This document shows positions 1 through 57,473 of a DNA stretch of 57,473 nucleotides, one piece after another. The notes beneath the pieces were generated by a model, which ran no database searches, had not been told where the DNA came from, and saw only the letters and a program-made list of their open reading frames with translations. This DNA comes from an uncultured Prevotellaceae bacterium (lineage in GTDB: Bacteria; Bacteroidota; Bacteroidia; Bacteroidales; Muribaculaceae). The stretch is from assembly GCA_947165485.1 (NCBI GenBank), contig CAMVAP010000017.1, positions 1 through 57,473 of the forward strand. The letters are read 5' to 3'. How positions within the stretch are numbered: position 1 is the first letter of the stretch; every line of letters starts with the position of its first letter. The translations under genes were made by a program, and so were the position numbers.

Positions 1-48
1 AAGTGTCAACGATGTCTTGATACAAAAGTGTCAACGATGTCTTGATAC
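1..48. repeat. Two tandem copies of a 25-bp repeat at the window edge
   Basis: The first 48 bases hold the unit AGTGTCAACGATGTCTTGAT twice with a period of 25 bp (copies begin at 1 and 26). Short tandem repeats with a TGT-type start occur at the ends of some insertion sequences such as the IS21 family, so this may be the terminus of an element lying left of the window. No transposase is visible here, and that reading is inference. Confidence 0.5.
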
Positions 49-77
49 ATGGCAGCTAGTTGTTAGTGCCTAATTGA

Positions 78-1349
78 TTATTCAGCATAGAGGAGGTAGG
101 GACGGCGTTGGGCCTTGAAGAGTTCTACGTCGGCTTGCCAGGTGGCCTTGATCTCATCGGCACTCTTGCCCTGGGCAATCAATTCCCTCACACGGGTCGT
201 TCCCATGAGCAGGTCAAAGAAGTTGCTTTTCAAGTAGAATTGGTGTCCACCCTTGGTCAGGTTGCGGTAGGCATCAATGATATATTCCAGGTTAATCCCC
301 TTGGCGATGACCTTCTCGGCATCGAGGTTGTGCAAGTCCACACCGTGGCACAGTTTGTCCATCTGTGGTGGGGTCTTGGCACCAAAGCGGCTCTTGGGTG
401 TGAATTCAAAGGCGTAGCCCGTCATGTCGGGGTGGCCATAAACCTGGAAGGGCCAATCGGTGCCACGGCCCAGGCTCACCGTCGTGCCTTCAAAGTAGCA
501 CATCGATGGATAGAGGTAGATGCTGAGCATATTGGGCAGGTTGGGACTGGGCGCAATGGGCAACGCGTAGCGGGTCTGGTGGGTATAGTTCTGGCACGGG
601 ATGACCTTGAGGTCACACTTCTTGCCATCCTTGAGCCATCCCTCACCATTGGCCATCTGCGCCAGTTCGCCCAGCGTCATGCCATGCACGGTGGGGATGG
701 GCAAGCGACCCACTCCCGACTTGAGGGTCATGTCCAGAATCGGGCCATCGACATACATGCCATTGGGGTTGGGCCTATCCAGCACCACAAACTGCTTGCC
801 ATAGGTCACAGCGGCATCCATCAGGTTGATCATTGTCACATAGTAGGTGTAGAACCTGAGTCCCACATCCTGGATGTCGGTAACGATGACATCGATACCA
901 TCCATCACATCCTTGCTGGGCATGGGTGACTTACCGTCATAGAGGGACGCAATGGGTATGCCGGTTTTCTCATCCACACTGCTCGACACGTGCTCGCCAG
1001 CGTCGGCTTTGCCTCTGAAACCATGTTCCGGTGAGAAAATCGTCACCACTTTCACTCCGTTTTCCAGCATCAGGTCCAGCGTGTGCTTATCGCCCACCAT
1101 GCCCGTCTGGTTACTTAACAGTGCCACACGCTTGCCCTTCAAGATGGGCACATATTCACTGGTGCGGGCGGCACCCAGCACCACCTCGTTACCACTGGGT
1201 GTTGTGGTGGCAGGCTGTTGCTGTCCCGTCTGGGTGACATCGGTTGCGATGGTCTTGTGACTTGTCGTGCAGGCATTGAGCGAGGTCATTGATGAGAGCG
1301 ACACCCACATGGCCAGCATCATCAGGGAAATTTTGGTCATTTTCTTCAT
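78..1349 (-). CDS. DUF1343 lipoprotein, NamZ-like exo-N-acetylmuramidase
   Basis: This 423-residue protein begins with a lipoprotein signal peptide: a hydrophobic stretch and a lipobox LNAC at residues 24-27, with Cys27 as the predicted lipidated residue. The mature part has DUF1343 features, including a VALLSNQTG motif, FSPEHGFRG, and DRPNPNG in the middle. DUF1343 proteins include NamZ of Bacillus, which removes terminal N-acetylmuramic acid from peptidoglycan fragments. A role in cell-wall turnover at the cell envelope is therefore likely. The length is usual for the family and the gene is intact. Translation could also start at Met4. It is read away from the neighbouring repeat element and is probably monocistronic. 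The family call is firm, while the exact substrate is inferred. Confidence 0.85.
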   Translation of the reverse strand: MKKMTKISLMMLAMWVSLSSMTSLNACTTSHKTIATDVTQTGQQQPATTTPSGNEVVLGAARTSEYVPILKGKRVALLSNQTGMVGDKHTLDLMLENGVKVVTIFSPEHGFRGKADAGEHVSSSVDEKTGIPIASLYDGKSPMPSKDVMDGIDVIVTDIQDVGLRFYTYYVTMINLMDAAVTYGKQFVVLDRPNPNGMYVDGPILDMTLKSGVGRLPIPTVHGMTLGELAQMANGEGWLKDGKKCDLKVIPCQNYTHQTRYALPIAPSPNLPNMLSIYLYPSMCYFEGTTVSLGRGTDWPFQVYGHPDMTGYAFEFTPKSRFGAKTPPQMDKLCHGVDLHNLDAEKVIAKGINLEYIIDAYRNLTKGGHQFYLKSNFFDLLMGTTRVRELIAQGKSADEIKATWQADVELFKAQRRPYLLYAE

Positions 1350-1378
1350 AGTGATAGTATTGCGTTGTTATCATCATG

Positions 1379-1386
1379 CAAAAATA
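1379..1386 (-). promoter_or_regulatory. Putative -7 element for the DUF1343 gene
   Basis: On the minus strand this reads TATTTTTG, matching the Bacteroidetes -7 consensus TAnnTTTG, about 30 bp upstream of the start codon. No clear TTG -33 element was found at the usual distance. Confidence 0.35.
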
Positions 1387-1448
1387 AATAATAACATTGA
1401 AAAAACGCACATTCCATCCTCATTATTTTGCCAAAAAGTGGCACACCA

Positions 1449-1615
1449 GGATGTGTCATAATTGGCTTCTGGAACCTTAGATCGAGCTTCGCTCGAGAAA
1501 TTGAACAAAAATTATAAATAAAATTAAAATAAAAATATATTCTCTTTAATTTTTATACAAGTTTTTGTTTAATTTGGCTTCGCTGAACTACATGATGCGG
1601 AATTATGATACACCC
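1449..1615. repeat. MITE-like element, family A copy 1 (about 167 bp)
   Basis: The segment between the DUF1343 gene and ptuB starts with GGATGTGTCATAATT and ends with AATTATGATACACCC, which are inverted copies of each other. Inside is a short hairpin (TCGAGC-TTC-GCTCGA, 1482-1496) and very AT-rich sequence. The first 48 bases match the start of the element at 8440-8574 closely. It fills most of the 304-base gene-free stretch 1350-1653, where I see no coding sequence. Confidence 0.6.
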
Positions 1616-1653
1616 AACATGAACAGGGTGCCGACAGTCGTCATTATCGCTGA

Positions 1654-2361
1654 TCAGACACCAGTCTGCCCGATCAACATGCCTGAGTAGGGTTGTGAAG
1701 ATGACGTCAGTTCGACAAGTCTATGATGGCACAATTTAATGATTTCCCAGGCAGTCCGCCTAGCCTCATGATTAGCATCCACTTGAATCATGACTTCACG
1801 AGCTAACCGCAATTTCTTGAGTTCCTCCTCAAACTCATTATACAGCCTTTCTCTCCCTTCAACCAGGGACGGCCTTTTCTTCCTATCATTCAAGTGAAAC
1901 AGGTCGATGGTCTTTTTTCCCATCGGGTCCTCCTTGCCATCATCATCCACGCGCGGCACAACGATATATCGATTGAAGGCGATGTGTTCCAGCGGGTCAC
2001 ATTCACACGGATTGATAATGAGCGGCTTCTCAAGGGCCAGATTATAGCGGTGAGCGTCGTTTTCAAGCGGGAATTGCGTTTTCTTGAAAGACCTGTTGCA
2101 CACGGGGCAAGCATAGAGCAGATTGGACCAATCATGTCCCAGTTGCCAATACTTGTTCTTGGGACGATAGTGCTCCACATCATTATACTCAAGTGTCAAC
2201 TTGCATTCACAGTAGGCACATTTAGAGAACTGGTCATGCATCAACTGCTCGCGCACGTCCCTGGCCTTGTAGTATTTTTCTTTCACATCGCTGGCGCACG
2301 TTGGGATGGGAGCGAGCCTTAATGTGGGAGGGACAGTCTGGCACTTGTTGATTTTCCTCAT
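1654..2361 (-). CDS. ptuB: PtuB-like HNH endonuclease of a Septu defence pair
   Basis: The 235-residue protein carries an HNH/Zn-ribbon nuclease core. CxxC (Cys48, Cys51) is followed by the DVEHYRPK motif with His64, then NLLYACPVCN with Asn80, Cys85 and Cys88. This layout is typical of the HNH family found beside an AAA/ABC-type ATPase in Septu systems and in some retron systems. The start codon overlaps the stop of the upstream ATPase gene in an ATGA, so the two are translationally coupled. In Septu, PtuB is the nuclease that acts with PtuA against phage. No reverse transcriptase or msDNA region lies next to it, so a retron is unlikely. All metal- and HNH-type residues look present, so activity is plausible. 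Confidence 0.8.
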   Translation of the reverse strand: MRKINKCQTVPPTLRLAPIPTCASDVKEKYYKARDVREQLMHDQFSKCAYCECKLTLEYNDVEHYRPKNKYWQLGHDWSNLLYACPVCNRSFKKTQFPLENDAHRYNLALEKPLIINPCECDPLEHIAFNRYIVVPRVDDDGKEDPMGKKTIDLFHLNDRKKRPSLVEGRERLYNEFEEELKKLRLAREVMIQVDANHEARRTAWEIIKLCHHRLVELTSSSQPYSGMLIGQTGV

Positions 2362-3716
2362 AGCTTGATGTTTAATTGCCGGGCAAGTTTCTCCATCAAC
2401 ACATCGGATCTCACCGAGCTTGAACTGGGCAGCGACGAGAGGCCCTCCAGTTCCCGATCAAGAGCCTGGAGTCGCTCGGCATCATGCTTGCTCAGTACCG
2501 TTTTGGACAAGAGGCGGTCGCGCTCCCTGATGCTTTCATCCCATTGCGGGGATTGAAGAGTGGGCAGCTCAAAGAAACTGCTCAACAGGACAGACCCGAT
2601 GTCAGATTTAGTCATGTCGGTCAACAGGTCATCCATATCCTCGCCATACAGTTCCTCGTCATGCTCGTTGCTTGCCATACTATCCAGATTGTTGAGATTG
2701 ACCAGTTGGGCAATCCCCACGGCCCCAATGACAATGACAGGACTGTGGGTGGTAACAATAAACTGGATGTTGCTGAACACACTTGACAACTGAGCGATGA
2801 TTTCCCGCTGCCACTTGGGATGGAGATGGAGATCCACCTCGTCAATCAGCACGATTCCAGTGGTCTGGAGCGGATTCTCCATATCGGGATTGGCCTCGGC
2901 CATTCTAGCGGCCAAGTCGGCCACCATAGCGATCACAATCTTATAGCCATCGCTCATCTGCTCAATGCGCAATTCCTGGCAACTACCGTCCTCGTTGACC
3001 TTATCCATCACAAAGCGGAGTGGCCTTGTTTCAATCCTGGGATTCTTGCACGAGGGGACAAACTCTGACAGAGCAGTCCTCACGGCCTGGAGGACGGGTG
3101 ATTGATAATCAAAGTCCCGGCGCCGTTGCCTCTCCCGGCGCTCCTCATCCTCCATCAAGTCATACCATCCAAAGAAGCGCTTGAAGTCGGTCTCGGGGTT
3201 GATGGCACTCTTATAGCAGTCCCAGCGCTCAAATGTGCGCTGGAAGCCACGCTTGCGCTCAGGGACCTTGAATTGTCCACGACCTGTTCCATAATAAGCA
3301 AAAACAGGAAGTTGCACATCATTCTCACCACCCAAGATAGATTCCCTCTTCTTAAACGCGATGCGTTTTAATTCCTCATAGTTGGATTTGGGAGCGCTCG
3401 CAGTTCCCTTACGGTAACGGAATGAGCGCACCAGCTCGTCTTCACATTCAATCCAGGACTTGACTTCAAGATACCCTGAGCGACGCCCACGCTCATTGAT
3501 GTGCACATCGAGTTCAGACAACTGGTAATCCTGCACGCCAGGAAATTGCGCAGGAAAAGGAGCCATCGAAGTAGCCATCGCGTCAAGTATTGTGGTTTTT
3601 CCCAACCCATTATCACCCAGTAGAATCACCACGTTCTTGTCACGATCAAACTCCACATGTAATGGGTCTTTCCCTATCAGACGCATATTCCTAATTGAAA
3701 TACTGTTGAAGCGCAT
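2358..3716 (-). CDS. ptuA: PtuA-like ABC/SMC-type ATPase of a Septu defence pair
   Basis: This 452-residue ATPase has a Walker A motif GDNGLGKTT at residues 34-42, a Walker B region IVLIDEVDLHLHP around residues 289-300 and a following VTTHSP switch-histidine motif. Between them lies a charged, helical middle region rich in Arg and Glu. This arrangement (an OLD/RecF-like ATPase directly upstream of an HNH gene) is the architecture of PtuA in Septu anti-phage systems. It overlaps ptuB by the ATGA at 2358-2361 and has its own promoter just upstream. It is divergent from sbcD. It could alternatively be a generic AAA_21 ATPase, but the coupled HNH gene makes the Septu assignment strong. Confidence 0.8.
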   Translation of the reverse strand: MRFNSISIRNMRLIGKDPLHVEFDRDKNVVILLGDNGLGKTTILDAMATSMAPFPAQFPGVQDYQLSELDVHINERGRRSGYLEVKSWIECEDELVRSFRYRKGTASAPKSNYEELKRIAFKKRESILGGENDVQLPVFAYYGTGRGQFKVPERKRGFQRTFERWDCYKSAINPETDFKRFFGWYDLMEDEERRERQRRRDFDYQSPVLQAVRTALSEFVPSCKNPRIETRPLRFVMDKVNEDGSCQELRIEQMSDGYKIVIAMVADLAARMAEANPDMENPLQTTGIVLIDEVDLHLHPKWQREIIAQLSSVFSNIQFIVTTHSPVIVIGAVGIAQLVNLNNLDSMASNEHDEELYGEDMDDLLTDMTKSDIGSVLLSSFFELPTLQSPQWDESIRERDRLLSKTVLSKHDAERLQALDRELEGLSSLPSSSSVRSDVLMEKLARQLNIKL

Positions 3717-3750
3717 ATCTTAATTGTTTTAGGAATCCATATCTTGAGCA

Positions 3751-3783
3751 CAAAGATATAAAAAAAATAGTACTATATCACAA
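3751..3783 (-). promoter_or_regulatory. Promoter of the ptuA-ptuB operon
   Basis: On the minus strand a TATCTTTG -7 element (3751-3758) lies 22 bp from a TTG -33 element (3781-3783), a standard Bacteroidetes arrangement. The start codon of ptuA is 35 bp downstream of the -7 element. Confidence 0.55.
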
Positions 3784-3852
3784 AACAAGAGAGATATCTA
3801 ATAAAGAGGGATTAAAAACAATCGATAGATGAAAGAGAAAGTGGTACAGGCA

Positions 3853-3885
3853 TTGTGCACAGGTCCGAGAAATTTGTTAACTTTG
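3853..3885 (+). promoter_or_regulatory. Promoter of sbcD-sbcC
   Basis: TTG (3853-3855) and TAACTTTG (3878-3885) are spaced 22 bp apart and precede the sbcD start codon by 34 bp. This promoter is divergent from that of ptuAB. Confidence 0.55.
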
Positions 3886-3919
3886 CACATAGTATAAATA
3901 GAAACAACAGGCAGGCAAA

Positions 3920-5119
3920 ATGTTCAAGTTTATTCATACCAGTGACTGGCATCTGGGCCAGAATTTTTATGGTTACGACCGCAGCGAGGAGCAGCAGGAC
4001 TTCCTGCGGCAACTGGCGCAAATTGTCGCCGAGAGCCAACCCGACGCATTGCTTGTGAGCGGTGACATCTACCACACGGCGGCACCGTCGAGCGCGACAG
4101 TGGCACTCTATGTCAACGCCATGCTAGAGATACACGAGGCGTGTCCCGACATGCGCATCATCGTCATCGCGGGCAACCACGACAGCGCGTCACGCCTGGA
4201 GAGCGACAGCCGCTTGTGGAAGCTAGCAGGAGTGACCGTGCTGGGCGGCATCTCACGCACCCATGCCGGCCTAGCCGACCTGGATCGCCACCTCATCAAG
4301 GTGGGAGACCGAGGCATTGTCGCCGCTGTGCCGTTTGCCTACCCCTCCAGCTTCCCCCGCCTCAGTTCTGAGCCCCTGCCAGTGGAACAGCGGCAGCAAG
4401 ACTATTTCCAAGCCCTTCTCGACCGCGCCCATGAGATGAGCGAGGAGGACACCCCCGTAGTGATGATGGCCCATCTCGCCGTTTCTGATAGCGACTTTAC
4501 TGGACATGACAGCAACATCCTGATGGAATGCGTCCCCATCACCACGCTGGGGCAGGGATATGACTATGTGGCCCTGGGGCACATTCATCACCCGCAGAAC
4601 CGCAACAGCCGGATAAGGTACTGCGGCACACCGCTTGCAGTGAGCTTTGACGAGCAATGCGAACACTCGGTTAGCATCGTCGAGATTGACAGTCACAACA
4701 CCATTCCCCGCATCACCACCCGTGCCATCAAGAATATCAAGCCGCTGCACACCATCCCTGCCAGGGAGCCAGTGGACTTTGAAACAGCCCTAGAACTATT
4801 GCAGCAATACGACCCTAACGAGCGAGCCTACATCCGCCTGAACGTGCAAGTGGAACGCTACCTGCCCAGCGGGTCACAAGAGCGTGCGGCAATGGCTGCC
4901 GCCGACAAGGAGTGCATCTTCTGTGACATCAAGAAAGCCGTCACCACCACCCCTGCCCAGCGCCCGTCACAGATGACCATCGAGGAGTTTAACACCAAGC
5001 GTCCCATCGAGGTCGCCAACCAATTCTTCATCGACAAGCAAGGCAGTCCCATGAACGAGCAGCAGCAGGAAATGTTCAACTATATCTACCAACAGGTCAA
5101 GGAGGAAAACAGACAATGA
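3920..5119 (+). CDS. sbcD: Exonuclease subunit SbcD (Mre11 family)
   Basis: SbcD is the nuclease subunit of the SbcCD complex, which cuts hairpins and protein-blocked DNA ends during repair and replication. The 399-residue protein has the metallophosphoesterase motifs in order: SDWHLG (Asp9, His11), GDIYH (Asp49), AGNHD (residues 84-88), a later MAHLAV histidine and GHIHHP. The length matches the family. The stop codon overlaps the ATG of sbcC in an ATGA, so the subunits are translationally coupled. The C-terminal part is the capping and SbcC-binding region. Nothing appears broken. Confidence 0.95.
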   Translation: MFKFIHTSDWHLGQNFYGYDRSEEQQDFLRQLAQIVAESQPDALLVSGDIYHTAAPSSATVALYVNAMLEIHEACPDMRIIVIAGNHDSASRLESDSRLWKLAGVTVLGGISRTHAGLADLDRHLIKVGDRGIVAAVPFAYPSSFPRLSSEPLPVEQRQQDYFQALLDRAHEMSEEDTPVVMMAHLAVSDSDFTGHDSNILMECVPITTLGQGYDYVALGHIHHPQNRNSRIRYCGTPLAVSFDEQCEHSVSIVEIDSHNTIPRITTRAIKNIKPLHTIPAREPVDFETALELLQQYDPNERAYIRLNVQVERYLPSGSQERAAMAAADKECIFCDIKKAVTTTPAQRPSQMTIEEFNTKRPIEVANQFFIDKQGSPMNEQQQEMFNYIYQQVKEENRQ

Positions 5120-8100
5120 AACTCAAGCGACTCACCATCGACAATATCGCATCCATAGAACACGCCGAGATCAACTTTGACTCGGCACCGCTCAAGGACG
5201 AGCACCTGTTTCTCATCACAGGCGAGACCGGTTCGGGCAAGTCCACCATCATCGATTGCCTGTGCCTGGCACTGTACGGATCAACGCCACGGCTCACGTC
5301 GGCCAACAATGAGGGGTATGAAGGCGAGAACAGCAATGACATCATCCGTGCCTATGAGCCCAAACAGTTGCTGCGCCGCGGTACCACGAGCGGCGATGTA
5401 GTCCTCACATTTGATGACAAGGAGGGTACCCCCTACATCGCCACCTGGCACGTGCAACGCGCCCGCAAGAAACTGTCCAACCGCATCATGCCACCCGAGC
5501 GCACCCTTAGAACCGAGGACCACATCAACCCTCCCGTGGACCTGCAAGGGGTAAAAGCCATCAACCCGTTCATCACACAACTCATCGGGCTTGACATGCA
5601 TGAGTTCTTCCGCACGGTGGTGCTGGCGCAGGGAAAATTTGCCGAATTCCTCAATAGCAACGAGAACGACAAATCCACGCTGCTCGAGAAAATGACCGGC
5701 ACCGAGATTTACAGCCAGGTGGGGCAAAAGATCTTTGAGGTATTCCGCGAGAAAGAGAACCAGCGCAATAGCCTGCGAGACCAGCTGCAAAACATCATCT
5801 TGTTGAGCGAAGAAGAGAAAACCGCCATCACCAACGAGATCGACCAGTTCACCCAGGAACAGACGGCCATACAACATCAACGCGACAACGCCAAGAAAAT
5901 GGCCGATTGGCTCGATCAGATGGCGCAAAACCAGCAGCACCTCACCGAGAAGACGCAGGAACTAGAGCAAAAGAAACAACTCACCCAACAACCAGAATAC
6001 CTGGATCAACAACAGTTGGTCAGCGAGTGGGAGTCCACCGTTGAACCGCGACGGCAACTGAGGGAGATGCACCATGCCAATGAGGAAACCCAAACACTAC
6101 AGCGCCAACTGCCCGCCATGCAGGACGAGTTTGACCAGTTGTGTGCGGGCCTGCGCGCCATGATCATTGATGTGGAAGAAAAAGGGAAAAAACTCGATGA
6201 GATAGGGACTTATCTCATGCGAGAAGAGCCCAACCGCAAGATGTATGAAGCCATCAAGGCCATCAAGACACTCGTGAACCAGCGCAAGGGCGAGCAAGAC
6301 AACATCACGGCCTTTACCAAAGCACTCAAGCAAGGACAAGACCAGTTGCCTCAAATCGAGGCAAGCGTTAACGCCTCACAAGAAGCCGTACAACTGCAAG
6401 ACCAAAAAGTCAAGCAGCTGCAAAGCCAATATGACAACATCCAAGTAGCAGAAGTCAGCAAGAGAAAAGACGACTTGACCGAGGCCAAACAAGCGCTCAC
6501 CATCCTCAAGACCAAACATGAAGCCGTCGCCCAGGCCCAGTCCACAAGTGAGAGTTTCAAGCGCGAACTGGCCAATGAACAACAAGCCCTCGCCCAGGAG
6601 CAAGCCTCCATCGAGGCCAAGCGAGCCCTCAAAGCTCAGGCCCATGAAGCCCTTGAACGAGAAAAAGACTGGAATGCCCTTATCGAGCAGGCACACAAGT
6701 CACTGCACCAGGGAGCGACATGCCCCGTGTGTGGCAACAAGATCACCAACCTGCTACCCCCCAAGGGCAAGAACGTGCTCGATGAACTGAAGCAACGCCT
6801 CAACGATGCCGAGGAAGCGGTACAGAAAAGCGAGACTGCCATGGCCGCGTCCACCAAGGCCATCAAACGTCTCACACGGCAAATCACCGAGAGCGAGAAA
6901 GACCTAGCCTGCAAGATCATCGACCGCAACGATCAGCAGCAACAGACCAACCACTGGTTGTCACAATGTGGCAAAAAAGCCGATGAGACCCTAGATGCCG
7001 AGCAACTGGATGCCCTCACCCGGTCAATCGACGACGAAATAAAAGTGCTGAGCACTACCCTAGCCCAAGCCAGCACCCTCAACAAGATTATCACAGCCGA
7101 ACGTGACAAACTCGCCAGCCTCACCGAGGCGCATCATGCTGCAACAATCCACCTCAACCAGATCAACGAGGACATCAAGCACCAGATTCAAGCCATCACC
7201 GACAGCCAGGCAAGGATAGCAGCCCGCACCCGTGAGCTTGATGACCTGTTCACGATGAGTGACTGGCAAGAGCACATCGGCAGCAAGCCCGATTTCATCG
7301 ATCAACTGGAGCAACAAGCAGCCCATCACCAACAACAGATCAGCACGGCTCAACAGCTGGAGCAAGCCATCAAAGTCGCCAACGTCATCATTCCCGCTAT
7401 GCAGGAAAACAAGGCTAACATCAAGGGGCTTGTGGATCACGGCAAGACCTGTGACACAATTCCCGACAAACCTGATGAGCGATGGCGCCAACTGGAGAAT
7501 AAGAACATCAACTGGAATAACGAGCTTGATCACCAACGCAATATCGCTGCCCAAGCCCGCCATGCCCTCCAGGAGTATCTTGACAACCATGCCGACTTGA
7601 CCGAAGGGCGGTTATCACTTCTCGACAAGCATGACCAAGCCGAAATCGCAGCCATCAAGACATCCCACCAACAACTGGCTGAGCTCATCACCCACATGCA
7701 GGGAGAAATAACATCACTCACCCGGCAGCAAGCAGATCTCACGGCCCGAAAACCCGATTTCATCGAGCAAGACCGCGAGAAACTTGAAGCCATATACAAT
7801 GAGTGCAGTAGCCGCTTCAATGAGATGACCGACCTGATTGCCGAGCGCAAGGCACGCCTCAAGGCCGACAGCGACAATCTGCTAGCTGTGGGCGAGAAGA
7901 AGAAAGCCCTCGACAAGGCCGAGGCCATCTATAAGCAGTGGGAGGAGTTCAAGGAAATGCTGGGAGACAGCACGGGCGCAAAATTCCGTCGAATTGCCCA
8001 AAGTTACATCCTGGGTGAGCTACTGGCGTGCGCCAATGGCTACCTGCGGCAATTCAACAACCGTTACGAACTGGAAGCCAATCCCGGCACCCTCATCATC

Positions 8101-8436
8101 CTGGTAAGAGATCTGATGCAAGGCGACCTCACTACGGTAGCCACATTGTCGGGAGGCGAGAGTTTCATGGTATCTCTGGCACTGGCGCTGGCCTTGTCCA
8201 GCACCACAGGCAAGATGTTCACAGTAGATACCCTGTTTATCGACGAAGGCTTCGGTTCTCTTAGTCCCAATTATCTCGACAAGGTGATGGAGACTTTGAA
8301 CCGCCTCTACGACATCGGAGGTAAGCGCGTGGGCATCATCAGCCACGTGGAATTGCTCAAGGAACGCGTCACTACCCAGATTCAAGTCACACGTGACCCC
8401 AAGAACAACACCGTGAGCCGCATCACCGTGGTGTAA
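5116..8436 (+). CDS. sbcC: Exonuclease subunit SbcC (Rad50 family)
   Basis: This is the large SMC-type ATPase partner of SbcD, 1106 residues. Walker A GETGSGKST lies at residues 36-44. Two long Gln/Glu/Lys-rich coiled-coil arms flank a zinc-hook CPVC at residues 536-539. The C-terminal head carries the ABC signature TLSGGESFMVSLALALALS and Walker B LFIDEGFGSL. The complex opens DNA hairpins and processes ends in an ATP-dependent way. All key motifs are intact and the length is normal. It is the second gene of a two-gene operon and is followed by a repeat element whose internal hairpin may act as its terminator. Confidence 0.95.
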   Translation: MKLKRLTIDNIASIEHAEINFDSAPLKDEHLFLITGETGSGKSTIIDCLCLALYGSTPRLTSANNEGYEGENSNDIIRAYEPKQLLRRGTTSGDVVLTFDDKEGTPYIATWHVQRARKKLSNRIMPPERTLRTEDHINPPVDLQGVKAINPFITQLIGLDMHEFFRTVVLAQGKFAEFLNSNENDKSTLLEKMTGTEIYSQVGQKIFEVFREKENQRNSLRDQLQNIILLSEEEKTAITNEIDQFTQEQTAIQHQRDNAKKMADWLDQMAQNQQHLTEKTQELEQKKQLTQQPEYLDQQQLVSEWESTVEPRRQLREMHHANEETQTLQRQLPAMQDEFDQLCAGLRAMIIDVEEKGKKLDEIGTYLMREEPNRKMYEAIKAIKTLVNQRKGEQDNITAFTKALKQGQDQLPQIEASVNASQEAVQLQDQKVKQLQSQYDNIQVAEVSKRKDDLTEAKQALTILKTKHEAVAQAQSTSESFKRELANEQQALAQEQASIEAKRALKAQAHEALEREKDWNALIEQAHKSLHQGATCPVCGNKITNLLPPKGKNVLDELKQRLNDAEEAVQKSETAMAASTKAIKRLTRQITESEKDLACKIIDRNDQQQQTNHWLSQCGKKADETLDAEQLDALTRSIDDEIKVLSTTLAQASTLNKIITAERDKLASLTEAHHAATIHLNQINEDIKHQIQAITDSQARIAARTRELDDLFTMSDWQEHIGSKPDFIDQLEQQAAHHQQQISTAQQLEQAIKVANVIIPAMQENKANIKGLVDHGKTCDTIPDKPDERWRQLENKNINWNNELDHQRNIAAQARHALQEYLDNHADLTEGRLSLLDKHDQAEIAAIKTSHQQLAELITHMQGEITSLTRQQADLTARKPDFIEQDREKLEAIYNECSSRFNEMTDLIAERKARLKADSDNLLAVGEKKKALDKAEAIYKQWEEFKEMLGDSTGAKFRRIAQSYILGELLACANGYLRQFNNRYELEANPGTLIILVRDLMQGDLTTVATLSGGESFMVSLALALALSSTTGKMFTVDTLFIDEGFGSLSPNYLDKVMETLNRLYDIGGKRVGIISHVELLKERVTTQIQVTRDPKNNTVSRITVV

Positions 8437-8439
8437 AGA

Positions 8440-8574
8440 GGATGTGTCATAATTGACATCTGAAACCTTTGATCGGGCTTCGCTTGAGAACCTTTAGCTC
8501 AGCGAAGCCAAATTTTATTTAATTTCTCGGCCGTTAGGCCGATTTATAAACAAGCGAGTGAATGATGACACACC
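8440..8574. repeat. MITE-like element, family A copy 2 (135 bp)
   Basis: It begins GGATGTGTCATAATTG and ends GAATGATGACACACC, inverted copies of each other. The opening 48 bases closely match the element at 1449-1615. An internal stem (GGCTTCGCT 8476-8484 with AGCGAAGCC 8501-8509) followed by AAATTTTATTT could work as a terminator for sbcC. The rest of the 362-base gene-free stretch 8437-8798 holds an inverted repeat and the porU promoter. Confidence 0.6.
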
Positions 8575-8644
8575 ACCTAATATATAAACTGCACCACCCC
8601 ACGACATCGCAGCGACAGCACTGATGGTGAAATGTAAAATAATT

Positions 8645-8686
8645 AGACAATTTAGGGGTAAAAATGGATGATTCCGGGAATTGTCT
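8645..8686. repeat. Inverted repeat upstream of the porU promoter
   Basis: AGACAATT (8645-8652) and AATTGTCT (8679-8686) form a perfect 8-bp inverted repeat separated by 26 bp, ending 12 bp before the -33 element of the PorU-like gene. The position would suit an operator, but there is no direct evidence of regulation. Confidence 0.3.
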
Positions 8687-8697
8687 CCCCAAAATTG

Positions 8698-8728
8698 TTG
8701 GTCGTTACAATCCCAGTACCTACATTTG
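8698..8728 (+). promoter_or_regulatory. Promoter of the PorU-like gene
   Basis: TTG (8698-8700) and TACATTTG (8721-8728) are spaced by 20 bp. The start codon follows 70 bp downstream, leaving a leader of roughly 60 nucleotides. Confidence 0.5.
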
Positions 8729-8798
8729 CAAAAGAATTTAACGGCAAGAGTAGAACGTGTTTTCCCTGGAGAAGTTCACATGAGGTCAAACATATAAA

Positions 8799-11700
8799 AT
8801 GATGAATAATATGATGAGATACTACTACATTCGTTTGATGGCGTGCCTTGCTGTACTAGCGATGACCGCCAGCAGTGCTGAAGCACTGGACAAGCAATAC
8901 TACGCTCCCACCAGCAAACTTACTGAGGGCCAATGGGTCAAGATCGCCGTCCAGGAGAGCGGCATCTATCAGATCACAGCCGACGACATCCTCAGTTGGG
9001 GCCTGGGCAGCGACCTGTCCCAGATCCATGTGTTCGGCTATGGTGGCGCGCCGTTGAGCGAGGTCATGCTGAGTGACAACTACTCCGATGACCTGCCGCA
9101 GGTGCCCGTTGTGCGCTCTGGCGACCGCATCCTGTTTTACGCCCAGGGGTCCACTACCTGGCGAAAACTAAACCAGATCTTTCCTTATGTGCAGGTGCAG
9201 CACCCCTATGCCAACACAGGCTGTTACCTGGTCACCAATAACGCCCGTTACGACGATATTGACATTACCCTGGCCGACAACAGCCCCACGGGGCCGATAA
9301 AGAGTAGCTACATCGAACGCCTCTACCATGAGAAGGAGATCATCAATCCTGGTCACACGGGGCGCAACTACCTGGGCGAGAGTTTTGGCAACAACATCAA
9401 ACAGATGTTCCAGTTTGATCTGAACGGTCTGGTTGAGGGCTCCACAGTCAGTGTCTATCCCGTCTTTGCCGCCAAGACCTCAGACGCTAACGGTTACCTG
9501 ACCTACTGGTACAACGACAACCAACTTGCACAGACCGATGCCGATGTCATCCACAATTACTACAATAATAATTATACACATTACTACCTGGCAAAATCGG
9601 TCAAGCAGTTCACTCTTGATGGAACCGATCAACTGAGGTTCAAGGTCAATTTTTCCTGCACAGGCACGGTGCATGAGGCTCGCCTGGACTTCATCACCGT
9701 CAACTATGAGCGACACTTGGCAATGAGAGACGGTTGCTTGGCCTTCGGCCTCGACAAGGCGAGCCGCGACACCACCTACCAGTTGACGGGATGTGCGGGT
9801 TCCACCAGAGTGTGGGACGTCACCATGCCCTCGGCCCCGGTGCAGCAGAATGTAACCACAGCCGACGACATTGCCGCGTTCAGTCCCAGCACGACCGGGC
9901 GCCGCGAGTTCATCGCCTTCGACGAGTCGGCTACCGGCTATTCCCATCCCGAACTCGTGGGCGAAGTCCCCAACCAGAACATCCACGCCCAGGCGACTCC
10001 CGACATGATCATCCTCGCTCCTGCTGCCTATCTGGAGCAGGCACAGCGGGTAGCCGCGCTGCACGAGCGATATGACCACTACGACGTGTTGGTTCTGGAC
10101 CACGAGCAGGTGTTCAACGAGTTCTCAAGCGGCACCCGGGACGCGATGGCCTATCGCCGGCTGTGCAAGATGTTCTATGATCGCGGTGAGAGCGAGGACG
10201 GCCACCGGCTGCAGTACCTGCTGCTGTTTGGCAGCGGCAGCTACGACAACCGCATGATAGGCACCGATACGGGTTTCCTCGATAACCACAAGCTGCTCAC
10301 CTGGCAGAGCGAGGCAAGTAGCACCGATGAAAACTCCTTCACCACCGACGACTACTTCGCGGTGCTGGACGATGGCAGCAGCATCGATAATAATGACAAG
10401 ATGAACATCGCTGTGGGACGCATGATCTTCAGAAACCAGGACGAGGCGCGCACGGTGGTGGACAAGCTGGAGAACTACATCACCAGGCCCGACTACGGCT
10501 CCTGGAAGAACCGGATGATGTTTGTAGCCGACGACGAGGACACTGGTGCCCACATGGAGCAATCCAATAGCATGATCAGCATCATCGGCGACCACGGCGG
10601 CGAGAACATGGTTTATGACCATGTGTACATCGACGCCTTTGACGCCGTGGACGTGGATAGGAAGCGCACCTATCCCGATGCACGAGCCAAGATGTTCAAC
10701 TCGTTGAACGAGGGCACCCTCTGGTGGAATTATATCGGACGCTCTAGTACTCAAAGGTGGACCAACGAGGGGCTGCTGACACGGTCTGATGTCGATAGTC
10801 TGATGAATTACAGCCATTTGCCTATTCTGTATGCCGCTACGGCCGATTTCTTCCGTTTCGACAACGATTCGGTATCAAGCGGCGAGCACATGTTCATTAA
10901 GCCCGACGGCGGCGTCATAGCAGCCATCGGTGCCGCCAGGATAACCTATCTTTACGAAAATGGCAGGTTGGACCAGGCTGTAGCAAGCCACATCTTTGCC
11001 GGAGATGAGAGTGGTCGCCCAACGCGCATCGGAGATATCATTAAGATGGCCAAGAACTCCCTCATTGCGGCGAACGACAATAAGCACCGCTTCTTCTGCT
11101 TCGGTGACCCTGCCATGAGGCTGGCCTACGCTCCCTTGACGGCCCGCATCGAGAGCATCAATGGCCAAGCAGTTGACGATGAAGGCTATGAGCCGTTGGT
11201 GTTCTGGGCGCATGACTCTGTAGAGTTTAGCGGCAAGATTATCGGGCTGGATGGTAAAGTAGCTACCGATTTCAATGGCGTTGTGGTCTCGACGCTGTTT
11301 GGCCCTGAACAGTCGATCACCACCCACGGCTATGGCAATAGTGGCAAGCAAGTCACCTATGAGGATTGGTCCAACCGCCTCACCGTCATCTCAGATACCG
11401 TGGTGAACGGCGAGTTCACGGTCCATGTCATTATTCCTGACGAGGTCAACGATGAGCTTGACAATGATCGCCCTGCGTTGATCAACCTGTACGCCTACGA
11501 CAGTCGTGACTCGCTCGAGGCAAGGGGTTCCAGCAGCGATTTCTACATCTTCAAGCAGGTGGCCGACACCATCGGCCCAGACATCATCACGATGGTCTTG
11601 AATGACGAAAGATTCATCGACGGCGGCAACGTCAACGCGTCACCGGTGCTGCTGGCGACCGTTGCCGATGAGAGCGGAGTGAATCTGTCACCGGCTGAAA

Positions 11701-12230
11701 GTAAGCCCAGCATGGTGCTCGTGCTCGACGGCAGCACCATCTACAGAGACCTGGTGAATTACTATACCCCCATGCCGACTCAGCAGGGAACGCTAGGGGC
11801 CATCAGCTACCAGTTGAACGACCTGCCCGAGGGCAAGCACTACTTGACCTTGAACGTGTGGGACGTGTACAACAACAAGAGTGTGAAGACCATTACCTTC
11901 AACGTCAGCACTGGGGCTGTACCCGAGATCACCGCCCCTGGGGATCTCGATATCTACTGCGCGTTCAACGGCTCGGAAATGACCTTCTATGTGCAACATG
12001 ACCGTCTGGGTTACGGGGAGAGCGTGACCATCGAGGTGTATGACCTGATGGGGCGCTGCCTGTGGCAGAGTACGCCCTCGGGGGATAACGCCACACCTGT
12101 TACTTGGAATATGCTGGACAACGGTGGCACGCGTGTGCCTGGCGGCATTTACATCTACCGCGCTACTATCACAGCCAACGGCGGGCAGATGACGACAAGA
12201 GCCCATAAACTCGCCATTCCGACCGATTGA
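8799..12230 (+). CDS. porU: PorU-like T9SS C25 sortase homologue lacking catalytic residues
   Basis: PorU is the C25-type sortase of the T9SS attachment complex. It removes the C-terminal signal of cargo and joins it to A-LPS at the cell surface. This 1143-residue protein has a signal peptide (residues 1-30), the typical PorU N-terminal region (GIYQITADDIL, HVFGYGG), a gingipain-like domain and a C-terminal CTD-like sandwich ending TTRAHKLAIPTD. Around the active site the family normally has GHG with the catalytic His and TATCEF with the catalytic Cys. Here these read YIGRSS (Arg648) and AATADF (Ala682), while the flanking LP, FRFDN and SSGE motifs are conserved. The spacing, 34 residues, fits the His-Cys distance expected. 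The frame is open and undamaged, so this looks like a folded pseudoenzyme. The start might be Met5 or Met6 instead. It converges on two DUF4251 genes and four PorZ-like genes. Confidence 0.85.
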   Translation: MMNNMMRYYYIRLMACLAVLAMTASSAEALDKQYYAPTSKLTEGQWVKIAVQESGIYQITADDILSWGLGSDLSQIHVFGYGGAPLSEVMLSDNYSDDLPQVPVVRSGDRILFYAQGSTTWRKLNQIFPYVQVQHPYANTGCYLVTNNARYDDIDITLADNSPTGPIKSSYIERLYHEKEIINPGHTGRNYLGESFGNNIKQMFQFDLNGLVEGSTVSVYPVFAAKTSDANGYLTYWYNDNQLAQTDADVIHNYYNNNYTHYYLAKSVKQFTLDGTDQLRFKVNFSCTGTVHEARLDFITVNYERHLAMRDGCLAFGLDKASRDTTYQLTGCAGSTRVWDVTMPSAPVQQNVTTADDIAAFSPSTTGRREFIAFDESATGYSHPELVGEVPNQNIHAQATPDMIILAPAAYLEQAQRVAALHERYDHYDVLVLDHEQVFNEFSSGTRDAMAYRRLCKMFYDRGESEDGHRLQYLLLFGSGSYDNRMIGTDTGFLDNHKLLTWQSEASSTDENSFTTDDYFAVLDDGSSIDNNDKMNIAVGRMIFRNQDEARTVVDKLENYITRPDYGSWKNRMMFVADDEDTGAHMEQSNSMISIIGDHGGENMVYDHVYIDAFDAVDVDRKRTYPDARAKMFNSLNEGTLWWNYIGRSSTQRWTNEGLLTRSDVDSLMNYSHLPILYAATADFFRFDNDSVSSGEHMFIKPDGGVIAAIGAARITYLYENGRLDQAVASHIFAGDESGRPTRIGDIIKMAKNSLIAANDNKHRFFCFGDPAMRLAYAPLTARIESINGQAVDDEGYEPLVFWAHDSVEFSGKIIGLDGKVATDFNGVVVSTLFGPEQSITTHGYGNSGKQVTYEDWSNRLTVISDTVVNGEFTVHVIIPDEVNDELDNDRPALINLYAYDSRDSLEARGSSSDFYIFKQVADTIGPDIITMVLNDERFIDGGNVNASPVLLATVADESGVNLSPAESKPSMVLVLDGSTIYRDLVNYYTPMPTQQGTLGAISYQLNDLPEGKHYLTLNVWDVYNNKSVKTITFNVSTGAVPEITAPGDLDIYCAFNGSEMTFYVQHDRLGYGESVTIEVYDLMGRCLWQSTPSGDNATPVTWNMLDNGGTRVPGGIYIYRATITANGGQMTTRAHKLAIPTD

Positions 12231-12261
12231 GTGTCGTGATTAACCATCATAGCTCAAGCAA

Positions 12262-12328
12262 AGAGGGTGTGTCATAATGAAATGGACCCCAAAAGTTTTT
12301 TGTCCAACTTTTGGGGTTCATTTCACAC
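12262..12328. repeat. 38-bp palindrome copy 1, between convergent genes
   Basis: TGGACCCCAAAAGTT and AACTTTTGGGGTTCA flank the 8-bp centre TTTTGTCC, forming a near-perfect palindrome. Its left side is preceded by GGGTGTGTCATAATGAAA, the same end motif as the family A elements. An almost identical copy lies in reverse orientation at 57426-57463. The arms resemble terminal repeats of IS3-family (IS150 group) elements. Between porU and the DUF4251 gene it would serve as a bidirectional terminator. Confidence 0.6.
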
Positions 12329-12341
12329 TCGGTGGGCTGAA

Positions 12342-12842
12342 CTATTGCAGGATGTCCAAGCCGTGGATCACGCCGCTGTAGGATATCGCATCGCGGCCAC
12401 GCGGAGTAACATCGATGGTTGCCTTGCCATTCATGAACACCTCAACGTGGAACCTGTAATTGTCGTCACCATTATCTACCCTGAAGGTCACATCGGCACG
12501 GTCAGCCTTGGGATATTTCACCTGGTAGTCAAGAATCGGGCTGGTAAAATTGAGTGCCTTATATCCACTGGCGCCATAGCCCACATTCTGCCCAGAGCCG
12601 ACATAGGGCAAATAACACGTCACAGCCCCTTCACGCATGATCATCTTCTGCCCCTGGCTCACGGCAATCGTTGGGGCCGTTAAGGGCCGCATCGATCCCA
12701 CCATCACAACAAACTGGCGGGACTCAAGCAGGTGCTTGATGGCATCAACCTGCTGCTGGTCAACCACCTTATTTCCAGAGCCACATGCGGCGAGCAACAT
12801 CAGTAAACACAATGTCAAAACAAGTTGTAATTTCTTCATCAT
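12342..12842 (-). CDS. DUF4251 lipoprotein
   Basis: The 166-residue protein starts with a lipoprotein signal whose lipobox LAAC ends at about residue 20, followed by a GSGN linker. The mature domain has DUF4251 hallmarks: FVVMVGSMRPL near the N-terminus, a CYLPYVGSG motif in the middle, then KALNFTSPILDY and a C-terminal GKATIDVTPRGRDAISYSG. DUF4251 proteins are common outer-membrane or periplasmic lipoproteins of Bacteroidales without a known function. It is a paralogue of the next gene, 65 bp away, which has the same C-terminal signature. Translation may start at the first or second Met. Confidence 0.8.
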   Translation of the reverse strand: MMKKLQLVLTLCLLMLLAACGSGNKVVDQQQVDAIKHLLESRQFVVMVGSMRPLTAPTIAVSQGQKMIMREGAVTCYLPYVGSGQNVGYGASGYKALNFTSPILDYQVKYPKADRADVTFRVDNGDDNYRFHVEVFMNGKATIDVTPRGRDAISYSGVIHGLDILQ

Positions 12843-12907
12843 ATTGAACTTTTATTTTTAAGGATATATCCAGTGTTTCTCTCAAAGATTAGATAACGTG
12901 ATTATTC

Positions 12908-13396
12908 TCAAAAAATCATCTCGCCATCAAACGAGATTGCATCACGGTCGTTACCGATGATGTCGATGATGGCTTTACCATTGGTAAACATGTCGATGCG
13001 GTAATGGTAAACTTCCTCATCGTTGTTCACATCAAACTCAATCAAGTAGCGGTTACTGGTCGTCCGGGTGACCTTGTAGTTCATCATCTTACCCTTGAAG
13101 TTCAAGCCCTTTCCCCCACCATAGGGCAGGCGGTAGGCTTCACCCACATACGGTAGATAACTATCCACCTGGTCACCGTTGATCTTCAATTCATAGTCGG
13201 AGCTCACGTGGCGCGGCATTCCTCCCAGGGGTTTCATCCAATCTACCGCAATCGTGTAGCTCGCATTCTCAAGGGCCGACTCCACTTGTTGTGCCAACTG
13301 CGCCTCACGCTCGGCCCGTGTCAATCCTTTACCCGTGCCACAAGCCGCAAGGAGCACCATCAAGCAGGGCACGATCACTAATAATAACTTCCTCAT
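12908..13396 (-). CDS. DUF4251 lipoprotein, paralogue
   Basis: A 162-residue lipoprotein with lipobox LAAC followed by GTGKGL. It shares with its downstream neighbour the sequence of motifs SYTIAVDWMKPL, DSYLPYVGEAYRLPYGG, KGLNFKGKMMNY and GKAIIDIIGNDRDAISFDG, so the two arose by tandem duplication. DUF4251 has no established role. The pair sits between a PorU-like sortase and PorZ-like proteins, but a T9SS function cannot be claimed from position alone. The gene is complete. Confidence 0.8.
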   Translation of the reverse strand: MRKLLLVIVPCLMVLLAACGTGKGLTRAEREAQLAQQVESALENASYTIAVDWMKPLGGMPRHVSSDYELKINGDQVDSYLPYVGEAYRLPYGGGKGLNFKGKMMNYKVTRTTSNRYLIEFDVNNDEEVYHYRIDMFTNGKAIIDIIGNDRDAISFDGEMIF

Positions 13397-13424
13397 AAAA
13401 ATTCCTTTAAAAGATTAAACTAGG

Positions 13425-13513
13425 GAGGTTGTGTCACAACCGGCAGCTGGAATCCTTGATGGCTCGGCCAGAAGACCGTTCAAAGCTCTAGGCGTGAATG
13501 ATGACACAACCCC
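13425..13513. repeat. MITE-like element, family A copy 3 (about 89 bp)
   Basis: The element opens with GGTTGTGTCACAACC and closes with GTGAATGATGACACAACC, inverted relative to each other. The closing GTGAATGATGACACA is identical to the end of the copy at 8440-8574. The interior is shorter and more divergent than in the other two copies. It lies between the DUF4251 gene and the end of the first PorZ-like gene. Confidence 0.5.
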
Positions 13514-13525
13514 ATTACATATTAT

Positions 13526-15856
13526 TTATCGGATGACAGCGATCTTGGTCACTACACCCTCTCCACTGCCGTTGGCCCGCGAGCACAACACGAGATAAAC
13601 ACCCGTCTTGACATGGTTGCCATACTGGTCACAACAGTCCCAGGTCGTCATGCCACCAGTGGATTTCAACTGTCGCAACACATTGCCACTGGCATCAGCA
13701 ATCTTGACCAGCGAGTTGTCCATCAGGCCCGTGATTGTGACATCACCCGTGTAGTCGGGGCGCACAGGATTGGGATAGGCATAGATGTTGTCATAGGTGG
13801 GCTCGGCAGGGCCACTGTCACTGAAGTACTCATACACGCCATCAGGCGTAGTCATATAAACCGAATTGCTGTTGGGATTGCAGCACACGCGATATACCGT
13901 ATTGGAGGCCAACGGGCTGTTAGCCGAGTTAAATTTCTTGATAATCTGTGTGCCATCGGCGCTGACAAGGAAGAGTCCCGAACTCTGGGTGGCAATCCAC
14001 TTGCGGTTGGCACCGTCAACAGCAATATCATTGACCTGGATGCCATTGAGCAGGTAATCGGCCATGCCCGTGCCATCGTTGCGGGGCACCTTGATGTGGT
14101 TTACCCTGAAGTCGGGAGAGAAAGCCTGTGCGGGATTAAAGCTCACGACACCCTCGGTGCATCCCATCCACACGACACCGTTCAAGTCCTCGGTAAAGCA
14201 CAGGATATTGGTCCAGGTGAACGGTTGCCCATCCTGATCAATCAACCTGTCATAGATCTCCTGCTGGGGACGTGAAGACGATACCTCCCCATTGGAATTC
14301 CAGAAGATGATGGGTCGCTGGTAATCACCGTCATTAAAGATCTTGATGTCATAATTGCTGTTGTGTGTCGAGATGAAGATGGCCGTCTTGGTATATTCGG
14401 CGGTGTTCAAGCCATCAATCTGCGGCATCACCCAATCGCTCTTGCTGCTGGTGTTCTGCTTGAGTTTAGCAGCCGGCAGCACCATGACGGGCGATTTGCG
14501 ATTCACAAATATCTCATAGGTCTGCACCACCCACAGGTTACCATTACGATCGATTGTGGTGATGGGGTGAAGGACATACCGCTTGGACATCGGAGTGTTG
14601 GTCGAGTCATAGATCTGGACAATCTCGTTGTTATGCACCTTGAGCAGTCCTTGACGCCATGTGCTCATCAGGTAAGTATCAGGGTCACCGGGCAAGAACT
14701 CAATGTAGTAAGAACCTTGCTGATGAACCCCCTCGGGGGTCACATCGTTCCATTTCACGCCATCATAGGTATTGACCGACGTGGGGTTGCCATCGTTGTT
14801 GGTGAAGAAGAAGTTGGTGGCAGAACTGGACACATAGAGCAAATCCTTAGATTTGTTATAAGTCATCCAGAAGGGTACCCCAAAGTTCAACGCATTGGGC
14901 AGGTAATAGGAATCGCTGCCCAGCTGGTGCAGACCATTGACGCCAGCAGCCCACACGATGTTACCGTCTCCATCGGGGTTAGCGCTGCACAGCTCGCCCA
15001 CGACCTCGGTAGCGACGGGGTTGAGACCCGTCTCATCGGTTGTGTAATACTTGTTGAGGGCCGGCACATTGAGCAGATAGCCGCCACGCGTCTTTTGCAC
15101 CAAGGTGGTGCTCGCTTCAAAAAGGGGTGTCGATTTGAAACTAGCTTTTCCCTCATTGTTCACTGTCATTTTGATCCAATAGGTCCAGTCCGTCAAGCAA
15201 TAGAAAGTGGAGTCACTGATCGGGTAGATGCGACACTTGTCGTTCTTGGTCAACGAGACAGGCTCAAACGAGTCAAGCTGCTCATGATACTGGCTAGCGG
15301 AGCCATAATAGGATGACTGCGGGGTTGAGAGCACCAGCATGTCACCCACCTGAGCGACCGATGTAATGGACGTGCCATAATTGTGGGATTCCTTGATGAC
15401 AAACTTGCTATCATCGATGACCACATAGCCAAAATCGGCAGCCACATATATCAAGCCGGGAGCAAAGGTCACGTAATTGATGGTTTTGCCAGTCGTCATG
15501 ACGGCATTTTTAATCTCAGGCATATTCACTACCGAGCCATTGCTCAAGATGACATCCATATTGGAGTTGGCGTACACCAGCAGGAGATAGTCCTTGTCGC
15601 TGTTATAAAACATCTGAGTGATCGACATATCGGACAGGTCATTCACTCGGCTCAACGCCTCGTTTTCCTGAGTCTCCTTGTCGAGACGGAACAGGTTACC
15701 AGCGGCAAGATAATAGACCCACTTGTGGCCCTCGGCAACAGCAGTCATGTTGCTGCCGACAAAAGAGGTGTGAATCAGCCAATCGCCGACAGCATTCTGA
15801 GCCCCGGCACACAATGACATCATCACGGCGACCAACAATACTAATCTCTTAATCAT
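13526..15856 (-). CDS. porZ: PorZ-like T9SS attachment-complex protein (copy 1)
   Basis: PorZ is a surface protein of the T9SS attachment complex (PorU, PorV, PorQ, PorZ) built of two beta-propellers and a C-terminal CTD; it is reported to bind A-LPS. This 776-residue protein has a signal peptide (residues 1-19), the N-terminal PorZ pattern (GDWLIHTSF, NLFRLDKET, LSDMSITQMFY, a DYLLLVY strand) and the repeat motif GKTINYVTFAPGLIYVAADFGYVVID. At the end is a CTD-like domain from YAYPNPVRPDYTG to VVTKIAVIR. Its length equals that of characterised PorZ. It is the most divergent of the four copies and lies only 47 bp after copy 2, so they are probably co-transcribed. Which copy is the functional orthologue cannot be settled here. 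Confidence 0.75.
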   Translation of the reverse strand: MIKRLVLLVAVMMSLCAGAQNAVGDWLIHTSFVGSNMTAVAEGHKWVYYLAAGNLFRLDKETQENEALSRVNDLSDMSITQMFYNSDKDYLLLVYANSNMDVILSNGSVVNMPEIKNAVMTTGKTINYVTFAPGLIYVAADFGYVVIDDSKFVIKESHNYGTSITSVAQVGDMLVLSTPQSSYYGSASQYHEQLDSFEPVSLTKNDKCRIYPISDSTFYCLTDWTYWIKMTVNNEGKASFKSTPLFEASTTLVQKTRGGYLLNVPALNKYYTTDETGLNPVATEVVGELCSANPDGDGNIVWAAGVNGLHQLGSDSYYLPNALNFGVPFWMTYNKSKDLLYVSSSATNFFFTNNDGNPTSVNTYDGVKWNDVTPEGVHQQGSYYIEFLPGDPDTYLMSTWRQGLLKVHNNEIVQIYDSTNTPMSKRYVLHPITTIDRNGNLWVVQTYEIFVNRKSPVMVLPAAKLKQNTSSKSDWVMPQIDGLNTAEYTKTAIFISTHNSNYDIKIFNDGDYQRPIIFWNSNGEVSSSRPQQEIYDRLIDQDGQPFTWTNILCFTEDLNGVVWMGCTEGVVSFNPAQAFSPDFRVNHIKVPRNDGTGMADYLLNGIQVNDIAVDGANRKWIATQSSGLFLVSADGTQIIKKFNSANSPLASNTVYRVCCNPNSNSVYMTTPDGVYEYFSDSGPAEPTYDNIYAYPNPVRPDYTGDVTITGLMDNSLVKIADASGNVLRQLKSTGGMTTWDCCDQYGNHVKTGVYLVLCSRANGSGEGVVTKIAVIR

Positions 15857-15903
15857 TACTAACTACTTGTTTGCTTGATAAAAGAAATGTGTGTTACTGC
15901 TCA

Positions 15904-18246
15904 TTATCTAATGACCATGATGGTTGCCTGGGGAGCGCCCGTGGTTGTCGGTTGCCCACCCTGGGCCGCATAGATGTTGTAAACCCCCGTGGGGACACGC
16001 TCGCCATCGAGGCCACAGCAATCCCACATCGCGCTACCCATCACGGGACCCATCTGAGCTACCACCCGACCATTGCGGTCGGTAATGGTCACATAGCTGT
16101 TCTCCATCAGCTTGGCGATCTTGACCAGGCCCGTGAAGTCAGGCTCCACAGGATTGGGGAAGGCATAAGTGTCATCATAATCCACAGCCGGGGCATCGCC
16201 ATTGGAGACATACTCGGCAAAGCCGTTGTCGGTGAAGGCATACACGCGGTTGTGAACTGTATCACACTCGATGCTGTAAACGAGGTTACTGGGCAGGTCA
16301 CTGTTATCGGGAGTGAAGTGGTTATAGACCTCGGTGCCATCGGCTGAGACATAAAAGACGCCATCGTTGGTGGCAATCCACTTCTTGTTGTCACGGGTCA
16401 CACCGATGTCATACACCGTGTAGCCATCACACAGGTAGCCATTGCCCTCGTCAGAGGAAGTCATCACGGGACGGATAGCACGGGGATACTCGTCAAACAC
16501 CACATCGGGGTCAAACATGAACACACCGCCCAGGTAGCCAACCCAGATCATGCCATCGTTGTCCTCCTCCATGTGCATGAGGTAGTTCCACTTGATGAGT
16601 TGGTTATTCTGGTTGACAAAACTGGAGATATTGGAGATCCTGTAAGGTCCTGCCATGACATCATCACTGCCGTTATCCCAGCAAATGATATGCCCCACCC
16701 AAGTATTTCCCGACTGGTCTCCGTCGCAATACATCTTGAAGTTGTTCTTCTTGGAAATGAGGAAGCGGGAAGCCTGCATAAAGCCGGTGTTCAACGTGAG
16801 CAAACCAGGAGGTTGAACCCAGTTGGCCTTGGCAGGGGTGAGTGTAAACTTGTCCCTGGGCAGCACGGCCACAGGACAGTTGGCATTGCCATAGGAACTA
16901 ACGACCCACAAGTTACCATTCTTGTCAAATGCCGGGTGCGCTTTATAGGTTCCTATCAGCGAATTATTCTTATTGTAGGTCGTTACCAGTGAATTGTTTT
17001 TCACCTTGTGAATACCATTCTGCCAGCTTGCGCGCACATAGGTTGTGGAATCGAAGGGAGCGAACACAAACTCATAGGCCGCACCCGTGGCACTGTAAGG
17101 CGTGGCGCTAGTCCACTTGTTGCCATCATAGGTATTGATGATATTAGAAGCCATATTATTGGGCAACGTCCTGTTCTTTTGATTCAGTGCCGAGGTACCC
17201 ACATACAGTTTATCCATTGCGGGATTGTACTTGAGCCAGTAGGGCTCGTCGGTAGTGAGGGAATTGACCTTGTAGCTGGTCGAAGTGCCCTTGATGTGCA
17301 CGCCGCTACCGTCATTGATCCACACGGTGCCATCACCATTGGGGCTGGATGTAGCAAATCCCAGCGACGAAGAAGCCTTGGTAGCCGTTTTTCCAGTCTC
17401 ATCAACCGTGTAATAATAGTTCTTTCCCGCAAAATTGGCAATATATCCCGTGGGTGCTTTTTGAACCGACGTGGGTGCAGCGGCCACCAGACTTGTCAAG
17501 ACGGGAGCGCTGCCAGCAAAATCATAGTTATAGAGTGCCGATGTCCCCAGGACAAACACCGATGACGCATTGATAGGATACAACCTTGCGCCCGTAAACG
17601 AGCCTTCGCTCCTGGCATACTCCTGCAACGGGTTGGCGCTACCCTGGGGGCCATAGTAGCAAGCATCGTTGGCCAAAATCACCAGTTGGTCACCCATGAG
17701 TGCCACCGAGTTGATGTTGATACCACTGCCCAGGTTGACATTGGAAGTCACCTTCTTGCTGGTCTCATCGATGGTCACATAGCCATAGTCCACGGCTACA
17801 TAGGCCTTACCACCCCCAAACGTGATATCATTGATGGTATTGCCCGTGAATGAGGTCAACGTGCCCATGTCAATAACGGGATTGTGGATGTGGGTCACGA
17901 CATTCTTCAAACCGCTCACGTTATAAACCTTGCCATCAAGGTCAATGATATCGATATTGGTGTCCAGATAAGCGACAAAGAGCAAGCCGTTCTGCCAGTC
18001 ATAGTAGATCTGGGAAATCTTGCCACCCGAGAGCTTATTCTGGTCATTCAACGAGACTGTCGTCTTCGTGACCTTATCAAACAAGAACAGCCTGTTGCTA
18101 TTGACGTAGTAAACTTTATCACCCGTGTCATAGACATTCTGAATCTTGGTAGTCAAGTAGTAGTTATGGGTGATCCAAGTGCCCGCATGGGTGGTGGCCA
18201 CAGCCATCACCATCAACAATAGGGAGAGAAGTTGTTTCTTTAACAT
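15904..18246 (-). CDS. PorZ-like protein (copy 2)
   Basis: This 780-residue protein begins with a signal peptide (MLKKQLLSLLLMVMAVATTHA), followed by GTWITHNYYLTTKIQNVYDT, a start shared almost word for word with copies 3 and 4. The propeller repeats contain GNTINDITFGGGKAYVAVDY and DGMIWVGYLGGVFMFDP. A CTD-like domain runs from YAFPNPVEPDFTG to ATIMVIR. It is much closer to copies 3 and 4 than to copy 1. Gaps of 74 bp upstream and 47 bp downstream suggest one transcription unit with copies 3 and 1. The role is inferred from PorZ: surface-exposed, part of or accessory to the T9SS attachment complex. No catalytic residues are expected. Confidence 0.75.
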   Translation of the reverse strand: MLKKQLLSLLLMVMAVATTHAGTWITHNYYLTTKIQNVYDTGDKVYYVNSNRLFLFDKVTKTTVSLNDQNKLSGGKISQIYYDWQNGLLFVAYLDTNIDIIDLDGKVYNVSGLKNVVTHIHNPVIDMGTLTSFTGNTINDITFGGGKAYVAVDYGYVTIDETSKKVTSNVNLGSGININSVALMGDQLVILANDACYYGPQGSANPLQEYARSEGSFTGARLYPINASSVFVLGTSALYNYDFAGSAPVLTSLVAAAPTSVQKAPTGYIANFAGKNYYYTVDETGKTATKASSSLGFATSSPNGDGTVWINDGSGVHIKGTSTSYKVNSLTTDEPYWLKYNPAMDKLYVGTSALNQKNRTLPNNMASNIINTYDGNKWTSATPYSATGAAYEFVFAPFDSTTYVRASWQNGIHKVKNNSLVTTYNKNNSLIGTYKAHPAFDKNGNLWVVSSYGNANCPVAVLPRDKFTLTPAKANWVQPPGLLTLNTGFMQASRFLISKKNNFKMYCDGDQSGNTWVGHIICWDNGSDDVMAGPYRISNISSFVNQNNQLIKWNYLMHMEEDNDGMIWVGYLGGVFMFDPDVVFDEYPRAIRPVMTSSDEGNGYLCDGYTVYDIGVTRDNKKWIATNDGVFYVSADGTEVYNHFTPDNSDLPSNLVYSIECDTVHNRVYAFTDNGFAEYVSNGDAPAVDYDDTYAFPNPVEPDFTGLVKIAKLMENSYVTITDRNGRVVAQMGPVMGSAMWDCCGLDGERVPTGVYNIYAAQGGQPTTTGAPQATIMVIR

Positions 18247-18320
18247 AAGAGATATATGTTTGTAGGGTTTATTATTTACACTGATATGAGCGTTGATCCT
18301 GATAGCGCATGACCAACTCG

Positions 18321-20678
18321 TTACTTGATGACCAGAATTGTCAATCGGGGAGCCCCCACCGTGGAAGGCTGTCCACCCTGAGCCACATAGATGTTATAAA
18401 CGCCCGTAGCGACGCGGTCGCCATCGGCACCGCAGCCATCCCACAAGGCGCTACCCTGCACGGGACCCATCTGAGCCACTACCTGACCCGTGCGGTCGGT
18501 AATCGTCACATAGGAATCCTCCATGAGGTTGGCGATCTTCACCAGGCCAGTGAAATCAGGCTCGACGGGATTGGGGAAGACGTAGGCATCATCAAAGTTC
18601 ACCATTGTCACCTCGCCTTGAGGGTCATATTCAGCAAATCCGCCATCGGTGAAAGCATAGACGCGGTCGTGAACCGTGTCACACTCGATGCTGTACACAA
18701 GATTGCCAGGCAGGTTGCTGTTCTGGGTAGTGAAGTGGTCATAGACCTCGGTACCATCGGGAGAAATGTAATACACACCGTTGTCGGTGGCAATCCATTT
18801 CTTGTTGTCGCGTGTCACGCCGATGTCATGCACCGTTAAGCCCTCACACAAGTAGCCTTTTCCCTCGCTTGACTTGGTGACATAAGGACGGGTCGCATGA
18901 GGATAATCATCAAACACCACATCAGGATCAAACACAAACAAACCTGAGGTGTAACCAGCCCAAATCATGCCATCGTTGTCTTCCTCGACATGCATGATAT
19001 AGGTCCAATCGATCTGCTTGTTATTCTGATCGACAAAATTCACGATGCACACAGCCTTGTAATTATCAACTGTCGGGTCGTCACTAGCGTTGTCCCAGCA
19101 CACAAAATGTCCCAACACCGCACTTGACTGATAGTCACAATCATTGTAAATCTTCACGTTATTCTTCTTGGAGATAATGAAGCGCGAACGCTGCATCTCA
19201 CCTGTATTCAACCACAGCAACCCGCTGGGCTGGAACCAATCAGTCAACTTGACCGAGCTCTTGAGATACTTGGCCCGGGGCAGGACGGCCACAGGGCATG
19301 TGGGATTATTGTAAGAGCAAACCACCCACAGATTACCATTCTTGTCAAATGCGGGGTGAGGTTTACGTTTACCGATGATTGAGTTGGACTTGTTATAGGT
19401 TATCACCAGTTCATCGTTGGTCACCTTGTGGAGACCGCTTTCCCAGCTGGCCCTAACATAGGTGTGAGGATCCATTGGGTCAAAGACAAACTCATAGGCC
19501 GCGCCACTGGATGAATAAGGTGTCTCGGCTTTCCATTGCTGACCGTCAAATGTATTGATCACATGAGGTGCCATATTGGAGGGTAACGACCTGTTCTGGC
19601 CATTAAGAGCCGAGGTGCCCGCATACAGTTTATCCATTGCGGCGCTGTACTTGAGCCAGTAGGGCTCGTCGGTGGTAAGCGCATTGGGCATATAGTTGAC
19701 CGAACTGCCCTTGAGGTGCAGTCCCTTGGCATCATTGATCCACACCTTGCCATCGCCCATGGGGTCGGATGTCGCAAAGCCCGCAGTCGTCGATGCCTGT
19801 GTCACAGTCATGCCCGTCGCATCTATCGTATAGTAGAAATCCTGTCCAGGGAAATTGGCGATAAAACCATCTTTGGCCTTCTGAACTGTCACAGGGGCTA
19901 ATTTCAACAATCTGGTCAATACTGGCGCACTACCCGAGAAGTCATACCTGTAGAGCGACGTTGACCCCATCAAGAAGGCCGATGTCTCGTTGATCGGATA
20001 TAACTTGGCGCCCGAGAACGTGCCAGACTGCCTGTTGTAAGCAGCAAACGGGTTACCTGTGGTTCCCAGTGGGCCATAATAGCAGTTCTTGTCGGTAAGA
20101 ATCAGCATCGTATTGCCGATCACCGCCACCGAGTTGATGTTGGTGGTACTGACAAATGCCCCCAGGTTGACATGATCGACCACCCTCTTGGTCGTCTCAT
20201 CGATGGTGACATAGCCATAATCGAGGGTGACATAGGCAATGCCGTGAGCAAAGGTGATGTCGTTGATCGTATTGCCCGTGTAACCAGCCAGCACATTTTC
20301 ATTCAACGTATAGTTGCGCACATTGAACACAGCATTCTTGAGATTGCTCACGTTATAGACCTTGCCACTGGCATCGATGATGTCGATATTGTTATCAAAG
20401 TAGGCAAGAAACAGCAGCTTATTCTCCCAGTCATAGTAGGCTTGAGTAATGTTGACATCGGACAACTTGTTCAGGCTGTTGAACGAGATGGTTGTCGAGG
20501 TAGCCTTGTCAAACTGGAATAAATCACCGCTGTTGACGTAGTAAACCTTATCACCCGTGTCATACACATTTTGGATCTTGGATGACACATAATAGTTATG
20601 AATTCTCCATGTGCCGGCCTGGCTGCTGGCGACAGTCATCACCAGAAGAAGCAGCAACTGAAAATATCTTTTTAACAT
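18321..20678 (-). CDS. PorZ-like protein (copy 3)
   Basis: The reading frame is open further upstream, but the start MLKRYFQLLLLLVMTVASS gives a proper signal peptide and matches the paralogues, so translation probably begins at 20678 (785 residues). The mature protein opens with GTWRIHNYYVSSKIQNVYDT. It contains the same propeller segments as copies 2 and 4 (GNTINDITFAHGIAYVTLDY, DGMIWAGYTSGLFVFDP) and ends with a CTD-like domain from YVFPNPVEPDFTG to LTILVIK. One difference is WDGCGADG where copy 2 has WDCCGLDG. The gene is followed closely by copy 2 and preceded by a 209-bp spacer in which I could not identify a convincing -7 element. Confidence 0.72.
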   Translation of the reverse strand: MLKRYFQLLLLLVMTVASSQAGTWRIHNYYVSSKIQNVYDTGDKVYYVNSGDLFQFDKATSTTISFNSLNKLSDVNITQAYYDWENKLLFLAYFDNNIDIIDASGKVYNVSNLKNAVFNVRNYTLNENVLAGYTGNTINDITFAHGIAYVTLDYGYVTIDETTKRVVDHVNLGAFVSTTNINSVAVIGNTMLILTDKNCYYGPLGTTGNPFAAYNRQSGTFSGAKLYPINETSAFLMGSTSLYRYDFSGSAPVLTRLLKLAPVTVQKAKDGFIANFPGQDFYYTIDATGMTVTQASTTAGFATSDPMGDGKVWINDAKGLHLKGSSVNYMPNALTTDEPYWLKYSAAMDKLYAGTSALNGQNRSLPSNMAPHVINTFDGQQWKAETPYSSSGAAYEFVFDPMDPHTYVRASWESGLHKVTNDELVITYNKSNSIIGKRKPHPAFDKNGNLWVVCSYNNPTCPVAVLPRAKYLKSSVKLTDWFQPSGLLWLNTGEMQRSRFIISKKNNVKIYNDCDYQSSAVLGHFVCWDNASDDPTVDNYKAVCIVNFVDQNNKQIDWTYIMHVEEDNDGMIWAGYTSGLFVFDPDVVFDDYPHATRPYVTKSSEGKGYLCEGLTVHDIGVTRDNKKWIATDNGVYYISPDGTEVYDHFTTQNSNLPGNLVYSIECDTVHDRVYAFTDGGFAEYDPQGEVTMVNFDDAYVFPNPVEPDFTGLVKIANLMEDSYVTITDRTGQVVAQMGPVQGSALWDGCGADGDRVATGVYNIYVAQGGQPSTVGAPRLTILVIK

Positions 20679-20887
20679 AACAGACATGTTTAGTTCATTA
20701 TTCAATTCAACGTGAGGGTTACAACAGTAACCACCGGATGGTATATCGAGAAATGGCAACACAGTACTGCCCAGGGTCAAGTTTCCGACCCGACACTACG
20801 GGAGAGCGCAGCCTTCTCCACCTCTTTAAATAACGCAAACACCTGTAAATAAATTGTGCAACATTCACACTATATTTTACAAGGCAT

Positions 20888-21349
20888 TTACAGGTTGAGG
20901 TTTGCCCTGACGGGACCTGTCGATGAGGTGTCAAGCGTAAACCTGGCCCAGGTACTCATCACCTGGCTCTCGTAACGGATGCGGTACTTGCGACCAGGTG
21001 CCAGCCACTTTACAATCACCTCGCCCGCCACGGGAATCTGACAAGTTCCCCGCCGCTTAAGGCCCTTCTTCTCGACAATGTGGCACTGCTCATCGCTGAT
21101 GGTAAACACCAGGTTGATGGTCTCGTCGGGTCCAAGCAACAGGCCCGAACGGCTGATGCGCACACGTCCACCATCGACGACCTCCATCTGGACCGCATCT
21201 TCATCCTCATCATCATCAACAGCCGTCGTGATGAGCTGGGTGATATAGGTGCTGGGAGGATGCTTCTCGGAGCGCCCCATGAGAAAAGCGATCAGTGCCA
21301 TTGCCACGACAAAGGCAATCGTGTAAAATTCTACCGAATTGATATCCAT
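20888..21349 (-). CDS. Small membrane-anchored protein of unknown function
   Basis: I do not recognise this 153-residue protein. It has one N-terminal hydrophobic segment (about residues 8-24, ending at MGRSEKH), an acidic stretch DDDEDED around residues 45-51 and a beta-rich remainder (GGRVRISRSGLLLGPDETINLVF, GEVIVKWLAPGRKYRIRYES). There is no lipobox or cleavage-type signal, so it is probably anchored with the C-terminal part outside the cytoplasm. It lies between PorZ-like copies 4 and 3 on the same strand, with gaps of 102 and 209 bp, so it could belong to the same T9SS-linked transcription region. No functional residues could be named. Confidence 0.65.
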   Translation of the reverse strand: MDINSVEFYTIAFVVAMALIAFLMGRSEKHPPSTYITQLITTAVDDDEDEDAVQMEVVDGGRVRISRSGLLLGPDETINLVFTISDEQCHIVEKKGLKRRGTCQIPVAGEVIVKWLAPGRKYRIRYESQVMSTWARFTLDTSSTGPVRANLNL

Positions 21350-21451
21350 GACGCGCTATCACATTATCTTATTTCTAACACAAGAGGGCACACCTTAACG
21401 GCACACCCTCTCACAATATCTCATATCACGTCACGACCGATGCGTGGGTCA

Positions 21452-23800
21452 TCACCTGATGACCATGATCGTCGTTTGGGGAGTACCCTCGGTTGACGGC
21501 TGTCCTCCCTGGGCCGCATAGACGTTATAGACACCCGTGGGGACACGCTCGCCGTCGGGACCACTGCAATCCCACAGCGCGCTACCCATCACAGGACCCA
21601 TCTGAGCCACTACCTGACCATTGCGGTCGGTAATGGTCACATAGCTGTTCTCCATCAGCTTGGCAATCTTCACCAGTCCAGTGAAGTCGGGCTCCACAGG
21701 ATTGGGGAAGGCATAGGTCTCGTCATAGTTTAACGCTGCCGCATCACCGTTCATGACATACTCGGCAAAACCGTTGTCGGTAAAGATATACACGCGGTCG
21801 TGAACGGTGTCACACTCGATGCTGTACACGAGGTCGCTGGGCAGGTCACTATTCTCGGTGGTGAAGTGGTTATAGACCTCGGAGCCGTCGGCTGACGCAT
21901 AGTAAACGCCATTGTTGGTGGCAATCCACTTCTTGTTGTCACGGGTGATACCGATATCATACACGGCATAGCCCTCACACAGATAGCCCTTACCCTCATC
22001 AAACTTGGTCGTATAGGGACGGGTGGCACGGGGGGTGTCGTCAAACACTACATCGGGGTGGAAGGTGAACAGGCCACCGGTGTATCCCACCCAGATGATA
22101 CCGTCCAAATCCTCCTCAAAGTGCAAGAGGGAACTCCACTTGATCTGCTTATTGTTCTGGTCAACAAAGCGGTTGATGTTGGCAAGCCTGTAGGTATCAA
22201 CCGTGGGATCCTCGTTGCCGTTATCAAAGCACCTGAGATAGCCCGACATCGAGCTTGTCACATTGTCACAGTCGCTATAGATCTTCACATTGTTGAGCTT
22301 GGAGATGACAAAGCGTGAACGCTGCATCACCTTGGTATTCAACGAGAGAAGGCCAGTGGGCTGGAACCAATCGGAGATAGAAACCGTGGACTTAACATAC
22401 TTGTCCCGGGGCAGGACGGCCACAGGGGCAGCGGCACTACCATAGGAGCTGACAATCCACATGTTTCCATACTTGTCAAATGCGGGATGAGCCTTATAAG
22501 TTCCCATCGGAGTATTCACCTTATTATAGATGAGCATAAGGTTATTACGGGTGACTTTGTGCACGCCACTGTTCCAGCTGGCACGCACATAGGTGTATGG
22601 GTCGAAGGGATCGAACACAAACTCATAGCCAGAACCCGCAGCGGTGTAAGGCGTAGCGTTCTCCCACATCGTGCCGTCATAGGTGTTGATCACGTTGGCG
22701 GGGGAAGCGCTGGTGTTGTTCTTGCCATTGCGGGCCGACACCGAGACATAGAGCCTGTCCATCGCCGCATTGTACTTGAGCCAGTAGGGTGCGTCGGTGG
22801 TGAGCGTATTCATCTTGTAAGTCTCGGTACCGCCTTGAACGTGCAGACCATTGGCATCGTTGATCCAAACAGTGCCATCGCCCGTGGGGTCGGAAGTCGC
22901 AAATCCAATGACCGAGGAAGCCTTGGTTGCGGTTTTGCCCGTCTCATCGATCGTGTAATAGTATTTCTGGCCGGCAAAGTTGGCGATAAAGCCCGTCGGA
23001 GCCTTTTGTACCGAGGTGGGCGCAGCAGCCACCAGTCGGGTCAAGACAGGCTCTTCGCCCGACAGGTCATAGTTGTAAAGCGCATTGGTAGCCATCACAA
23101 AGACCGAAGTCTCGTTGATGGGATAGGTCCTCACACTGGTGAATGAGCCTGAATGCCTATTGTATTCACCAAAAGGATCGCTACTGCCCACGGGGCCATA
23201 GTAACAGTTGATATTGGTGAAAATCAGCATGGTGTCACCGATCACAACGACCGAATTGATGTTGGTGTTGTTGAAATTGTAGCTCAGGTCCACATTGTCC
23301 TTAATGGTCTTGGTGGACTCGTCGATGGTGATATAGCCATAATTCACTGTCACGTAGGCCAGACCGCCAGCAAAGGTGATGTCGTTGATAACATCGCTGG
23401 AATAGCCTGTGAGCACGCCCTCGGTGAGCGTGTAGTTGCGCACATTAAAAATCGCATCCTTGACATTGCTCACGTTGAACACACTACCCTCGGCATCAAT
23501 GATATCAATATTGTTGTCAAGGTAAGCCACAAAGATCAACTTGTTTTCCCAGTCGTAGTAAACCCTCGAAATCTGGTTACCAGTCAACTTGTTTTGACGG
23601 TTCAAGGCAACCGTTTGGGTTGTGGCTTTATCAAACTCAAAAAGCCTGCCGCCGTTCACATAGTAGATCTTATCGCCCGTGTCATAGACATTCTGGATCT
23701 TGGCCGACACATAGTAGTTATGCATTTTCCAAGTGCCTGCGCTGGCGGTAGCAGTGGCCATCACCAGGAGCAATATGAACAGATAAAACTTTTTCAACAT
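21452..23800 (-). CDS. PorZ-like protein (copy 4)
   Basis: The start was placed at MLKKFYLFILLLVMATATASA, giving a signal peptide like that of the paralogues; upstream in-frame codons are less plausible. The protein has 782 residues. It begins GTWKMHNYYVSAKIQNVYDT, has the propeller motifs (DVINDITFAGGLAYVTVNY, DGIIWVGYTGGLFTFHP) and ends in a CTD-like domain from YAFPNPVEPDFTG to TTIMVIR. It is nearly identical to copy 2 in that domain (KLMENSYVTITDRNG in both), evidence of recent tandem duplication or gene conversion. It has its own promoter and is the first gene of the minus-strand T9SS-related series. The PorZ-type function is inferred from homology. Confidence 0.75.
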   Translation of the reverse strand: MLKKFYLFILLLVMATATASAGTWKMHNYYVSAKIQNVYDTGDKIYYVNGGRLFEFDKATTQTVALNRQNKLTGNQISRVYYDWENKLIFVAYLDNNIDIIDAEGSVFNVSNVKDAIFNVRNYTLTEGVLTGYSSDVINDITFAGGLAYVTVNYGYITIDESTKTIKDNVDLSYNFNNTNINSVVVIGDTMLIFTNINCYYGPVGSSDPFGEYNRHSGSFTSVRTYPINETSVFVMATNALYNYDLSGEEPVLTRLVAAAPTSVQKAPTGFIANFAGQKYYYTIDETGKTATKASSVIGFATSDPTGDGTVWINDANGLHVQGGTETYKMNTLTTDAPYWLKYNAAMDRLYVSVSARNGKNNTSASPANVINTYDGTMWENATPYTAAGSGYEFVFDPFDPYTYVRASWNSGVHKVTRNNLMLIYNKVNTPMGTYKAHPAFDKYGNMWIVSSYGSAAAPVAVLPRDKYVKSTVSISDWFQPTGLLSLNTKVMQRSRFVISKLNNVKIYSDCDNVTSSMSGYLRCFDNGNEDPTVDTYRLANINRFVDQNNKQIKWSSLLHFEEDLDGIIWVGYTGGLFTFHPDVVFDDTPRATRPYTTKFDEGKGYLCEGYAVYDIGITRDNKKWIATNNGVYYASADGSEVYNHFTTENSDLPSDLVYSIECDTVHDRVYIFTDNGFAEYVMNGDAAALNYDETYAFPNPVEPDFTGLVKIAKLMENSYVTITDRNGQVVAQMGPVMGSALWDCSGPDGERVPTGVYNVYAAQGGQPSTEGTPQTTIMVIR

Positions 23801-23897
23801 ATCATTTAAGTTTAATTTATTATCCACAAATCAATTAACATACTTATAGTCAGCAAGATTTGCACAACACACAGACAAAACCCACTGAATCAAAAGG

Positions 23898-23926
23898 CAA
23901 AGATATAAAATAATAACGAGAAACAA
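23898..23926 (-). promoter_or_regulatory. Promoter of PorZ-like copy 4
   Basis: On the minus strand TTG (23924-23926) and TATCTTTG (23898-23905) are 18 bp apart, about 98 bp before the chosen start codon. It may drive the whole minus-strand T9SS-related series. Confidence 0.5.
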
Positions 23927-23974
23927 GTTCTTTTTCCACTTGATAAGCCCCAAAAACTTTCTTAAAAATTGCAA

Positions 23975-24022
23975 AAAACAAAAACATCTGACGATGCAAC
24001 CTAAAAGGCACACCGTCAGACG
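23975..24022 (-). terminator. Intrinsic terminator of lysS
   Basis: Downstream of lysS the minus strand forms a hairpin with outer arms TCTGACG (24014-24020) and CGTCAGA (23987-23993) plus a few inner pairs, followed by a T-rich run. It lies 37 bp past the stop codon. Confidence 0.5.
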
Positions 24023-24058
24023 CATATAGCAACTGCCCTAAAAATATAGGGATGATGA

Positions 24059-25804
24059 TTATTCTTGTAAAGTGGCAGCAGCGGCTTCCACCCACTTCTT
24101 TACCTCGTCAACAACAGGCACCTTGTAGCCCAATTTATACTTCTTGTTGATGTCAAGCAGGTCTTGGAAGAGTTTACCGGGTTTCTCCAGTGCGCCCAGG
24201 GCAGCAACAGTCAGGAAACCAGCCTTCTGGATCGGAGCCACCCATTCCTCGGGAACACCGATTGCGGTGAATGCCTCCACCTTATCGCGTGCGGGCACTT
24301 TCTCGGGACGCATCTGCGGGAACAGCAGCACATCCTGGATATAGCTGTTGCCAGTCATGAGCATCACCAGACGGTCGATGCCGATGCCGATACCGCTCGT
24401 GGGAGGCATACCGTATTGCAGGGCACGCAGGAAGTCCTGATCGATGATCATCGCCTCGTCGTCACCCTTGTCGGCCAGACGCATCTGCTCCTTGAAACGT
24501 TCCTCCTGATCGATCGGGTCGTTCAACTCGCTGTAGGCGTTAGCCAGCTCCTTGCCATTGACCATCAACTCAAAGCGTTCGGTTAAGCCGGGCTTGCTGC
24601 GGTGCATCTTGGTGAGCGGGGACATCTCCACAGGATAGTCGATGATGAAAGTGGGCTGGATGAAAGTGCCCTCGCAGAACTCACCGAAGATCTCATCAAT
24701 CAGCTTGCCCTTGCCCATGGTCTCGTCAATCTCAAGATTCAACTGCTTGCACACCTCGCGAATCTCGTCCTCGGTCTTGTTCTCCAGATCATAGCCCGTC
24801 TTTTCCTTGATGGCTTCGAGGATGGGCAGGCGGCGATAAGGAGCCTTGAAGCTGATGACCTGACCATCGATTTCGGTCTCGGGTTTGCCGTTAACGGCAA
24901 TGCAGATGGTCTCCAAGAGTTTCTCGGTGAACGACATCATCCAGTTATAGTCCTTGTACTGAACATAGAGCTCCATGCAGGTAAACTCAGGGTTGTGGTT
25001 GCGGTCCATACCCTCGTTGCGGAAGTTCTTGCCTATCTCATACACGCCTTCAAAGCCGCCCACAATCAGTCGCTTGAGGTACAGCTCGGTGGCGATGCGC
25101 ATGTACATGGGAATGTTCAAGGCATTGAAGTGGGTGATGAACGGTCTTGCCGTGGCGCCACCCGCAATGGCCTGCAAGGTTGGAGTCTCGACCTCGGTAT
25201 AACCAGCATCATCGAGCACCTGTCGCATGGTCTTGACCACCTGTGCGCGCTTCAGGAATGTATCTTTCACACCAGCATTGACCACGAGGTCAACGTAGCG
25301 CTGGCGGTACCGCAGTTCAGGATCCTCAAACGCGTCATAGGTCACACCGTCCTTCACCTTTACCACAGGCAGGGGCTTGAGAGACTTGCTCAACAGCTTG
25401 AGGGACTGGGCATGAACACTGATTTCACCCGTCTGGGTGCGGAACACGAAGCCCTGCACTCCCACAAAGTCGCCCATGTCGAGCAACTTCTTGAATACCG
25501 TGTTATACAGATCCTTATTCTCATCGGGGCAAAGGTCGTCGCGGCTCACATAGACCTGCACACGGCCACGGGAGTCCTGCAACTCAAAGAAAGAGGCCTT
25601 GCCCATGATGCGACGGTTCATCATGCGTCCAGCGATGCTCACCTGGCGCGGCTCGGCATCATCGCTAAAATTGGCGATAATGTCATCGCTGTAGGCATTG
25701 ACGACATACTCATCGGCAGGATATGGATTGATACCCATAGCCTTGAGTTGTTCCAAACTATTGCGGCGGATAATCTCTTGTTCGCTTAATTCAAGTACAT
25801 TCAT
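24059..25804 (-). CDS. lysS: Lysine--tRNA ligase, class II
   Basis: LysRS charges tRNA-Lys with lysine. The 581-residue protein has an OB-fold anticodon-binding domain (residues about 50-160, with [23 protein letters not shown]) and a class II catalytic core. Motif 2 is the stretch [20 protein letters not shown] and motif 3 is [15 protein letters not shown]. The C-terminal extension after motif 3 (about 70 residues) is usual for Bacteroidales. The start [10 protein letters not shown] was preferred over an upstream in-frame Met because the promoter -7 element lies inside the longer version. The enzyme looks intact. Confidence 0.95.
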
Positions 25805-25843
25805 TTTAAGTCTTATTATTGATGATGGTCTCCTTTTGGACTG

Positions 25844-25873
25844 CAAAGATAGTGCAAGCCGAGCGGAAAACAA
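25844..25873 (-). promoter_or_regulatory. Promoter of lysS
   Basis: TATCTTTG (25844-25851, minus strand) is preceded at 19 bp by TTG (25871-25873). The -33 element and spacer lie inside the first copy of an 82-bp tandem repeat. Confidence 0.55.
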
Positions 25874-26009
25874 AATTTATTTTGATTTTCCCGAGGCGCA
25901 GCCTATCTTAGAGGGCGACAAGCCCTCAACGTAGTGCAAGCCGAGCGGAAAACAAAATTTATTTTGATTTTCCCGAGGCGCAGCCTATCTTGGAGGGCGA
26001 CAAGCCCAT
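25850..26009. repeat. 82-bp tandem duplication in the lysS-dapF spacer
   Basis: Two head-to-tail copies (starting at 25850 and 25932) contain GTGCAAGCCGAGCGGAAAAC, then AAAATTTATTTTGATTTTCC and GAGGCGCAGCCTATCTT. They differ in only a few positions over about 76 bp. The first copy provides the -33 region of the lysS promoter, while the second has TACGTTGA at the position where the first has the -7 TATCTTTG. Confidence 0.75.
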
Positions 26010-26033
26010 CATGGCCTATCGACATAACAGGTG

Positions 26034-26852
26034 TCACAAGTCGATGGTTCCTTCAAACACGATTGTAGCGGGGCCCGTGAGATAAACATGACCATCGGCC
26101 TCACGCCACTCGATATCAAGGGTGCCGCCATCCATGATCACACGCGAATGCCGCGCAGCCCTTCCCGTGACCGCCGCAGCTACCGCGGTGGCACAGGCAC
26201 CAGTGCCACAAGCCATCGTAATGCCACTGCCACGTTCCCACACCCTCATGCGCAGGCCATCGTCACGCACCTGAGCAAACTCGATGTTACAGCGTTCCGG
26301 GAAACGGGGATGCCGTTCCAGGATAGCACCTTGAGTGGCAATGTCCACGCCATCAATCTCATCCACAAAGATCACATAATGCGGGTTGCCCATCGAGACG
26401 AAAGTACCCACGGGAAGGGGTTCACCATCGGTCAAGAACAGACGGGGATTCTCCAGTACAGGAGCGAGCATATCGACGGTCACAGCAGTGACAACGCCCT
26501 CACTATCCACGTCGAGGTCCAGGGTCTTGATGCCCGAAGCGGTCATCAGCCTGATGTGCCGCTTGTCGGTCAAGCCACGCTCATATACATACTTGCCGAT
26601 GCATCGGCTGGCATTGCCACACATGAGCCCTTCGGATCCATCGGCGTTGAAGATGCGCATAGTGAAATCGGCCTCGGGAGTAGTAGAACGGCCAATGAGC
26701 ACCAGACCATCACTGCCGATGCCAAAGTGGTAACGGCTCCAAGCAACGGACAGCGCCTGGGGGTCGGTAATGGGGTAAAGCGAGGTGTCAACAAAGATGT
26801 AATCATTGCCTACACCGTGCATTTTTATAAAATGAATTTTCTGCATATTCAT
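26034..26852 (-). CDS. dapF: Diaminopimelate epimerase
   Basis: DapF converts LL-diaminopimelate to the meso form, used both for lysine and for peptidoglycan. The 272-residue protein has [15 protein letters not shown] at the N-terminus and both catalytic cysteine motifs: [10 protein letters not shown] around residue 75 and [11 protein letters not shown] around residue 220. Length and motifs are normal. Translation may start at Met1 or Met3. The gene is divergent from the MalY/PatB-type gene. Its product links functionally to lysA and to the DAP-adding murE elsewhere in this window. Confidence 0.95.
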
Positions 26853-26875
26853 AGCATATTACAAGTTAAGGTTTG

Positions 26876-26883
26876 CAAATATA
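26876..26883 (-). promoter_or_regulatory. Putative -7 element of dapF
   Basis: The minus strand reads TATATTTG, fitting TAnnTTTG, 24 bp before the dapF start. A matching -33 element was not clear. Confidence 0.4.
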
Positions 26884-26906
26884 GTTATTATTTCATAAAA
26901 AAGAAG

Positions 26907-26914
26907 TAACTTTG
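26907..26914 (+). promoter_or_regulatory. Putative -7 element of the MalY/PatB-type gene
   Basis: TAACTTTG lies 45 bp before the start codon and within 31 bp of the opposing dapF -7 element, so the two promoters share a short control region. Confidence 0.45.
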
Positions 26915-26958
26915 CCCCGGTTTTAATTCACAATATTCACCTTAAGTCTCATACGACA

Positions 26959-28143
26959 ATGACTAAATATGACTTTGACCGCCGCATTGACCGCCATGGA
27001 ACCCAATGCAAGAAAATAGAAGTACTCAAACAAGATTATGGACGCGACGACCTGCTGCCGTTGTGGATTGCCGACATGGACTTTGCCGTGTGTCCCGAAA
27101 TCACTCAGGCACTGGTCCACCGCTTGGGTGACCACCCGATATATGGCTACACGTGCCTCTATGACAGCTACTGGCAGTCAATCATCGACTGGCAGCGCGA
27201 GCGCAACGGCTTTGAATTCACGCGTGAGGAGATCACCTTTGTAGCAGGCATTGTGACGGGCTTTGGCCTGGCCGTCAATTTCTTTACCCAGCCAGGCGAC
27301 AAGATTGTCATCCAGCAACCCGTGTATTACCCCTTTAAGGATGTCATTGAGGGCAATGGCCGCATCGCCATCAACAACGCCCTGATACCCACCCAGGACA
27401 ACTATGCCCGGATGAACCTGGAGGAGCTGGAGCAGATCATGGCGCAAGAGCGTCCCCGCATGATGGTGGTATGCAACCCGCACAATCCCATCGGCATCTC
27501 ATGGGAACCCGATGTGCTGCGCCGTGTGGCTCACCTTGCCAAGAAGTACAACGTCATTGTGTTCTCGGACGAGATCTTTGGAGACCTGACGCTATATGGT
27601 CACAAGCACACTGCAATGGCCTCGGTGAGCGATGAGGCAGCGGCTGTTACTGTGACTTGTGGAGCACCGAGCAAGACGTTCAACATTGCGGGGCTCAAGA
27701 GTTCGTGGTGTGTTGTGAAGAATCCCGCATTGCGCGAGCCCTTCTTCAAGTGGATTGAGCTCAACGAGTTGTGCAATGCCAACCTCACGTCGATCATTGC
27801 TGCCGAGGCCGCCTATCGCAACGGCAAGCAGTGGCTGGAGGAATGCCTGGCCTATATAGAGGGTAACATCGACTATGTGGAGCAATACTGCCGCGAGCAC
27901 ATTCCCGGCATTGTAGCCATCAAGCCACAAGCAGGCTTCCTGGTGTGGCTCGATTGCCGCGGCTTGGGGCTCAGTCATGATGAGGTGGTAGATTTGTTCC
28001 GCAACAAGGCCGGCTTGGCCATGAACGAGGGCACGATGTTTGGCGATGCAGGCGCCTGCCACATGCGGTTCAACATGGGAAGTCCGCGCAGTGTCATCGA
28101 ACAGGCGATGCAGCAGCTCGAAGCAGCCGTCAAGGCAAGATAG
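26959..28143 (+). CDS. patB: MalY/PatB family PLP-dependent C-S lyase (cystathionine beta-lyase type)
   Basis: A fold-type I aminotransferase-like PLP enzyme of 394 residues. It has LLPLWIADMDF near the N-terminus, PVYYPF, CNPHNPIG (PLP-binding Asn region), VFSDEIFGDL (Asp binding the pyridine nitrogen) and the Schiff-base lysine motif GAPSKTFNIAGL. These are the marks of the MalY/PatB group, which splits cystathionine or cysteine C-S bonds to give pyruvate, ammonia and a thiol. Some relatives act as regulators or as aminotransferases, so the substrate is uncertain. It is not the LL-diaminopimelate aminotransferase that could be expected beside dapF. The coding sequence ends 12 bp before the convergent acyltransferase gene. 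Confidence 0.85.
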   Translation: MTKYDFDRRIDRHGTQCKKIEVLKQDYGRDDLLPLWIADMDFAVCPEITQALVHRLGDHPIYGYTCLYDSYWQSIIDWQRERNGFEFTREEITFVAGIVTGFGLAVNFFTQPGDKIVIQQPVYYPFKDVIEGNGRIAINNALIPTQDNYARMNLEELEQIMAQERPRMMVVCNPHNPIGISWEPDVLRRVAHLAKKYNVIVFSDEIFGDLTLYGHKHTAMASVSDEAAAVTVTCGAPSKTFNIAGLKSSWCVVKNPALREPFFKWIELNELCNANLTSIIAAEAAYRNGKQWLEECLAYIEGNIDYVEQYCREHIPGIVAIKPQAGFLVWLDCRGLGLSHDEVVDLFRNKAGLAMNEGTMFGDAGACHMRFNMGSPRSVIEQAMQQLEAAVKAR

Positions 28144-28155
28144 GGGGGGGAAAGC

Positions 28156-29160
28156 CTAGAGCGCCGAGGATTTCTTGCCAAGCATCCAGGGGAAATAGCG
28201 CTCGACGATAATAGCCAGGGGGTACAAGACCACCATGACCGCAATGGCGATGGCGACCTTTAACAGGAGGTTGTCATCGAGGACGGCAGGACCGGCCAAG
28301 CGAGTCGCCACCATCTTGATGATGCCGATAAGGTAATTCTGGAGGGCAAGGTAAGTGATGCCAGTAATCGCCACCGCGCGCGCCACGCGACTATTGCCGT
28401 GATGGCGCTCTAGCAACTTGCATACGGCAGTGTAGCACGGCAGAACCAAGAGGACCGCTTCAGGAGCAAGGATATAGGCTACAGCACGGTCGATCGTCAA
28501 GGGAGCCACCACGAGGAAACCCAGGCCGATAACAGCCAGGAGCACCCACAAGATGGAGCGGCCAGCCGACTCGAAGGAAAACTTGTCCACCAAGCTGTGG
28601 CAACAGTTACCCAAGGCATAGATGGGCATATACAGGAAAGCCTTGTCCAGGTTCCAATAAGCGAACCATGAGAGCTCAGGCATGACGAACAGCGAGAGGT
28701 TCAATATCAGAGCGACCACCAGCGGCCAATAGCCGCTCAGGTATTTCCTGATGGGATAATAGATGACCTGCATGGTGAACAATGCCGCCAGGAACCAGAA
28801 GGGACCCAGCACGACATCGGGTGTACCCTGCACAAACTGCCACAGTGGGGTGAAGATGTCGATGGCCTGCTCCTCGGGACCCGCCATGCGTCGGCCCACA
28901 ACAAGCCACAAAGCATAGAACACCACAAAGAATGTGGTGTAAGGAACCAAGATCTGCCGCGCTCGATGCTTCAAGAAAGCAAAGAAATTGCGCTGCTTAG
29001 CGATATTGAACAGATAACCCGCGGCAAAGAAGAAAACCGGAGCACCCATATTGAAGAGGGCCACCTCATGAGCGGTGTCATACCGTGGGGGCGTGTGATA
29101 GACCACCACGAGAAACATCGCAATGCACTTGATGTAATCGAGCCAGGCCTTTCTATTCAT
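28156..29160 (-). CDS. Membrane acyltransferase, acyltransferase-3 family
   Basis: The 334-residue integral membrane protein begins with RKAWLDYIKCIAMFLVVVYH, the usual first transmembrane helix of acyltransferase-3 proteins with the conserved D and H residues. About ten hydrophobic segments follow, with a basic loop KHRARQILVPY after the second. Such proteins transfer acetyl or other acyl groups to cell-surface glycans, O-antigen or lipids at the inner membrane. The substrate cannot be deduced. It stands alone between convergent patB and a MITE-like element, and appears intact. Confidence 0.8.
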   Translation of the reverse strand: MNRKAWLDYIKCIAMFLVVVYHTPPRYDTAHEVALFNMGAPVFFFAAGYLFNIAKQRNFFAFLKHRARQILVPYTTFFVVFYALWLVVGRRMAGPEEQAIDIFTPLWQFVQGTPDVVLGPFWFLAALFTMQVIYYPIRKYLSGYWPLVVALILNLSLFVMPELSWFAYWNLDKAFLYMPIYALGNCCHSLVDKFSFESAGRSILWVLLAVIGLGFLVVAPLTIDRAVAYILAPEAVLLVLPCYTAVCKLLERHHGNSRVARAVAITGITYLALQNYLIGIIKMVATRLAGPAVLDDNLLLKVAIAIAVMVVLYPLAIIVERYFPWMLGKKSSAL

Positions 29161-29253
29161 ATATCACACATATATATATAATATAAAGGAAACAATAAGT
29201 ACAATAAAAACAATTATCGTGTTGCAGTCAACAAATTGTCATTATTGTAATTA

Positions 29254-29428
29254 GGGGGCTTCTATAAATTACCAAAATGATAATTTCTAGTGTTGGATGT
29301 CTTTGGCCGCTTCTAGGCATCGTTTGCCTTGACTTCTTGAACCATAGCTTGCTATGCTCCTGAGTAGTCAAGCCAAAAGTATTGAAAATCAATCCAAATC
29401 CATTCCAAGCTAATTTATAGAAGTCCCC
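29254..29428. repeat. MITE-like element, family C (175 bp)
   Basis: GGGGGCTTCTATAAATTA at the left end and TAATTTATAGAAGTCCCC at the right end are inverted repeats with one mismatch. The interior is non-coding and contains a smaller inverted arrangement around CTTGACTTCTTGAACC and GAGTAGTCAAGCC. It occupies most of the 306-base gene-free spacer 29161-29466. No target-site duplication could be assigned. Confidence 0.6.
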
Positions 29429-29466
29429 ATCTGTATTGTTCCCTTAGCGTTGACTATTTACAGTGT

Positions 29467-30738
29467 TCAGTCAATGATGTCAAAGCCCGTGTAACGTTGC
29501 AGGGCGGCAGGGATGCGGATGCCCTCGGGCGTCTGGTTGTTCTCGAGCAGGGCGGCCACGATGCGAGGCAGTGCCAGAGCCGACCCGTTGAGGGTGTGGC
29601 ACAGGTGGGTCTTCTTGTCATCACCACGATAACGGCACTTGAGACGATTGGCCTGATAGGTCTCAAAGTTGGAGACACTGCTCACTTCAAGCCAGCGCTG
29701 CTGGGCAGCCGACCACACCTCAAAGTCAAAGGTGATGGCGCTCGTGAAACTCATGTCACCACCACACAGGCGCAGGATGTGCCACGGCAGTTCGAGTTTC
29801 TCCAGCAACCCCTGCACATGGTCCTTCATCTCCTCGAGAGCCTTGTAGGAATCCTCGGGTTTCTCAATACGGACGATTTCAACCTTGTCAAACTGATGCA
29901 GACGGTTCAGGCCACGCACATCCTTACCGTAGGAACCTGCCTCACGACGGAAACAAGCCGAGAAAGCGCAGTTCTTCTTGGGAAGTTCCTCCTGCGGGAT
30001 GATTACGTCGCGGTACATGTTGGTCACGGGCACCTCGGCAGTGGGAATCAAGTAGAAGTTATCCACCTGGCAATGGTACATCTGACCCTCCTTGTCGGGC
30101 AACTGGCCTGTACCCAGACCTGACGCCTCATTGACGACAAAGGGCGGTTCAACTTCCACATATCCAGCCTTGCCAGCCTCGTCGAGGAAGAACTGGGTCA
30201 ATGCACGCTGCAAGCGCGCTCCCTTGCCCACATAGACGGGGAAACCAGCACCGGTGATCTTGACACCCAAGTCAAAGTCGATCAGACCATACTTCTTGGC
30301 CAGATCCCAATGGGGTAAAGCGTCCTCGGGCAATTCAGGCATCTTACCACCCGTTTTCTCGACCACATTATCCTCGGCAGTCTTGCCCTCGGGCACACCA
30401 CTGTAGGGGACATTGGGTACGCTCAACAGGATGTCGGTAATCTCGTCCTGAGCGGCAGTGAGGTTATCGTCGATTTCCTTATTGGCGGTCTTGAGGCTTG
30501 CCACCTGAGCCTTGACATTGTCGGCCTCCTCACGGTTGCCCTGCTTCATGAGGGCACCGATCTGGGCAGCCATCTTATTGAGTACAGCGGCGTTGTCGTC
30601 GCGTTGTTTTTGCAGTGCACGGCGCTGCTTGTCCAGTTCCACGATGCGCATGATGGGCTCGCGTCCGTCAAACTGCTTGACGGCAAGACGGCGAATCACA
30701 TCCTCGGGATCCTGGTTGATCAGTTGTAATGTCAGCAT
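29467..30738 (-). CDS. serS: Serine--tRNA ligase
   Basis: SerRS charges tRNA-Ser and tRNA-Sec with serine. The 423-residue protein has the N-terminal antiparallel coiled coil (about residues 25-100) that grips the long variable arm of the tRNA. The class II core follows, with FSACFRREAGSYGKDVRGLNR as motif 2 and a GSALALPRIVAALLENNQ motif 3. The length is typical. It follows ftsZ after a REP-like hairpin, so it could be partly co-transcribed with the dcw operon. Nothing unusual was seen. Confidence 0.95.
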   Translation of the reverse strand: MLTLQLINQDPEDVIRRLAVKQFDGREPIMRIVELDKQRRALQKQRDDNAAVLNKMAAQIGALMKQGNREEADNVKAQVASLKTANKEIDDNLTAAQDEITDILLSVPNVPYSGVPEGKTAEDNVVEKTGGKMPELPEDALPHWDLAKKYGLIDFDLGVKITGAGFPVYVGKGARLQRALTQFFLDEAGKAGYVEVEPPFVVNEASGLGTGQLPDKEGQMYHCQVDNFYLIPTAEVPVTNMYRDVIIPQEELPKKNCAFSACFRREAGSYGKDVRGLNRLHQFDKVEIVRIEKPEDSYKALEEMKDHVQGLLEKLELPWHILRLCGGDMSFTSAITFDFEVWSAAQQRWLEVSSVSNFETYQANRLKCRYRGDDKKTHLCHTLNGSALALPRIVAALLENNQTPEGIRIPAALQRYTGFDIID

Positions 30739-30758
30739 TTCTTAATAGTATTAATCCT

Positions 30759-30796
30759 CAAGTTTCTAAAGTGGGCTAAGCCACTTTAGAAACTTG
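30759..30796. repeat. REP-like hairpin, family B copy 1, between ftsZ and serS
   Basis: Perfect 16-bp arms CAAGTTTCTAAAGTGG and CCACTTTAGAAACTTG enclose the loop GCTAAG. A related, less perfect hairpin lies at 47760-47801. It sits 19 bp past the ftsZ stop and 21 bp before serS, and may trim or terminate the dcw transcript; no T-tract follows. Confidence 0.65.
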
Positions 30797-30815
30797 AATG
30801 ATAGTAGAGTTAAAT

Positions 30816-32225
30816 TTAATCGTCACCAAAGTTGATGGTCTGTGAGTCACCACTGCCCGAGCGCTTGTTCATCTTGGGCACCTCAACGGGCTTCTCCTGA
30901 CTGACGTCCTGCTGGCGCTCCTTGATCTGGTTGCGGAAGTCGGGTTTACGCTTGTAGGTCGGGGTTTTCTCAATCATGTCGATGACATCGTCGTCGTCCA
31001 TCTGCTCGGGCGAGAGCACGATGTAACGGGCACGGTTCTGAGCCAAGGCCTGCTTGGTGATAGCCTCCTCACCATACTCTTTCCTGAGACGATCGGTGTC
31101 GGAGATCGTGCTGTGGGCAGGCATCGGGGCACGGCGAGTGGTCACCGTGGCCACAGGAGCCTCCTTGTCGAGCGACACATTAAATCCAGCGGCGAGGACG
31201 GTGATCTTGATTTGTCCCTCCTCAAGCGTGCGGTCATGAGCGGTACCCCAGATCACGTCCACTTCCTGGTCAAAGTTGGCCATGAAGTCCTGAATCTCGG
31301 TCGTCTCACCCATGCGCAACGGCGTGCTGCTGTCGGGGTTGAAATAGACATTCATCAAGATCTTGCGCGAGCCATACACGTCACGGTTCTTGAGCAGGGG
31401 CGATTCAAGGGCATCCTCGATAGCCTTGGAGACACGGTGCTCACCAGCACCATAACCTGAACTGATGATGGCAGCGCCACCATTGCGCAGGGTCGTGTTC
31501 ACATCGTTGAAGTCGAGGTTGATGACACCCTTGACGGTAATCAGGTCACTGATGCTGCGGGCGGCAGTGGTCAGCGTGTCATCGGCCTTACCGAAGGCGT
31601 TGGTGAAGTCCAGGTCGCTGTAGATCTCGGTGAGGCGCTGGTTGTTGATGATGAGCAGGGCATCAACATACTTGCCCATCTCATCGGCACCGGCAAGCGC
31701 CTTGAGAATCTTCTTGGGACCCTCAAACAGGAAGGGGATGGTCACGATACCGATGGTGAGGACACCCTTCTCGTGAGCGATGCGTGCCACAACGGGGGCT
31801 GCACCCGTACCGGTGCCACCACCCATACCAGCGGTAATGAATACCATCTTGGTATCATCGTCAAAGAGCTGCGCAATCTCGGCCTCACTCTCCTCGGCGG
31901 CACGCTTGGCCGTCTCGGGGATGTTACCAGCGCCCAGGCCGTGGGTCGTGTTGGGACCCAGGAGCACGCGGTTAGGCACCGGAGACTCGTTGAGCTGCTG
32001 GCGGTCGGTGTTGAGCACGACAAATGATACGCCCTCGATATTCTGCATATACATGTGGTTGATGGCATTGTTACCACCGCCACCAACGCCCATCACCTTG
32101 ATGATGGTGCGCATTTTTTCATTATCCTGGAAGCCTGAACCCTGGTCCAGAGTCTTGTAGATGTCACTGTCATGAGCGCTAGCACCCCCATGCTTCCCAT
32201 CAAATTTTATTCTTCTCTCGTCCAT
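30816..32225 (-). CDS. ftsZ: Cell division protein FtsZ
   Basis: FtsZ is the tubulin-like GTPase that forms the division ring at mid-cell. The 469-residue protein has an N-terminal extension of about 38 residues, the GVGGGGNNAINHM nucleotide-binding loop, the tubulin signature GGGTGTGAAP, and the T7 loop NLDFNDVNTT. The C-terminal linker is long and Gln/Lys-rich, with a PTYKRKPDF stretch that may be the conserved tail peptide binding FtsA, followed by a further 40 residues to INFGDD. It is the last dcw gene, 54 bp after ftsA. Intact. Confidence 0.97.
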   Translation of the reverse strand: MDERRIKFDGKHGGASAHDSDIYKTLDQGSGFQDNEKMRTIIKVMGVGGGGNNAINHMYMQNIEGVSFVVLNTDRQQLNESPVPNRVLLGPNTTHGLGAGNIPETAKRAAEESEAEIAQLFDDDTKMVFITAGMGGGTGTGAAPVVARIAHEKGVLTIGIVTIPFLFEGPKKILKALAGADEMGKYVDALLIINNQRLTEIYSDLDFTNAFGKADDTLTTAARSISDLITVKGVINLDFNDVNTTLRNGGAAIISSGYGAGEHRVSKAIEDALESPLLKNRDVYGSRKILMNVYFNPDSSTPLRMGETTEIQDFMANFDQEVDVIWGTAHDRTLEEGQIKITVLAAGFNVSLDKEAPVATVTTRRAPMPAHSTISDTDRLRKEYGEEAITKQALAQNRARYIVLSPEQMDDDDVIDMIEKTPTYKRKPDFRNQIKERQQDVSQEKPVEVPKMNKRSGSGDSQTINFGDD

Positions 32226-32279
32226 ATTGTGATTTTTTTTGTTTTAATAATTGGGTGAATGAGTTCTTAACGCTTGTAG

Positions 32280-33596
32280 TTACTGATCATCGTTATCATC
32301 ATCTTCCTGCATGAGGTTCTTGAGCTTGTCGGCCCATTTTCCCCAAGCGCTCTGCTTCTTGGGTTTCTCCTTGGTGGGCTTTGCAGGTTGTTGCGGTGCA
32401 ACGGGCTCGGGACGGGGAGGCAGCGGACCGTCAAACGTGGGTCCGTTCTCATACTTGTTGAGTTCAACACAAGTCTCTCCATCGGGAATCATGTCGGCAG
32501 CCTTGGCCAGCAGTGAGAACACCTCGATATACTCCATGCGGTTGATTTCGTTGTTGAGGATATTGAGCGAGGGAGGATTCTGTCCCAAGCGCACCTTGAT
32601 CTTGATAGTCTCCTCAAGTTTCTGTTGCAAGCCACCCAGGTGGGCACCGCCACCGATGAGGATGATGCTCTGCACACCGTCAGCCGCCACACCGGCATCA
32701 GCCAGTTGCTGATTGATGTTGGCAATGATTTCACCGGTGCGTGCAGCAATATAGTTGCTAGCCTCACGAGCGCTCACGCCCTCGATGACCACATCGCTCA
32801 CATTGCTGGGATCCAGCGGATTGTTGATATTCTTCTTCACATTCTCGGCAGTCTCTTCCAGCACGCTCAAGCCCGTCATCACGTCGCGGGTGAGGTTGCG
32901 GCCACCCAGGGGCAGGGTGTTGAGGAAGATGAGCGCACCATTCTTGTAGATGGCAACGGTCGTGGTCTCGGCACCCATGTCCACGAGCATGCAGCCCAGC
33001 TCGCGGTCACTGTCACTCAGGATCTGCTCGGCCACTGCCAGCGGGGTAACGATGTAATCCTTGGCAGGTACACCAAAGGTCATCAATCGGTTGAGATTGA
33101 GCTTCAGGGCAGGCTTGGCGACGATGAGGTTGACCCTGATTTTTATGGATGAACCAAATTGTCCTACGGGGTTGGTCGTTTCCACCTTATCGACATAGTA
33201 GGCACGAGGCACAATATCGACGGTGTCGTGGTTACGGATAGGGGTACTGGTGGCCTCGTGGATGATGCGGTCGATGAGCTCACGGGTAATCGGCTCGGTG
33301 GAGCCCACACTGCGGTTCACCTCGCTCAAGCTACTGTGCAGCGACCTGCCGCTCACGCCCATATAGACCTGGGTGATGCGTCCGTCGATCATACCCTCCA
33401 GGTTCTTGAGGATGCGATTGATGCTGCTCTTGATGTTCTCAACATTCTGCACGATGCCATATCTCACGCTATTGAGATGTTTCTCTTCTTGCAAGTGCCT
33501 TACACTCAAGTATCCAGCCGAAGTCTTCTCGGCGATAGCTCCAACGATCTTGGAGCTTCCGATTTCAAGTGCTACTATGTACTGGTTCTTTTCCAT
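32280..33596 (-). CDS. ftsA: Cell division protein FtsA
   Basis: FtsA is the actin-like ATPase that tethers FtsZ to the membrane. The 438-residue protein has the phosphate-binding loop EIGSSKIVGAIAEK at the N-terminus, the SHS2-type insert in the middle, a second phosphate loop in the MLVDMGAETTTVAIY segment, and the adenosine motif ILIGGGAHLGG. A proline-rich linker precedes the basic amphipathic helix SAWGKWADKLKNLMQ, the expected membrane-targeting sequence, and an acidic end DDDNDDQ. It lies between ftsQ and ftsZ, the usual dcw order. Confidence 0.95.
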   Translation of the reverse strand: MEKNQYIVALEIGSSKIVGAIAEKTSAGYLSVRHLQEEKHLNSVRYGIVQNVENIKSSINRILKNLEGMIDGRITQVYMGVSGRSLHSSLSEVNRSVGSTEPITRELIDRIIHEATSTPIRNHDTVDIVPRAYYVDKVETTNPVGQFGSSIKIRVNLIVAKPALKLNLNRLMTFGVPAKDYIVTPLAVAEQILSDSDRELGCMLVDMGAETTTVAIYKNGALIFLNTLPLGGRNLTRDVMTGLSVLEETAENVKKNINNPLDPSNVSDVVIEGVSAREASNYIAARTGEIIANINQQLADAGVAADGVQSIILIGGGAHLGGLQQKLEETIKIKVRLGQNPPSLNILNNEINRMEYIEVFSLLAKAADMIPDGETCVELNKYENGPTFDGPLPPRPEPVAPQQPAKPTKEKPKKQSAWGKWADKLKNLMQEDDDNDDQ

Positions 33597-33648
33597 AAAA
33601 ATGATCGAAATATTTTGATTTTATTGCTTTTATAAATTGTTTTGTTTT

Positions 33649-34557
33649 TTAGTTACTCTTCTTGTCGGGCTTAGCATCCTTTTTCTCTTCGGGCTTTGCC
33701 TCCTGCTTCTTGGCCTGCTCTGGCTTTTCTTTCTTGACATCGGCAGCCGTGCCGGTAGTCATTGTCTCGATGTCGGGAGCCTGCTCGTCATCCTCGGGAT
33801 CATACTCGATAATCTGGGGTACAGCCTTGACACGCCTGGTGGCAACAATCTGGTGATTCCATTTCACCGAGATGGTGTCATAGGTATTCCATCCGCGCTT
33901 GGGCAACACCTCGCTGTAGAACAGCTTGAGCTTGGCAAACTTATTGTCAAACCCGTCGGCATTGCCGATGTTCACCACATGACCACTGAAATCAGGGACG
34001 ATGATGATGTTGTTGGTATCGCGCACACAGTACATCGTCACGAGCGAGTGCAACAACGAGTCACCTTCCACATAGTCGATGAGCGGCAGCAGGCGCGTGG
34101 GCGGATAGGCACGGGTGAAGTGTCCTTGCACAACAGGCACGTCACAGTGATAATAGGCGTTGGCCGCCATGCGCTTGCCGGCACGGTTCACATAGTAAGA
34201 CTCCTCGCCGTCAAACACACGGAACACAGGCACCAACTGGCTCACCCTGATGAGGAGCCGGCCATCCTGACACTTGACACAGTCGGCATTCTCAAGATAG
34301 GGCGAGAGCCTGAGCGCTTCCTCGATATCCGAGGCATTGATGTCGCCCATGTGCTTGCCCACGACCTTGATGCCCTGCCCCTTGAGGTCGCTCAAGACCC
34401 CTTCGGGCGTGACAAACGATGTGCTGTCGGCATTGACGACCTGCACGTCGATGCGCTGGCACAACTCACCGCGTGACTTGCCGCGCGCCCACAGGATACC
34501 CGTGGTGAGCGCAACCGCCAGAACAATCAGTATGCTATTTTGTATCAGTCGTTTCAA
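33649..34557 (-). CDS. ftsQ: Cell division protein FtsQ
   Basis: FtsQ is the single-pass periplasmic scaffold that links the FtsB/L and early divisome proteins. The 302-residue protein has a short cytoplasmic N-terminus, one transmembrane helix (residues about 7-24), then a POTRA-like region (IDVQVVNADS, TPEGVLSDLK) and a beta domain. The C-terminal 45 residues are Lys/Glu/Pro-rich (KKEKPEQAKKQEAKPEEKK), an unusual tail but seen in Bacteroidales. No ATG lies near the N-terminus. The first usable codon is TTG at 34557, which overlaps the murC stop as TTGA, and an in-frame stop follows shortly upstream. Confidence 0.88.
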   Translation of the reverse strand: MKRLIQNSILIVLAVALTTGILWARGKSRGELCQRIDVQVVNADSTSFVTPEGVLSDLKGQGIKVVGKHMGDINASDIEEALRLSPYLENADCVKCQDGRLLIRVSQLVPVFRVFDGEESYYVNRAGKRMAANAYYHCDVPVVQGHFTRAYPPTRLLPLIDYVEGDSLLHSLVTMYCVRDTNNIIIVPDFSGHVVNIGNADGFDNKFAKLKLFYSEVLPKRGWNTYDTISVKWNHQIVATRRVKAVPQIIEYDPEDDEQAPDIETMTTGTAADVKKEKPEQAKKQEAKPEEKKDAKPDKKSN

Positions 34558-35936
34558 TGCTCTTGCTTGTTAAATTCATCGCATATTTGAGGCAGCAGAT
34601 TGGCGATATCGCCAGCACCCACTGTCAATAAAACGTCAAAATTACTCAAATGTATTGACTTAATCAAATTTTCTTTAGAGTAAATGATTTTTTTTGCACT
34701 TGTTACCTTTTGGAGGATGATTTCACTGGTCACACCAGGAATGGGTTCCTCGCGGGCGGGATAGATGGGCAACAGGATCACCTCGTCGGCCAGCGAGAGT
34801 GCAGCGGCAAACTCTGGCGCAAAGTCCCTCGTACGCGTGTACAGGTGAGGCTGGAAAATCACCGTCAATTGCCTGCCGGGATACAGGTCGCGCACCGAGG
34901 AGATGCTGGCACGCAGCTCGTCGGGATGATGGGCATAGTCGTCGATCATCACCTTGCCATGCTCGCCCGGTTCCTTGATCCAGAACTCAAAACGGCGCTT
35001 AGCGCCCTGGAAGGTCGCCACGGCATCACGCATAGCCTGAAGCGGCACGTTGACCAGTCGGCAAGCAGCCATGGCAGCTATGGCATTCTCGATATTGATA
35101 TCGACAGGAACACCCAGGGTGATGTCGCTCAAGGTTTCCCACGGCGTCACCAGGTCAAAAGTGATCTGACCATCGCCCTTGCGCACGTTGACGGCATGGA
35201 AATCACCGTTGTCGCGACTATAGGTGTAGATGGTCACACCCTCACCCACCCTGGGCTGGAGGGCCAGACCCGTGTGGACGATGAGGGCACCGCCCGGCTG
35301 AATCAGCTCGGTAAAATGGGCAAAGCTCTCCAAGTAGGCCTCAGGGGTGCCGTAGATGTCGAGATGGTCGGGGTCGGTCGAGGTCACCACGGCCACATAG
35401 GGACTCAGGTGATGGAATGAGCGGTCAAACTCATCGGCCTCGATGACCGAATAGGGGCTGGTCGTTGACAACAGGAAGTTGCTGTCATAGTTGCGCAACA
35501 CGCCACCCAAGAAGGCATTGCAGCCAATGCCTGAACTGTGCAGGATGTGTGCCGCCATGCTCGACGTGGTGGTCTTGCCATGGGTACCTGCAAAACACAG
35601 CCCGCGGGAATGCCGGGTTACCACCCCCAACAGAGCGGCCCGCTTCACCACCTCAAAACCGTTGGCACGGAAGTATTGCAGCCCACGATGGCTATCGGGC
35701 ACAGCAGGAGTATAGACTACCAGCGTGTGCTCCGGGTCACGGCAAGCATCGGGGATGAGTGCGGGATCCTCGTCATAATCGATGTGAACGCCCTCACGCT
35801 CCAGTGCATGGGTCAAGTCGCTGGGTGTGCGGTCATAACCGGCCACCCGCTTGCCCTGAGCCAGGAAATAGCGTTCGAGGGCAGCCATACCGATGCCCCC
35901 CGCTCCCACAAAGTATAATGAATCAAACTCTTTCAT
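34554..35936 (-). CDS. murC: UDP-N-acetylmuramate--L-alanine ligase
   Basis: MurC adds L-Ala to UDP-MurNAc, the first amino-acid step of peptidoglycan precursor synthesis. The 460-residue protein has the Rossmann start YFVGAGGIGMAALERYF, the ATP-binding loop GTHGKTTTSSMAAHIL, and the Mur-ligase motifs EADEFDRSFHHL and YAHHPDELRASI. Its length is normal. The stop overlaps the TTG start of ftsQ. It lies 34 bp downstream of murG. All three Mur domains look complete. Confidence 0.96.
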   Translation of the reverse strand: MKEFDSLYFVGAGGIGMAALERYFLAQGKRVAGYDRTPSDLTHALEREGVHIDYDEDPALIPDACRDPEHTLVVYTPAVPDSHRGLQYFRANGFEVVKRAALLGVVTRHSRGLCFAGTHGKTTTSSMAAHILHSSGIGCNAFLGGVLRNYDSNFLLSTTSPYSVIEADEFDRSFHHLSPYVAVVTSTDPDHLDIYGTPEAYLESFAHFTELIQPGGALIVHTGLALQPRVGEGVTIYTYSRDNGDFHAVNVRKGDGQITFDLVTPWETLSDITLGVPVDINIENAIAAMAACRLVNVPLQAMRDAVATFQGAKRRFEFWIKEPGEHGKVMIDDYAHHPDELRASISSVRDLYPGRQLTVIFQPHLYTRTRDFAPEFAAALSLADEVILLPIYPAREEPIPGVTSEIILQKVTSAKKIIYSKENLIKSIHLSNFDVLLTVGAGDIANLLPQICDEFNKQEH

Positions 35937-35970
35937 GATTTCCTAGTTGGTTGATGTATTTTAACGACAT

Positions 35971-37101
35971 TTACGCTTTCCTGCGCTGGATGATTTTCTC
36001 CACCTCATCGACAATACGCTCGGCGGCATCACGCAGGGCCATGTGCGACACGTTTTCGCCCAGGGCAGCGGTCTGTGCATCATCGGCGACCGTGGCGAGC
36101 ATGGTCTCCACGAGTTGAGATGACGCATCGGCATCGGTCACCATGATGGCGGCATCATGCTTCACCAGCGCGAGGGCATTCTTGGTCTGATGATCCTCGG
36201 CGACATTGGGCGAGGGCACCAGGATAGACGCCTTGCCCAGCAACTGCAGCTCAGATATGGAGCTGGCGCCAGCACGGGAAACGACAAGGTCGGCAGCCCG
36301 ATAGGCCATATCCATGTTGCTGATAAAGGCCATCTGCACCACGTTCTTCACGCCCGAGGCATTCAATGCCTCGCTGCACTGCTGGTCATAGATTTTACCC
36401 GTCTGCCAGATGACCTGAACACCGTGCATCTCGCCGATGCGCTGCAAGCCGTCGATGATGGCATTGTTGATCGTGCGGGCACCCAGGCTACCGCCAATGA
36501 TGAGGATGGTCTTCTTGTTGGGGTCAACACCCATTGCTTGACGGGCTTGCTCGGGAGTAGCGCCACAATCGAGCAGGTTGCGCCTCACGGGATTGCCGGT
36601 GAGCACAATCTTGTCCTGCGGGAAAAAGCGTTCCATTCCCTCATAGGCGACACAGATGCAGTCGGCCTTGGCCGCCAGCAACTTATTGGTCACTCCAGCA
36701 TAGGAGTTCTGTTCCTGAAGCAAGGTGGGTATTCCACGCTTCTGGGCTTCCTTGAGCATGGGTCCACTGGCATAGCCACCCACACCGATGGCGATGTCGG
36801 GCTTGAAATCCTTGAGGATGCCACGCGCCATGGTCATGCTCTTGAGCAAGCGTGCCACCACCTTGATATTGCGCAACAGATGCTTGCGGTCAAAACCACT
36901 CACGGGCAGACCGATGATTTTATAACCAGCGGCAGGCACTTTCTCCATCTCCATGCGGCCCTCGGCACCGACAAACAGGATATTGGCGTCGGGATAACGG
37001 CGGCGCACCTCATTGGCGATCGACAGGGCGGGGAAAATGTGGCCTCCCGTGCCGCCGCCACTCACCAGGACATTGATTTGTTGACGATTATTTCCAGACA
37101 T
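35971..37101 (-). CDS. murG: UDP-GlcNAc:lipid I N-acetylglucosaminyltransferase MurG
   Basis: MurG makes lipid II by adding GlcNAc to lipid I at the inner face of the membrane. The 376-residue protein shows the GT28 motifs GGGTGGHIFPALSIANEV at the N-terminus, GVGGYASGP in the middle, LLQEQNSYAGVTNKLL and IIGGSLGARTIN in the second half, and SRAGASSISELQLLGK near the C-terminus (donor-binding). It overlaps the end of ftsW by 14 bp, which suggests translational coupling. Nothing is missing. Confidence 0.96.
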   Translation of the reverse strand: MSGNNRQQINVLVSGGGTGGHIFPALSIANEVRRRYPDANILFVGAEGRMEMEKVPAAGYKIIGLPVSGFDRKHLLRNIKVVARLLKSMTMARGILKDFKPDIAIGVGGYASGPMLKEAQKRGIPTLLQEQNSYAGVTNKLLAAKADCICVAYEGMERFFPQDKIVLTGNPVRRNLLDCGATPEQARQAMGVDPNKKTILIIGGSLGARTINNAIIDGLQRIGEMHGVQVIWQTGKIYDQQCSEALNASGVKNVVQMAFISNMDMAYRAADLVVSRAGASSISELQLLGKASILVPSPNVAEDHQTKNALALVKHDAAIMVTDADASSQLVETMLATVADDAQTAALGENVSHMALRDAAERIVDEVEKIIQRRKA

Positions 37102-38461
37102 TTCTTACAGGTATTTCAGTTGGGTTTTCGGCATCCAGACCCTCGATGATGGGAGTCTCTTCAACCTTGTTTTTCTTGTTACCATAATTGGCTATGGTGC
37201 GGCTCACACTCAGCATCACACCAAAGGCCGCACTGATCATCAGGATAGACGTGCCACCCTTGGAGATGAGCGGCAGAGGCTGGCCCGACACGGGAAAGAC
37301 ACCCACGTTGATGGCCATGTGGAACAAGGCCTGGAACGTGATGAAGGATGCCATACCGATGACGAGCAGCGAGGGCAGCACGCGCTTGCTGCGCCGCACA
37401 ATCATTGCCGCACGTCCCAGCAACGAGAGATATAGCAACAGCACAAATGTACCCCCCACCAGGCCGAGTTCCTCGACAATGATCGAATAGATATAGTCAC
37501 TGAAGGCCAATGGCAGGCGGCTGCACTCACGCGACTGGCCAACTCCCACGCCCACGAGACGCCCATGCGCTTGAGCCATGCGAGAGAACATCTCCTGCTG
37601 GTTCTTGGCCGTGATGGGGCGATAAACCAGCGAGTCGCTTTGCCACCATTCATTGAGGCGGTTCTTCCACGTGCCCGATCGCCCGGGGCCTGAGGCCTCA
37701 GCAGTCGATGAAGCGGGCAGTGGCATCTCGCCCATTGCGGCACCTGCCGCAGGTGCGTTGATCTGTAACTCCTTCTGTGTATCATTAAACACCTCATCCT
37801 TCTTGTCGTTGTGGCTCTTGATAATGAAGAAGAAGCCCATCAGCACCACAAAAAAGCCCATCAGGATTCCAATCTTCTTGAAGCGTGCACCGCCAATCAG
37901 TAGCATCGAGCCACTGATGGCGACCAGCAACAACGTGTTGGTCAAACCACTCTTGATCATCAAGCCGCCATAGATGGCAACGGCAACTGCCGATGCGATG
38001 AGTCCACCATTGCTGATGTCCTGATTCTTCTGTGACTTGGCCAGGATATAGGATAGGATTGTGACTATCGAGAGTTTGGCCATCTCGGCGGGCTGTATCG
38101 TGAATCCAGGCAGGACGGTCATCGCGCGGCGAGCCCCGTTGATGTCCTCACCAAAGAACATCACATACAACAGGCAGAATACCGTTATCACGGCAAAGCC
38201 AGGAATTGCTGAATACAGGAATACCGTGCTATTATACTCATAGCGCAGGATCAGGAAAATAGTCCCAGCACCCAGGGCCAAAAAGAAGCACTGCTTGATG
38301 ATGGGCATATAGATTCCCTGAGCGACAATTTCACGGCTCGACGCGCTGTAGCTCTCAATGATAGAAATCACGAGCAGCATGATGTAAATGCCCCAAATCC
38401 AGGGGTCACCATACTTCTGGGAAATCTCGGTATATTTATTTGTCTTTTCGCTGGGAGACAT
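37088..38461 (-). CDS. ftsW: Septal peptidoglycan polymerase FtsW (SEDS family)
   Basis: FtsW is the SEDS glycosyltransferase that polymerises glycan strands with its partner FtsI. The 457-residue protein has about ten membrane helices. A large loop of about 90 residues (KSHNDKKDEVF to TAKNQQEMFSRMAQAHGR) separates the helix groups. The conserved SEDS end (VGVFPVSGQPLPLISKGGTS) is present, as are PAEMAKLSIVT and the SDYIYSIIVEELGLVGG region. The loop is Ala/Gly/Pro-rich and longer than in E. coli but common in Bacteroidales. Confidence 0.94.
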   Translation of the reverse strand: MSPSEKTNKYTEISQKYGDPWIWGIYIMLLVISIIESYSASSREIVAQGIYMPIIKQCFFLALGAGTIFLILRYEYNSTVFLYSAIPGFAVITVFCLLYVMFFGEDINGARRAMTVLPGFTIQPAEMAKLSIVTILSYILAKSQKNQDISNGGLIASAVAVAIYGGLMIKSGLTNTLLLVAISGSMLLIGGARFKKIGILMGFFVVLMGFFFIIKSHNDKKDEVFNDTQKELQINAPAAGAAMGEMPLPASSTAEASGPGRSGTWKNRLNEWWQSDSLVYRPITAKNQQEMFSRMAQAHGRLVGVGVGQSRECSRLPLAFSDYIYSIIVEELGLVGGTFVLLLYLSLLGRAAMIVRRSKRVLPSLLVIGMASFITFQALFHMAINVGVFPVSGQPLPLISKGGTSILMISAAFGVMLSVSRTIANYGNKKNKVEETPIIEGLDAENPTEIPVRNVWK

Positions 38462-38497
38462 GTTGTTAAAATGGGTGTTAAAAACCGCTGTGACGGG

Positions 38498-39844
38498 TCA
38501 GTGTTTCATCTGTTTAACACATTCCTTGAACTGATTTCCACGGTCGGCCATGCCATTGAACAGGTCAAAGCTGGCACAGCAGGGCGACAGCAGCACCGTG
38601 CTCCCCTCGTGGGCCAGTTCACGGCACTTGGCCATGCACTCGGGCATACTGGTGGCATCGGTCACCACGGGCACCATTCCGTCAAAGAAGTCATGCAGCT
38701 TGGCATTGTCCTTGCCCAGGCACACGATGGCGATCACCTTCTCCTTAACCAGCGGTTCGATCTGGCTATAGTCATTGCCCTTGTCGATCCCCCCCAGGAT
38801 GAGCACACACGGCTCGTTGACACTCTCCAGCGCATACCAGCAGGCATCCACGTTGGTGGCCTTACTGTCGTTGATGTATCGCACGCCATCGACGGTATCA
38901 ACATACTCCAGTCGATGAGGAACGGCCTCAAAGTCGGCCAGTGCTTCACGAATGACATCCTTGCGGATATCAAACACCTGAGCCGACAACCCTGCGGCCA
39001 TCGTATTATAGACGTTGTGCAACCCCTTGAGCGACAACTGATCGCGAGGGATTTCCCAGTGATCACCGTCCACATTGAAGTTGAGCACGCCGTCATGCAC
39101 CCACGCGGCATTGCTGTCGTTGTCGTCGCCAGTGAAGCTCAACAGGCGCGATTCCAGATGATGTTGACGCAACTGCGAGGCGATGATGGGGTCATTCTGC
39201 CAGAAGATGAAAGAGTCCAGCCCAGTCTGGTTCTGGGTGATGCGGAACTTGGCCGCAGCATAGTTCTCCATCTTGTAGTCATAACGGTCCAGATGGTCGG
39301 GCGTGATGTTGAGCAACACGGCCACATTGGCCTTAAACTCATACATGTTATCGAGCTGGAAACTGCTCAACTCAATCACATACACGTCGTGGTGCTCGGT
39401 GGCCACTTGCAGCGCCAGGCTACGGCCCACATTGCCCGCAAGGCCCACATTGAGACCCGCCTTCTTGAAGATATGGTAGGTGAGCTTGGTCGTGGTCGTC
39501 TTGCCGTTACTGCCGGTGATGCACACCATCTTGGCATCGGTAAAACGTCCTGCAAACTCAATCTCGCTCACAATGGGGATATTCTTCTCGATGGCACGCG
39601 CCACCATGGGTGCTGTATCGGGTATGCCAGGGCTCTTGATGATCTCATCGGCATTGAGAATCTTCTCGGGGGTGTGACCACCCTCTTCCCAAGCCACGTC
39701 ATACTTGTTGAGCAGATCCTTGTGTTGCTGACCGATGGTTCCGGCATCGCTCAGCCACACGTCAAAGCCTTTCACCCGGGCCAAGACGGCAGCTCCAGCG
39801 CCACTCTCGCCACCGCCCAGCACTACTATTCTCTTACTTGTCAT
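38498..39844 (-). CDS. murD: UDP-N-acetylmuramoylalanine--D-glutamate ligase
   Basis: MurD adds D-Glu to UDP-MurNAc-L-Ala. The 448-residue protein starts MTSKRIVVLGGGESGAGAAV; a TTG three codons upstream is possible but less likely. The Mur motifs are GSNGKTTTTKLTYHIF (ATP loop), VIELSSFQLDN, and INDSKATNVDACWYALES (ligase domain). The C-terminal domain with SPCCASFDLFNGMADRG is complete. It follows mraY with a gap of 39 bp and precedes ftsW by 36 bp. Confidence 0.96.
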   Translation of the reverse strand: MTSKRIVVLGGGESGAGAAVLARVKGFDVWLSDAGTIGQQHKDLLNKYDVAWEEGGHTPEKILNADEIIKSPGIPDTAPMVARAIEKNIPIVSEIEFAGRFTDAKMVCITGSNGKTTTTKLTYHIFKKAGLNVGLAGNVGRSLALQVATEHHDVYVIELSSFQLDNMYEFKANVAVLLNITPDHLDRYDYKMENYAAAKFRITQNQTGLDSFIFWQNDPIIASQLRQHHLESRLLSFTGDDNDSNAAWVHDGVLNFNVDGDHWEIPRDQLSLKGLHNVYNTMAAGLSAQVFDIRKDVIREALADFEAVPHRLEYVDTVDGVRYINDSKATNVDACWYALESVNEPCVLILGGIDKGNDYSQIEPLVKEKVIAIVCLGKDNAKLHDFFDGMVPVVTDATSMPECMAKCRELAHEGSTVLLSPCCASFDLFNGMADRGNQFKECVKQMKH

Positions 39845-39883
39845 AGCGTCCAAAAAATGTATATTATTCTGTTGTTGCAGGGT

Positions 39884-41146
39884 TTATCTTATCTTGAGGG
39901 TTACAAACGTCAATGCGGCCAGCAGGATGCTCACCAGGAAAAAGCGCATCACAATCTTGGCCTCGGGGATGCGGTGATCGGGGGTCTTGATCTTATAATC
40001 CCACGTGAGCTTGGCAGGATCGGCAGTGAAGTGGTGGTGCAATGGCGTCATCTTGAACAGTCGCATGTTCTTGCCCTTGTGACGCTTGACATACCACACT
40101 TGCATGATGACCGACAACTCCTCGATGAGGAAGATGCCACACAGCAGGGGGATGAGCCACTCCTTGCGGATGAGCACGGCAAACACCGCAATGATGCCGC
40201 CCAGACACAGGCTACCCGTGTCGCCCATGAACACCTGGGCCGGATAGGAATTATACCACAGGAAACCGATGGTTGCTCCAATGAATGCCGCAGCATATAC
40301 TACCAGTTCGCTGCTATCAGGGATGTACATGATATTCAGGTAGGATGAATAGATGACGTTACCACCCAGATAGCACATGATGGCTAGCGCCACCCCTATG
40401 ATTGCCGAAGTTCCCGTCGCCAGGCCATCAACACCATCAGTCAAGTTGGCGCCATTGCTCACTGCCGTGATGACAAAGATGGTCACAAGGATGAACAGGA
40501 TCCAGCCGCCCAGCTGCTTGTACTTGCCCATCCAGCCGGTAAAGTAGGCATAATCGAAGTTATGGTTCTTGACAAACGGCAACGTGGTCTTGGTAGCCTT
40601 GACGGCCTGTGACTTGTGCACCTCCACCAGTTCGGGGGTCTCGTTGCGGTTGGTCACATGCACATTCTCGTTCATCACAATCGCAGGGCTTAGGTACATG
40701 GTCAGTCCCACGATGATGCCCAGACCCACCTGGCCCACAATCTTGAACTTGCCCTTGAGGCCTTCCTTGTTGTGGTGGAACACCTTGATGTAGTCGTCGG
40801 CAAAGCCCAGCGCACCGCACCACAGCGTTGAGATGATCATCAGCAGCATATAGACGTTGTTGAGCTTACCCAACAGCAGGCAGGGCACCAGTATCGAGAT
40901 GATGATGATGATACCACCCATGGTGGGCGTTCCCTGCTTGGCCGAGTTGCCGCCCAACTTTTCCTCACGCTCCTTGTCACACATCTGGTGGTTCTTGAGC
41001 TTGAAGATGATGCGCCGGCCTATCACGATGCCGATGAACAGCGACAGGATGAATGCAAACCCGGATCTGAACGTGATGTATTCAAACAGGCGGGCGCCAC
41101 TCACGTGGTGATACTGCTCGAGGTAATGGAAAAGATGATATAACAT
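39884..41146 (-). CDS. mraY: Phospho-N-acetylmuramoyl-pentapeptide transferase MraY
   Basis: MraY transfers the phospho-MurNAc-pentapeptide to undecaprenyl phosphate, giving lipid I. The 420-residue membrane protein has about ten helices and the family motifs: KQGTPTMGG after the first helices, GFADDYIKV (catalytic Asp pair), NLTDGVDGLATG, and the cytoplasmic MTPLHHHF loop. A long periplasmic insert of about 60 residues (ENVHVTNRNETPELVEVHKS onward) follows the fifth or sixth helix, a feature of Bacteroidetes MraY. The start codon lies 28 bp after murE. Confidence 0.96.
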   Translation of the reverse strand: MLYHLFHYLEQYHHVSGARLFEYITFRSGFAFILSLFIGIVIGRRIIFKLKNHQMCDKEREEKLGGNSAKQGTPTMGGIIIIISILVPCLLLGKLNNVYMLLMIISTLWCGALGFADDYIKVFHHNKEGLKGKFKIVGQVGLGIIVGLTMYLSPAIVMNENVHVTNRNETPELVEVHKSQAVKATKTTLPFVKNHNFDYAYFTGWMGKYKQLGGWILFILVTIFVITAVSNGANLTDGVDGLATGTSAIIGVALAIMCYLGGNVIYSSYLNIMYIPDSSELVVYAAAFIGATIGFLWYNSYPAQVFMGDTGSLCLGGIIAVFAVLIRKEWLIPLLCGIFLIEELSVIMQVWYVKRHKGKNMRLFKMTPLHHHFTADPAKLTWDYKIKTPDHRIPEAKIVMRFFLVSILLAALTFVTLKIR

Positions 41147-41174
41147 AACGTATCAGTAATGTAGTGATTAATAA

Positions 41175-42638
41175 TCAATTGGCTTCTTGAGCAAACACGG
41201 CACGGACTTCCTCACGGTCATCAAAGTGATGCTTCACGTGGTTGATTTCCTGATAGTCCTCGTGCCCCTTACCGGCAATGAGCACAACATCGCCGGCTTG
41301 AGCCAGCTGGCAAGCGGTGCGGATGGCCTGACGGCGGTCGGTAATGGTCAGGGTGACGGGGCGCTTGTCATCGGGCAGGCCCACTTCCATCTGACGCAGA
41401 ATCTCATCAGGATCCTCGGTGCGAGGATTATCGCTGGTGAGGATGACACGATCGCTGCGCAGTGCAGCCTCGCGGGCCATGATGGGACGCTTGCCGGCAT
41501 CACGGTCACCGCCACAACCACACACGGTGATCACGTGACCGCTCGTTCCCACCACCTCACGGATGGTGTCCAGTACATTGACCAGAGCATCGGGCGTGTG
41601 TGCATAATCGACGATTGCGGTATAGCCACGGTCCGAGCGCATGGTCTGGAAACGTCCGGCCACAGGTTCGAGCACGCTCATCTTGACGAGCACCTGCTGG
41701 GGGTCGAAGCCTAACAGCAGCGATGCGCCATAGACCGACAACAGGTTATAGGCATTGAAGCGGCCAGTAAAGAGCACCTCCACCTGATTGCCGTTCAGCT
41801 CCAGCGTGGTACCATCCAAGCGTGACTCCACGATGCGGCCCTTGAAGTCGGTGAGCGAGCGCAACGAGTAACGGTACTTGTCGGCACGGGTGTTCTGTAA
41901 CATCACCTCACCCACCTTGTCATCGGCATTCACCAGAGCAAAAGCGCCCTTGGGAAGGGAGTCAAAGAACATCTTCTTGGCAGCGATATAGTTATCCACT
42001 GTCTTGTGGAAGTCCATGTGATCGCGGGTGAGATTGGTGAAAATGCCGCCCGCAAAATTGATGCCCTCGATGCGCCCTTGCACACAAGCGTGAGAGCTCA
42101 CTTCCATAAAGGCATATTCACAGCCCGCCTGCACCATCTCGTGCAAGAGGTGGTTCAGTTCCAGGTGGTCGGGGGTCGTCTGCTTAGCAGGTGTCCTGAC
42201 GGTATCGATGATATTCTCGACCGTTGACAGCAGGCCAGCCTTGTAGCCCATGAGACGTGCCATCTCATAGAGCAACGTGGCCGTGGTCGTCTTGCCATTG
42301 GTGCCCGTCACACCCACCAGACGCAGGTGGCTTGAGGGATGGTCAAACCACTCGTCGGCAAGATGCGACAAAGCCTGGAAACTGTTCTCGACCTGGATGT
42401 AGGTAACATCGGGCTTGAGCGTCTCGGGCAATTGTTGGCACACGATGGCCGTTGCACCCTTGCCCACCACATCGTCAATAAAACGATGGGCATCGACGGC
42501 AACACCCTTGACGGCGACAAACAGCACGCCAGGAGCCGCCTTGCGCGAGTCGTTGATGACATCGGTAATCTCTTTATCGGTGTTCCCCACCACTTGGAGG
42601 GGATGAATAGATGCTAGCAGTTGTGATAATATCTTCAT
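41175..42638 (-). CDS. murE: UDP-MurNAc-tripeptide synthetase MurE (meso-DAP-adding)
   Basis: MurE adds the third amino acid to the peptide stem. The 487-residue protein has the ATP loop GVTGTNGKTTTATLLYEM, TNLTRDHMDFHKTVDNYI, and YAHTPDALVNVLDTI. The motif TSDNPRTEDPDEIL is the DNPR signature of meso-diaminopimelate-adding enzymes. Together with dapF and lysA in this window, that points to DAP-type peptidoglycan. It is 14 bp downstream of the ftsI stop, so they are co-transcribed. Intact. Confidence 0.96.
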   Translation of the reverse strand: MKILSQLLASIHPLQVVGNTDKEITDVINDSRKAAPGVLFVAVKGVAVDAHRFIDDVVGKGATAIVCQQLPETLKPDVTYIQVENSFQALSHLADEWFDHPSSHLRLVGVTGTNGKTTTATLLYEMARLMGYKAGLLSTVENIIDTVRTPAKQTTPDHLELNHLLHEMVQAGCEYAFMEVSSHACVQGRIEGINFAGGIFTNLTRDHMDFHKTVDNYIAAKKMFFDSLPKGAFALVNADDKVGEVMLQNTRADKYRYSLRSLTDFKGRIVESRLDGTTLELNGNQVEVLFTGRFNAYNLLSVYGASLLLGFDPQQVLVKMSVLEPVAGRFQTMRSDRGYTAIVDYAHTPDALVNVLDTIREVVGTSGHVITVCGCGGDRDAGKRPIMAREAALRSDRVILTSDNPRTEDPDEILRQMEVGLPDDKRPVTLTITDRRQAIRTACQLAQAGDVVLIAGKGHEDYQEINHVKHHFDDREEVRAVFAQEAN

Positions 42639-42652
42639 GATTTCTTAATGAT

Positions 42653-44809
42653 TTAGGAGTTTCTTAATCTCAGGTTAATGCGTTGGCCACGAGCATACTG
42701 TGAGCCAGCCGACAGGCTCTGGCCCGTCACCATGCCCGAACCGGTAAAGTTCACGATCAGTCCCGCATTCTCAAGCAACTTGATGGCCTCGCGTATGTTC
42801 AGCCCCACCACATTGGGCACGCCTTTCTCGACAGCCTTGGGGCGGGCAAAACGGTGTGAGGTCTCGATGTGGAGACGTTTCTTGATATTGTTGTAGGCAT
42901 AATCGTTCATCGAGGCATACATGGTGGGGTAGTTCTTCACCTCACCGTCCTTCTTGCCCTTGTCAGCCACGGTGGCATAGTCAGGTGCGGAGCCCAGGAG
43001 TCCACGGGCATACATCTTCACGGCGATGTTCTTCAACACCATACCACTGCTTGCGCCCGCTCCCCGGTCGGCCCCCAGCATGAGCACGATGCAAGAGTAC
43101 TTGGGCTTGTCATAGGGGAAGAAGCCACAGAAGGCCAATCGTTTCTGCGCGCCATACTGGCCACTGGCATTGGTAAACGCCGTGCCGGTCTTGCCGGCAA
43201 TCTCAACATTGTCATCCTGTACCCAGTGGCGAGCCGTACCATGACTGCCCCACACCACGTCATGCAGCATCTGGCGCAACTTGGCGGCATTCTCGGGGGA
43301 GCACACTTGCTTGCGGATATAAGTCACAGGAATGATGGAGTCGGGCTCACCCTCACGCGACAATTTCTTAACGAGATGGGGGCGGACAAATTTGCCGTCG
43401 TTGGCAATGGCATTGTACATGGCCAGCGTGTACAGGGGCGGGATGGTCGTGGCATATCCATAGGCCTGACGCGTGAGCGAGAGCTTGTCCCAGTTCTTAT
43501 TGCCCAGCACGGGGAAGTTGGGGGTTGTCTCGCCACCGATGCCCGTGTGGAAGGGCTCAAAGAAGCCCATCCCCTCCAGGCGCTTGCGGAAACCGCCAGG
43601 GTTCTGACCGTAATCCTTGACGATAAGCTTGGCCATACCGATGTTGGACGACGTCTCGATGATCTCGCGGGGCGTGCGCGTGGCAGCGCCGTGCGGACGG
43701 TCGCTGATGTTGCGTCCGGCATACATCCAGTCCGATCCCGTCTGGATGGGCTGATTGATATCGGTGACGATACCGTCCTCCAGAGCGACCATCATGGAGA
43801 TTGTCTTCACTACCGAGCCAGGTTCATAACCCAGCACGGCATGGTTGATGCCCTCGACATACTCTCCCGTTTCTTTATCCAGCTCAAGGTTGCTGATGGC
43901 TTTGATCTCGCCAGTAGCCACTTCCATGAGCACACAGGTTCCCCACACGGCTCCCGTCTCCAGGCACATGTTGTTGAGCTCATTCTCGACAATATCCTGC
44001 AAGTGGACGTTGATGGTCGTGGTGATGTCATAGCCCCTGACAGCAGGCTCGCTCTCGGCCTTGACGATGCTGTTGGTGAGCTGTATGTTCTTGGACTTGC
44101 CGGGCTTGCCATAGAGCAGCGAGTCAAGTGCCATCTCCAGGCCCGAGTGGCCGTGGATGCTGCTGGAAGTTTCGTTCTGACCCACGTTGCCGATACTACG
44201 TGCCGCCATGCCGCCATAGGGCTTGATGCGACGGTTGTGTTTCTCGTAGTAGAAGCCGTTCTTGTTCTTGGCGCGGCACAGGAAGGGGAAATGGCGCACA
44301 CGCTCATACTCACTGTGTGTGAGCATGTAGGGGAACAGCTTGTAGGCACGGTTTTTACGTCCCTTACTGCCGTCGGGATTGACTTTCTTGGCCGTATTGA
44401 GGATGTCCTTGCGGTCTTGCAAGATCTTCTGTTTCCACTGCTCGGCAGTCAACGAGTTGTCAAATGCGGCAAGGCTGTCGCTCAGGGGGCCGATGTCCTT
44501 CATCAAGGTATCTTCCTTGATGCCGTCGGTAAACCAGTCTATGCGGGGCACATAGTACAACAGGTTGGCGGCGATGACCGTCCCATTATCGGCAAGCAAC
44601 TTGCCGCGCTCGGGCTCGATGGGAGTCGTGGTCATGAGCACCGAGTCGGCCTTGTTGTTCCAGTCATTGGCCTGAATGATGGTTGTCTTGAAGAGGTCCC
44701 ACACGATAATCATCGAGAATAACAACATGAAGCCCACCACCAGTCCATAACGGACCATGATGTGTCGCTTGTTGTTCTGCCTCACTGTATTGCGCTGAGT
44801 TGTCGCCAT
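42653..44809 (-). CDS. ftsI: Penicillin-binding protein FtsI (PBP3) with PASTA domain
   Basis: The septal transpeptidase that cross-links new peptidoglycan during division, partner of FtsW. An N-terminal membrane helix (about residues 20-43) precedes a dimerisation domain. The transpeptidase domain has the active-site motifs SVVK (in GYEPGSVVKTISM), SSN (in ETSSNIGMAKL) and KTG (in IAGKTGTAFTN). A C-terminal PASTA domain (PNVVGLNIREAIKLLENAGL) follows. I preferred the ATG at 44809; a GTG at 44815 would overlap the ftsL stop as GTGA and adds two residues. About 718 residues, typical for Bacteroidales. Confidence 0.95.
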   Translation of the reverse strand: MATTQRNTVRQNNKRHIMVRYGLVVGFMLLFSMIIVWDLFKTTIIQANDWNNKADSVLMTTTPIEPERGKLLADNGTVIAANLLYYVPRIDWFTDGIKEDTLMKDIGPLSDSLAAFDNSLTAEQWKQKILQDRKDILNTAKKVNPDGSKGRKNRAYKLFPYMLTHSEYERVRHFPFLCRAKNKNGFYYEKHNRRIKPYGGMAARSIGNVGQNETSSSIHGHSGLEMALDSLLYGKPGKSKNIQLTNSIVKAESEPAVRGYDITTTINVHLQDIVENELNNMCLETGAVWGTCVLMEVATGEIKAISNLELDKETGEYVEGINHAVLGYEPGSVVKTISMMVALEDGIVTDINQPIQTGSDWMYAGRNISDRPHGAATRTPREIIETSSNIGMAKLIVKDYGQNPGGFRKRLEGMGFFEPFHTGIGGETTPNFPVLGNKNWDKLSLTRQAYGYATTIPPLYTLAMYNAIANDGKFVRPHLVKKLSREGEPDSIIPVTYIRKQVCSPENAAKLRQMLHDVVWGSHGTARHWVQDDNVEIAGKTGTAFTNASGQYGAQKRLAFCGFFPYDKPKYSCIVLMLGADRGAGASSGMVLKNIAVKMYARGLLGSAPDYATVADKGKKDGEVKNYPTMYASMNDYAYNNIKKRLHIETSHRFARPKAVEKGVPNVVGLNIREAIKLLENAGLIVNFTGSGMVTGQSLSAGSQYARGQRINLRLRNS

Positions 44810-44811
44810 AG

Positions 44812-45156
44812 TCACTTGGTATTTAAAATATAAGGGGGTTCATCGGGCGCAACCAGATCGATGTGCTTAGCGCGCATGAGCTCGGTCATCTCGCTCTCGA
44901 GAATCATCGAGTTGTAGCGGGCACTGGAATTGACAAGATCGGTCTGGGCGTTGCCGAGCTCGGTCTTGAGGGTCATCACTTCCTGCATACTGCTCTGGCA
45001 CACAAACTTGTTGGCGATATAGGCAAGCGCCATGACAACCAGCGCTATGATATACACCGCGTTTCGCTTGAAGAAGTCAAGCGAGAAGAAACGGCCCTGG
45101 ATGATATCTTTTCCGGCACGCTTTCCGTTCAAAGTTGTATTTTTCTTCTCTTTCAT
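44812..45156 (-). CDS. ftsL: FtsL-like divisome protein
   Basis: A small bitopic protein of about 114 residues: a basic cytoplasmic start (MKEKKNTTLNGKRAGKD), one membrane helix (AVYIIALVVMALAYIANKFV), and a helical periplasmic part predicted to form a coiled coil (SMQEVMTLKTELGNAQTDLVN and beyond). Position between rsmH and ftsI, size and topology identify it as FtsL, which with FtsB and FtsQ activates FtsWI. Sequence similarity in this family is always weak. The ATG at 45156 was chosen over an upstream TTG. Its stop lies within a few bases of the ftsI start. Confidence 0.75.
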   Translation of the reverse strand: MKEKKNTTLNGKRAGKDIIQGRFFSLDFFKRNAVYIIALVVMALAYIANKFVCQSSMQEVMTLKTELGNAQTDLVNSSARYNSMILESEMTELMRAKHIDLVAPDEPPYILNTK

Positions 45157-45192
45157 CTTGTGGATATAGATGCTATATGGGTTCAAAATCTA

Positions 45193-46116
45193 TCATTTGC
45201 CACGCTGGTTTTCACCACGGGCGACCAACTCAGCAATGCGAAGCTTGGCGCTGCGGGAACGTGGATTGCGGGCCACTTCATCATCGCTCGGGACAATCAC
45301 CTTGTTGTTGACCAGGCGCCATGGGGTGTTGAGGCGGCCATAGAAGTCCTTTTCCTGCTTGCCCTCGACATTGCCCGTGCGCATGAAGTTCTTGACCATG
45401 CGGTCCTCCAGGGAGTGGTAGGTGATGATGGCCAACCTGCCACCGGGGTTGAGAACCTCCAGCGATTGGGACAAGAGTTTGCGCAGGGCATTGAGCTCAC
45501 CGTTGACCTCGATGCGCAGAGCCTGGAACACCATCGACAGCTCTTTCTTCTCCTGAGCCGGCTTCAACAAGGGACGCACGGCATCGACCAGCTCGCCGGT
45601 TGTCGTGGGTTGCGCCTTGATGATGGCAGCGGCCAGGCGGCGCGACTGCCGCAGTTCGCCATACAGGTACAGGACATCGGCCAGACGCTCCTCGCTGTAG
45701 GTGCCCACGAGTTCACGGGCGCTGAAGGCAGCACTGCGATTCATGCGCATGTCCAGCGGCGCATCGGCCCTGAAGCTAAATCCCCGTTCCACTTCATCAA
45801 AGTGGTGGAACGACACGCCCAGGTCGGCCAGGATCCCGTCAACACCGGTGATGCCATAGTAGCGCAGGAAATTCTTCAGATAGGAGAAATTGCCGTGTGC
45901 AAATGTAAACCTATCATCCCGCAACCGGTTTTGCCACGCATCCATGTCCTGGTCCATACCCACGAGCCGGCCATGGGGTCCCAGATGCTTCAAGATGCCA
46001 CGACTGTGACCTCCACCCCCAAAGGTGACGTCAACATAGGTGCCCCCAGGCTTGATGTCAAGCCCGGCAATGCTCTGATCGAGCAACGCAGGTATGTGAT
46101 ACACAGACTGTTCCAT
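45193..46116 (-). CDS. rsmH: 16S rRNA (cytosine-1402-N4)-methyltransferase RsmH
   Basis: RsmH (MraW) methylates N4 of C1402 in 16S rRNA with S-adenosylmethionine. The 307-residue protein starts MEQSVYHIPALLDQSI, the usual N-terminus; an upstream in-frame Met lies before the promoter and is unlikely. It contains the SAM-binding DVTFGGGGHSRGIL, the GVDGILADLGVSFHHFDE motif and AIITYHSLEDRMVKNFMR. It is the first gene of the dcw operon here, because the mraZ gene that often precedes it is absent. The next gene, divergently read, is lysA. Confidence 0.95.
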   Translation of the reverse strand: MEQSVYHIPALLDQSIAGLDIKPGGTYVDVTFGGGGHSRGILKHLGPHGRLVGMDQDMDAWQNRLRDDRFTFAHGNFSYLKNFLRYYGITGVDGILADLGVSFHHFDEVERGFSFRADAPLDMRMNRSAAFSARELVGTYSEERLADVLYLYGELRQSRRLAAAIIKAQPTTTGELVDAVRPLLKPAQEKKELSMVFQALRIEVNGELNALRKLLSQSLEVLNPGGRLAIITYHSLEDRMVKNFMRTGNVEGKQEKDFYGRLNTPWRLVNNKVIVPSDDEVARNPRSRSAKLRIAELVARGENQRGK

Positions 46117-46170
46117 TGATATTACCATTGCTATCGGGCTTCCTGCCCTACCCCTTGCTTTAAGGGACTT

Positions 46171-46203
46171 CAAAGGTACTGCTTTTTTTTAAATAATTTG
46201 CAA
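46171..46203 (-). promoter_or_regulatory. Promoter of the dcw operon (rsmH onward)
   Basis: TACCTTTG (46171-46178, minus strand) with TTG 22 bp upstream (46201-46203) lies 54 bp before the rsmH start. The gene-free stretch 46117-46539 is AT-rich and shows no mraZ; it contains this promoter and that of lysA. Confidence 0.55.
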
Positions 46204-46449
46204 TTCCAAACCATAGAATTTACAATCAAAAAGTTATTTTTTATTAACAACCCCTGTTAATAACTCTAATGGCGTTATTCATCAAGTATTTATGACCCAG
46301 TTTACAAGTGCAAAAAATTTAAAATCGAGGTGCCTTCTCGGGACACGCAGGGCACCACCCCGTTGAGCGAAAAGGCTCAAAAAAAGGGCGTGACAAACGA
46401 TTTTAGCAGAATTTATGGATTATAAATATTTTTTTAATATATTTTTTTC

Positions 46450-46457
46450 TACTTTTG
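46450..46457 (+). promoter_or_regulatory. Putative -7 element of lysA
   Basis: TACTTTTG lies 82 bp upstream of the lysA start. A -33 element was not obvious in the AT-rich flank. Confidence 0.4.
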
Positions 46458-46539
46458 CCCCCGCAAGCAACGCCTCACAGGCATGAAATGGCCAAGATTA
46501 GCCACTACTCAAACAACCAAAGTTTAAAGATTAATCAAC

Positions 46540-47718
46540 ATGTATAACCGACTTTCAAGACATGGTTTTGCGATGGATGTCGTCAAGCAGACCGACACGC
46601 CTTTTTACTATTATGACATGGACATTTTGCGTCGAGCGCTTGACCAAATCAACCGCCAGGGAGAAGGGTTCCCGATGAAAGTTCACTATGCCGTCAAAGC
46701 CAACGGAAACCCAGTCATACTCAAAGAGATAGCAAGTCACGACTTAGGAGCCGATCTGGTGAGTGGCAACGAAATCGAAGCCGCTGTCCAAGCCGGATTT
46801 TCTCCCCAAGACATGACCTTCTCGGGCGTGGGAAAAACCGACTGGGAGATACGCACAGGATTGTCTTACGGCATCGGTTGCTTCAATGTGGAATCGGTGC
46901 CAGAGCTGGATGTCATCAACGAGATCGCCCATGAGATGGACACCATAGCCAACATCGCCTTCAGGGTCAATCCAGACATTGACGCACACACCCACAAGTA
47001 TATCACCACCGGCACAGCCGACAACAAATTTGGCATCAACATCGAGGTACTCGACCAGGTGATTGCCCAGGCCATGGAACTGACTCATGTCAACCTGCGT
47101 GGCCTGCATTTTCACATCGGCTCACAGATCACCACCATGCAGCCCTATCGCTTGCTGTGCCTGACCATCAACGACTTGCTGGACCACTATGACCAGCAGG
47201 GCATCCACTTTGAACTCATCAACGTGGGCGGTGGCCTGGGCATCGACTATGACCATCCCGATGAACATCCCCTACCCGATTTCAAGACCTATTTTGACAC
47301 CTTCAAGCACAGCCTGAACCTGAGAGCCGGTCAGACGTTGCACTTTGAATTGGGCCGCAGTATCGTTGCCGGTTGCGGGTCGCTCATCAGTCGAGTGGTG
47401 TTTGTCAAGGAAAGCCGCAACAAGAAGTTTGTCATCCTGGACGCGGGCATGACCGACCTCATCAGACCAGCCCTCTACGGTGCCCACCATGAGGTGCAAA
47501 ACCTCACAGCGGGAGATGACGGGCAAGCGCTACACCCCTATGACGTGGTAGGTCCCGTGTGCGAGTCCAGCGATGTTTTTGCCAGCGATTGCCTGCTGCC
47601 GCTCACCCGTCGCGGTGACCTCATCGCCATCCGCTCGGCGGGAGCCTACGGCGAGTCGATGGCATCTCGCTACAACATGCGCCGCCTGCCAGGCAGCATC
47701 TTTCACAACGGCAAGTAG
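46540..47718 (+). CDS. lysA: Diaminopimelate decarboxylase
   Basis: LysA decarboxylates meso-diaminopimelate to lysine, the last step of the pathway. The 392-residue fold-type III PLP enzyme has the lysine motif VHYAVKANGNP (PLP Schiff base), GLHFHIGSQI, the glycine-rich NVGGGLGIDY phosphate loop, and the C-terminal PVCESSDVFASD with the catalytic Cys. It has usual length and all key residues. It competes with peptidoglycan synthesis for the product of dapF. A REP-like hairpin lies 42 bp after the stop. Confidence 0.95.
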   Translation: MYNRLSRHGFAMDVVKQTDTPFYYYDMDILRRALDQINRQGEGFPMKVHYAVKANGNPVILKEIASHDLGADLVSGNEIEAAVQAGFSPQDMTFSGVGKTDWEIRTGLSYGIGCFNVESVPELDVINEIAHEMDTIANIAFRVNPDIDAHTHKYITTGTADNKFGINIEVLDQVIAQAMELTHVNLRGLHFHIGSQITTMQPYRLLCLTINDLLDHYDQQGIHFELINVGGGLGIDYDHPDEHPLPDFKTYFDTFKHSLNLRAGQTLHFELGRSIVAGCGSLISRVVFVKESRNKKFVILDAGMTDLIRPALYGAHHEVQNLTAGDDGQALHPYDVVGPVCESSDVFASDCLLPLTRRGDLIAIRSAGAYGESMASRYNMRRLPGSIFHNGK

Positions 47719-47759
47719 CGACAAGAACCAGCCACCACGGTTAAAGCCACATCAACATG

Positions 47760-47801
47760 AAGGAGCTTTTATAGTGGTTTGAGCCACCCTAGAAACTCCT
47801 T
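47760..47801. repeat. REP-like hairpin, family B copy 2, after lysA
   Basis: AAGGAGCTTTTATAGTGG and CCACCCTAGAAACTCCTT form an imperfect 18-bp stem with loop TTTGAG. It shares the core TTTCTA...GTGG...CCAC with the hairpin at 30759-30796. The remaining spacer up to 48001 holds AT-rich sequence and a regulator promoter. Confidence 0.55.
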
Positions 47802-47968
47802 AATGATATTATTATATATTGTGTCATCATCATTTCTATGGAGTGTGGCCATGACGGCAGCCGAGCTCAAACAGTTTATTCTACTAATATTCAATCACTT
47901 AACTGATTGCTACTAAAAAAATCGAAAAAAAAATCACCGAAATCTATAGCGACATCAAAAAAAAGAAC

Positions 47969-47976
47969 TACATTTG
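47969..47976 (+). promoter_or_regulatory. Putative -7 element of the Lrp/AsnC-type gene
   Basis: TACATTTG is 25 bp before the start codon; the -33 region is AT-rich without a clear TTG. Confidence 0.4.
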
Positions 47977-48001
47977 CAAATAGTTACAAAATAGTATTCT
48001 C

Positions 48002-48466
48002 ATGGAAAAAATTGACACATTAGACAAGAAAATTCTTGAGATTGTAATGAATAACGCACGCATCCCTAGCAAAGATGTCGCTCAGGTATGCGGCGTTTCT
48101 CGTGCCGCAGTGCATCAGCGCATCCAGCGCCTGATTGATGATGGAGTGATCACTGGCTCGGGGTACAAAGTCAACCCCAAGCTGCTGGGTTACTCCACAT
48201 GCACTTTTATCGGATTGACACTTGAGCGCGGCTCCATGTACCGCACTGTTGTGCCTGAGCTCCTCAAAATCAAGGAGGTGGTCGAGTGCCACTTCACCAC
48301 TGGTCACTACACCATGATGATCAAGGTGTATGCCCGAGACAACGAGCACCTCATGTCCCTGGTCAACGACCGCATCCAGCACATTGAGGGTGTTGCCGCG
48401 ACCGAGACGCTCATCTCACTGGAGCAGAGTATCAGCCGCACGTTGCCCATCTACTATGATGAGTGA
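48002..48466 (+). CDS. Lrp/AsnC family transcriptional regulator
   Basis: The 154-residue protein has the N-terminal helix-turn-helix of the family (LDKKILEIVMNNARIPSKDVAQVCGVSRAAVHQRIQRL) and the C-terminal RAM domain (GSMYRTVVPELLKIKEVVECHFTTGHYTMMIKVYARD), which binds amino acids and forms oligomers. Such proteins control amino-acid metabolism or related transport. The effector and targets cannot be deduced. It lies alone between lysA and manC with its own promoter, so regulation of lysA is possible but only by inference. Confidence 0.9.
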   Translation: MEKIDTLDKKILEIVMNNARIPSKDVAQVCGVSRAAVHQRIQRLIDDGVITGSGYKVNPKLLGYSTCTFIGLTLERGSMYRTVVPELLKIKEVVECHFTTGHYTMMIKVYARDNEHLMSLVNDRIQHIEGVAATETLISLEQSISRTLPIYYDE

Positions 48467-48573
48467 CCGCACCCCACAACAATCGTCCATGAACACGCTC
48501 GATAAATGATAGTATCGGGCGCGTTGCGTCATATTATTCACCTAGCGAAAAGCACTTAATCAGTTTTTATTTG

Positions 48574-48581
48574 TATCTTTG
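48574..48581 (+). promoter_or_regulatory. Putative -7 element of manC
   Basis: TATCTTTG lies 47 bp before the manC start. A clear -33 TTG is not in place. Confidence 0.45.
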
Positions 48582-48628
48582 CGCCCTAACGCAAAACATT
48601 GTCATGACTAACCAAAAAGATTATAAAC

Positions 48629-49708
48629 ATGGATAACAACCGATACTGTGTCATCATGTGCGGTGGCGTGGGGAGCCGTTTCTGGCCGTTCAGCAAATCG
48701 GAACGCCCCAAGCAATTCATCGATTTCTTTGGCACTGGACGTAGCTTGTTGCAGATGGCCTTTGACCGCTTGAGCGGCATTGTCCCCATCGATAACATCA
48801 TCCTGCTCACCAATGAGAGCTACGAGCCCCTGATCAAGGAGCAACTTCCCGAAATCAAAGCACATCAAATTCTGCTCGAACCTGTGCGCCGCAACACGGC
48901 ACCGTGCATAGCATGGGCTGCCCACCACATCAAAGCCATCAACCCTGACGCCCAGATGATGGTCGCCCCGAGTGACCACTTGATCATCAATGTCGATCAA
49001 TTCAGGCAGAGCGTGGTAAAGGCCTTTGAGTTTATCGAGAACCACGATGCGCTGGTAACGATGGGAATCAAGCCCAGCCGCCCCGAGACAGGCTATGGAT
49101 ACATCCAGGTGGGTGAGCACGTCGAGGGCAACTTCTCATCGGTCAAGACATTCACCGAGAAACCTAACGAGGATTTAGCACGTGTGTTCATCAAGTCGGG
49201 CGAATTCTTCTGGAACTCGGGCATGTTCTTCTGGAGCGCCGACAGCATCATCCAGGCTCTTAACACCCATGCATCGGAGGTAAATGACATCTTTGAGAAC
49301 GGGCAGCAATACTATGGCACCGAGCAAGAGATGGAATACATCAACACCCATTTTGCGGCCTGTCCGAGCATCAGTATCGACTTTGCCGTAATGGAGAAGG
49401 CGCCCAATGTGTATGTCGAGACCGTTGATTTTGGATGGAACGACCTGGGCACCTGGAGGTCACTCTACGACTACTCGCCCAAGAACAAGGACGGCAACGT
49501 CACCCAGAACTGCAAGGCACTCATGTTCAACAGCCACAACAACATTGTAGCTGTCAAGGGAGATAAACTGGTCGTGGCATCAGGACTAGAAGGCTTTATC
49601 GTGGCCGATGTTGACGATGCGCTGCTCATTGTTCCCCTCGACGAGGAGCAGAAGATCAAGCAATATGTCAACGACGTGAAATCCAAGTTTGGTGATAAAT
49701 ACCTCTGA
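48629..49708 (+). CDS. manC: Mannose-1-phosphate guanylyltransferase (GDP)
   Basis: The enzyme makes GDP-mannose from mannose-1-phosphate and GTP, a precursor of surface glycans. The 359-residue protein has the nucleotidyltransferase signature MCGGVGSRFWPFSKSERPKQF at the N-terminus, a MVAPSDHLI metal-binding motif, a TFTEKPN motif and a FGWNDLGTW motif. It lacks the fused phosphomannose isomerase domain of the bifunctional type, ending after the C-terminal beta-helix region. A hairpin terminator follows, shared with the convergent ssb gene. Confidence 0.92.
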   Translation: MDNNRYCVIMCGGVGSRFWPFSKSERPKQFIDFFGTGRSLLQMAFDRLSGIVPIDNIILLTNESYEPLIKEQLPEIKAHQILLEPVRRNTAPCIAWAAHHIKAINPDAQMMVAPSDHLIINVDQFRQSVVKAFEFIENHDALVTMGIKPSRPETGYGYIQVGEHVEGNFSSVKTFTEKPNEDLARVFIKSGEFFWNSGMFFWSADSIIQALNTHASEVNDIFENGQQYYGTEQEMEYINTHFAACPSISIDFAVMEKAPNVYVETVDFGWNDLGTWRSLYDYSPKNKDGNVTQNCKALMFNSHNNIVAVKGDKLVVASGLEGFIVADVDDALLIVPLDEEQKIKQYVNDVKSKFGDKYL

Positions 49709-49736
49709 CCAATCCATTCACTCCTCACCCTAACAA

Positions 49737-49773
49737 TCACGGGACTCCTGCCACAACGGCAAGGGTCCCGTGA
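49737..49773. terminator. Bidirectional terminator between manC and ssb
   Basis: TCACGGGACTCCTGCC and GGCAAGGGTCCCGTGA form a 16-bp stem with two mismatches and loop ACAAC, placed between two convergent genes. Confidence 0.6.
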
Positions 49774-49803
49774 TACTATTTCATGCTAACGACAACCCGG
49801 TTG

Positions 49804-50247
49804 TCAAAAGGGAGGATTGTTGTTGGGTTGCTGCTGGGCAGCGTTGGGATTGGCATTGCCTGCCGGTTGAGCGGGACGGGCAGTGGGTTGCTGCTGACCA
49901 GGAGCCGCTGCGGTGGGACGTGCCAGCAATTCAAAGCTGTCCACATAGATCTCGGTGGTGTAGCGCTTCACTTGGTTGCGGTCTTCCCAGGCGCGGGTGC
50001 GCAGACGTCCTTCGAGATAGATTTGTGTGCCCTTGCGGATGTAACGCTCAGCCACCTCGGCATTTTTGCCCCACATCACGATATTGTGCCACTCGGTGCG
50101 TTCAGGCACCTGCACACCATTAGCGTTGGTATAGGCGCGGTCGGTAGTAGCTAGGGTAAACGATGCTACGGGCTGATTCTGTGCAACGTAACGCACATCC
50201 GGGTCTCGGCCCACACGGCCCAAAAGAATGACTTTATTGACTGACAT
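49804..50247 (-). CDS. ssb: Single-stranded DNA-binding protein
   Basis: Ssb coats single-stranded DNA and recruits repair and replication proteins. The 147-residue protein has the OB-fold start MSVNKVILLGRVGRDPDVRY, TEWHNIVMWGKNAEVAERYI and QIYLEGRLRTRAW, all typical. The C-terminal tail is Gln/Pro/Asn-rich and ends PNNNPPF. The usual acidic tip (such as DDLPF) is not present, since Asn replaces all Asp positions. In other bacteria that tip docks partner proteins, so this copy may behave differently. A second Ssb elsewhere cannot be excluded. Confidence 0.93.
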   Translation of the reverse strand: MSVNKVILLGRVGRDPDVRYVAQNQPVASFTLATTDRAYTNANGVQVPERTEWHNIVMWGKNAEVAERYIRKGTQIYLEGRLRTRAWEDRNQVKRYTTEIYVDSFELLARPTAAAPGQQQPTARPAQPAGNANPNAAQQQPNNNPPF

Positions 50248-50302
50248 GACTTAATATAATATGTTGTATTGAGTGTTAGTGGTTTTGTTAGTGGTTCACA
50301 TT

Positions 50303-51259
50303 TCAACATCCAGTGCCCTTCAACGCCAGACCTGCCCGCTCGTGCATTCCAAACATCAGGTTCATCACATGAACAGCGCTACCGGCGCTGCCCTTGAGCA
50401 AGGTGTCGGCAACGGCTTGAACAGTGATCAGCCCTGTGCTGTCGTCCTTGTCAAGTCTAATCAGGCACTTATTGGTATTCTCGACATCGGCAGTAACAAT
50501 GGGACGGTCAACTAGGAACACGAAGTTGTGGTCGCTGTAATAGTGGTCGTAAAGTTGCCTGATCATCTCGCTGTCAACACTGGTCCTGAAGCGAGCGTCA
50601 ACAGCAAGGGTGCGTCGCTCGGCAAGAGGAGAGATGGTCAATTTCACATCCTGGTCAAAACTCGACTGGCACCGTTTCAAGTTCAGCACCACTTCCTGCT
50701 GCTGGAGTGCGGCCCATGCGTCGATGTCCAGACCGTCGATGGTCTTGCCCTGTTCAGGAAAAGCCGTTTCACCCATTGCGACACGCAACTCAATCGGGCT
50801 ATTGAGCAGGAGGTTGCGAGCCATGGGCAATAAGGCGAGCAACGACACCATAGCAGCATTGCCAGGCACCGTTGCGCGCATTGTATCGTGCACGAGATTG
50901 CGTCGTTGCATCTCGGACAACCCGTATTTCCATGATTGATGCTGGTCATCATCCAGGTTATGGCAGCCGCTCAGGTCGATGATATGTGTATCATCGTTGA
51001 GCCGCAACGTCTCAAGTGTGGCAGCACATTGATCGCGGTGGCCACATGTGAAAACCACGTCCACGTTGCCCAACTCGCCCTCGGGGTTGATCATCAACCC
51101 ACACTCACCCACGATACCCGGCACCACCTCGTCGAGGCGCACACTACCCACACTGGTAGCTTTCACCCACATCAAGTCCACATCAGGATGGTTGATGAGA
51201 ATGCGTACCAGTTCGGCGCCACGCAGGTTGTCACATCCGGCTATACCTACTTTAACCAT
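50303..51259 (-). CDS. argC: ArgC-like protein lacking the catalytic cysteine
   Basis: ArgC (N-acetyl-gamma-glutamyl-phosphate reductase) reduces acyl phosphate to semialdehyde in arginine synthesis. The 318-residue protein matches the family in length, in GIAGCDNLRGAELVRILINHPDVDL at the N-terminus, HIIDLSGCHNL, and KYGLSEMQRR just before the active site. Where the family has PGCYPTA, with the thiol Cys that forms the covalent intermediate, it reads VPGNAAM: Asn134 replaces Cys. The following His-containing RHRH-type motif is also gone (LKRCQSSF here). The sequence is otherwise undamaged. It may be a pseudoenzyme or use another residue. It lies 28 bp downstream of argR, as in typical Bacteroidales arginine operons, but no other arginine genes follow. 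Confidence 0.78.
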   Translation of the reverse strand: MVKVGIAGCDNLRGAELVRILINHPDVDLMWVKATSVGSVRLDEVVPGIVGECGLMINPEGELGNVDVVFTCGHRDQCAATLETLRLNDDTHIIDLSGCHNLDDDQHQSWKYGLSEMQRRNLVHDTMRATVPGNAAMVSLLALLPMARNLLLNSPIELRVAMGETAFPEQGKTIDGLDIDAWAALQQQEVVLNLKRCQSSFDQDVKLTISPLAERRTLAVDARFRTSVDSEMIRQLYDHYYSDHNFVFLVDRPIVTADVENTNKCLIRLDKDDSTGLITVQAVADTLLKGSAGSAVHVMNLMFGMHERAGLALKGTGC

Positions 51260-51287
51260 TCACTTACAAGAGGAGAATGGATGAGTC

Positions 51288-51812
51288 TTAGCTCTTAGGC
51301 ATAAATTGGTCAAACACCGCACGAGCCTGATCCCGCGTCACACCCTCGGCAAGGATAGCGACTACAGTGTCGGCACCAGCGATAGTGCCCAGCACCTCGG
51401 GAGGACGGCTCATGTCGATATCATAGGCCAGACCGGGAGCATATCCATTACGGGTCTTGATGACCGCAATGTTGCCCGAGAAGGACACCGACACCATCCC
51501 CACCTGCTTGGGAGCATGGGTATCGGTCTGGCGCATACTCAGCAACCTGTCCTGCAGCTGGTTGCTGTCGGGGATGATATACATGTAGGTGTTACGATCG
51601 GTAGCGACCTTGGAGATTTTCAACGCCTTGAGGTCACGGGACAAGGTTGCTTGAGTCACATTGATATTGTGCTCACGCAACATGTCTGCCAACTCGCTTT
51701 GGCTGCCGATGCAATTTGTCTTGATCAAGTCAGTGATCAATTGTAAGCGGTCACGTTTTCTTTTCACGAGTACTTTCTTTTTTCTTGGTTTCTTTGTTAA
51801 TGTTGTTTCCAT
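51288..51812 (-). CDS. argR: Arginine repressor ArgR
   Basis: ArgR binds operators of arginine genes, with arginine as corepressor. The 174-residue protein begins with a basic extension (residues 8-20). The winged helix follows (GSQSELADMLREHNINVTQATLSRDLK) and then the C-terminal oligomerisation and arginine-binding domain. The family motif GTIAGDDT reads GTIAGADT here: Ala147 replaces the first Asp, and Asp148 remains. In E. coli both Asp residues contact arginine, so sensing may be altered. It has its own promoter and is probably co-transcribed with the ArgC-like gene. Confidence 0.88.
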   Translation of the reverse strand: METTLTKKPRKKKVLVKRKRDRLQLITDLIKTNCIGSQSELADMLREHNINVTQATLSRDLKALKISKVATDRNTYMYIIPDSNQLQDRLLSMRQTDTHAPKQVGMVSVSFSGNIAVIKTRNGYAPGLAYDIDMSRPPEVLGTIAGADTVVAILAEGVTRDQARAVFDQFMPKS

Positions 51813-51846
51813 TTTGAACTATATACTTAAATGCTGGTTTGAGATG

Positions 51847-51877
51847 CAAAGATATATACAATTGGCCAAAGCACCAA
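51847..51877 (-). promoter_or_regulatory. Promoter of argR-argC
   Basis: TATCTTTG (51847-51854, minus strand) and TTG (51875-51877) are spaced 20 bp apart, 35 bp before argR. An inverted motif ATGAAAATTCAT at 51899-51910 lies upstream and loosely resembles an ARG-box half-site pair with a shortened spacer, so autoregulation is conceivable. Confidence 0.5.
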
Positions 51878-51974
51878 CATATTTATTGATTTTTTTTGAT
51901 GAAAATTCATAATTCGCCTTTTTTCTCGACATTATTCATTATAATTGGTAAACCTTATTTATGACACATTATAT

Positions 51975-52005
51975 AAATAAAAGGATCCACTGTCAAGGTG
52001 GACCC
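51975..52005 (-). terminator. Intrinsic terminator of the patatin-like gene
   Basis: On the minus strand GGGTCCAC and GTGGATCC pair around the loop CTTGACA, followed by TTTTATTT. It lies about 50 bp past the stop codon. Confidence 0.55.
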
Positions 52006-52056
52006 ATTTCATATTAATACAATAAAGAGGTTACATGCATGAACCGTAGCACGAAA

Positions 52057-53691
52057 TCAAGGACGACTGGACTGGGGCACCATCCAGAGGGGGTCCTGCT
52101 TGAATCGTTTCCAAGCCGCAAGGAGTTGCGGCTTGCAGGCGATGAGTAGATTGTCGGCAGGTGTGAGCGCATCCGGAGTCTGTTGCAGCCTGTGGATCTG
52201 TACCAGCAGGTTGAAGCACACCGTGTACTGCCCGGCTGCAAGCAGGTTGTGCGGCATCTTATCCCGTTTCTCGGCTTCAGTAAACCACAATGTGGCACCC
52301 ATGCCAGCAGCTTTGTTGGTCGTCTCCTGCATCGCCTCACTGGGAGCCAGCTCCTCGGGGATGATTCCATTCTTGACGTTACTCATCCACGTTTGTTTCT
52401 TGTTATTGCCCAGTTCATAGATGGTGCTGCTCACGGCCCGGCTGCGGTAGATCGGGTCCTCAAAAATGGATTTATAATTCATCTGACGCAAGCGCTTGAG
52501 GAAAACCTCACTGCTCATCATGATGACCGACTTGGCCCGGTTCATCAGCAAGGCCTCGATTGTGGCAAACTTCATGTGGCTGATAAATGCGGCCCTATCG
52601 CCGACAAATGTCTTGCGGATGGCACCAAACATTTTACACTTCAACAAGGCTCCTGCAGCGTTCAGCAAGGTGACAATGACCAGGATGACGGTCAACACGC
52701 CCAGCCAGAAACTGTTGCCCACCAACAGCGCAATGACAAACAGCAACATCACGATGGCCTCGCCGACGAGCCCGTAAGTGCACAACCGGCCAATGGTGAG
52801 CTTCCCAATGCTATTGGGCATCAATTGCTCCATGGGCCGGAAACCGTCATTCATAGTCGGGCTGGAAACATCACTGACAATGATCAAATCCAGTGCAGGC
52901 CTGGTGTCGTCACCAGCGTTGTCATCCTTGCGGTACTTGCGCATACGATCATCGGCAAGCAAGAGCGGGTCTATACCCTGATTATCCACCACGCCACCAT
53001 CCATGATGCCAAAACGGTGCTTGATGCCCGGGGCTATCTCTGGGTTCTGCGATACCCTGAAGTCATCGGGGAACATCATCGGCTCAAAACCGCTGGGGAA
53101 GCAGGATGAGCACGCCATCGCCTCACCCAGTGTGATATACTTGACCACACTGCGGCTGATGACGTTTTTCCCGTTACCGAACACTCCATAGCTCTCCTTG
53201 CCACCATCCAGCATTTGGGCCTCGGTCAAGCGGAATCGGAAAGGTAAGGCGTTGTCAAAGTCGGTCGCGAGGGCAGTATAGTCCTTGACAGGTACCTTGT
53301 CAAAGTTATCGATGATGTCGCCCATCGTCGCGTTGCCAAAGAGGTGGTTGTCATAGATCTCGGCCATGATCTTGATGCTGGACGCTTCACGATTGGCCTT
53401 CTCATCGCTCAGGCGCTGGAAGGCCATTCCCATCAAGTCGTCGTTGCACAGGAAGTCAAACAGCTCCTTGACCATGTCATCGACACTCTTGCCCTGTGCC
53501 CGCGTGAGCATATATTTCAATGCCGGTATCGAACCGCCCGAGACCGACGTGAGAACCCTCACGCAATCCAGCAACGTGCGCCCGTCATCGAGCTTGATGT
53601 AATTCAAGAACGAGAGTACACCCAGGTCAAATGTGGCAGCCCGATAACCACCGCCCGAAAAAGTTAATCCGATATTCAAGTCTGTTGCCAT
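52057..53691 (-). CDS. Patatin-like phospholipase with membrane segments
   Basis: The 544-residue protein has a patatin domain: oxyanion-hole glycines SGGGYRAA (residues 12-19), nucleophile motif TSVSGGS (Ser51) and the dyad motif MDGGVVDNQG with catalytic Asp around residue 231. These suggest hydrolysis of phospholipid acyl esters. Two hydrophobic segments follow (about residues 305-350, VMLLFVIALLVGNSFWLGVL and VTLLNAAGALL region), so the enzyme is probably membrane-anchored. The C-terminal 190 residues are of unknown function. There is no neighbouring cyclic-nucleotide synthase, so this is not visibly a CBASS effector. Its own promoter lies just outside the group II intron. Confidence 0.8.
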   Translation of the reverse strand: MATDLNIGLTFSGGGYRAATFDLGVLSFLNYIKLDDGRTLLDCVRVLTSVSGGSIPALKYMLTRAQGKSVDDMVKELFDFLCNDDLMGMAFQRLSDEKANREASSIKIMAEIYDNHLFGNATMGDIIDNFDKVPVKDYTALATDFDNALPFRFRLTEAQMLDGGKESYGVFGNGKNVISRSVVKYITLGEAMACSSCFPSGFEPMMFPDDFRVSQNPEIAPGIKHRFGIMDGGVVDNQGIDPLLLADDRMRKYRKDDNAGDDTRPALDLIIVSDVSSPTMNDGFRPMEQLMPNSIGKLTIGRLCTYGLVGEAIVMLLFVIALLVGNSFWLGVLTVILVIVTLLNAAGALLKCKMFGAIRKTFVGDRAAFISHMKFATIEALLMNRAKSVIMMSSEVFLKRLRQMNYKSIFEDPIYRSRAVSSTIYELGNNKKQTWMSNVKNGIIPEELAPSEAMQETTNKAAGMGATLWFTEAEKRDKMPHNLLAAGQYTVCFNLLVQIHRLQQTPDALTPADNLLIACKPQLLAAWKRFKQDPLWMVPQSSRP

Positions 53692-53758
53692 ATCATCCAG
53701 TTTTTTTTACATATCTCAGTTTCGCAAGCAGGTAACTTGCTCACTGATTACTGAATCA

Positions 53759-53789
53759 CAAAGGTACCCTTTTTTATCGAAACCAGCAA
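53759..53789 (-). promoter_or_regulatory. Promoter of the patatin-like gene
   Basis: TACCTTTG (53759-53766, minus strand) and TTG (53787-53789) are 20 bp apart. It lies between the 3' end of the intron and the gene. Confidence 0.5.
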
Positions 53790-53823
53790 GCGCGTGTGCT
53801 ATTTTGGATAATCGAGTAGGTCG

Positions 53824-53862
53824 GGGAGCGAGAGTTTTGGCTTTCGCTCCCTTTCCTCTCAC
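53824..53862 (-). ncRNA. Group II intron domain VI
   Basis: The minus strand forms a hairpin with arms GGGAGCGAAAGCC and the complementary CTCTCGCTCCC (53824-53851), followed by the 3' splice-site motif. It should carry the branch-point A. Confidence 0.5.
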
Positions 53863-53894
53863 ACCACCGTACGTGCCGTTCGGCATACGGCGGT
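53863..53894 (-). ncRNA. Group II intron domain V
   Basis: The 32-nt hairpin ACCGCCGTATGCCG-AACG-GCACGTACGGTGGT is the highly conserved catalytic domain V (compare the common GCCGTATG...CACGTACGGT pattern). It starts right at the maturase stop codon. Confidence 0.8.
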
Positions 53895-55175
53895 TTAATT
53901 TGTTTTCAAAGAGTGTCTAATCAAATAGTAGTCAAGGCAACTCACCAAGCCTTTACGCGAAAGGACTTCTTTGGATATGTACTTGGCAACGCAGGTACGC
54001 CTCACTACCCATTCGTAGCGGTCGCCACAATTGGATGTGCGCCGTGCCAGGTCGTTGTCAACACCTAATTTCCGAAGTCCCCATGACCGTTTACTCGGGG
54101 TTTTCCATTGCTTCCATATCACTTTGCGCAACATCGTGCGAAGGTGGGCGTCTATGTCTGCCAACTTGCCTTTCATTGAGCCGATGGCAAAATAGTTTAC
54201 CCACCCCCGTATCACGGGGTTGAGCAAGGATATGCGCTTTGCCATGGAGATGCTCCATGAGCGTTTGCACAACTTCTTGAGCCTGCGGGTGAACTTCTCG
54301 ACCGAACTTTCGTGAGGGCGGGATGCCCATTTGCCCGTCTGAGGGTTCTTGTAGAAACCGAAGCCGAGGTATTTCAGTTTGCTCGGGCGACTGACATGGG
54401 TCTTGGTCGCGTTCACCTTCAAGCCGAGTTTACGCTCTATCCATGTGGTGATGGTGTGCATCACTCGGTTGGCGCTCGCGCTGCTGCCGACCGCTATCAC
54501 GCAGTCGTCGGCATAACGCACATAGCGAAGTCCACGATTGACCAGTTCCTTGTCTAGCTCGTTCAGCATCACGTTGCTCAGCAGCGGCGACAGGTTGCCC
54601 CCTTGGGGGGTGCCGAGCTCTGTCGGGTGGCACATCCCGTTCTCCATCACACCCGATTTGAGATACTTGCGTATCAGTGACTCGGTATCCGAATCTTGGA
54701 TTACACGACCGACGTAGCTCATCAGCTTGTCCTGAGGAACGTTGTCAAAGAACTTCTCCAAGTCTATGTCAACTATCCATTCATAACCCTCGTTGAGGTA
54801 TTCCAATAGTTTCAGCACGGCCTGCTCACAGCTTCTGCCGGGGCGAAAGCCGTAGCTGCACTCCTGGAACTCCTGCTCGAAGATGGGACTCAACACCTGC
54901 ACTATCGCTTGCTGAAGCGTACGGTCAACGACCGTCGGGATGCCCAGCTTGCGAACGCCACCGTTCGCCTTCGGGATTTCCACACGACGGACGGGGGCGG
55001 GCTTGTAGCTCCGCTCAAGGATTGACTGCTTGATACTCCACCAGTTGGCGTTCATGTGGTCGCGCAGCTGCGTCACCTCCATGCCGTCTATGCCTGCCGC
55101 GCCTTTGTTGGCAATGGCCCTGTATAAGGCGGCACGCACGTTCTCGGTGCTGAGTATCTCTTCGATTAGTTTCAT
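53895..55175 (-). CDS. ltrA: Group II intron reverse transcriptase/maturase
   Basis: The 426-residue protein helps the intron splice and copies it into DNA. It has the reverse-transcriptase blocks in order: GAAGIDGMEV, KANGGVRKLGIPTVVDRTLQQAI, YGFRPGRSC, IVDIDLEKFFDNV, GTPQGGNLSPLLSNV and the catalytic RYADDCVI. A maturase (X/thumb) domain follows, with LKYLGFGFY and NPVIRGWVNYFA. No C-terminal HNH endonuclease is present, as in compact class C proteins. The gene lies in the intron's domain IV and is complete. Confidence 0.93.
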   Translation of the reverse strand: MKLIEEILSTENVRAALYRAIANKGAAGIDGMEVTQLRDHMNANWWSIKQSILERSYKPAPVRRVEIPKANGGVRKLGIPTVVDRTLQQAIVQVLSPIFEQEFQECSYGFRPGRSCEQAVLKLLEYLNEGYEWIVDIDLEKFFDNVPQDKLMSYVGRVIQDSDTESLIRKYLKSGVMENGMCHPTELGTPQGGNLSPLLSNVMLNELDKELVNRGLRYVRYADDCVIAVGSSASANRVMHTITTWIERKLGLKVNATKTHVSRPSKLKYLGFGFYKNPQTGKWASRPHESSVEKFTRRLKKLCKRSWSISMAKRISLLNPVIRGWVNYFAIGSMKGKLADIDAHLRTMLRKVIWKQWKTPSKRSWGLRKLGVDNDLARRTSNCGDRYEWVVRRTCVAKYISKEVLSRKGLVSCLDYYLIRHSLKTN

Positions 55176-55679
55176 CTTCCGTCTTTCTTAATTTCCGCTC
55201 CCGACCGATTACGCCTATCTCCTGCGTCGGCTTCGGCTCATGTACGTTTCGCTCTTTCCGACTCGTCGGTTATTCGGCACGGGACATACATTCTTGATTA
55301 ACGTTACAAATTATTCGGCCCTTCGCTTCGACTGGCTCGCAGTCCGCTACTTCGGCCTCTGCTGACTTCTCGGCATTCGTTGTTACTACGGCCATTGGCC
55401 GATGCCGAGATCTCACGGGATAAATCACACATCTTTCATCGTTTACTCGCCAGATTTACGCATCAAGGTTACGGCCACCTTTGGGAACTTCGTTGCCTTT
55501 CGCCAACTTGTCCGCTTGATACGCCTTAGTATCTGATTCCTGTTCGTCAAGCCACGATTTCGCTATTGCTTCCTCTCCCCCAACCGTCGCCGATTGAAGC
55601 TTGCAAGTCGCTATAGGGTTCGTCGGTGACTACGCCCCGTGTGGACTTTCACCACAGATGTATGACATGCCCGTCGTAC

Positions 55680-55708
55680 AAAAAAACAGGCTCCACTTGG
55701 AACCTGTT
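55680..55708 (-). terminator. Intrinsic terminator of the dockerin gene; intron insertion site
   Basis: AACAGGTTCC-AAGT-GGAGCCTGTT on the minus strand is followed by seven T residues, and the predicted intron 5' end comes directly afterwards. It lies 38 bp past the stop of the secreted protein gene. Confidence 0.65.
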
Positions 55709-55745
55709 TTTTCTTAAAAATGTCCTGCTTAAAGCATTGCTCTGA

Positions 55746-57239
55746 TTACTCACCCGACAGCAGATAGTCAACCAGGTCGGTAACGTCCTTGATGCTCACC
55801 AGGCCGTCCTCGCTGAAGTCGGCCTCGGCGGGCGCCAGGGTAACATCGGTCAACAGATAGTCGATCAACATGGTCACATCGGCAATTGTGACAAAGCCGT
55901 CATGGTTCACATCACCGCGCAGATAACCCGGCTCATCCTGACCAGCAAGAGTTACGATAACCGAGTAGAGGCGCACCTGGGCATTCACCTTGAACGCCAC
56001 TTCCTGGGCGCTGCCTTCCCACGTGCCTTCCTTACCGCTGGTGGTATAGGTGCCATTCTCGCTATCAAGCAGCGACAGGTTGCTGGGCGTTTGGCTGGCG
56101 GTACCACTGCTCAGCTCAATCTTGATGATGGGAGCACCTGTCGAGGTAAAGACAAATGCCGAACTGTCGTTGGGACCATATACACGGTAGTTATCGCTGT
56201 AAATAGTACCGTCACCCACATACATGGTCACGGGCTCCTTCACAACCGTGTAGGAATGACGATTGGCCTGCTCGCCGTTACCCTTATCGATGGCGGGGTC
56301 AAAGGTCACAATGGTCGTCGTAGCAGGCAACTTGGTGTAGGTGGCACTAACCACCTCGCTCTCCACGTCACCCACCATGGCCTTGGCCCAGATGGTGATG
56401 TCGTCGGTAACAGGGATTGGATCGACATACTGGCTCCACAACTCATTATCCAGGCTGTAGTAGATTTTAGCATTGGGAGTAGCGCAGGCCAGGGTCACCT
56501 CCAGCTGATCGCTAAAGCTGCATGAGGCAGGGGTAAACACAGGAGCCTCGACGGTCGGCTCAACCAGGGTGAAGGTGACAGTCACATAGTCGCTGATTTC
56601 ACCGCCCTTGCTGGAGTAAGCCGTGTAGGTCTTGGTCTCGGTCACGTAGAAGGGGGAGCTGTAGTGAGTGTAGCCGGCCCAGTCGCCATCGGGTTCACCC
56701 TCAAAGTAGAAGATATCACAATTCACGGTGGGGCAAGTCAGCTTCACCTCCAGGCTGCCACTGAAGTCACCGCCATTGGGGGTGAAAACGGGAGGCACGA
56801 GTTCCTCGACCACATCCTGGGCAATGGTAACGACAATCCGGGTGCAACGCACCTGGGAAGCAGTGTTCAACGAGAACGACGCGGTATCGCCCTGCCAGAT
56901 GCCCACCTTGCTACCCGACTGGCAAGTGTAACCGTCACCATAGAACTGATCAGGTCCATAGCTCTGGCTGTAGGTGCCCTCGCAGGTAAATTCCACCTTC
57001 TTGATATTACCTACGGTTGACGACACCGTGGCCTTGCTGCCAGCGGCAAAACGGTAGGTCGAGGCAGCGAGAGCAGCCTTGGTACCACTGATGGTCACAC
57101 CATCAAGCACCATCTCATCAACAGCGTTGGCCGAGGTATTCTTACCCTTGGTTTCGTCAGGAATAAAGGTTACAGTCGTGTCAGCCCATGCCGACATTGC
57201 CAACAGAGCGACAAAAAGGAGAGAAAACAATTTTTTCAT
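55746..57239 (-). CDS. Secreted protein with chitobiase-type domains and dockerin-like C-terminus
   Basis: A 497-residue exported protein with a signal peptide (MKKLFSLLFVALLAMSAWA). Two chitobiase/hexosaminidase C-terminal-type domains (CHB_HEX_C) are recognisable by VPPVFTPNGGDFSGSLEVKL with a later FYVTETKTYTAYS, and by EAPVFTPASCSFSDQLEVTL with ITIWAKAMVG. A dockerin-like pair of calcium-binding loops closes the protein: GDVNHDGFVTIADVTMLIDYLL and ADFSEDGLVSIKDVTDLVDYLL. There is no catalytic domain that I recognise and no T9SS-type C-terminal domain. In Bacteroidales such dockerin-like tails are common on surface proteins without a known scaffold. Function unknown. Confidence 0.8.
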   Translation of the reverse strand: MKKLFSLLFVALLAMSAWADTTVTFIPDETKGKNTSANAVDEMVLDGVTISGTKAALAASTYRFAAGSKATVSSTVGNIKKVEFTCEGTYSQSYGPDQFYGDGYTCQSGSKVGIWQGDTASFSLNTASQVRCTRIVVTIAQDVVEELVPPVFTPNGGDFSGSLEVKLTCPTVNCDIFYFEGEPDGDWAGYTHYSSPFYVTETKTYTAYSSKGGEISDYVTVTFTLVEPTVEAPVFTPASCSFSDQLEVTLACATPNAKIYYSLDNELWSQYVDPIPVTDDITIWAKAMVGDVESEVVSATYTKLPATTTIVTFDPAIDKGNGEQANRHSYTVVKEPVTMYVGDGTIYSDNYRVYGPNDSSAFVFTSTGAPIIKIELSSGTASQTPSNLSLLDSENGTYTTSGKEGTWEGSAQEVAFKVNAQVRLYSVIVTLAGQDEPGYLRGDVNHDGFVTIADVTMLIDYLLTDVTLAPAEADFSEDGLVSIKDVTDLVDYLLSGE

Positions 57240-57332
57240 AAATCTGGAAAAGTTTATAAGTTAATAAATGAGTAAAAATGGGTTGTCATAAAGAAATACA
57301 AGGGTTAACGGGGATCAGTGCATAAATCACTG

Positions 57333-57360
57333 CAAAGATACAATTTTTTCTCGACTTCAA
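57333..57360 (-). promoter_or_regulatory. Promoter of the dockerin-tailed gene
   Basis: TATCTTTG (57333-57340, minus strand) and TTG (57358-57360) are 17 bp apart, about 94 bp before the start codon. Confidence 0.45.
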
Positions 57361-57425
57361 CCCTATCATCGTGAATTAATTCGTGGGCAACCGCATCAAA
57401 TGATGAGGCTGCATCATCATGAAGT

Positions 57426-57463
57426 GGACCCCAAAAGTTGGACAAAAAACTTTTGGGGTCCAT
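57426..57463. repeat. 38-bp palindrome copy 2, at the window end
   Basis: TGGACCCCAAAAGTT-GGACAAAA-AACTTTTGGGGTCCA is a perfect palindrome apart from its 8-bp centre. The centre is the reverse complement of that in the copy at 12262-12328, so the two copies lie in opposite orientation. Confidence 0.65.
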
Positions 57464-57473
57464 TATGTATAAG

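Follow-up and report, generated by a model that had tools for sequence, protein, structure and literature searches.

A PorU paralogue lacking the catalytic His and Cys, passed between species and kept under purifying selection

What is left for a sortase to do once its catalytic residues are gone? One gene in the window analyzed here, a 57,473-nucleotide stretch of DNA from an uncultured Prevotellaceae bacterium of the gut (contig CAMVAP010000017.1), raises this question. PorU is the sortase that anchors secreted proteins at the cell surface, and most of what is known about it was learned in P. gingivalis, which has a single sortase with a single active site. A preliminary description of the gene had claimed a full-length frame, and the frame indeed runs from an ATG to a TGA with no internal stop (Table 1). 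Its product (P0001) gives a full-length match to the NF033707 T9SS_sortase model (853 bits; cut-off 420; residues 41-1140), aligns with P. gingivalis PorU in PDB 6za2 over residues 36-1140 (E 5.5e-139), and is 60% identical to P0002, the canonical PorU with His and Cys of the same genome. The further claim of a retained fold appears sound as well, given the NF033707 score, a match to all 374 positions of the PF01364 profile (E 5.6e-84), and a gingipain-like domain in the predicted structure. The N-terminus is hydrophobic by eye and modeled as a helix at residues 2-24, and the protein ends in a C-terminal T9SS signal domain (CTD); domain order and length are those of known PorU (6za2; NF033707). 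Assignment to the putative PorU2 family (NF052324) was ruled out by a distant similarity of only 76.3 bits, far under the 450 cut-off. The gingipains RgpB and Kgp, also of peptidase family C25, share 15% identity with the protein in alignment; they are active cysteine proteases and are cargo, outside the attachment complex.

Table 1. Coordinates of the gene, its domains and codons of interest, and the flanking elements in the window
Feature	Position	Strand	Basis or remark
Pseudo-sortase gene (catalytically dead PorU paralogue)	8799..12230	+	1143 aa
C25 (gingipain-like) domain	9984..11138	+	residues 396-780
Codon CGC, Arg648, at catalytic His position	10740..10742	+	alignment to 6za2 and homologues, codon comparison
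Codon GCC, Ala682, at catalytic Cys position (Cys690, P. gingivalis PorU)	10842..10844	+	alignments, codon comparison
C-terminal T9SS signal domain (CTD)	11931..12227	+	residues 1045-1143
Conserved leader, transferred jointly with the gene and probably carrying a promoter of its own	8629..8798	+	aligned in five dead and one live stand-alone copy
Approximate transferred unit	8629..12247	+	ends of blastn homology
Dispersed intergenic repeat upstream of unit	8436..8573		parts recur in genome
19-base direct repeat, left copy, flanking unit	8435..8453		repeat search
19-base direct repeat, right copy, 95% identical	12260..12278		2-mismatch version just downstream of G002 copy

The alignment to 6za2, a chain of 1156 residues, places Arg648 opposite chain residue 655 (His) and Ala682 opposite chain residue 688 (Cys), which we take to be His657 and Cys690 of a full-length protein of 1158 residues. 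Cys690 is reported to be catalytic in P. gingivalis PorU (PMC5121618, PMC5562754), and because Ala682 aligns with it, the window protein is a natural C690A. The homologue alignment agrees, confirming the two replacements named in the preliminary description. In the predicted structure of the gingipain-like domain, strand 642-646 precedes Arg648 and strand 676-680 precedes Ala682; placement in the active site is by sequence alignment and these preceding strands, without superposition of the residues in space. All 13 His/Cys genes compared have CAY at the His position and TGY at the Cys position. Replacing Cys by Ala requires two base changes, and each of the five dead DNA copies, which come from five genomes, has GCC at the Cys position. 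Together with 17 more clusters that lack the Cys, these observations rule out a sequencing or assembly error. The C25 domain of P0001 shows no sign of a gained His or Cys, since those that it has are either common to live PorU or variable, so that an alternative catalytic pair within the domain is ruled out at the level of sequence.

The preliminary description had also allowed that the two residues might vary freely in active PorU proteins, which they do not. We aligned 125 PorU sequences (P0001-P0126 minus the helicase P0006), which are cluster representatives and include P0086, a near copy of P0002; the homologue search behind them covered the best 120 of 2063. Among these sequences, 107 have the Cys (106 His/Cys and one Gln/Cys) and 18 lack it; of the 17 Cys-less clusters besides the window protein, 16 have Ala in its place and the other has Ser. 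The divergent, tandem-type PorU proteins have His and Cys in 120 of 120 matches listed (the best 120 of 1509). A quick tree built on 64 sequences from the 125 places all 18 Cys-less sequences in one clade with an SH-aLRT of 100, and the loss of the Cys had a single origin. Two members with His/Ala are nested among the Arg/Ala members, and either residue may have been lost first. With His in two and Cys in one of the 18 members, Arg is evidently not essential at the His position. Around the active site the dead clade carries H648R, A649S, S650N, C682A, E683D, and A716T, changes that look like remodeling more than random decay. A remodeled pocket could in principle run another reaction with other residues, and the conservation of Ser649 and Thr716 in 16 of 16 dead sequences compared, and of Arg648 in 13 of 16, speaks for this. 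Ser649, however, occurs in the His/Cys enzyme P0002 too, Arg648 gives way to Cys or His in some members, and no Cys or His has been gained in the domain; we regard a different chemistry as very improbable.

A more mundane explanation is that the gene is a decaying duplicate, a former sortase that is being lost and has been kept by recent transfer alone. Both catalytic residues are gone, no domain is less conserved than the CTD, and the low dS between dead copies leaves less time for decay to show. Nevertheless, dN/dS is 0.27-0.42 for all 10 pairs of dead genes (imprecise where dS is about 0.07), with whole-gene bootstrap bounds below 1 (no upper 95% bound above 0.60 among the six pairs that were bootstrapped), and a codon model gives an omega of 0.28. 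No stop interrupts the five dead DNA copies, of which one is truncated by its contig end; at 0.19 neutral changes per site, about 22 stops would be expected in each gene. Additionally, all but one of the 18 dead proteins have lengths of 1133-1152 aa, and the dead proteins are 77-95% identical to P0001. Rates were computed on 16 of the 18 members, leaving out P0012 and the 877-aa P0031. The C25 domain is as conserved as the remainder (mean pairwise identity 0.83, dN/dS 0.25-0.39), and the CTD has an identity of 0.79 and a dN/dS of up to 0.59. In canonical PorU, by contrast, the CTD is the most conserved domain (0.87), a difference that weakens the idea of a docking role; it is likewise low in live paralogues (0.65) and less so in a third live group (0.80). 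Canonical porU is under somewhat stronger selection (dN/dS 0.11-0.32) than the dead gene. The dead gene is thus not decaying but has been under purifying selection after catalytic loss. Decay is largely refuted, and we give it hardly any weight. With its catalytic residues lost, its fold kept, and selection persisting after the loss, the protein answers to the description of a pseudoenzyme.

How, then, did such a gene come to be shared? The dead gene differs between species far less than its genomic background does. Its dS is 0.067 between the window and G023 (11 control genes 0.71-1.88), 0.144 for G002 (10 control genes 0.58-1.10), 0.417 for G032 (10 control genes 0.89-1.83), and 0.372 for G018 (6 control genes 1.13-1.46), so that it lies under the control-gene values in every pair (0.07-0.42 against 0.58-1.88 overall). 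All controls were taken from a single porU region of about 30 kb, canonical porU and a divergent PorU among them. The surroundings of the gene are unlike in all four species with readable flanks. The dead gene has been passed laterally between species, and this mobility, together with purifying selection, is what is new relative to a reading of the sequence alone. Mis-binning is possible for the G023 copy, which sits alone on a contig of 3662 bases, and unlikely for those of G002, G032, and G018, on contigs of 26.6, 124, and 267 kb, the last of which carries canonical porU too. All four of these genomes have a canonical PorU with His and Cys. Within the genus, dead copies are rare, occurring in 5 of 101 genomes (best rows, motifs read; fragments could be missed), so cells can do without the gene.

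In terms of what moved, blastn homology to the G002, G032, and G018 copies stops at 8578-8658 on the left and 12234-12278 on the right. By blastn, the leader within this unit matched nothing at the canonical porU loci or at those of the tandem paralogues in G082 and G048. The 19-base direct repeats share the end of the dispersed repeat, and the window's genome has 28 matches to 8436-8640, self included. Repeats related to these occur near the dead copy of G002 and near a live copy in G019; G018 has a 3-mismatch match to the 19-base repeat kilobases from its dead copy, and the G032 and G069 loci showed no match when up to 4 mismatches were allowed. The G032 dead copy is flanked by a different pair of direct repeats (76-77% identity, in pieces over about 560 bases), parts of which recur elsewhere in G002 and G019 next to an AAA protein, an NT5C-like protein, or both; one such place in G002 is about 400 bases from a phage-type integrase. 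Beyond these dispersed and direct repeats, no defined mobile element was found: the nine neighbors of copies scanned included no transposase or integrase, and Rfam gave no match in 8000-13600.

The neighbors suggest another role, that of a passenger in defense islands or a decoy selected for altering surface targets of phages or antibacterial proteins. The dead gene is mobile, and near its copies stand Septu-like PtuA/PtuB (window positions 1654-3716), Zac and IetA-like proteins (G032), and three PDC-S01 proteins (G018). However, this link was sought only after the neighbors had been seen, PtuAB ends 5 kb from the gene with sbcCD between, and PDC-S01 (AAA/DUF4143) proteins are common. Of 10 proteins in the vicinity of the dead copy of G002 (6) and the live copy of G069 (4), none matches a defense system, and although 0 of 10 other window proteins match either, that control set is small. 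We consider this role quite improbable.

Partners within the machinery offer a different approach. A search of the window's genome for PorU with intact His and Cys, proposed in the preliminary description, found four such paralogues besides the dead copy, along with SprA/Sov, one PorV, one PorQ, and four porZ genes, all four within the window; at 92% completeness, more genes may exist. A partnership with the neighboring porZ row as a conserved arrangement is ruled out, since none of the ORFs in the 14-19 kb surrounding the G002, G032, and G018 dead copies and the G069 live copy matched the window's porZ proteins. Across the genus, 99 of 101 genomes have at least two matches to the PorU model. 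In the 48 genomes at least 90% complete, with fragments counted as matches, PorU and PorZ numbers are equal in 23 (shuffle mean 12.7) and have a rank correlation of 0.31, which is suggestive of pairing between the two.

Taken together, we favor with guarded confidence, slightly better than even, a pseudo-sortase that is exported, binds partners or cargo of the attachment complex, and modulates the His/Cys PorUs, the gene having been transferred and selected after catalytic loss. The paralogue probably arose by duplication adjoining canonical porU, and would then have become a stand-alone gene with its own leader; it moved between species, and one branch dropped the catalytic Cys and His while the remaining protein stayed under selection. 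Export is predicted through Sec and the T9SS, as for PorU, with predicted retention at the surface via the CTD. There the protein would pair with active PorU or compete with it for PorV, PorZ, or cargo, and may therefore set the amount of cargo cut and anchored. The preliminary description's structural or substrate-binding member, or competitor, is a role that we likewise infer. A concrete form would be a heterodimer with active PorU, proposed because P. gingivalis PorU crystallized, by the title of 6za2, as a latent dimer. PorZ is also reported to bind PorU directly in that organism (PMC8545088). The rarity of dead copies, selection less strict than on canonical porU, the poorly conserved CTD, and the replaceable Arg at the His position weigh against this reading.

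The closest experimental counterpart is the P. gingivalis C690A laboratory mutant, with an identical replacement at the same site (PMC5121618, PMC5562754); the window protein differs in being natural, in having lost the His too, in having evolved under selection, and in accompanying His/Cys PorUs, whereas the mutant replaces the sole PorU. In that strain, PorZ and PorQ are reported to form a small complex without PorU and PorV, and PorV is found with uncut cargo (PMC5562754). A Cys-to-Ala PorU may thus be unstable in the four-part complex, and the result speaks against simple full-complex membership of a dead PorU. The same result fits a dominant-negative brake, an inhibitor rather than a helper, that occupies PorV or PorZ or holds uncut CTDs and leaves more cargo unprocessed or released; since five PorU proteins here share the single PorV and the single PorQ that were found, partners may be limiting. 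A general T9SS block would be costly, though, and the P. gingivalis effect occurred without any active PorU in the cell, and we judge a brake unlikely. Rather improbable, too, is a transferable anti-sortase, a mobile single gene that would plug an inactive PorU into the resident machinery, change which proteins are anchored or released, and may persist in variable islands by removing or hiding targets of phages or rivals.

Compared with known PorU (6za2; NF033707), the pseudo-sortase that we favor has Arg/Ala for His/Cys, a stand-alone mobile gene, a CTD that is its least conserved domain, and several PorU proteins beside it per genome. Titles and abstract openings in the literature, with few subscription papers among them, reported no natural inactive PorU and no genome with several PorU proteins, and passages of a study of T9SS component transfer between classes (PMC7323717) made no mention of paralogues or duplication. 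One branch of PorU gave up catalysis, kept its shape, and spread between species. The dead clade makes testable what the body of PorU does in the attachment complex without its chemistry, and these natural, selection-tuned C690A-like proteins are tools to trap complexes of PorU, PorV, PorZ, and cargo.

The preliminary description had placed Arg648 and Ala682 where PorU has its catalytic His and Cys and had called the reading frame full length, and these assignments and their coordinates hold up. The ORF at 8799-12230 (plus strand) encodes P0001, a protein of 1143 residues with no internal stops that matches the Peptidase_C25 model end to end in a profile search and scores 853 bits against the curated PorU model (cut-off 420). 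When its residues 36-1140 are aligned with the solved P. gingivalis PorU (PDB 6za2), Arg648 falls opposite chain His655 and Ala682 opposite chain Cys688. By a two-residue offset, we take the latter to be Cys690 of full-length PorU (1158 residues). In published work, Cys690 is the catalytic cysteine and was changed to alanine in laboratory strains (PMC5121618, PMC5562754). Nineteen positions with at least 93% conservation across 101 live sequences (homologues keeping the Cys) differ in the consensus of the dead ones (those without it). Ten of these lie inside the gingipain-like C25 domain, seven of the ten between 648 and 716, where the changes include H648R, A649S, S650N, C682A, E683D, and A716T. 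Sequence comparison found no gained His or Cys in the C25 domain of the dead protein, which argues against an alternative His-Cys pair there.

Loss of these residues is not peculiar to this protein. Among 125 aligned sequences (120 listed homologues plus five from the window's genome), the His/Cys columns read His/Cys in 106, Arg/Ala in 14, His/Ala in 2, and Cys/Ala, Arg/Ser, and Gln/Cys in one each. In a quick tree covering 64 of these sequences, computed with both columns removed beforehand, all 18 sequences without Cys form one clade (SH-aLRT 100); a single change accounts for the Cys loss and five for the His column. The closest relatives of this clade (P0022-P0024, P0027-P0030) retain both residues, as do 120/120 listed matches to this genome's divergent tandem PorU type. 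These counts and the single clade indicate that the catalytic residues do not vary freely, as would have spoken against the reading in the preliminary description had they done so. The Gln/Cys case is a separate change in a single sequence, P0026, a live-type paralogue cluster in which Gln replaces the catalytic His and Cys is retained; it is possibly a second, independent onset of active-site loss.

An active PorU elsewhere had been envisaged, and the genome, which is 92% complete, holds four candidates. Its five C25 proteins above cut-off are P0001 and four on contig 35, canonical P0002 (GHSS, ATCEF) and the divergent tandem set P0003-P0005, all four with His and Cys retained. The divergent type occurs in 10/10 genus genomes inspected, with both residues in 20/20 sequences read there. 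The T9SS parts that had been named are present as one PorV (399 bits), one PorQ (355 bits), these two matching one another's model more weakly as well, and one SprA/Sov. All four PorZ genes above cut-off in the genome lie within the window. More than one PorZ is common across the genus, and 23/48 genomes at least 90% complete carry as many PorU as PorZ. Few cargoes are recognised: the T9SS tail model, which may overlook many, marks seven places, of which two are PorU proteins.

The dead gene is under purifying constraint by several measures. Across the ten pairings of dead DNA copies, drawn from five genomes, dN/dS was 0.27-0.42, and the seven pairs with dS > 0.2 gave 0.27-0.35, near live paralogues (0.25-0.29) and exceeding most canonical porU values (0.11-0.32). 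The whole-gene bootstrap upper bound never exceeded 0.60 in the six dead pairs resampled, and a codon model gave an omega of 0.28. With neutral change set to 0.19 per site, roughly half of dS in the wider dead pairs, one would expect some 22 stops per gene; the five copies have none. The C25 domain shows no relaxation compared with the remainder. Mean pairwise identity of the C-terminal T9SS signal domain (CTD) is 0.79 in dead proteins, 0.65 in live paralogues, 0.87 in canonical PorU, and 0.80 in a third live group. Since the CTD is the least conserved domain in live paralogues as well as dead proteins, and the most conserved in canonical PorU, its altered constraint probably predates active-site loss.

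Dead-gene dS between the window's genome and G023, G002, G032, and G018 is 0.067, 0.144, 0.417, and 0.372, against 0.71-1.88 (11 genes), 0.58-1.10 (10), 0.89-1.83 (10), and 1.13-1.46 (6) for canonical porU and its neighbours, a gap that marks the dead gene as laterally transferred between species. DNA homology to G002, G032, and G018 ends at 8578-8658 and 12234-12278; the G023 contig terminates within the homologous stretch, and G023 could be mis-binned. Neighbours are unlike one another in the four readable species: the window has sbcCD and DUF4251-porZ, G002 has nitroreductase, MFS, and SpoIIE-domain proteins, G032 has Zac proteins plus an AAA-NT5C pair, and G018 has AMP-binding and AAA/DUF4143 proteins. 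All five dead copies, and a live stand-alone one in G069, share a conserved leader of roughly 140-220 bases that has no match at canonical porU loci or the tandem-paralogue loci of G082 and G048. The leader holds a TTGG...TACATTTG arrangement, which we take to resemble Bacteroidetes promoters. In G082 and G048 a live paralogue directly adjoins canonical porU, which points to tandem duplication as its origin. We propose that porU was duplicated, that a copy would have moved as a stand-alone gene together with its leader, and that Cys and His would have been lost after that transfer.

Repeats lie near the dead gene in the window, with related ones in G002, where they are found near the gene copy, and different ones in G032. 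The live copy in G019 is followed downstream by a stretch 94% identical to the window's hairpin. The AAA-NT5C pair of G032 is found again, with the same flank, once in G002 and once in G019; a second G002 place has the NT5C-like gene, also with the G032 flank.

Coordinates of repeats and other genes
Feature	Location	Strand	Remark
PtuA/PtuB pair	window 1654-3716	-	like Septu or retron Ec78 effector system
Dispersed intergenic repeat	window 8436-8573		28 matches to 8436-8640 in genome, itself included
Hairpin	window 12278-12325		two 20-base arms, 95% complementary; just beyond transferred unit
DUF4251 protein	window 12908-13396	-	between pseudo-sortase and porZ row
Four porZ-like genes in row	window 13526-15856, 15904-18246, 18321-20780, 21452-23827	all -	above PorZ cut-off
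Three divergent PorU paralogues (GHAG, ACC)	L006 11203-18452, L007 2489-5962		contig 35, beside canonical porU
Zac-like three-gene defence set	L064 708-6702		adjoins G032 copy
AAA + NT5C-like pair	L064 9053-11319		adjoins G032 copy
Phage-type integrase	L111 4366-5724	-	G002, ~400 bases from copy of G032 flank repeat

P0001 retains the PorU body, catalytic-domain sequence, and CTD while the catalytic residues are gone, and for this reason we consider it moderately probable that it pairs with active PorU or competes with it. Published work describes P. gingivalis PorU in one complex with PorV, PorZ, and PorQ (PMC5562754) and direct PorZ-PorU binding that tightens with A-LPS (PMC8545088); the title of 6za2 is that of a dimeric latent PorU. 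In the P. gingivalis C690A strain, PorZ and PorQ migrated as a pair from which PorU and PorV were absent, and uncut cargo was found with PorV (PMC5562754). By analogy, this outcome would count against simple scaffolding by P0001. It suits a pure brake, with P0001 inhibiting the attachment machinery, at least as well as it suits a binding partner; we nevertheless regard such a brake as unlikely.

On its sequence, we class P0001 as a pseudo-sortase derived from PorU, not as a PorU sortase, because descent and model score are those of PorU but both residues of the defining chemistry, His and Cys, are missing. Pseudoenzymes are a kind already known; the literature searched yielded no report of an inactive, mobile T9SS sortase alongside four that keep their active site. 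Dead copies are rare (5/101 genus genomes). A natural, inactive, mobile PorU would surprise specialists, and although the function of the dead protein is putative, it is open to direct test.
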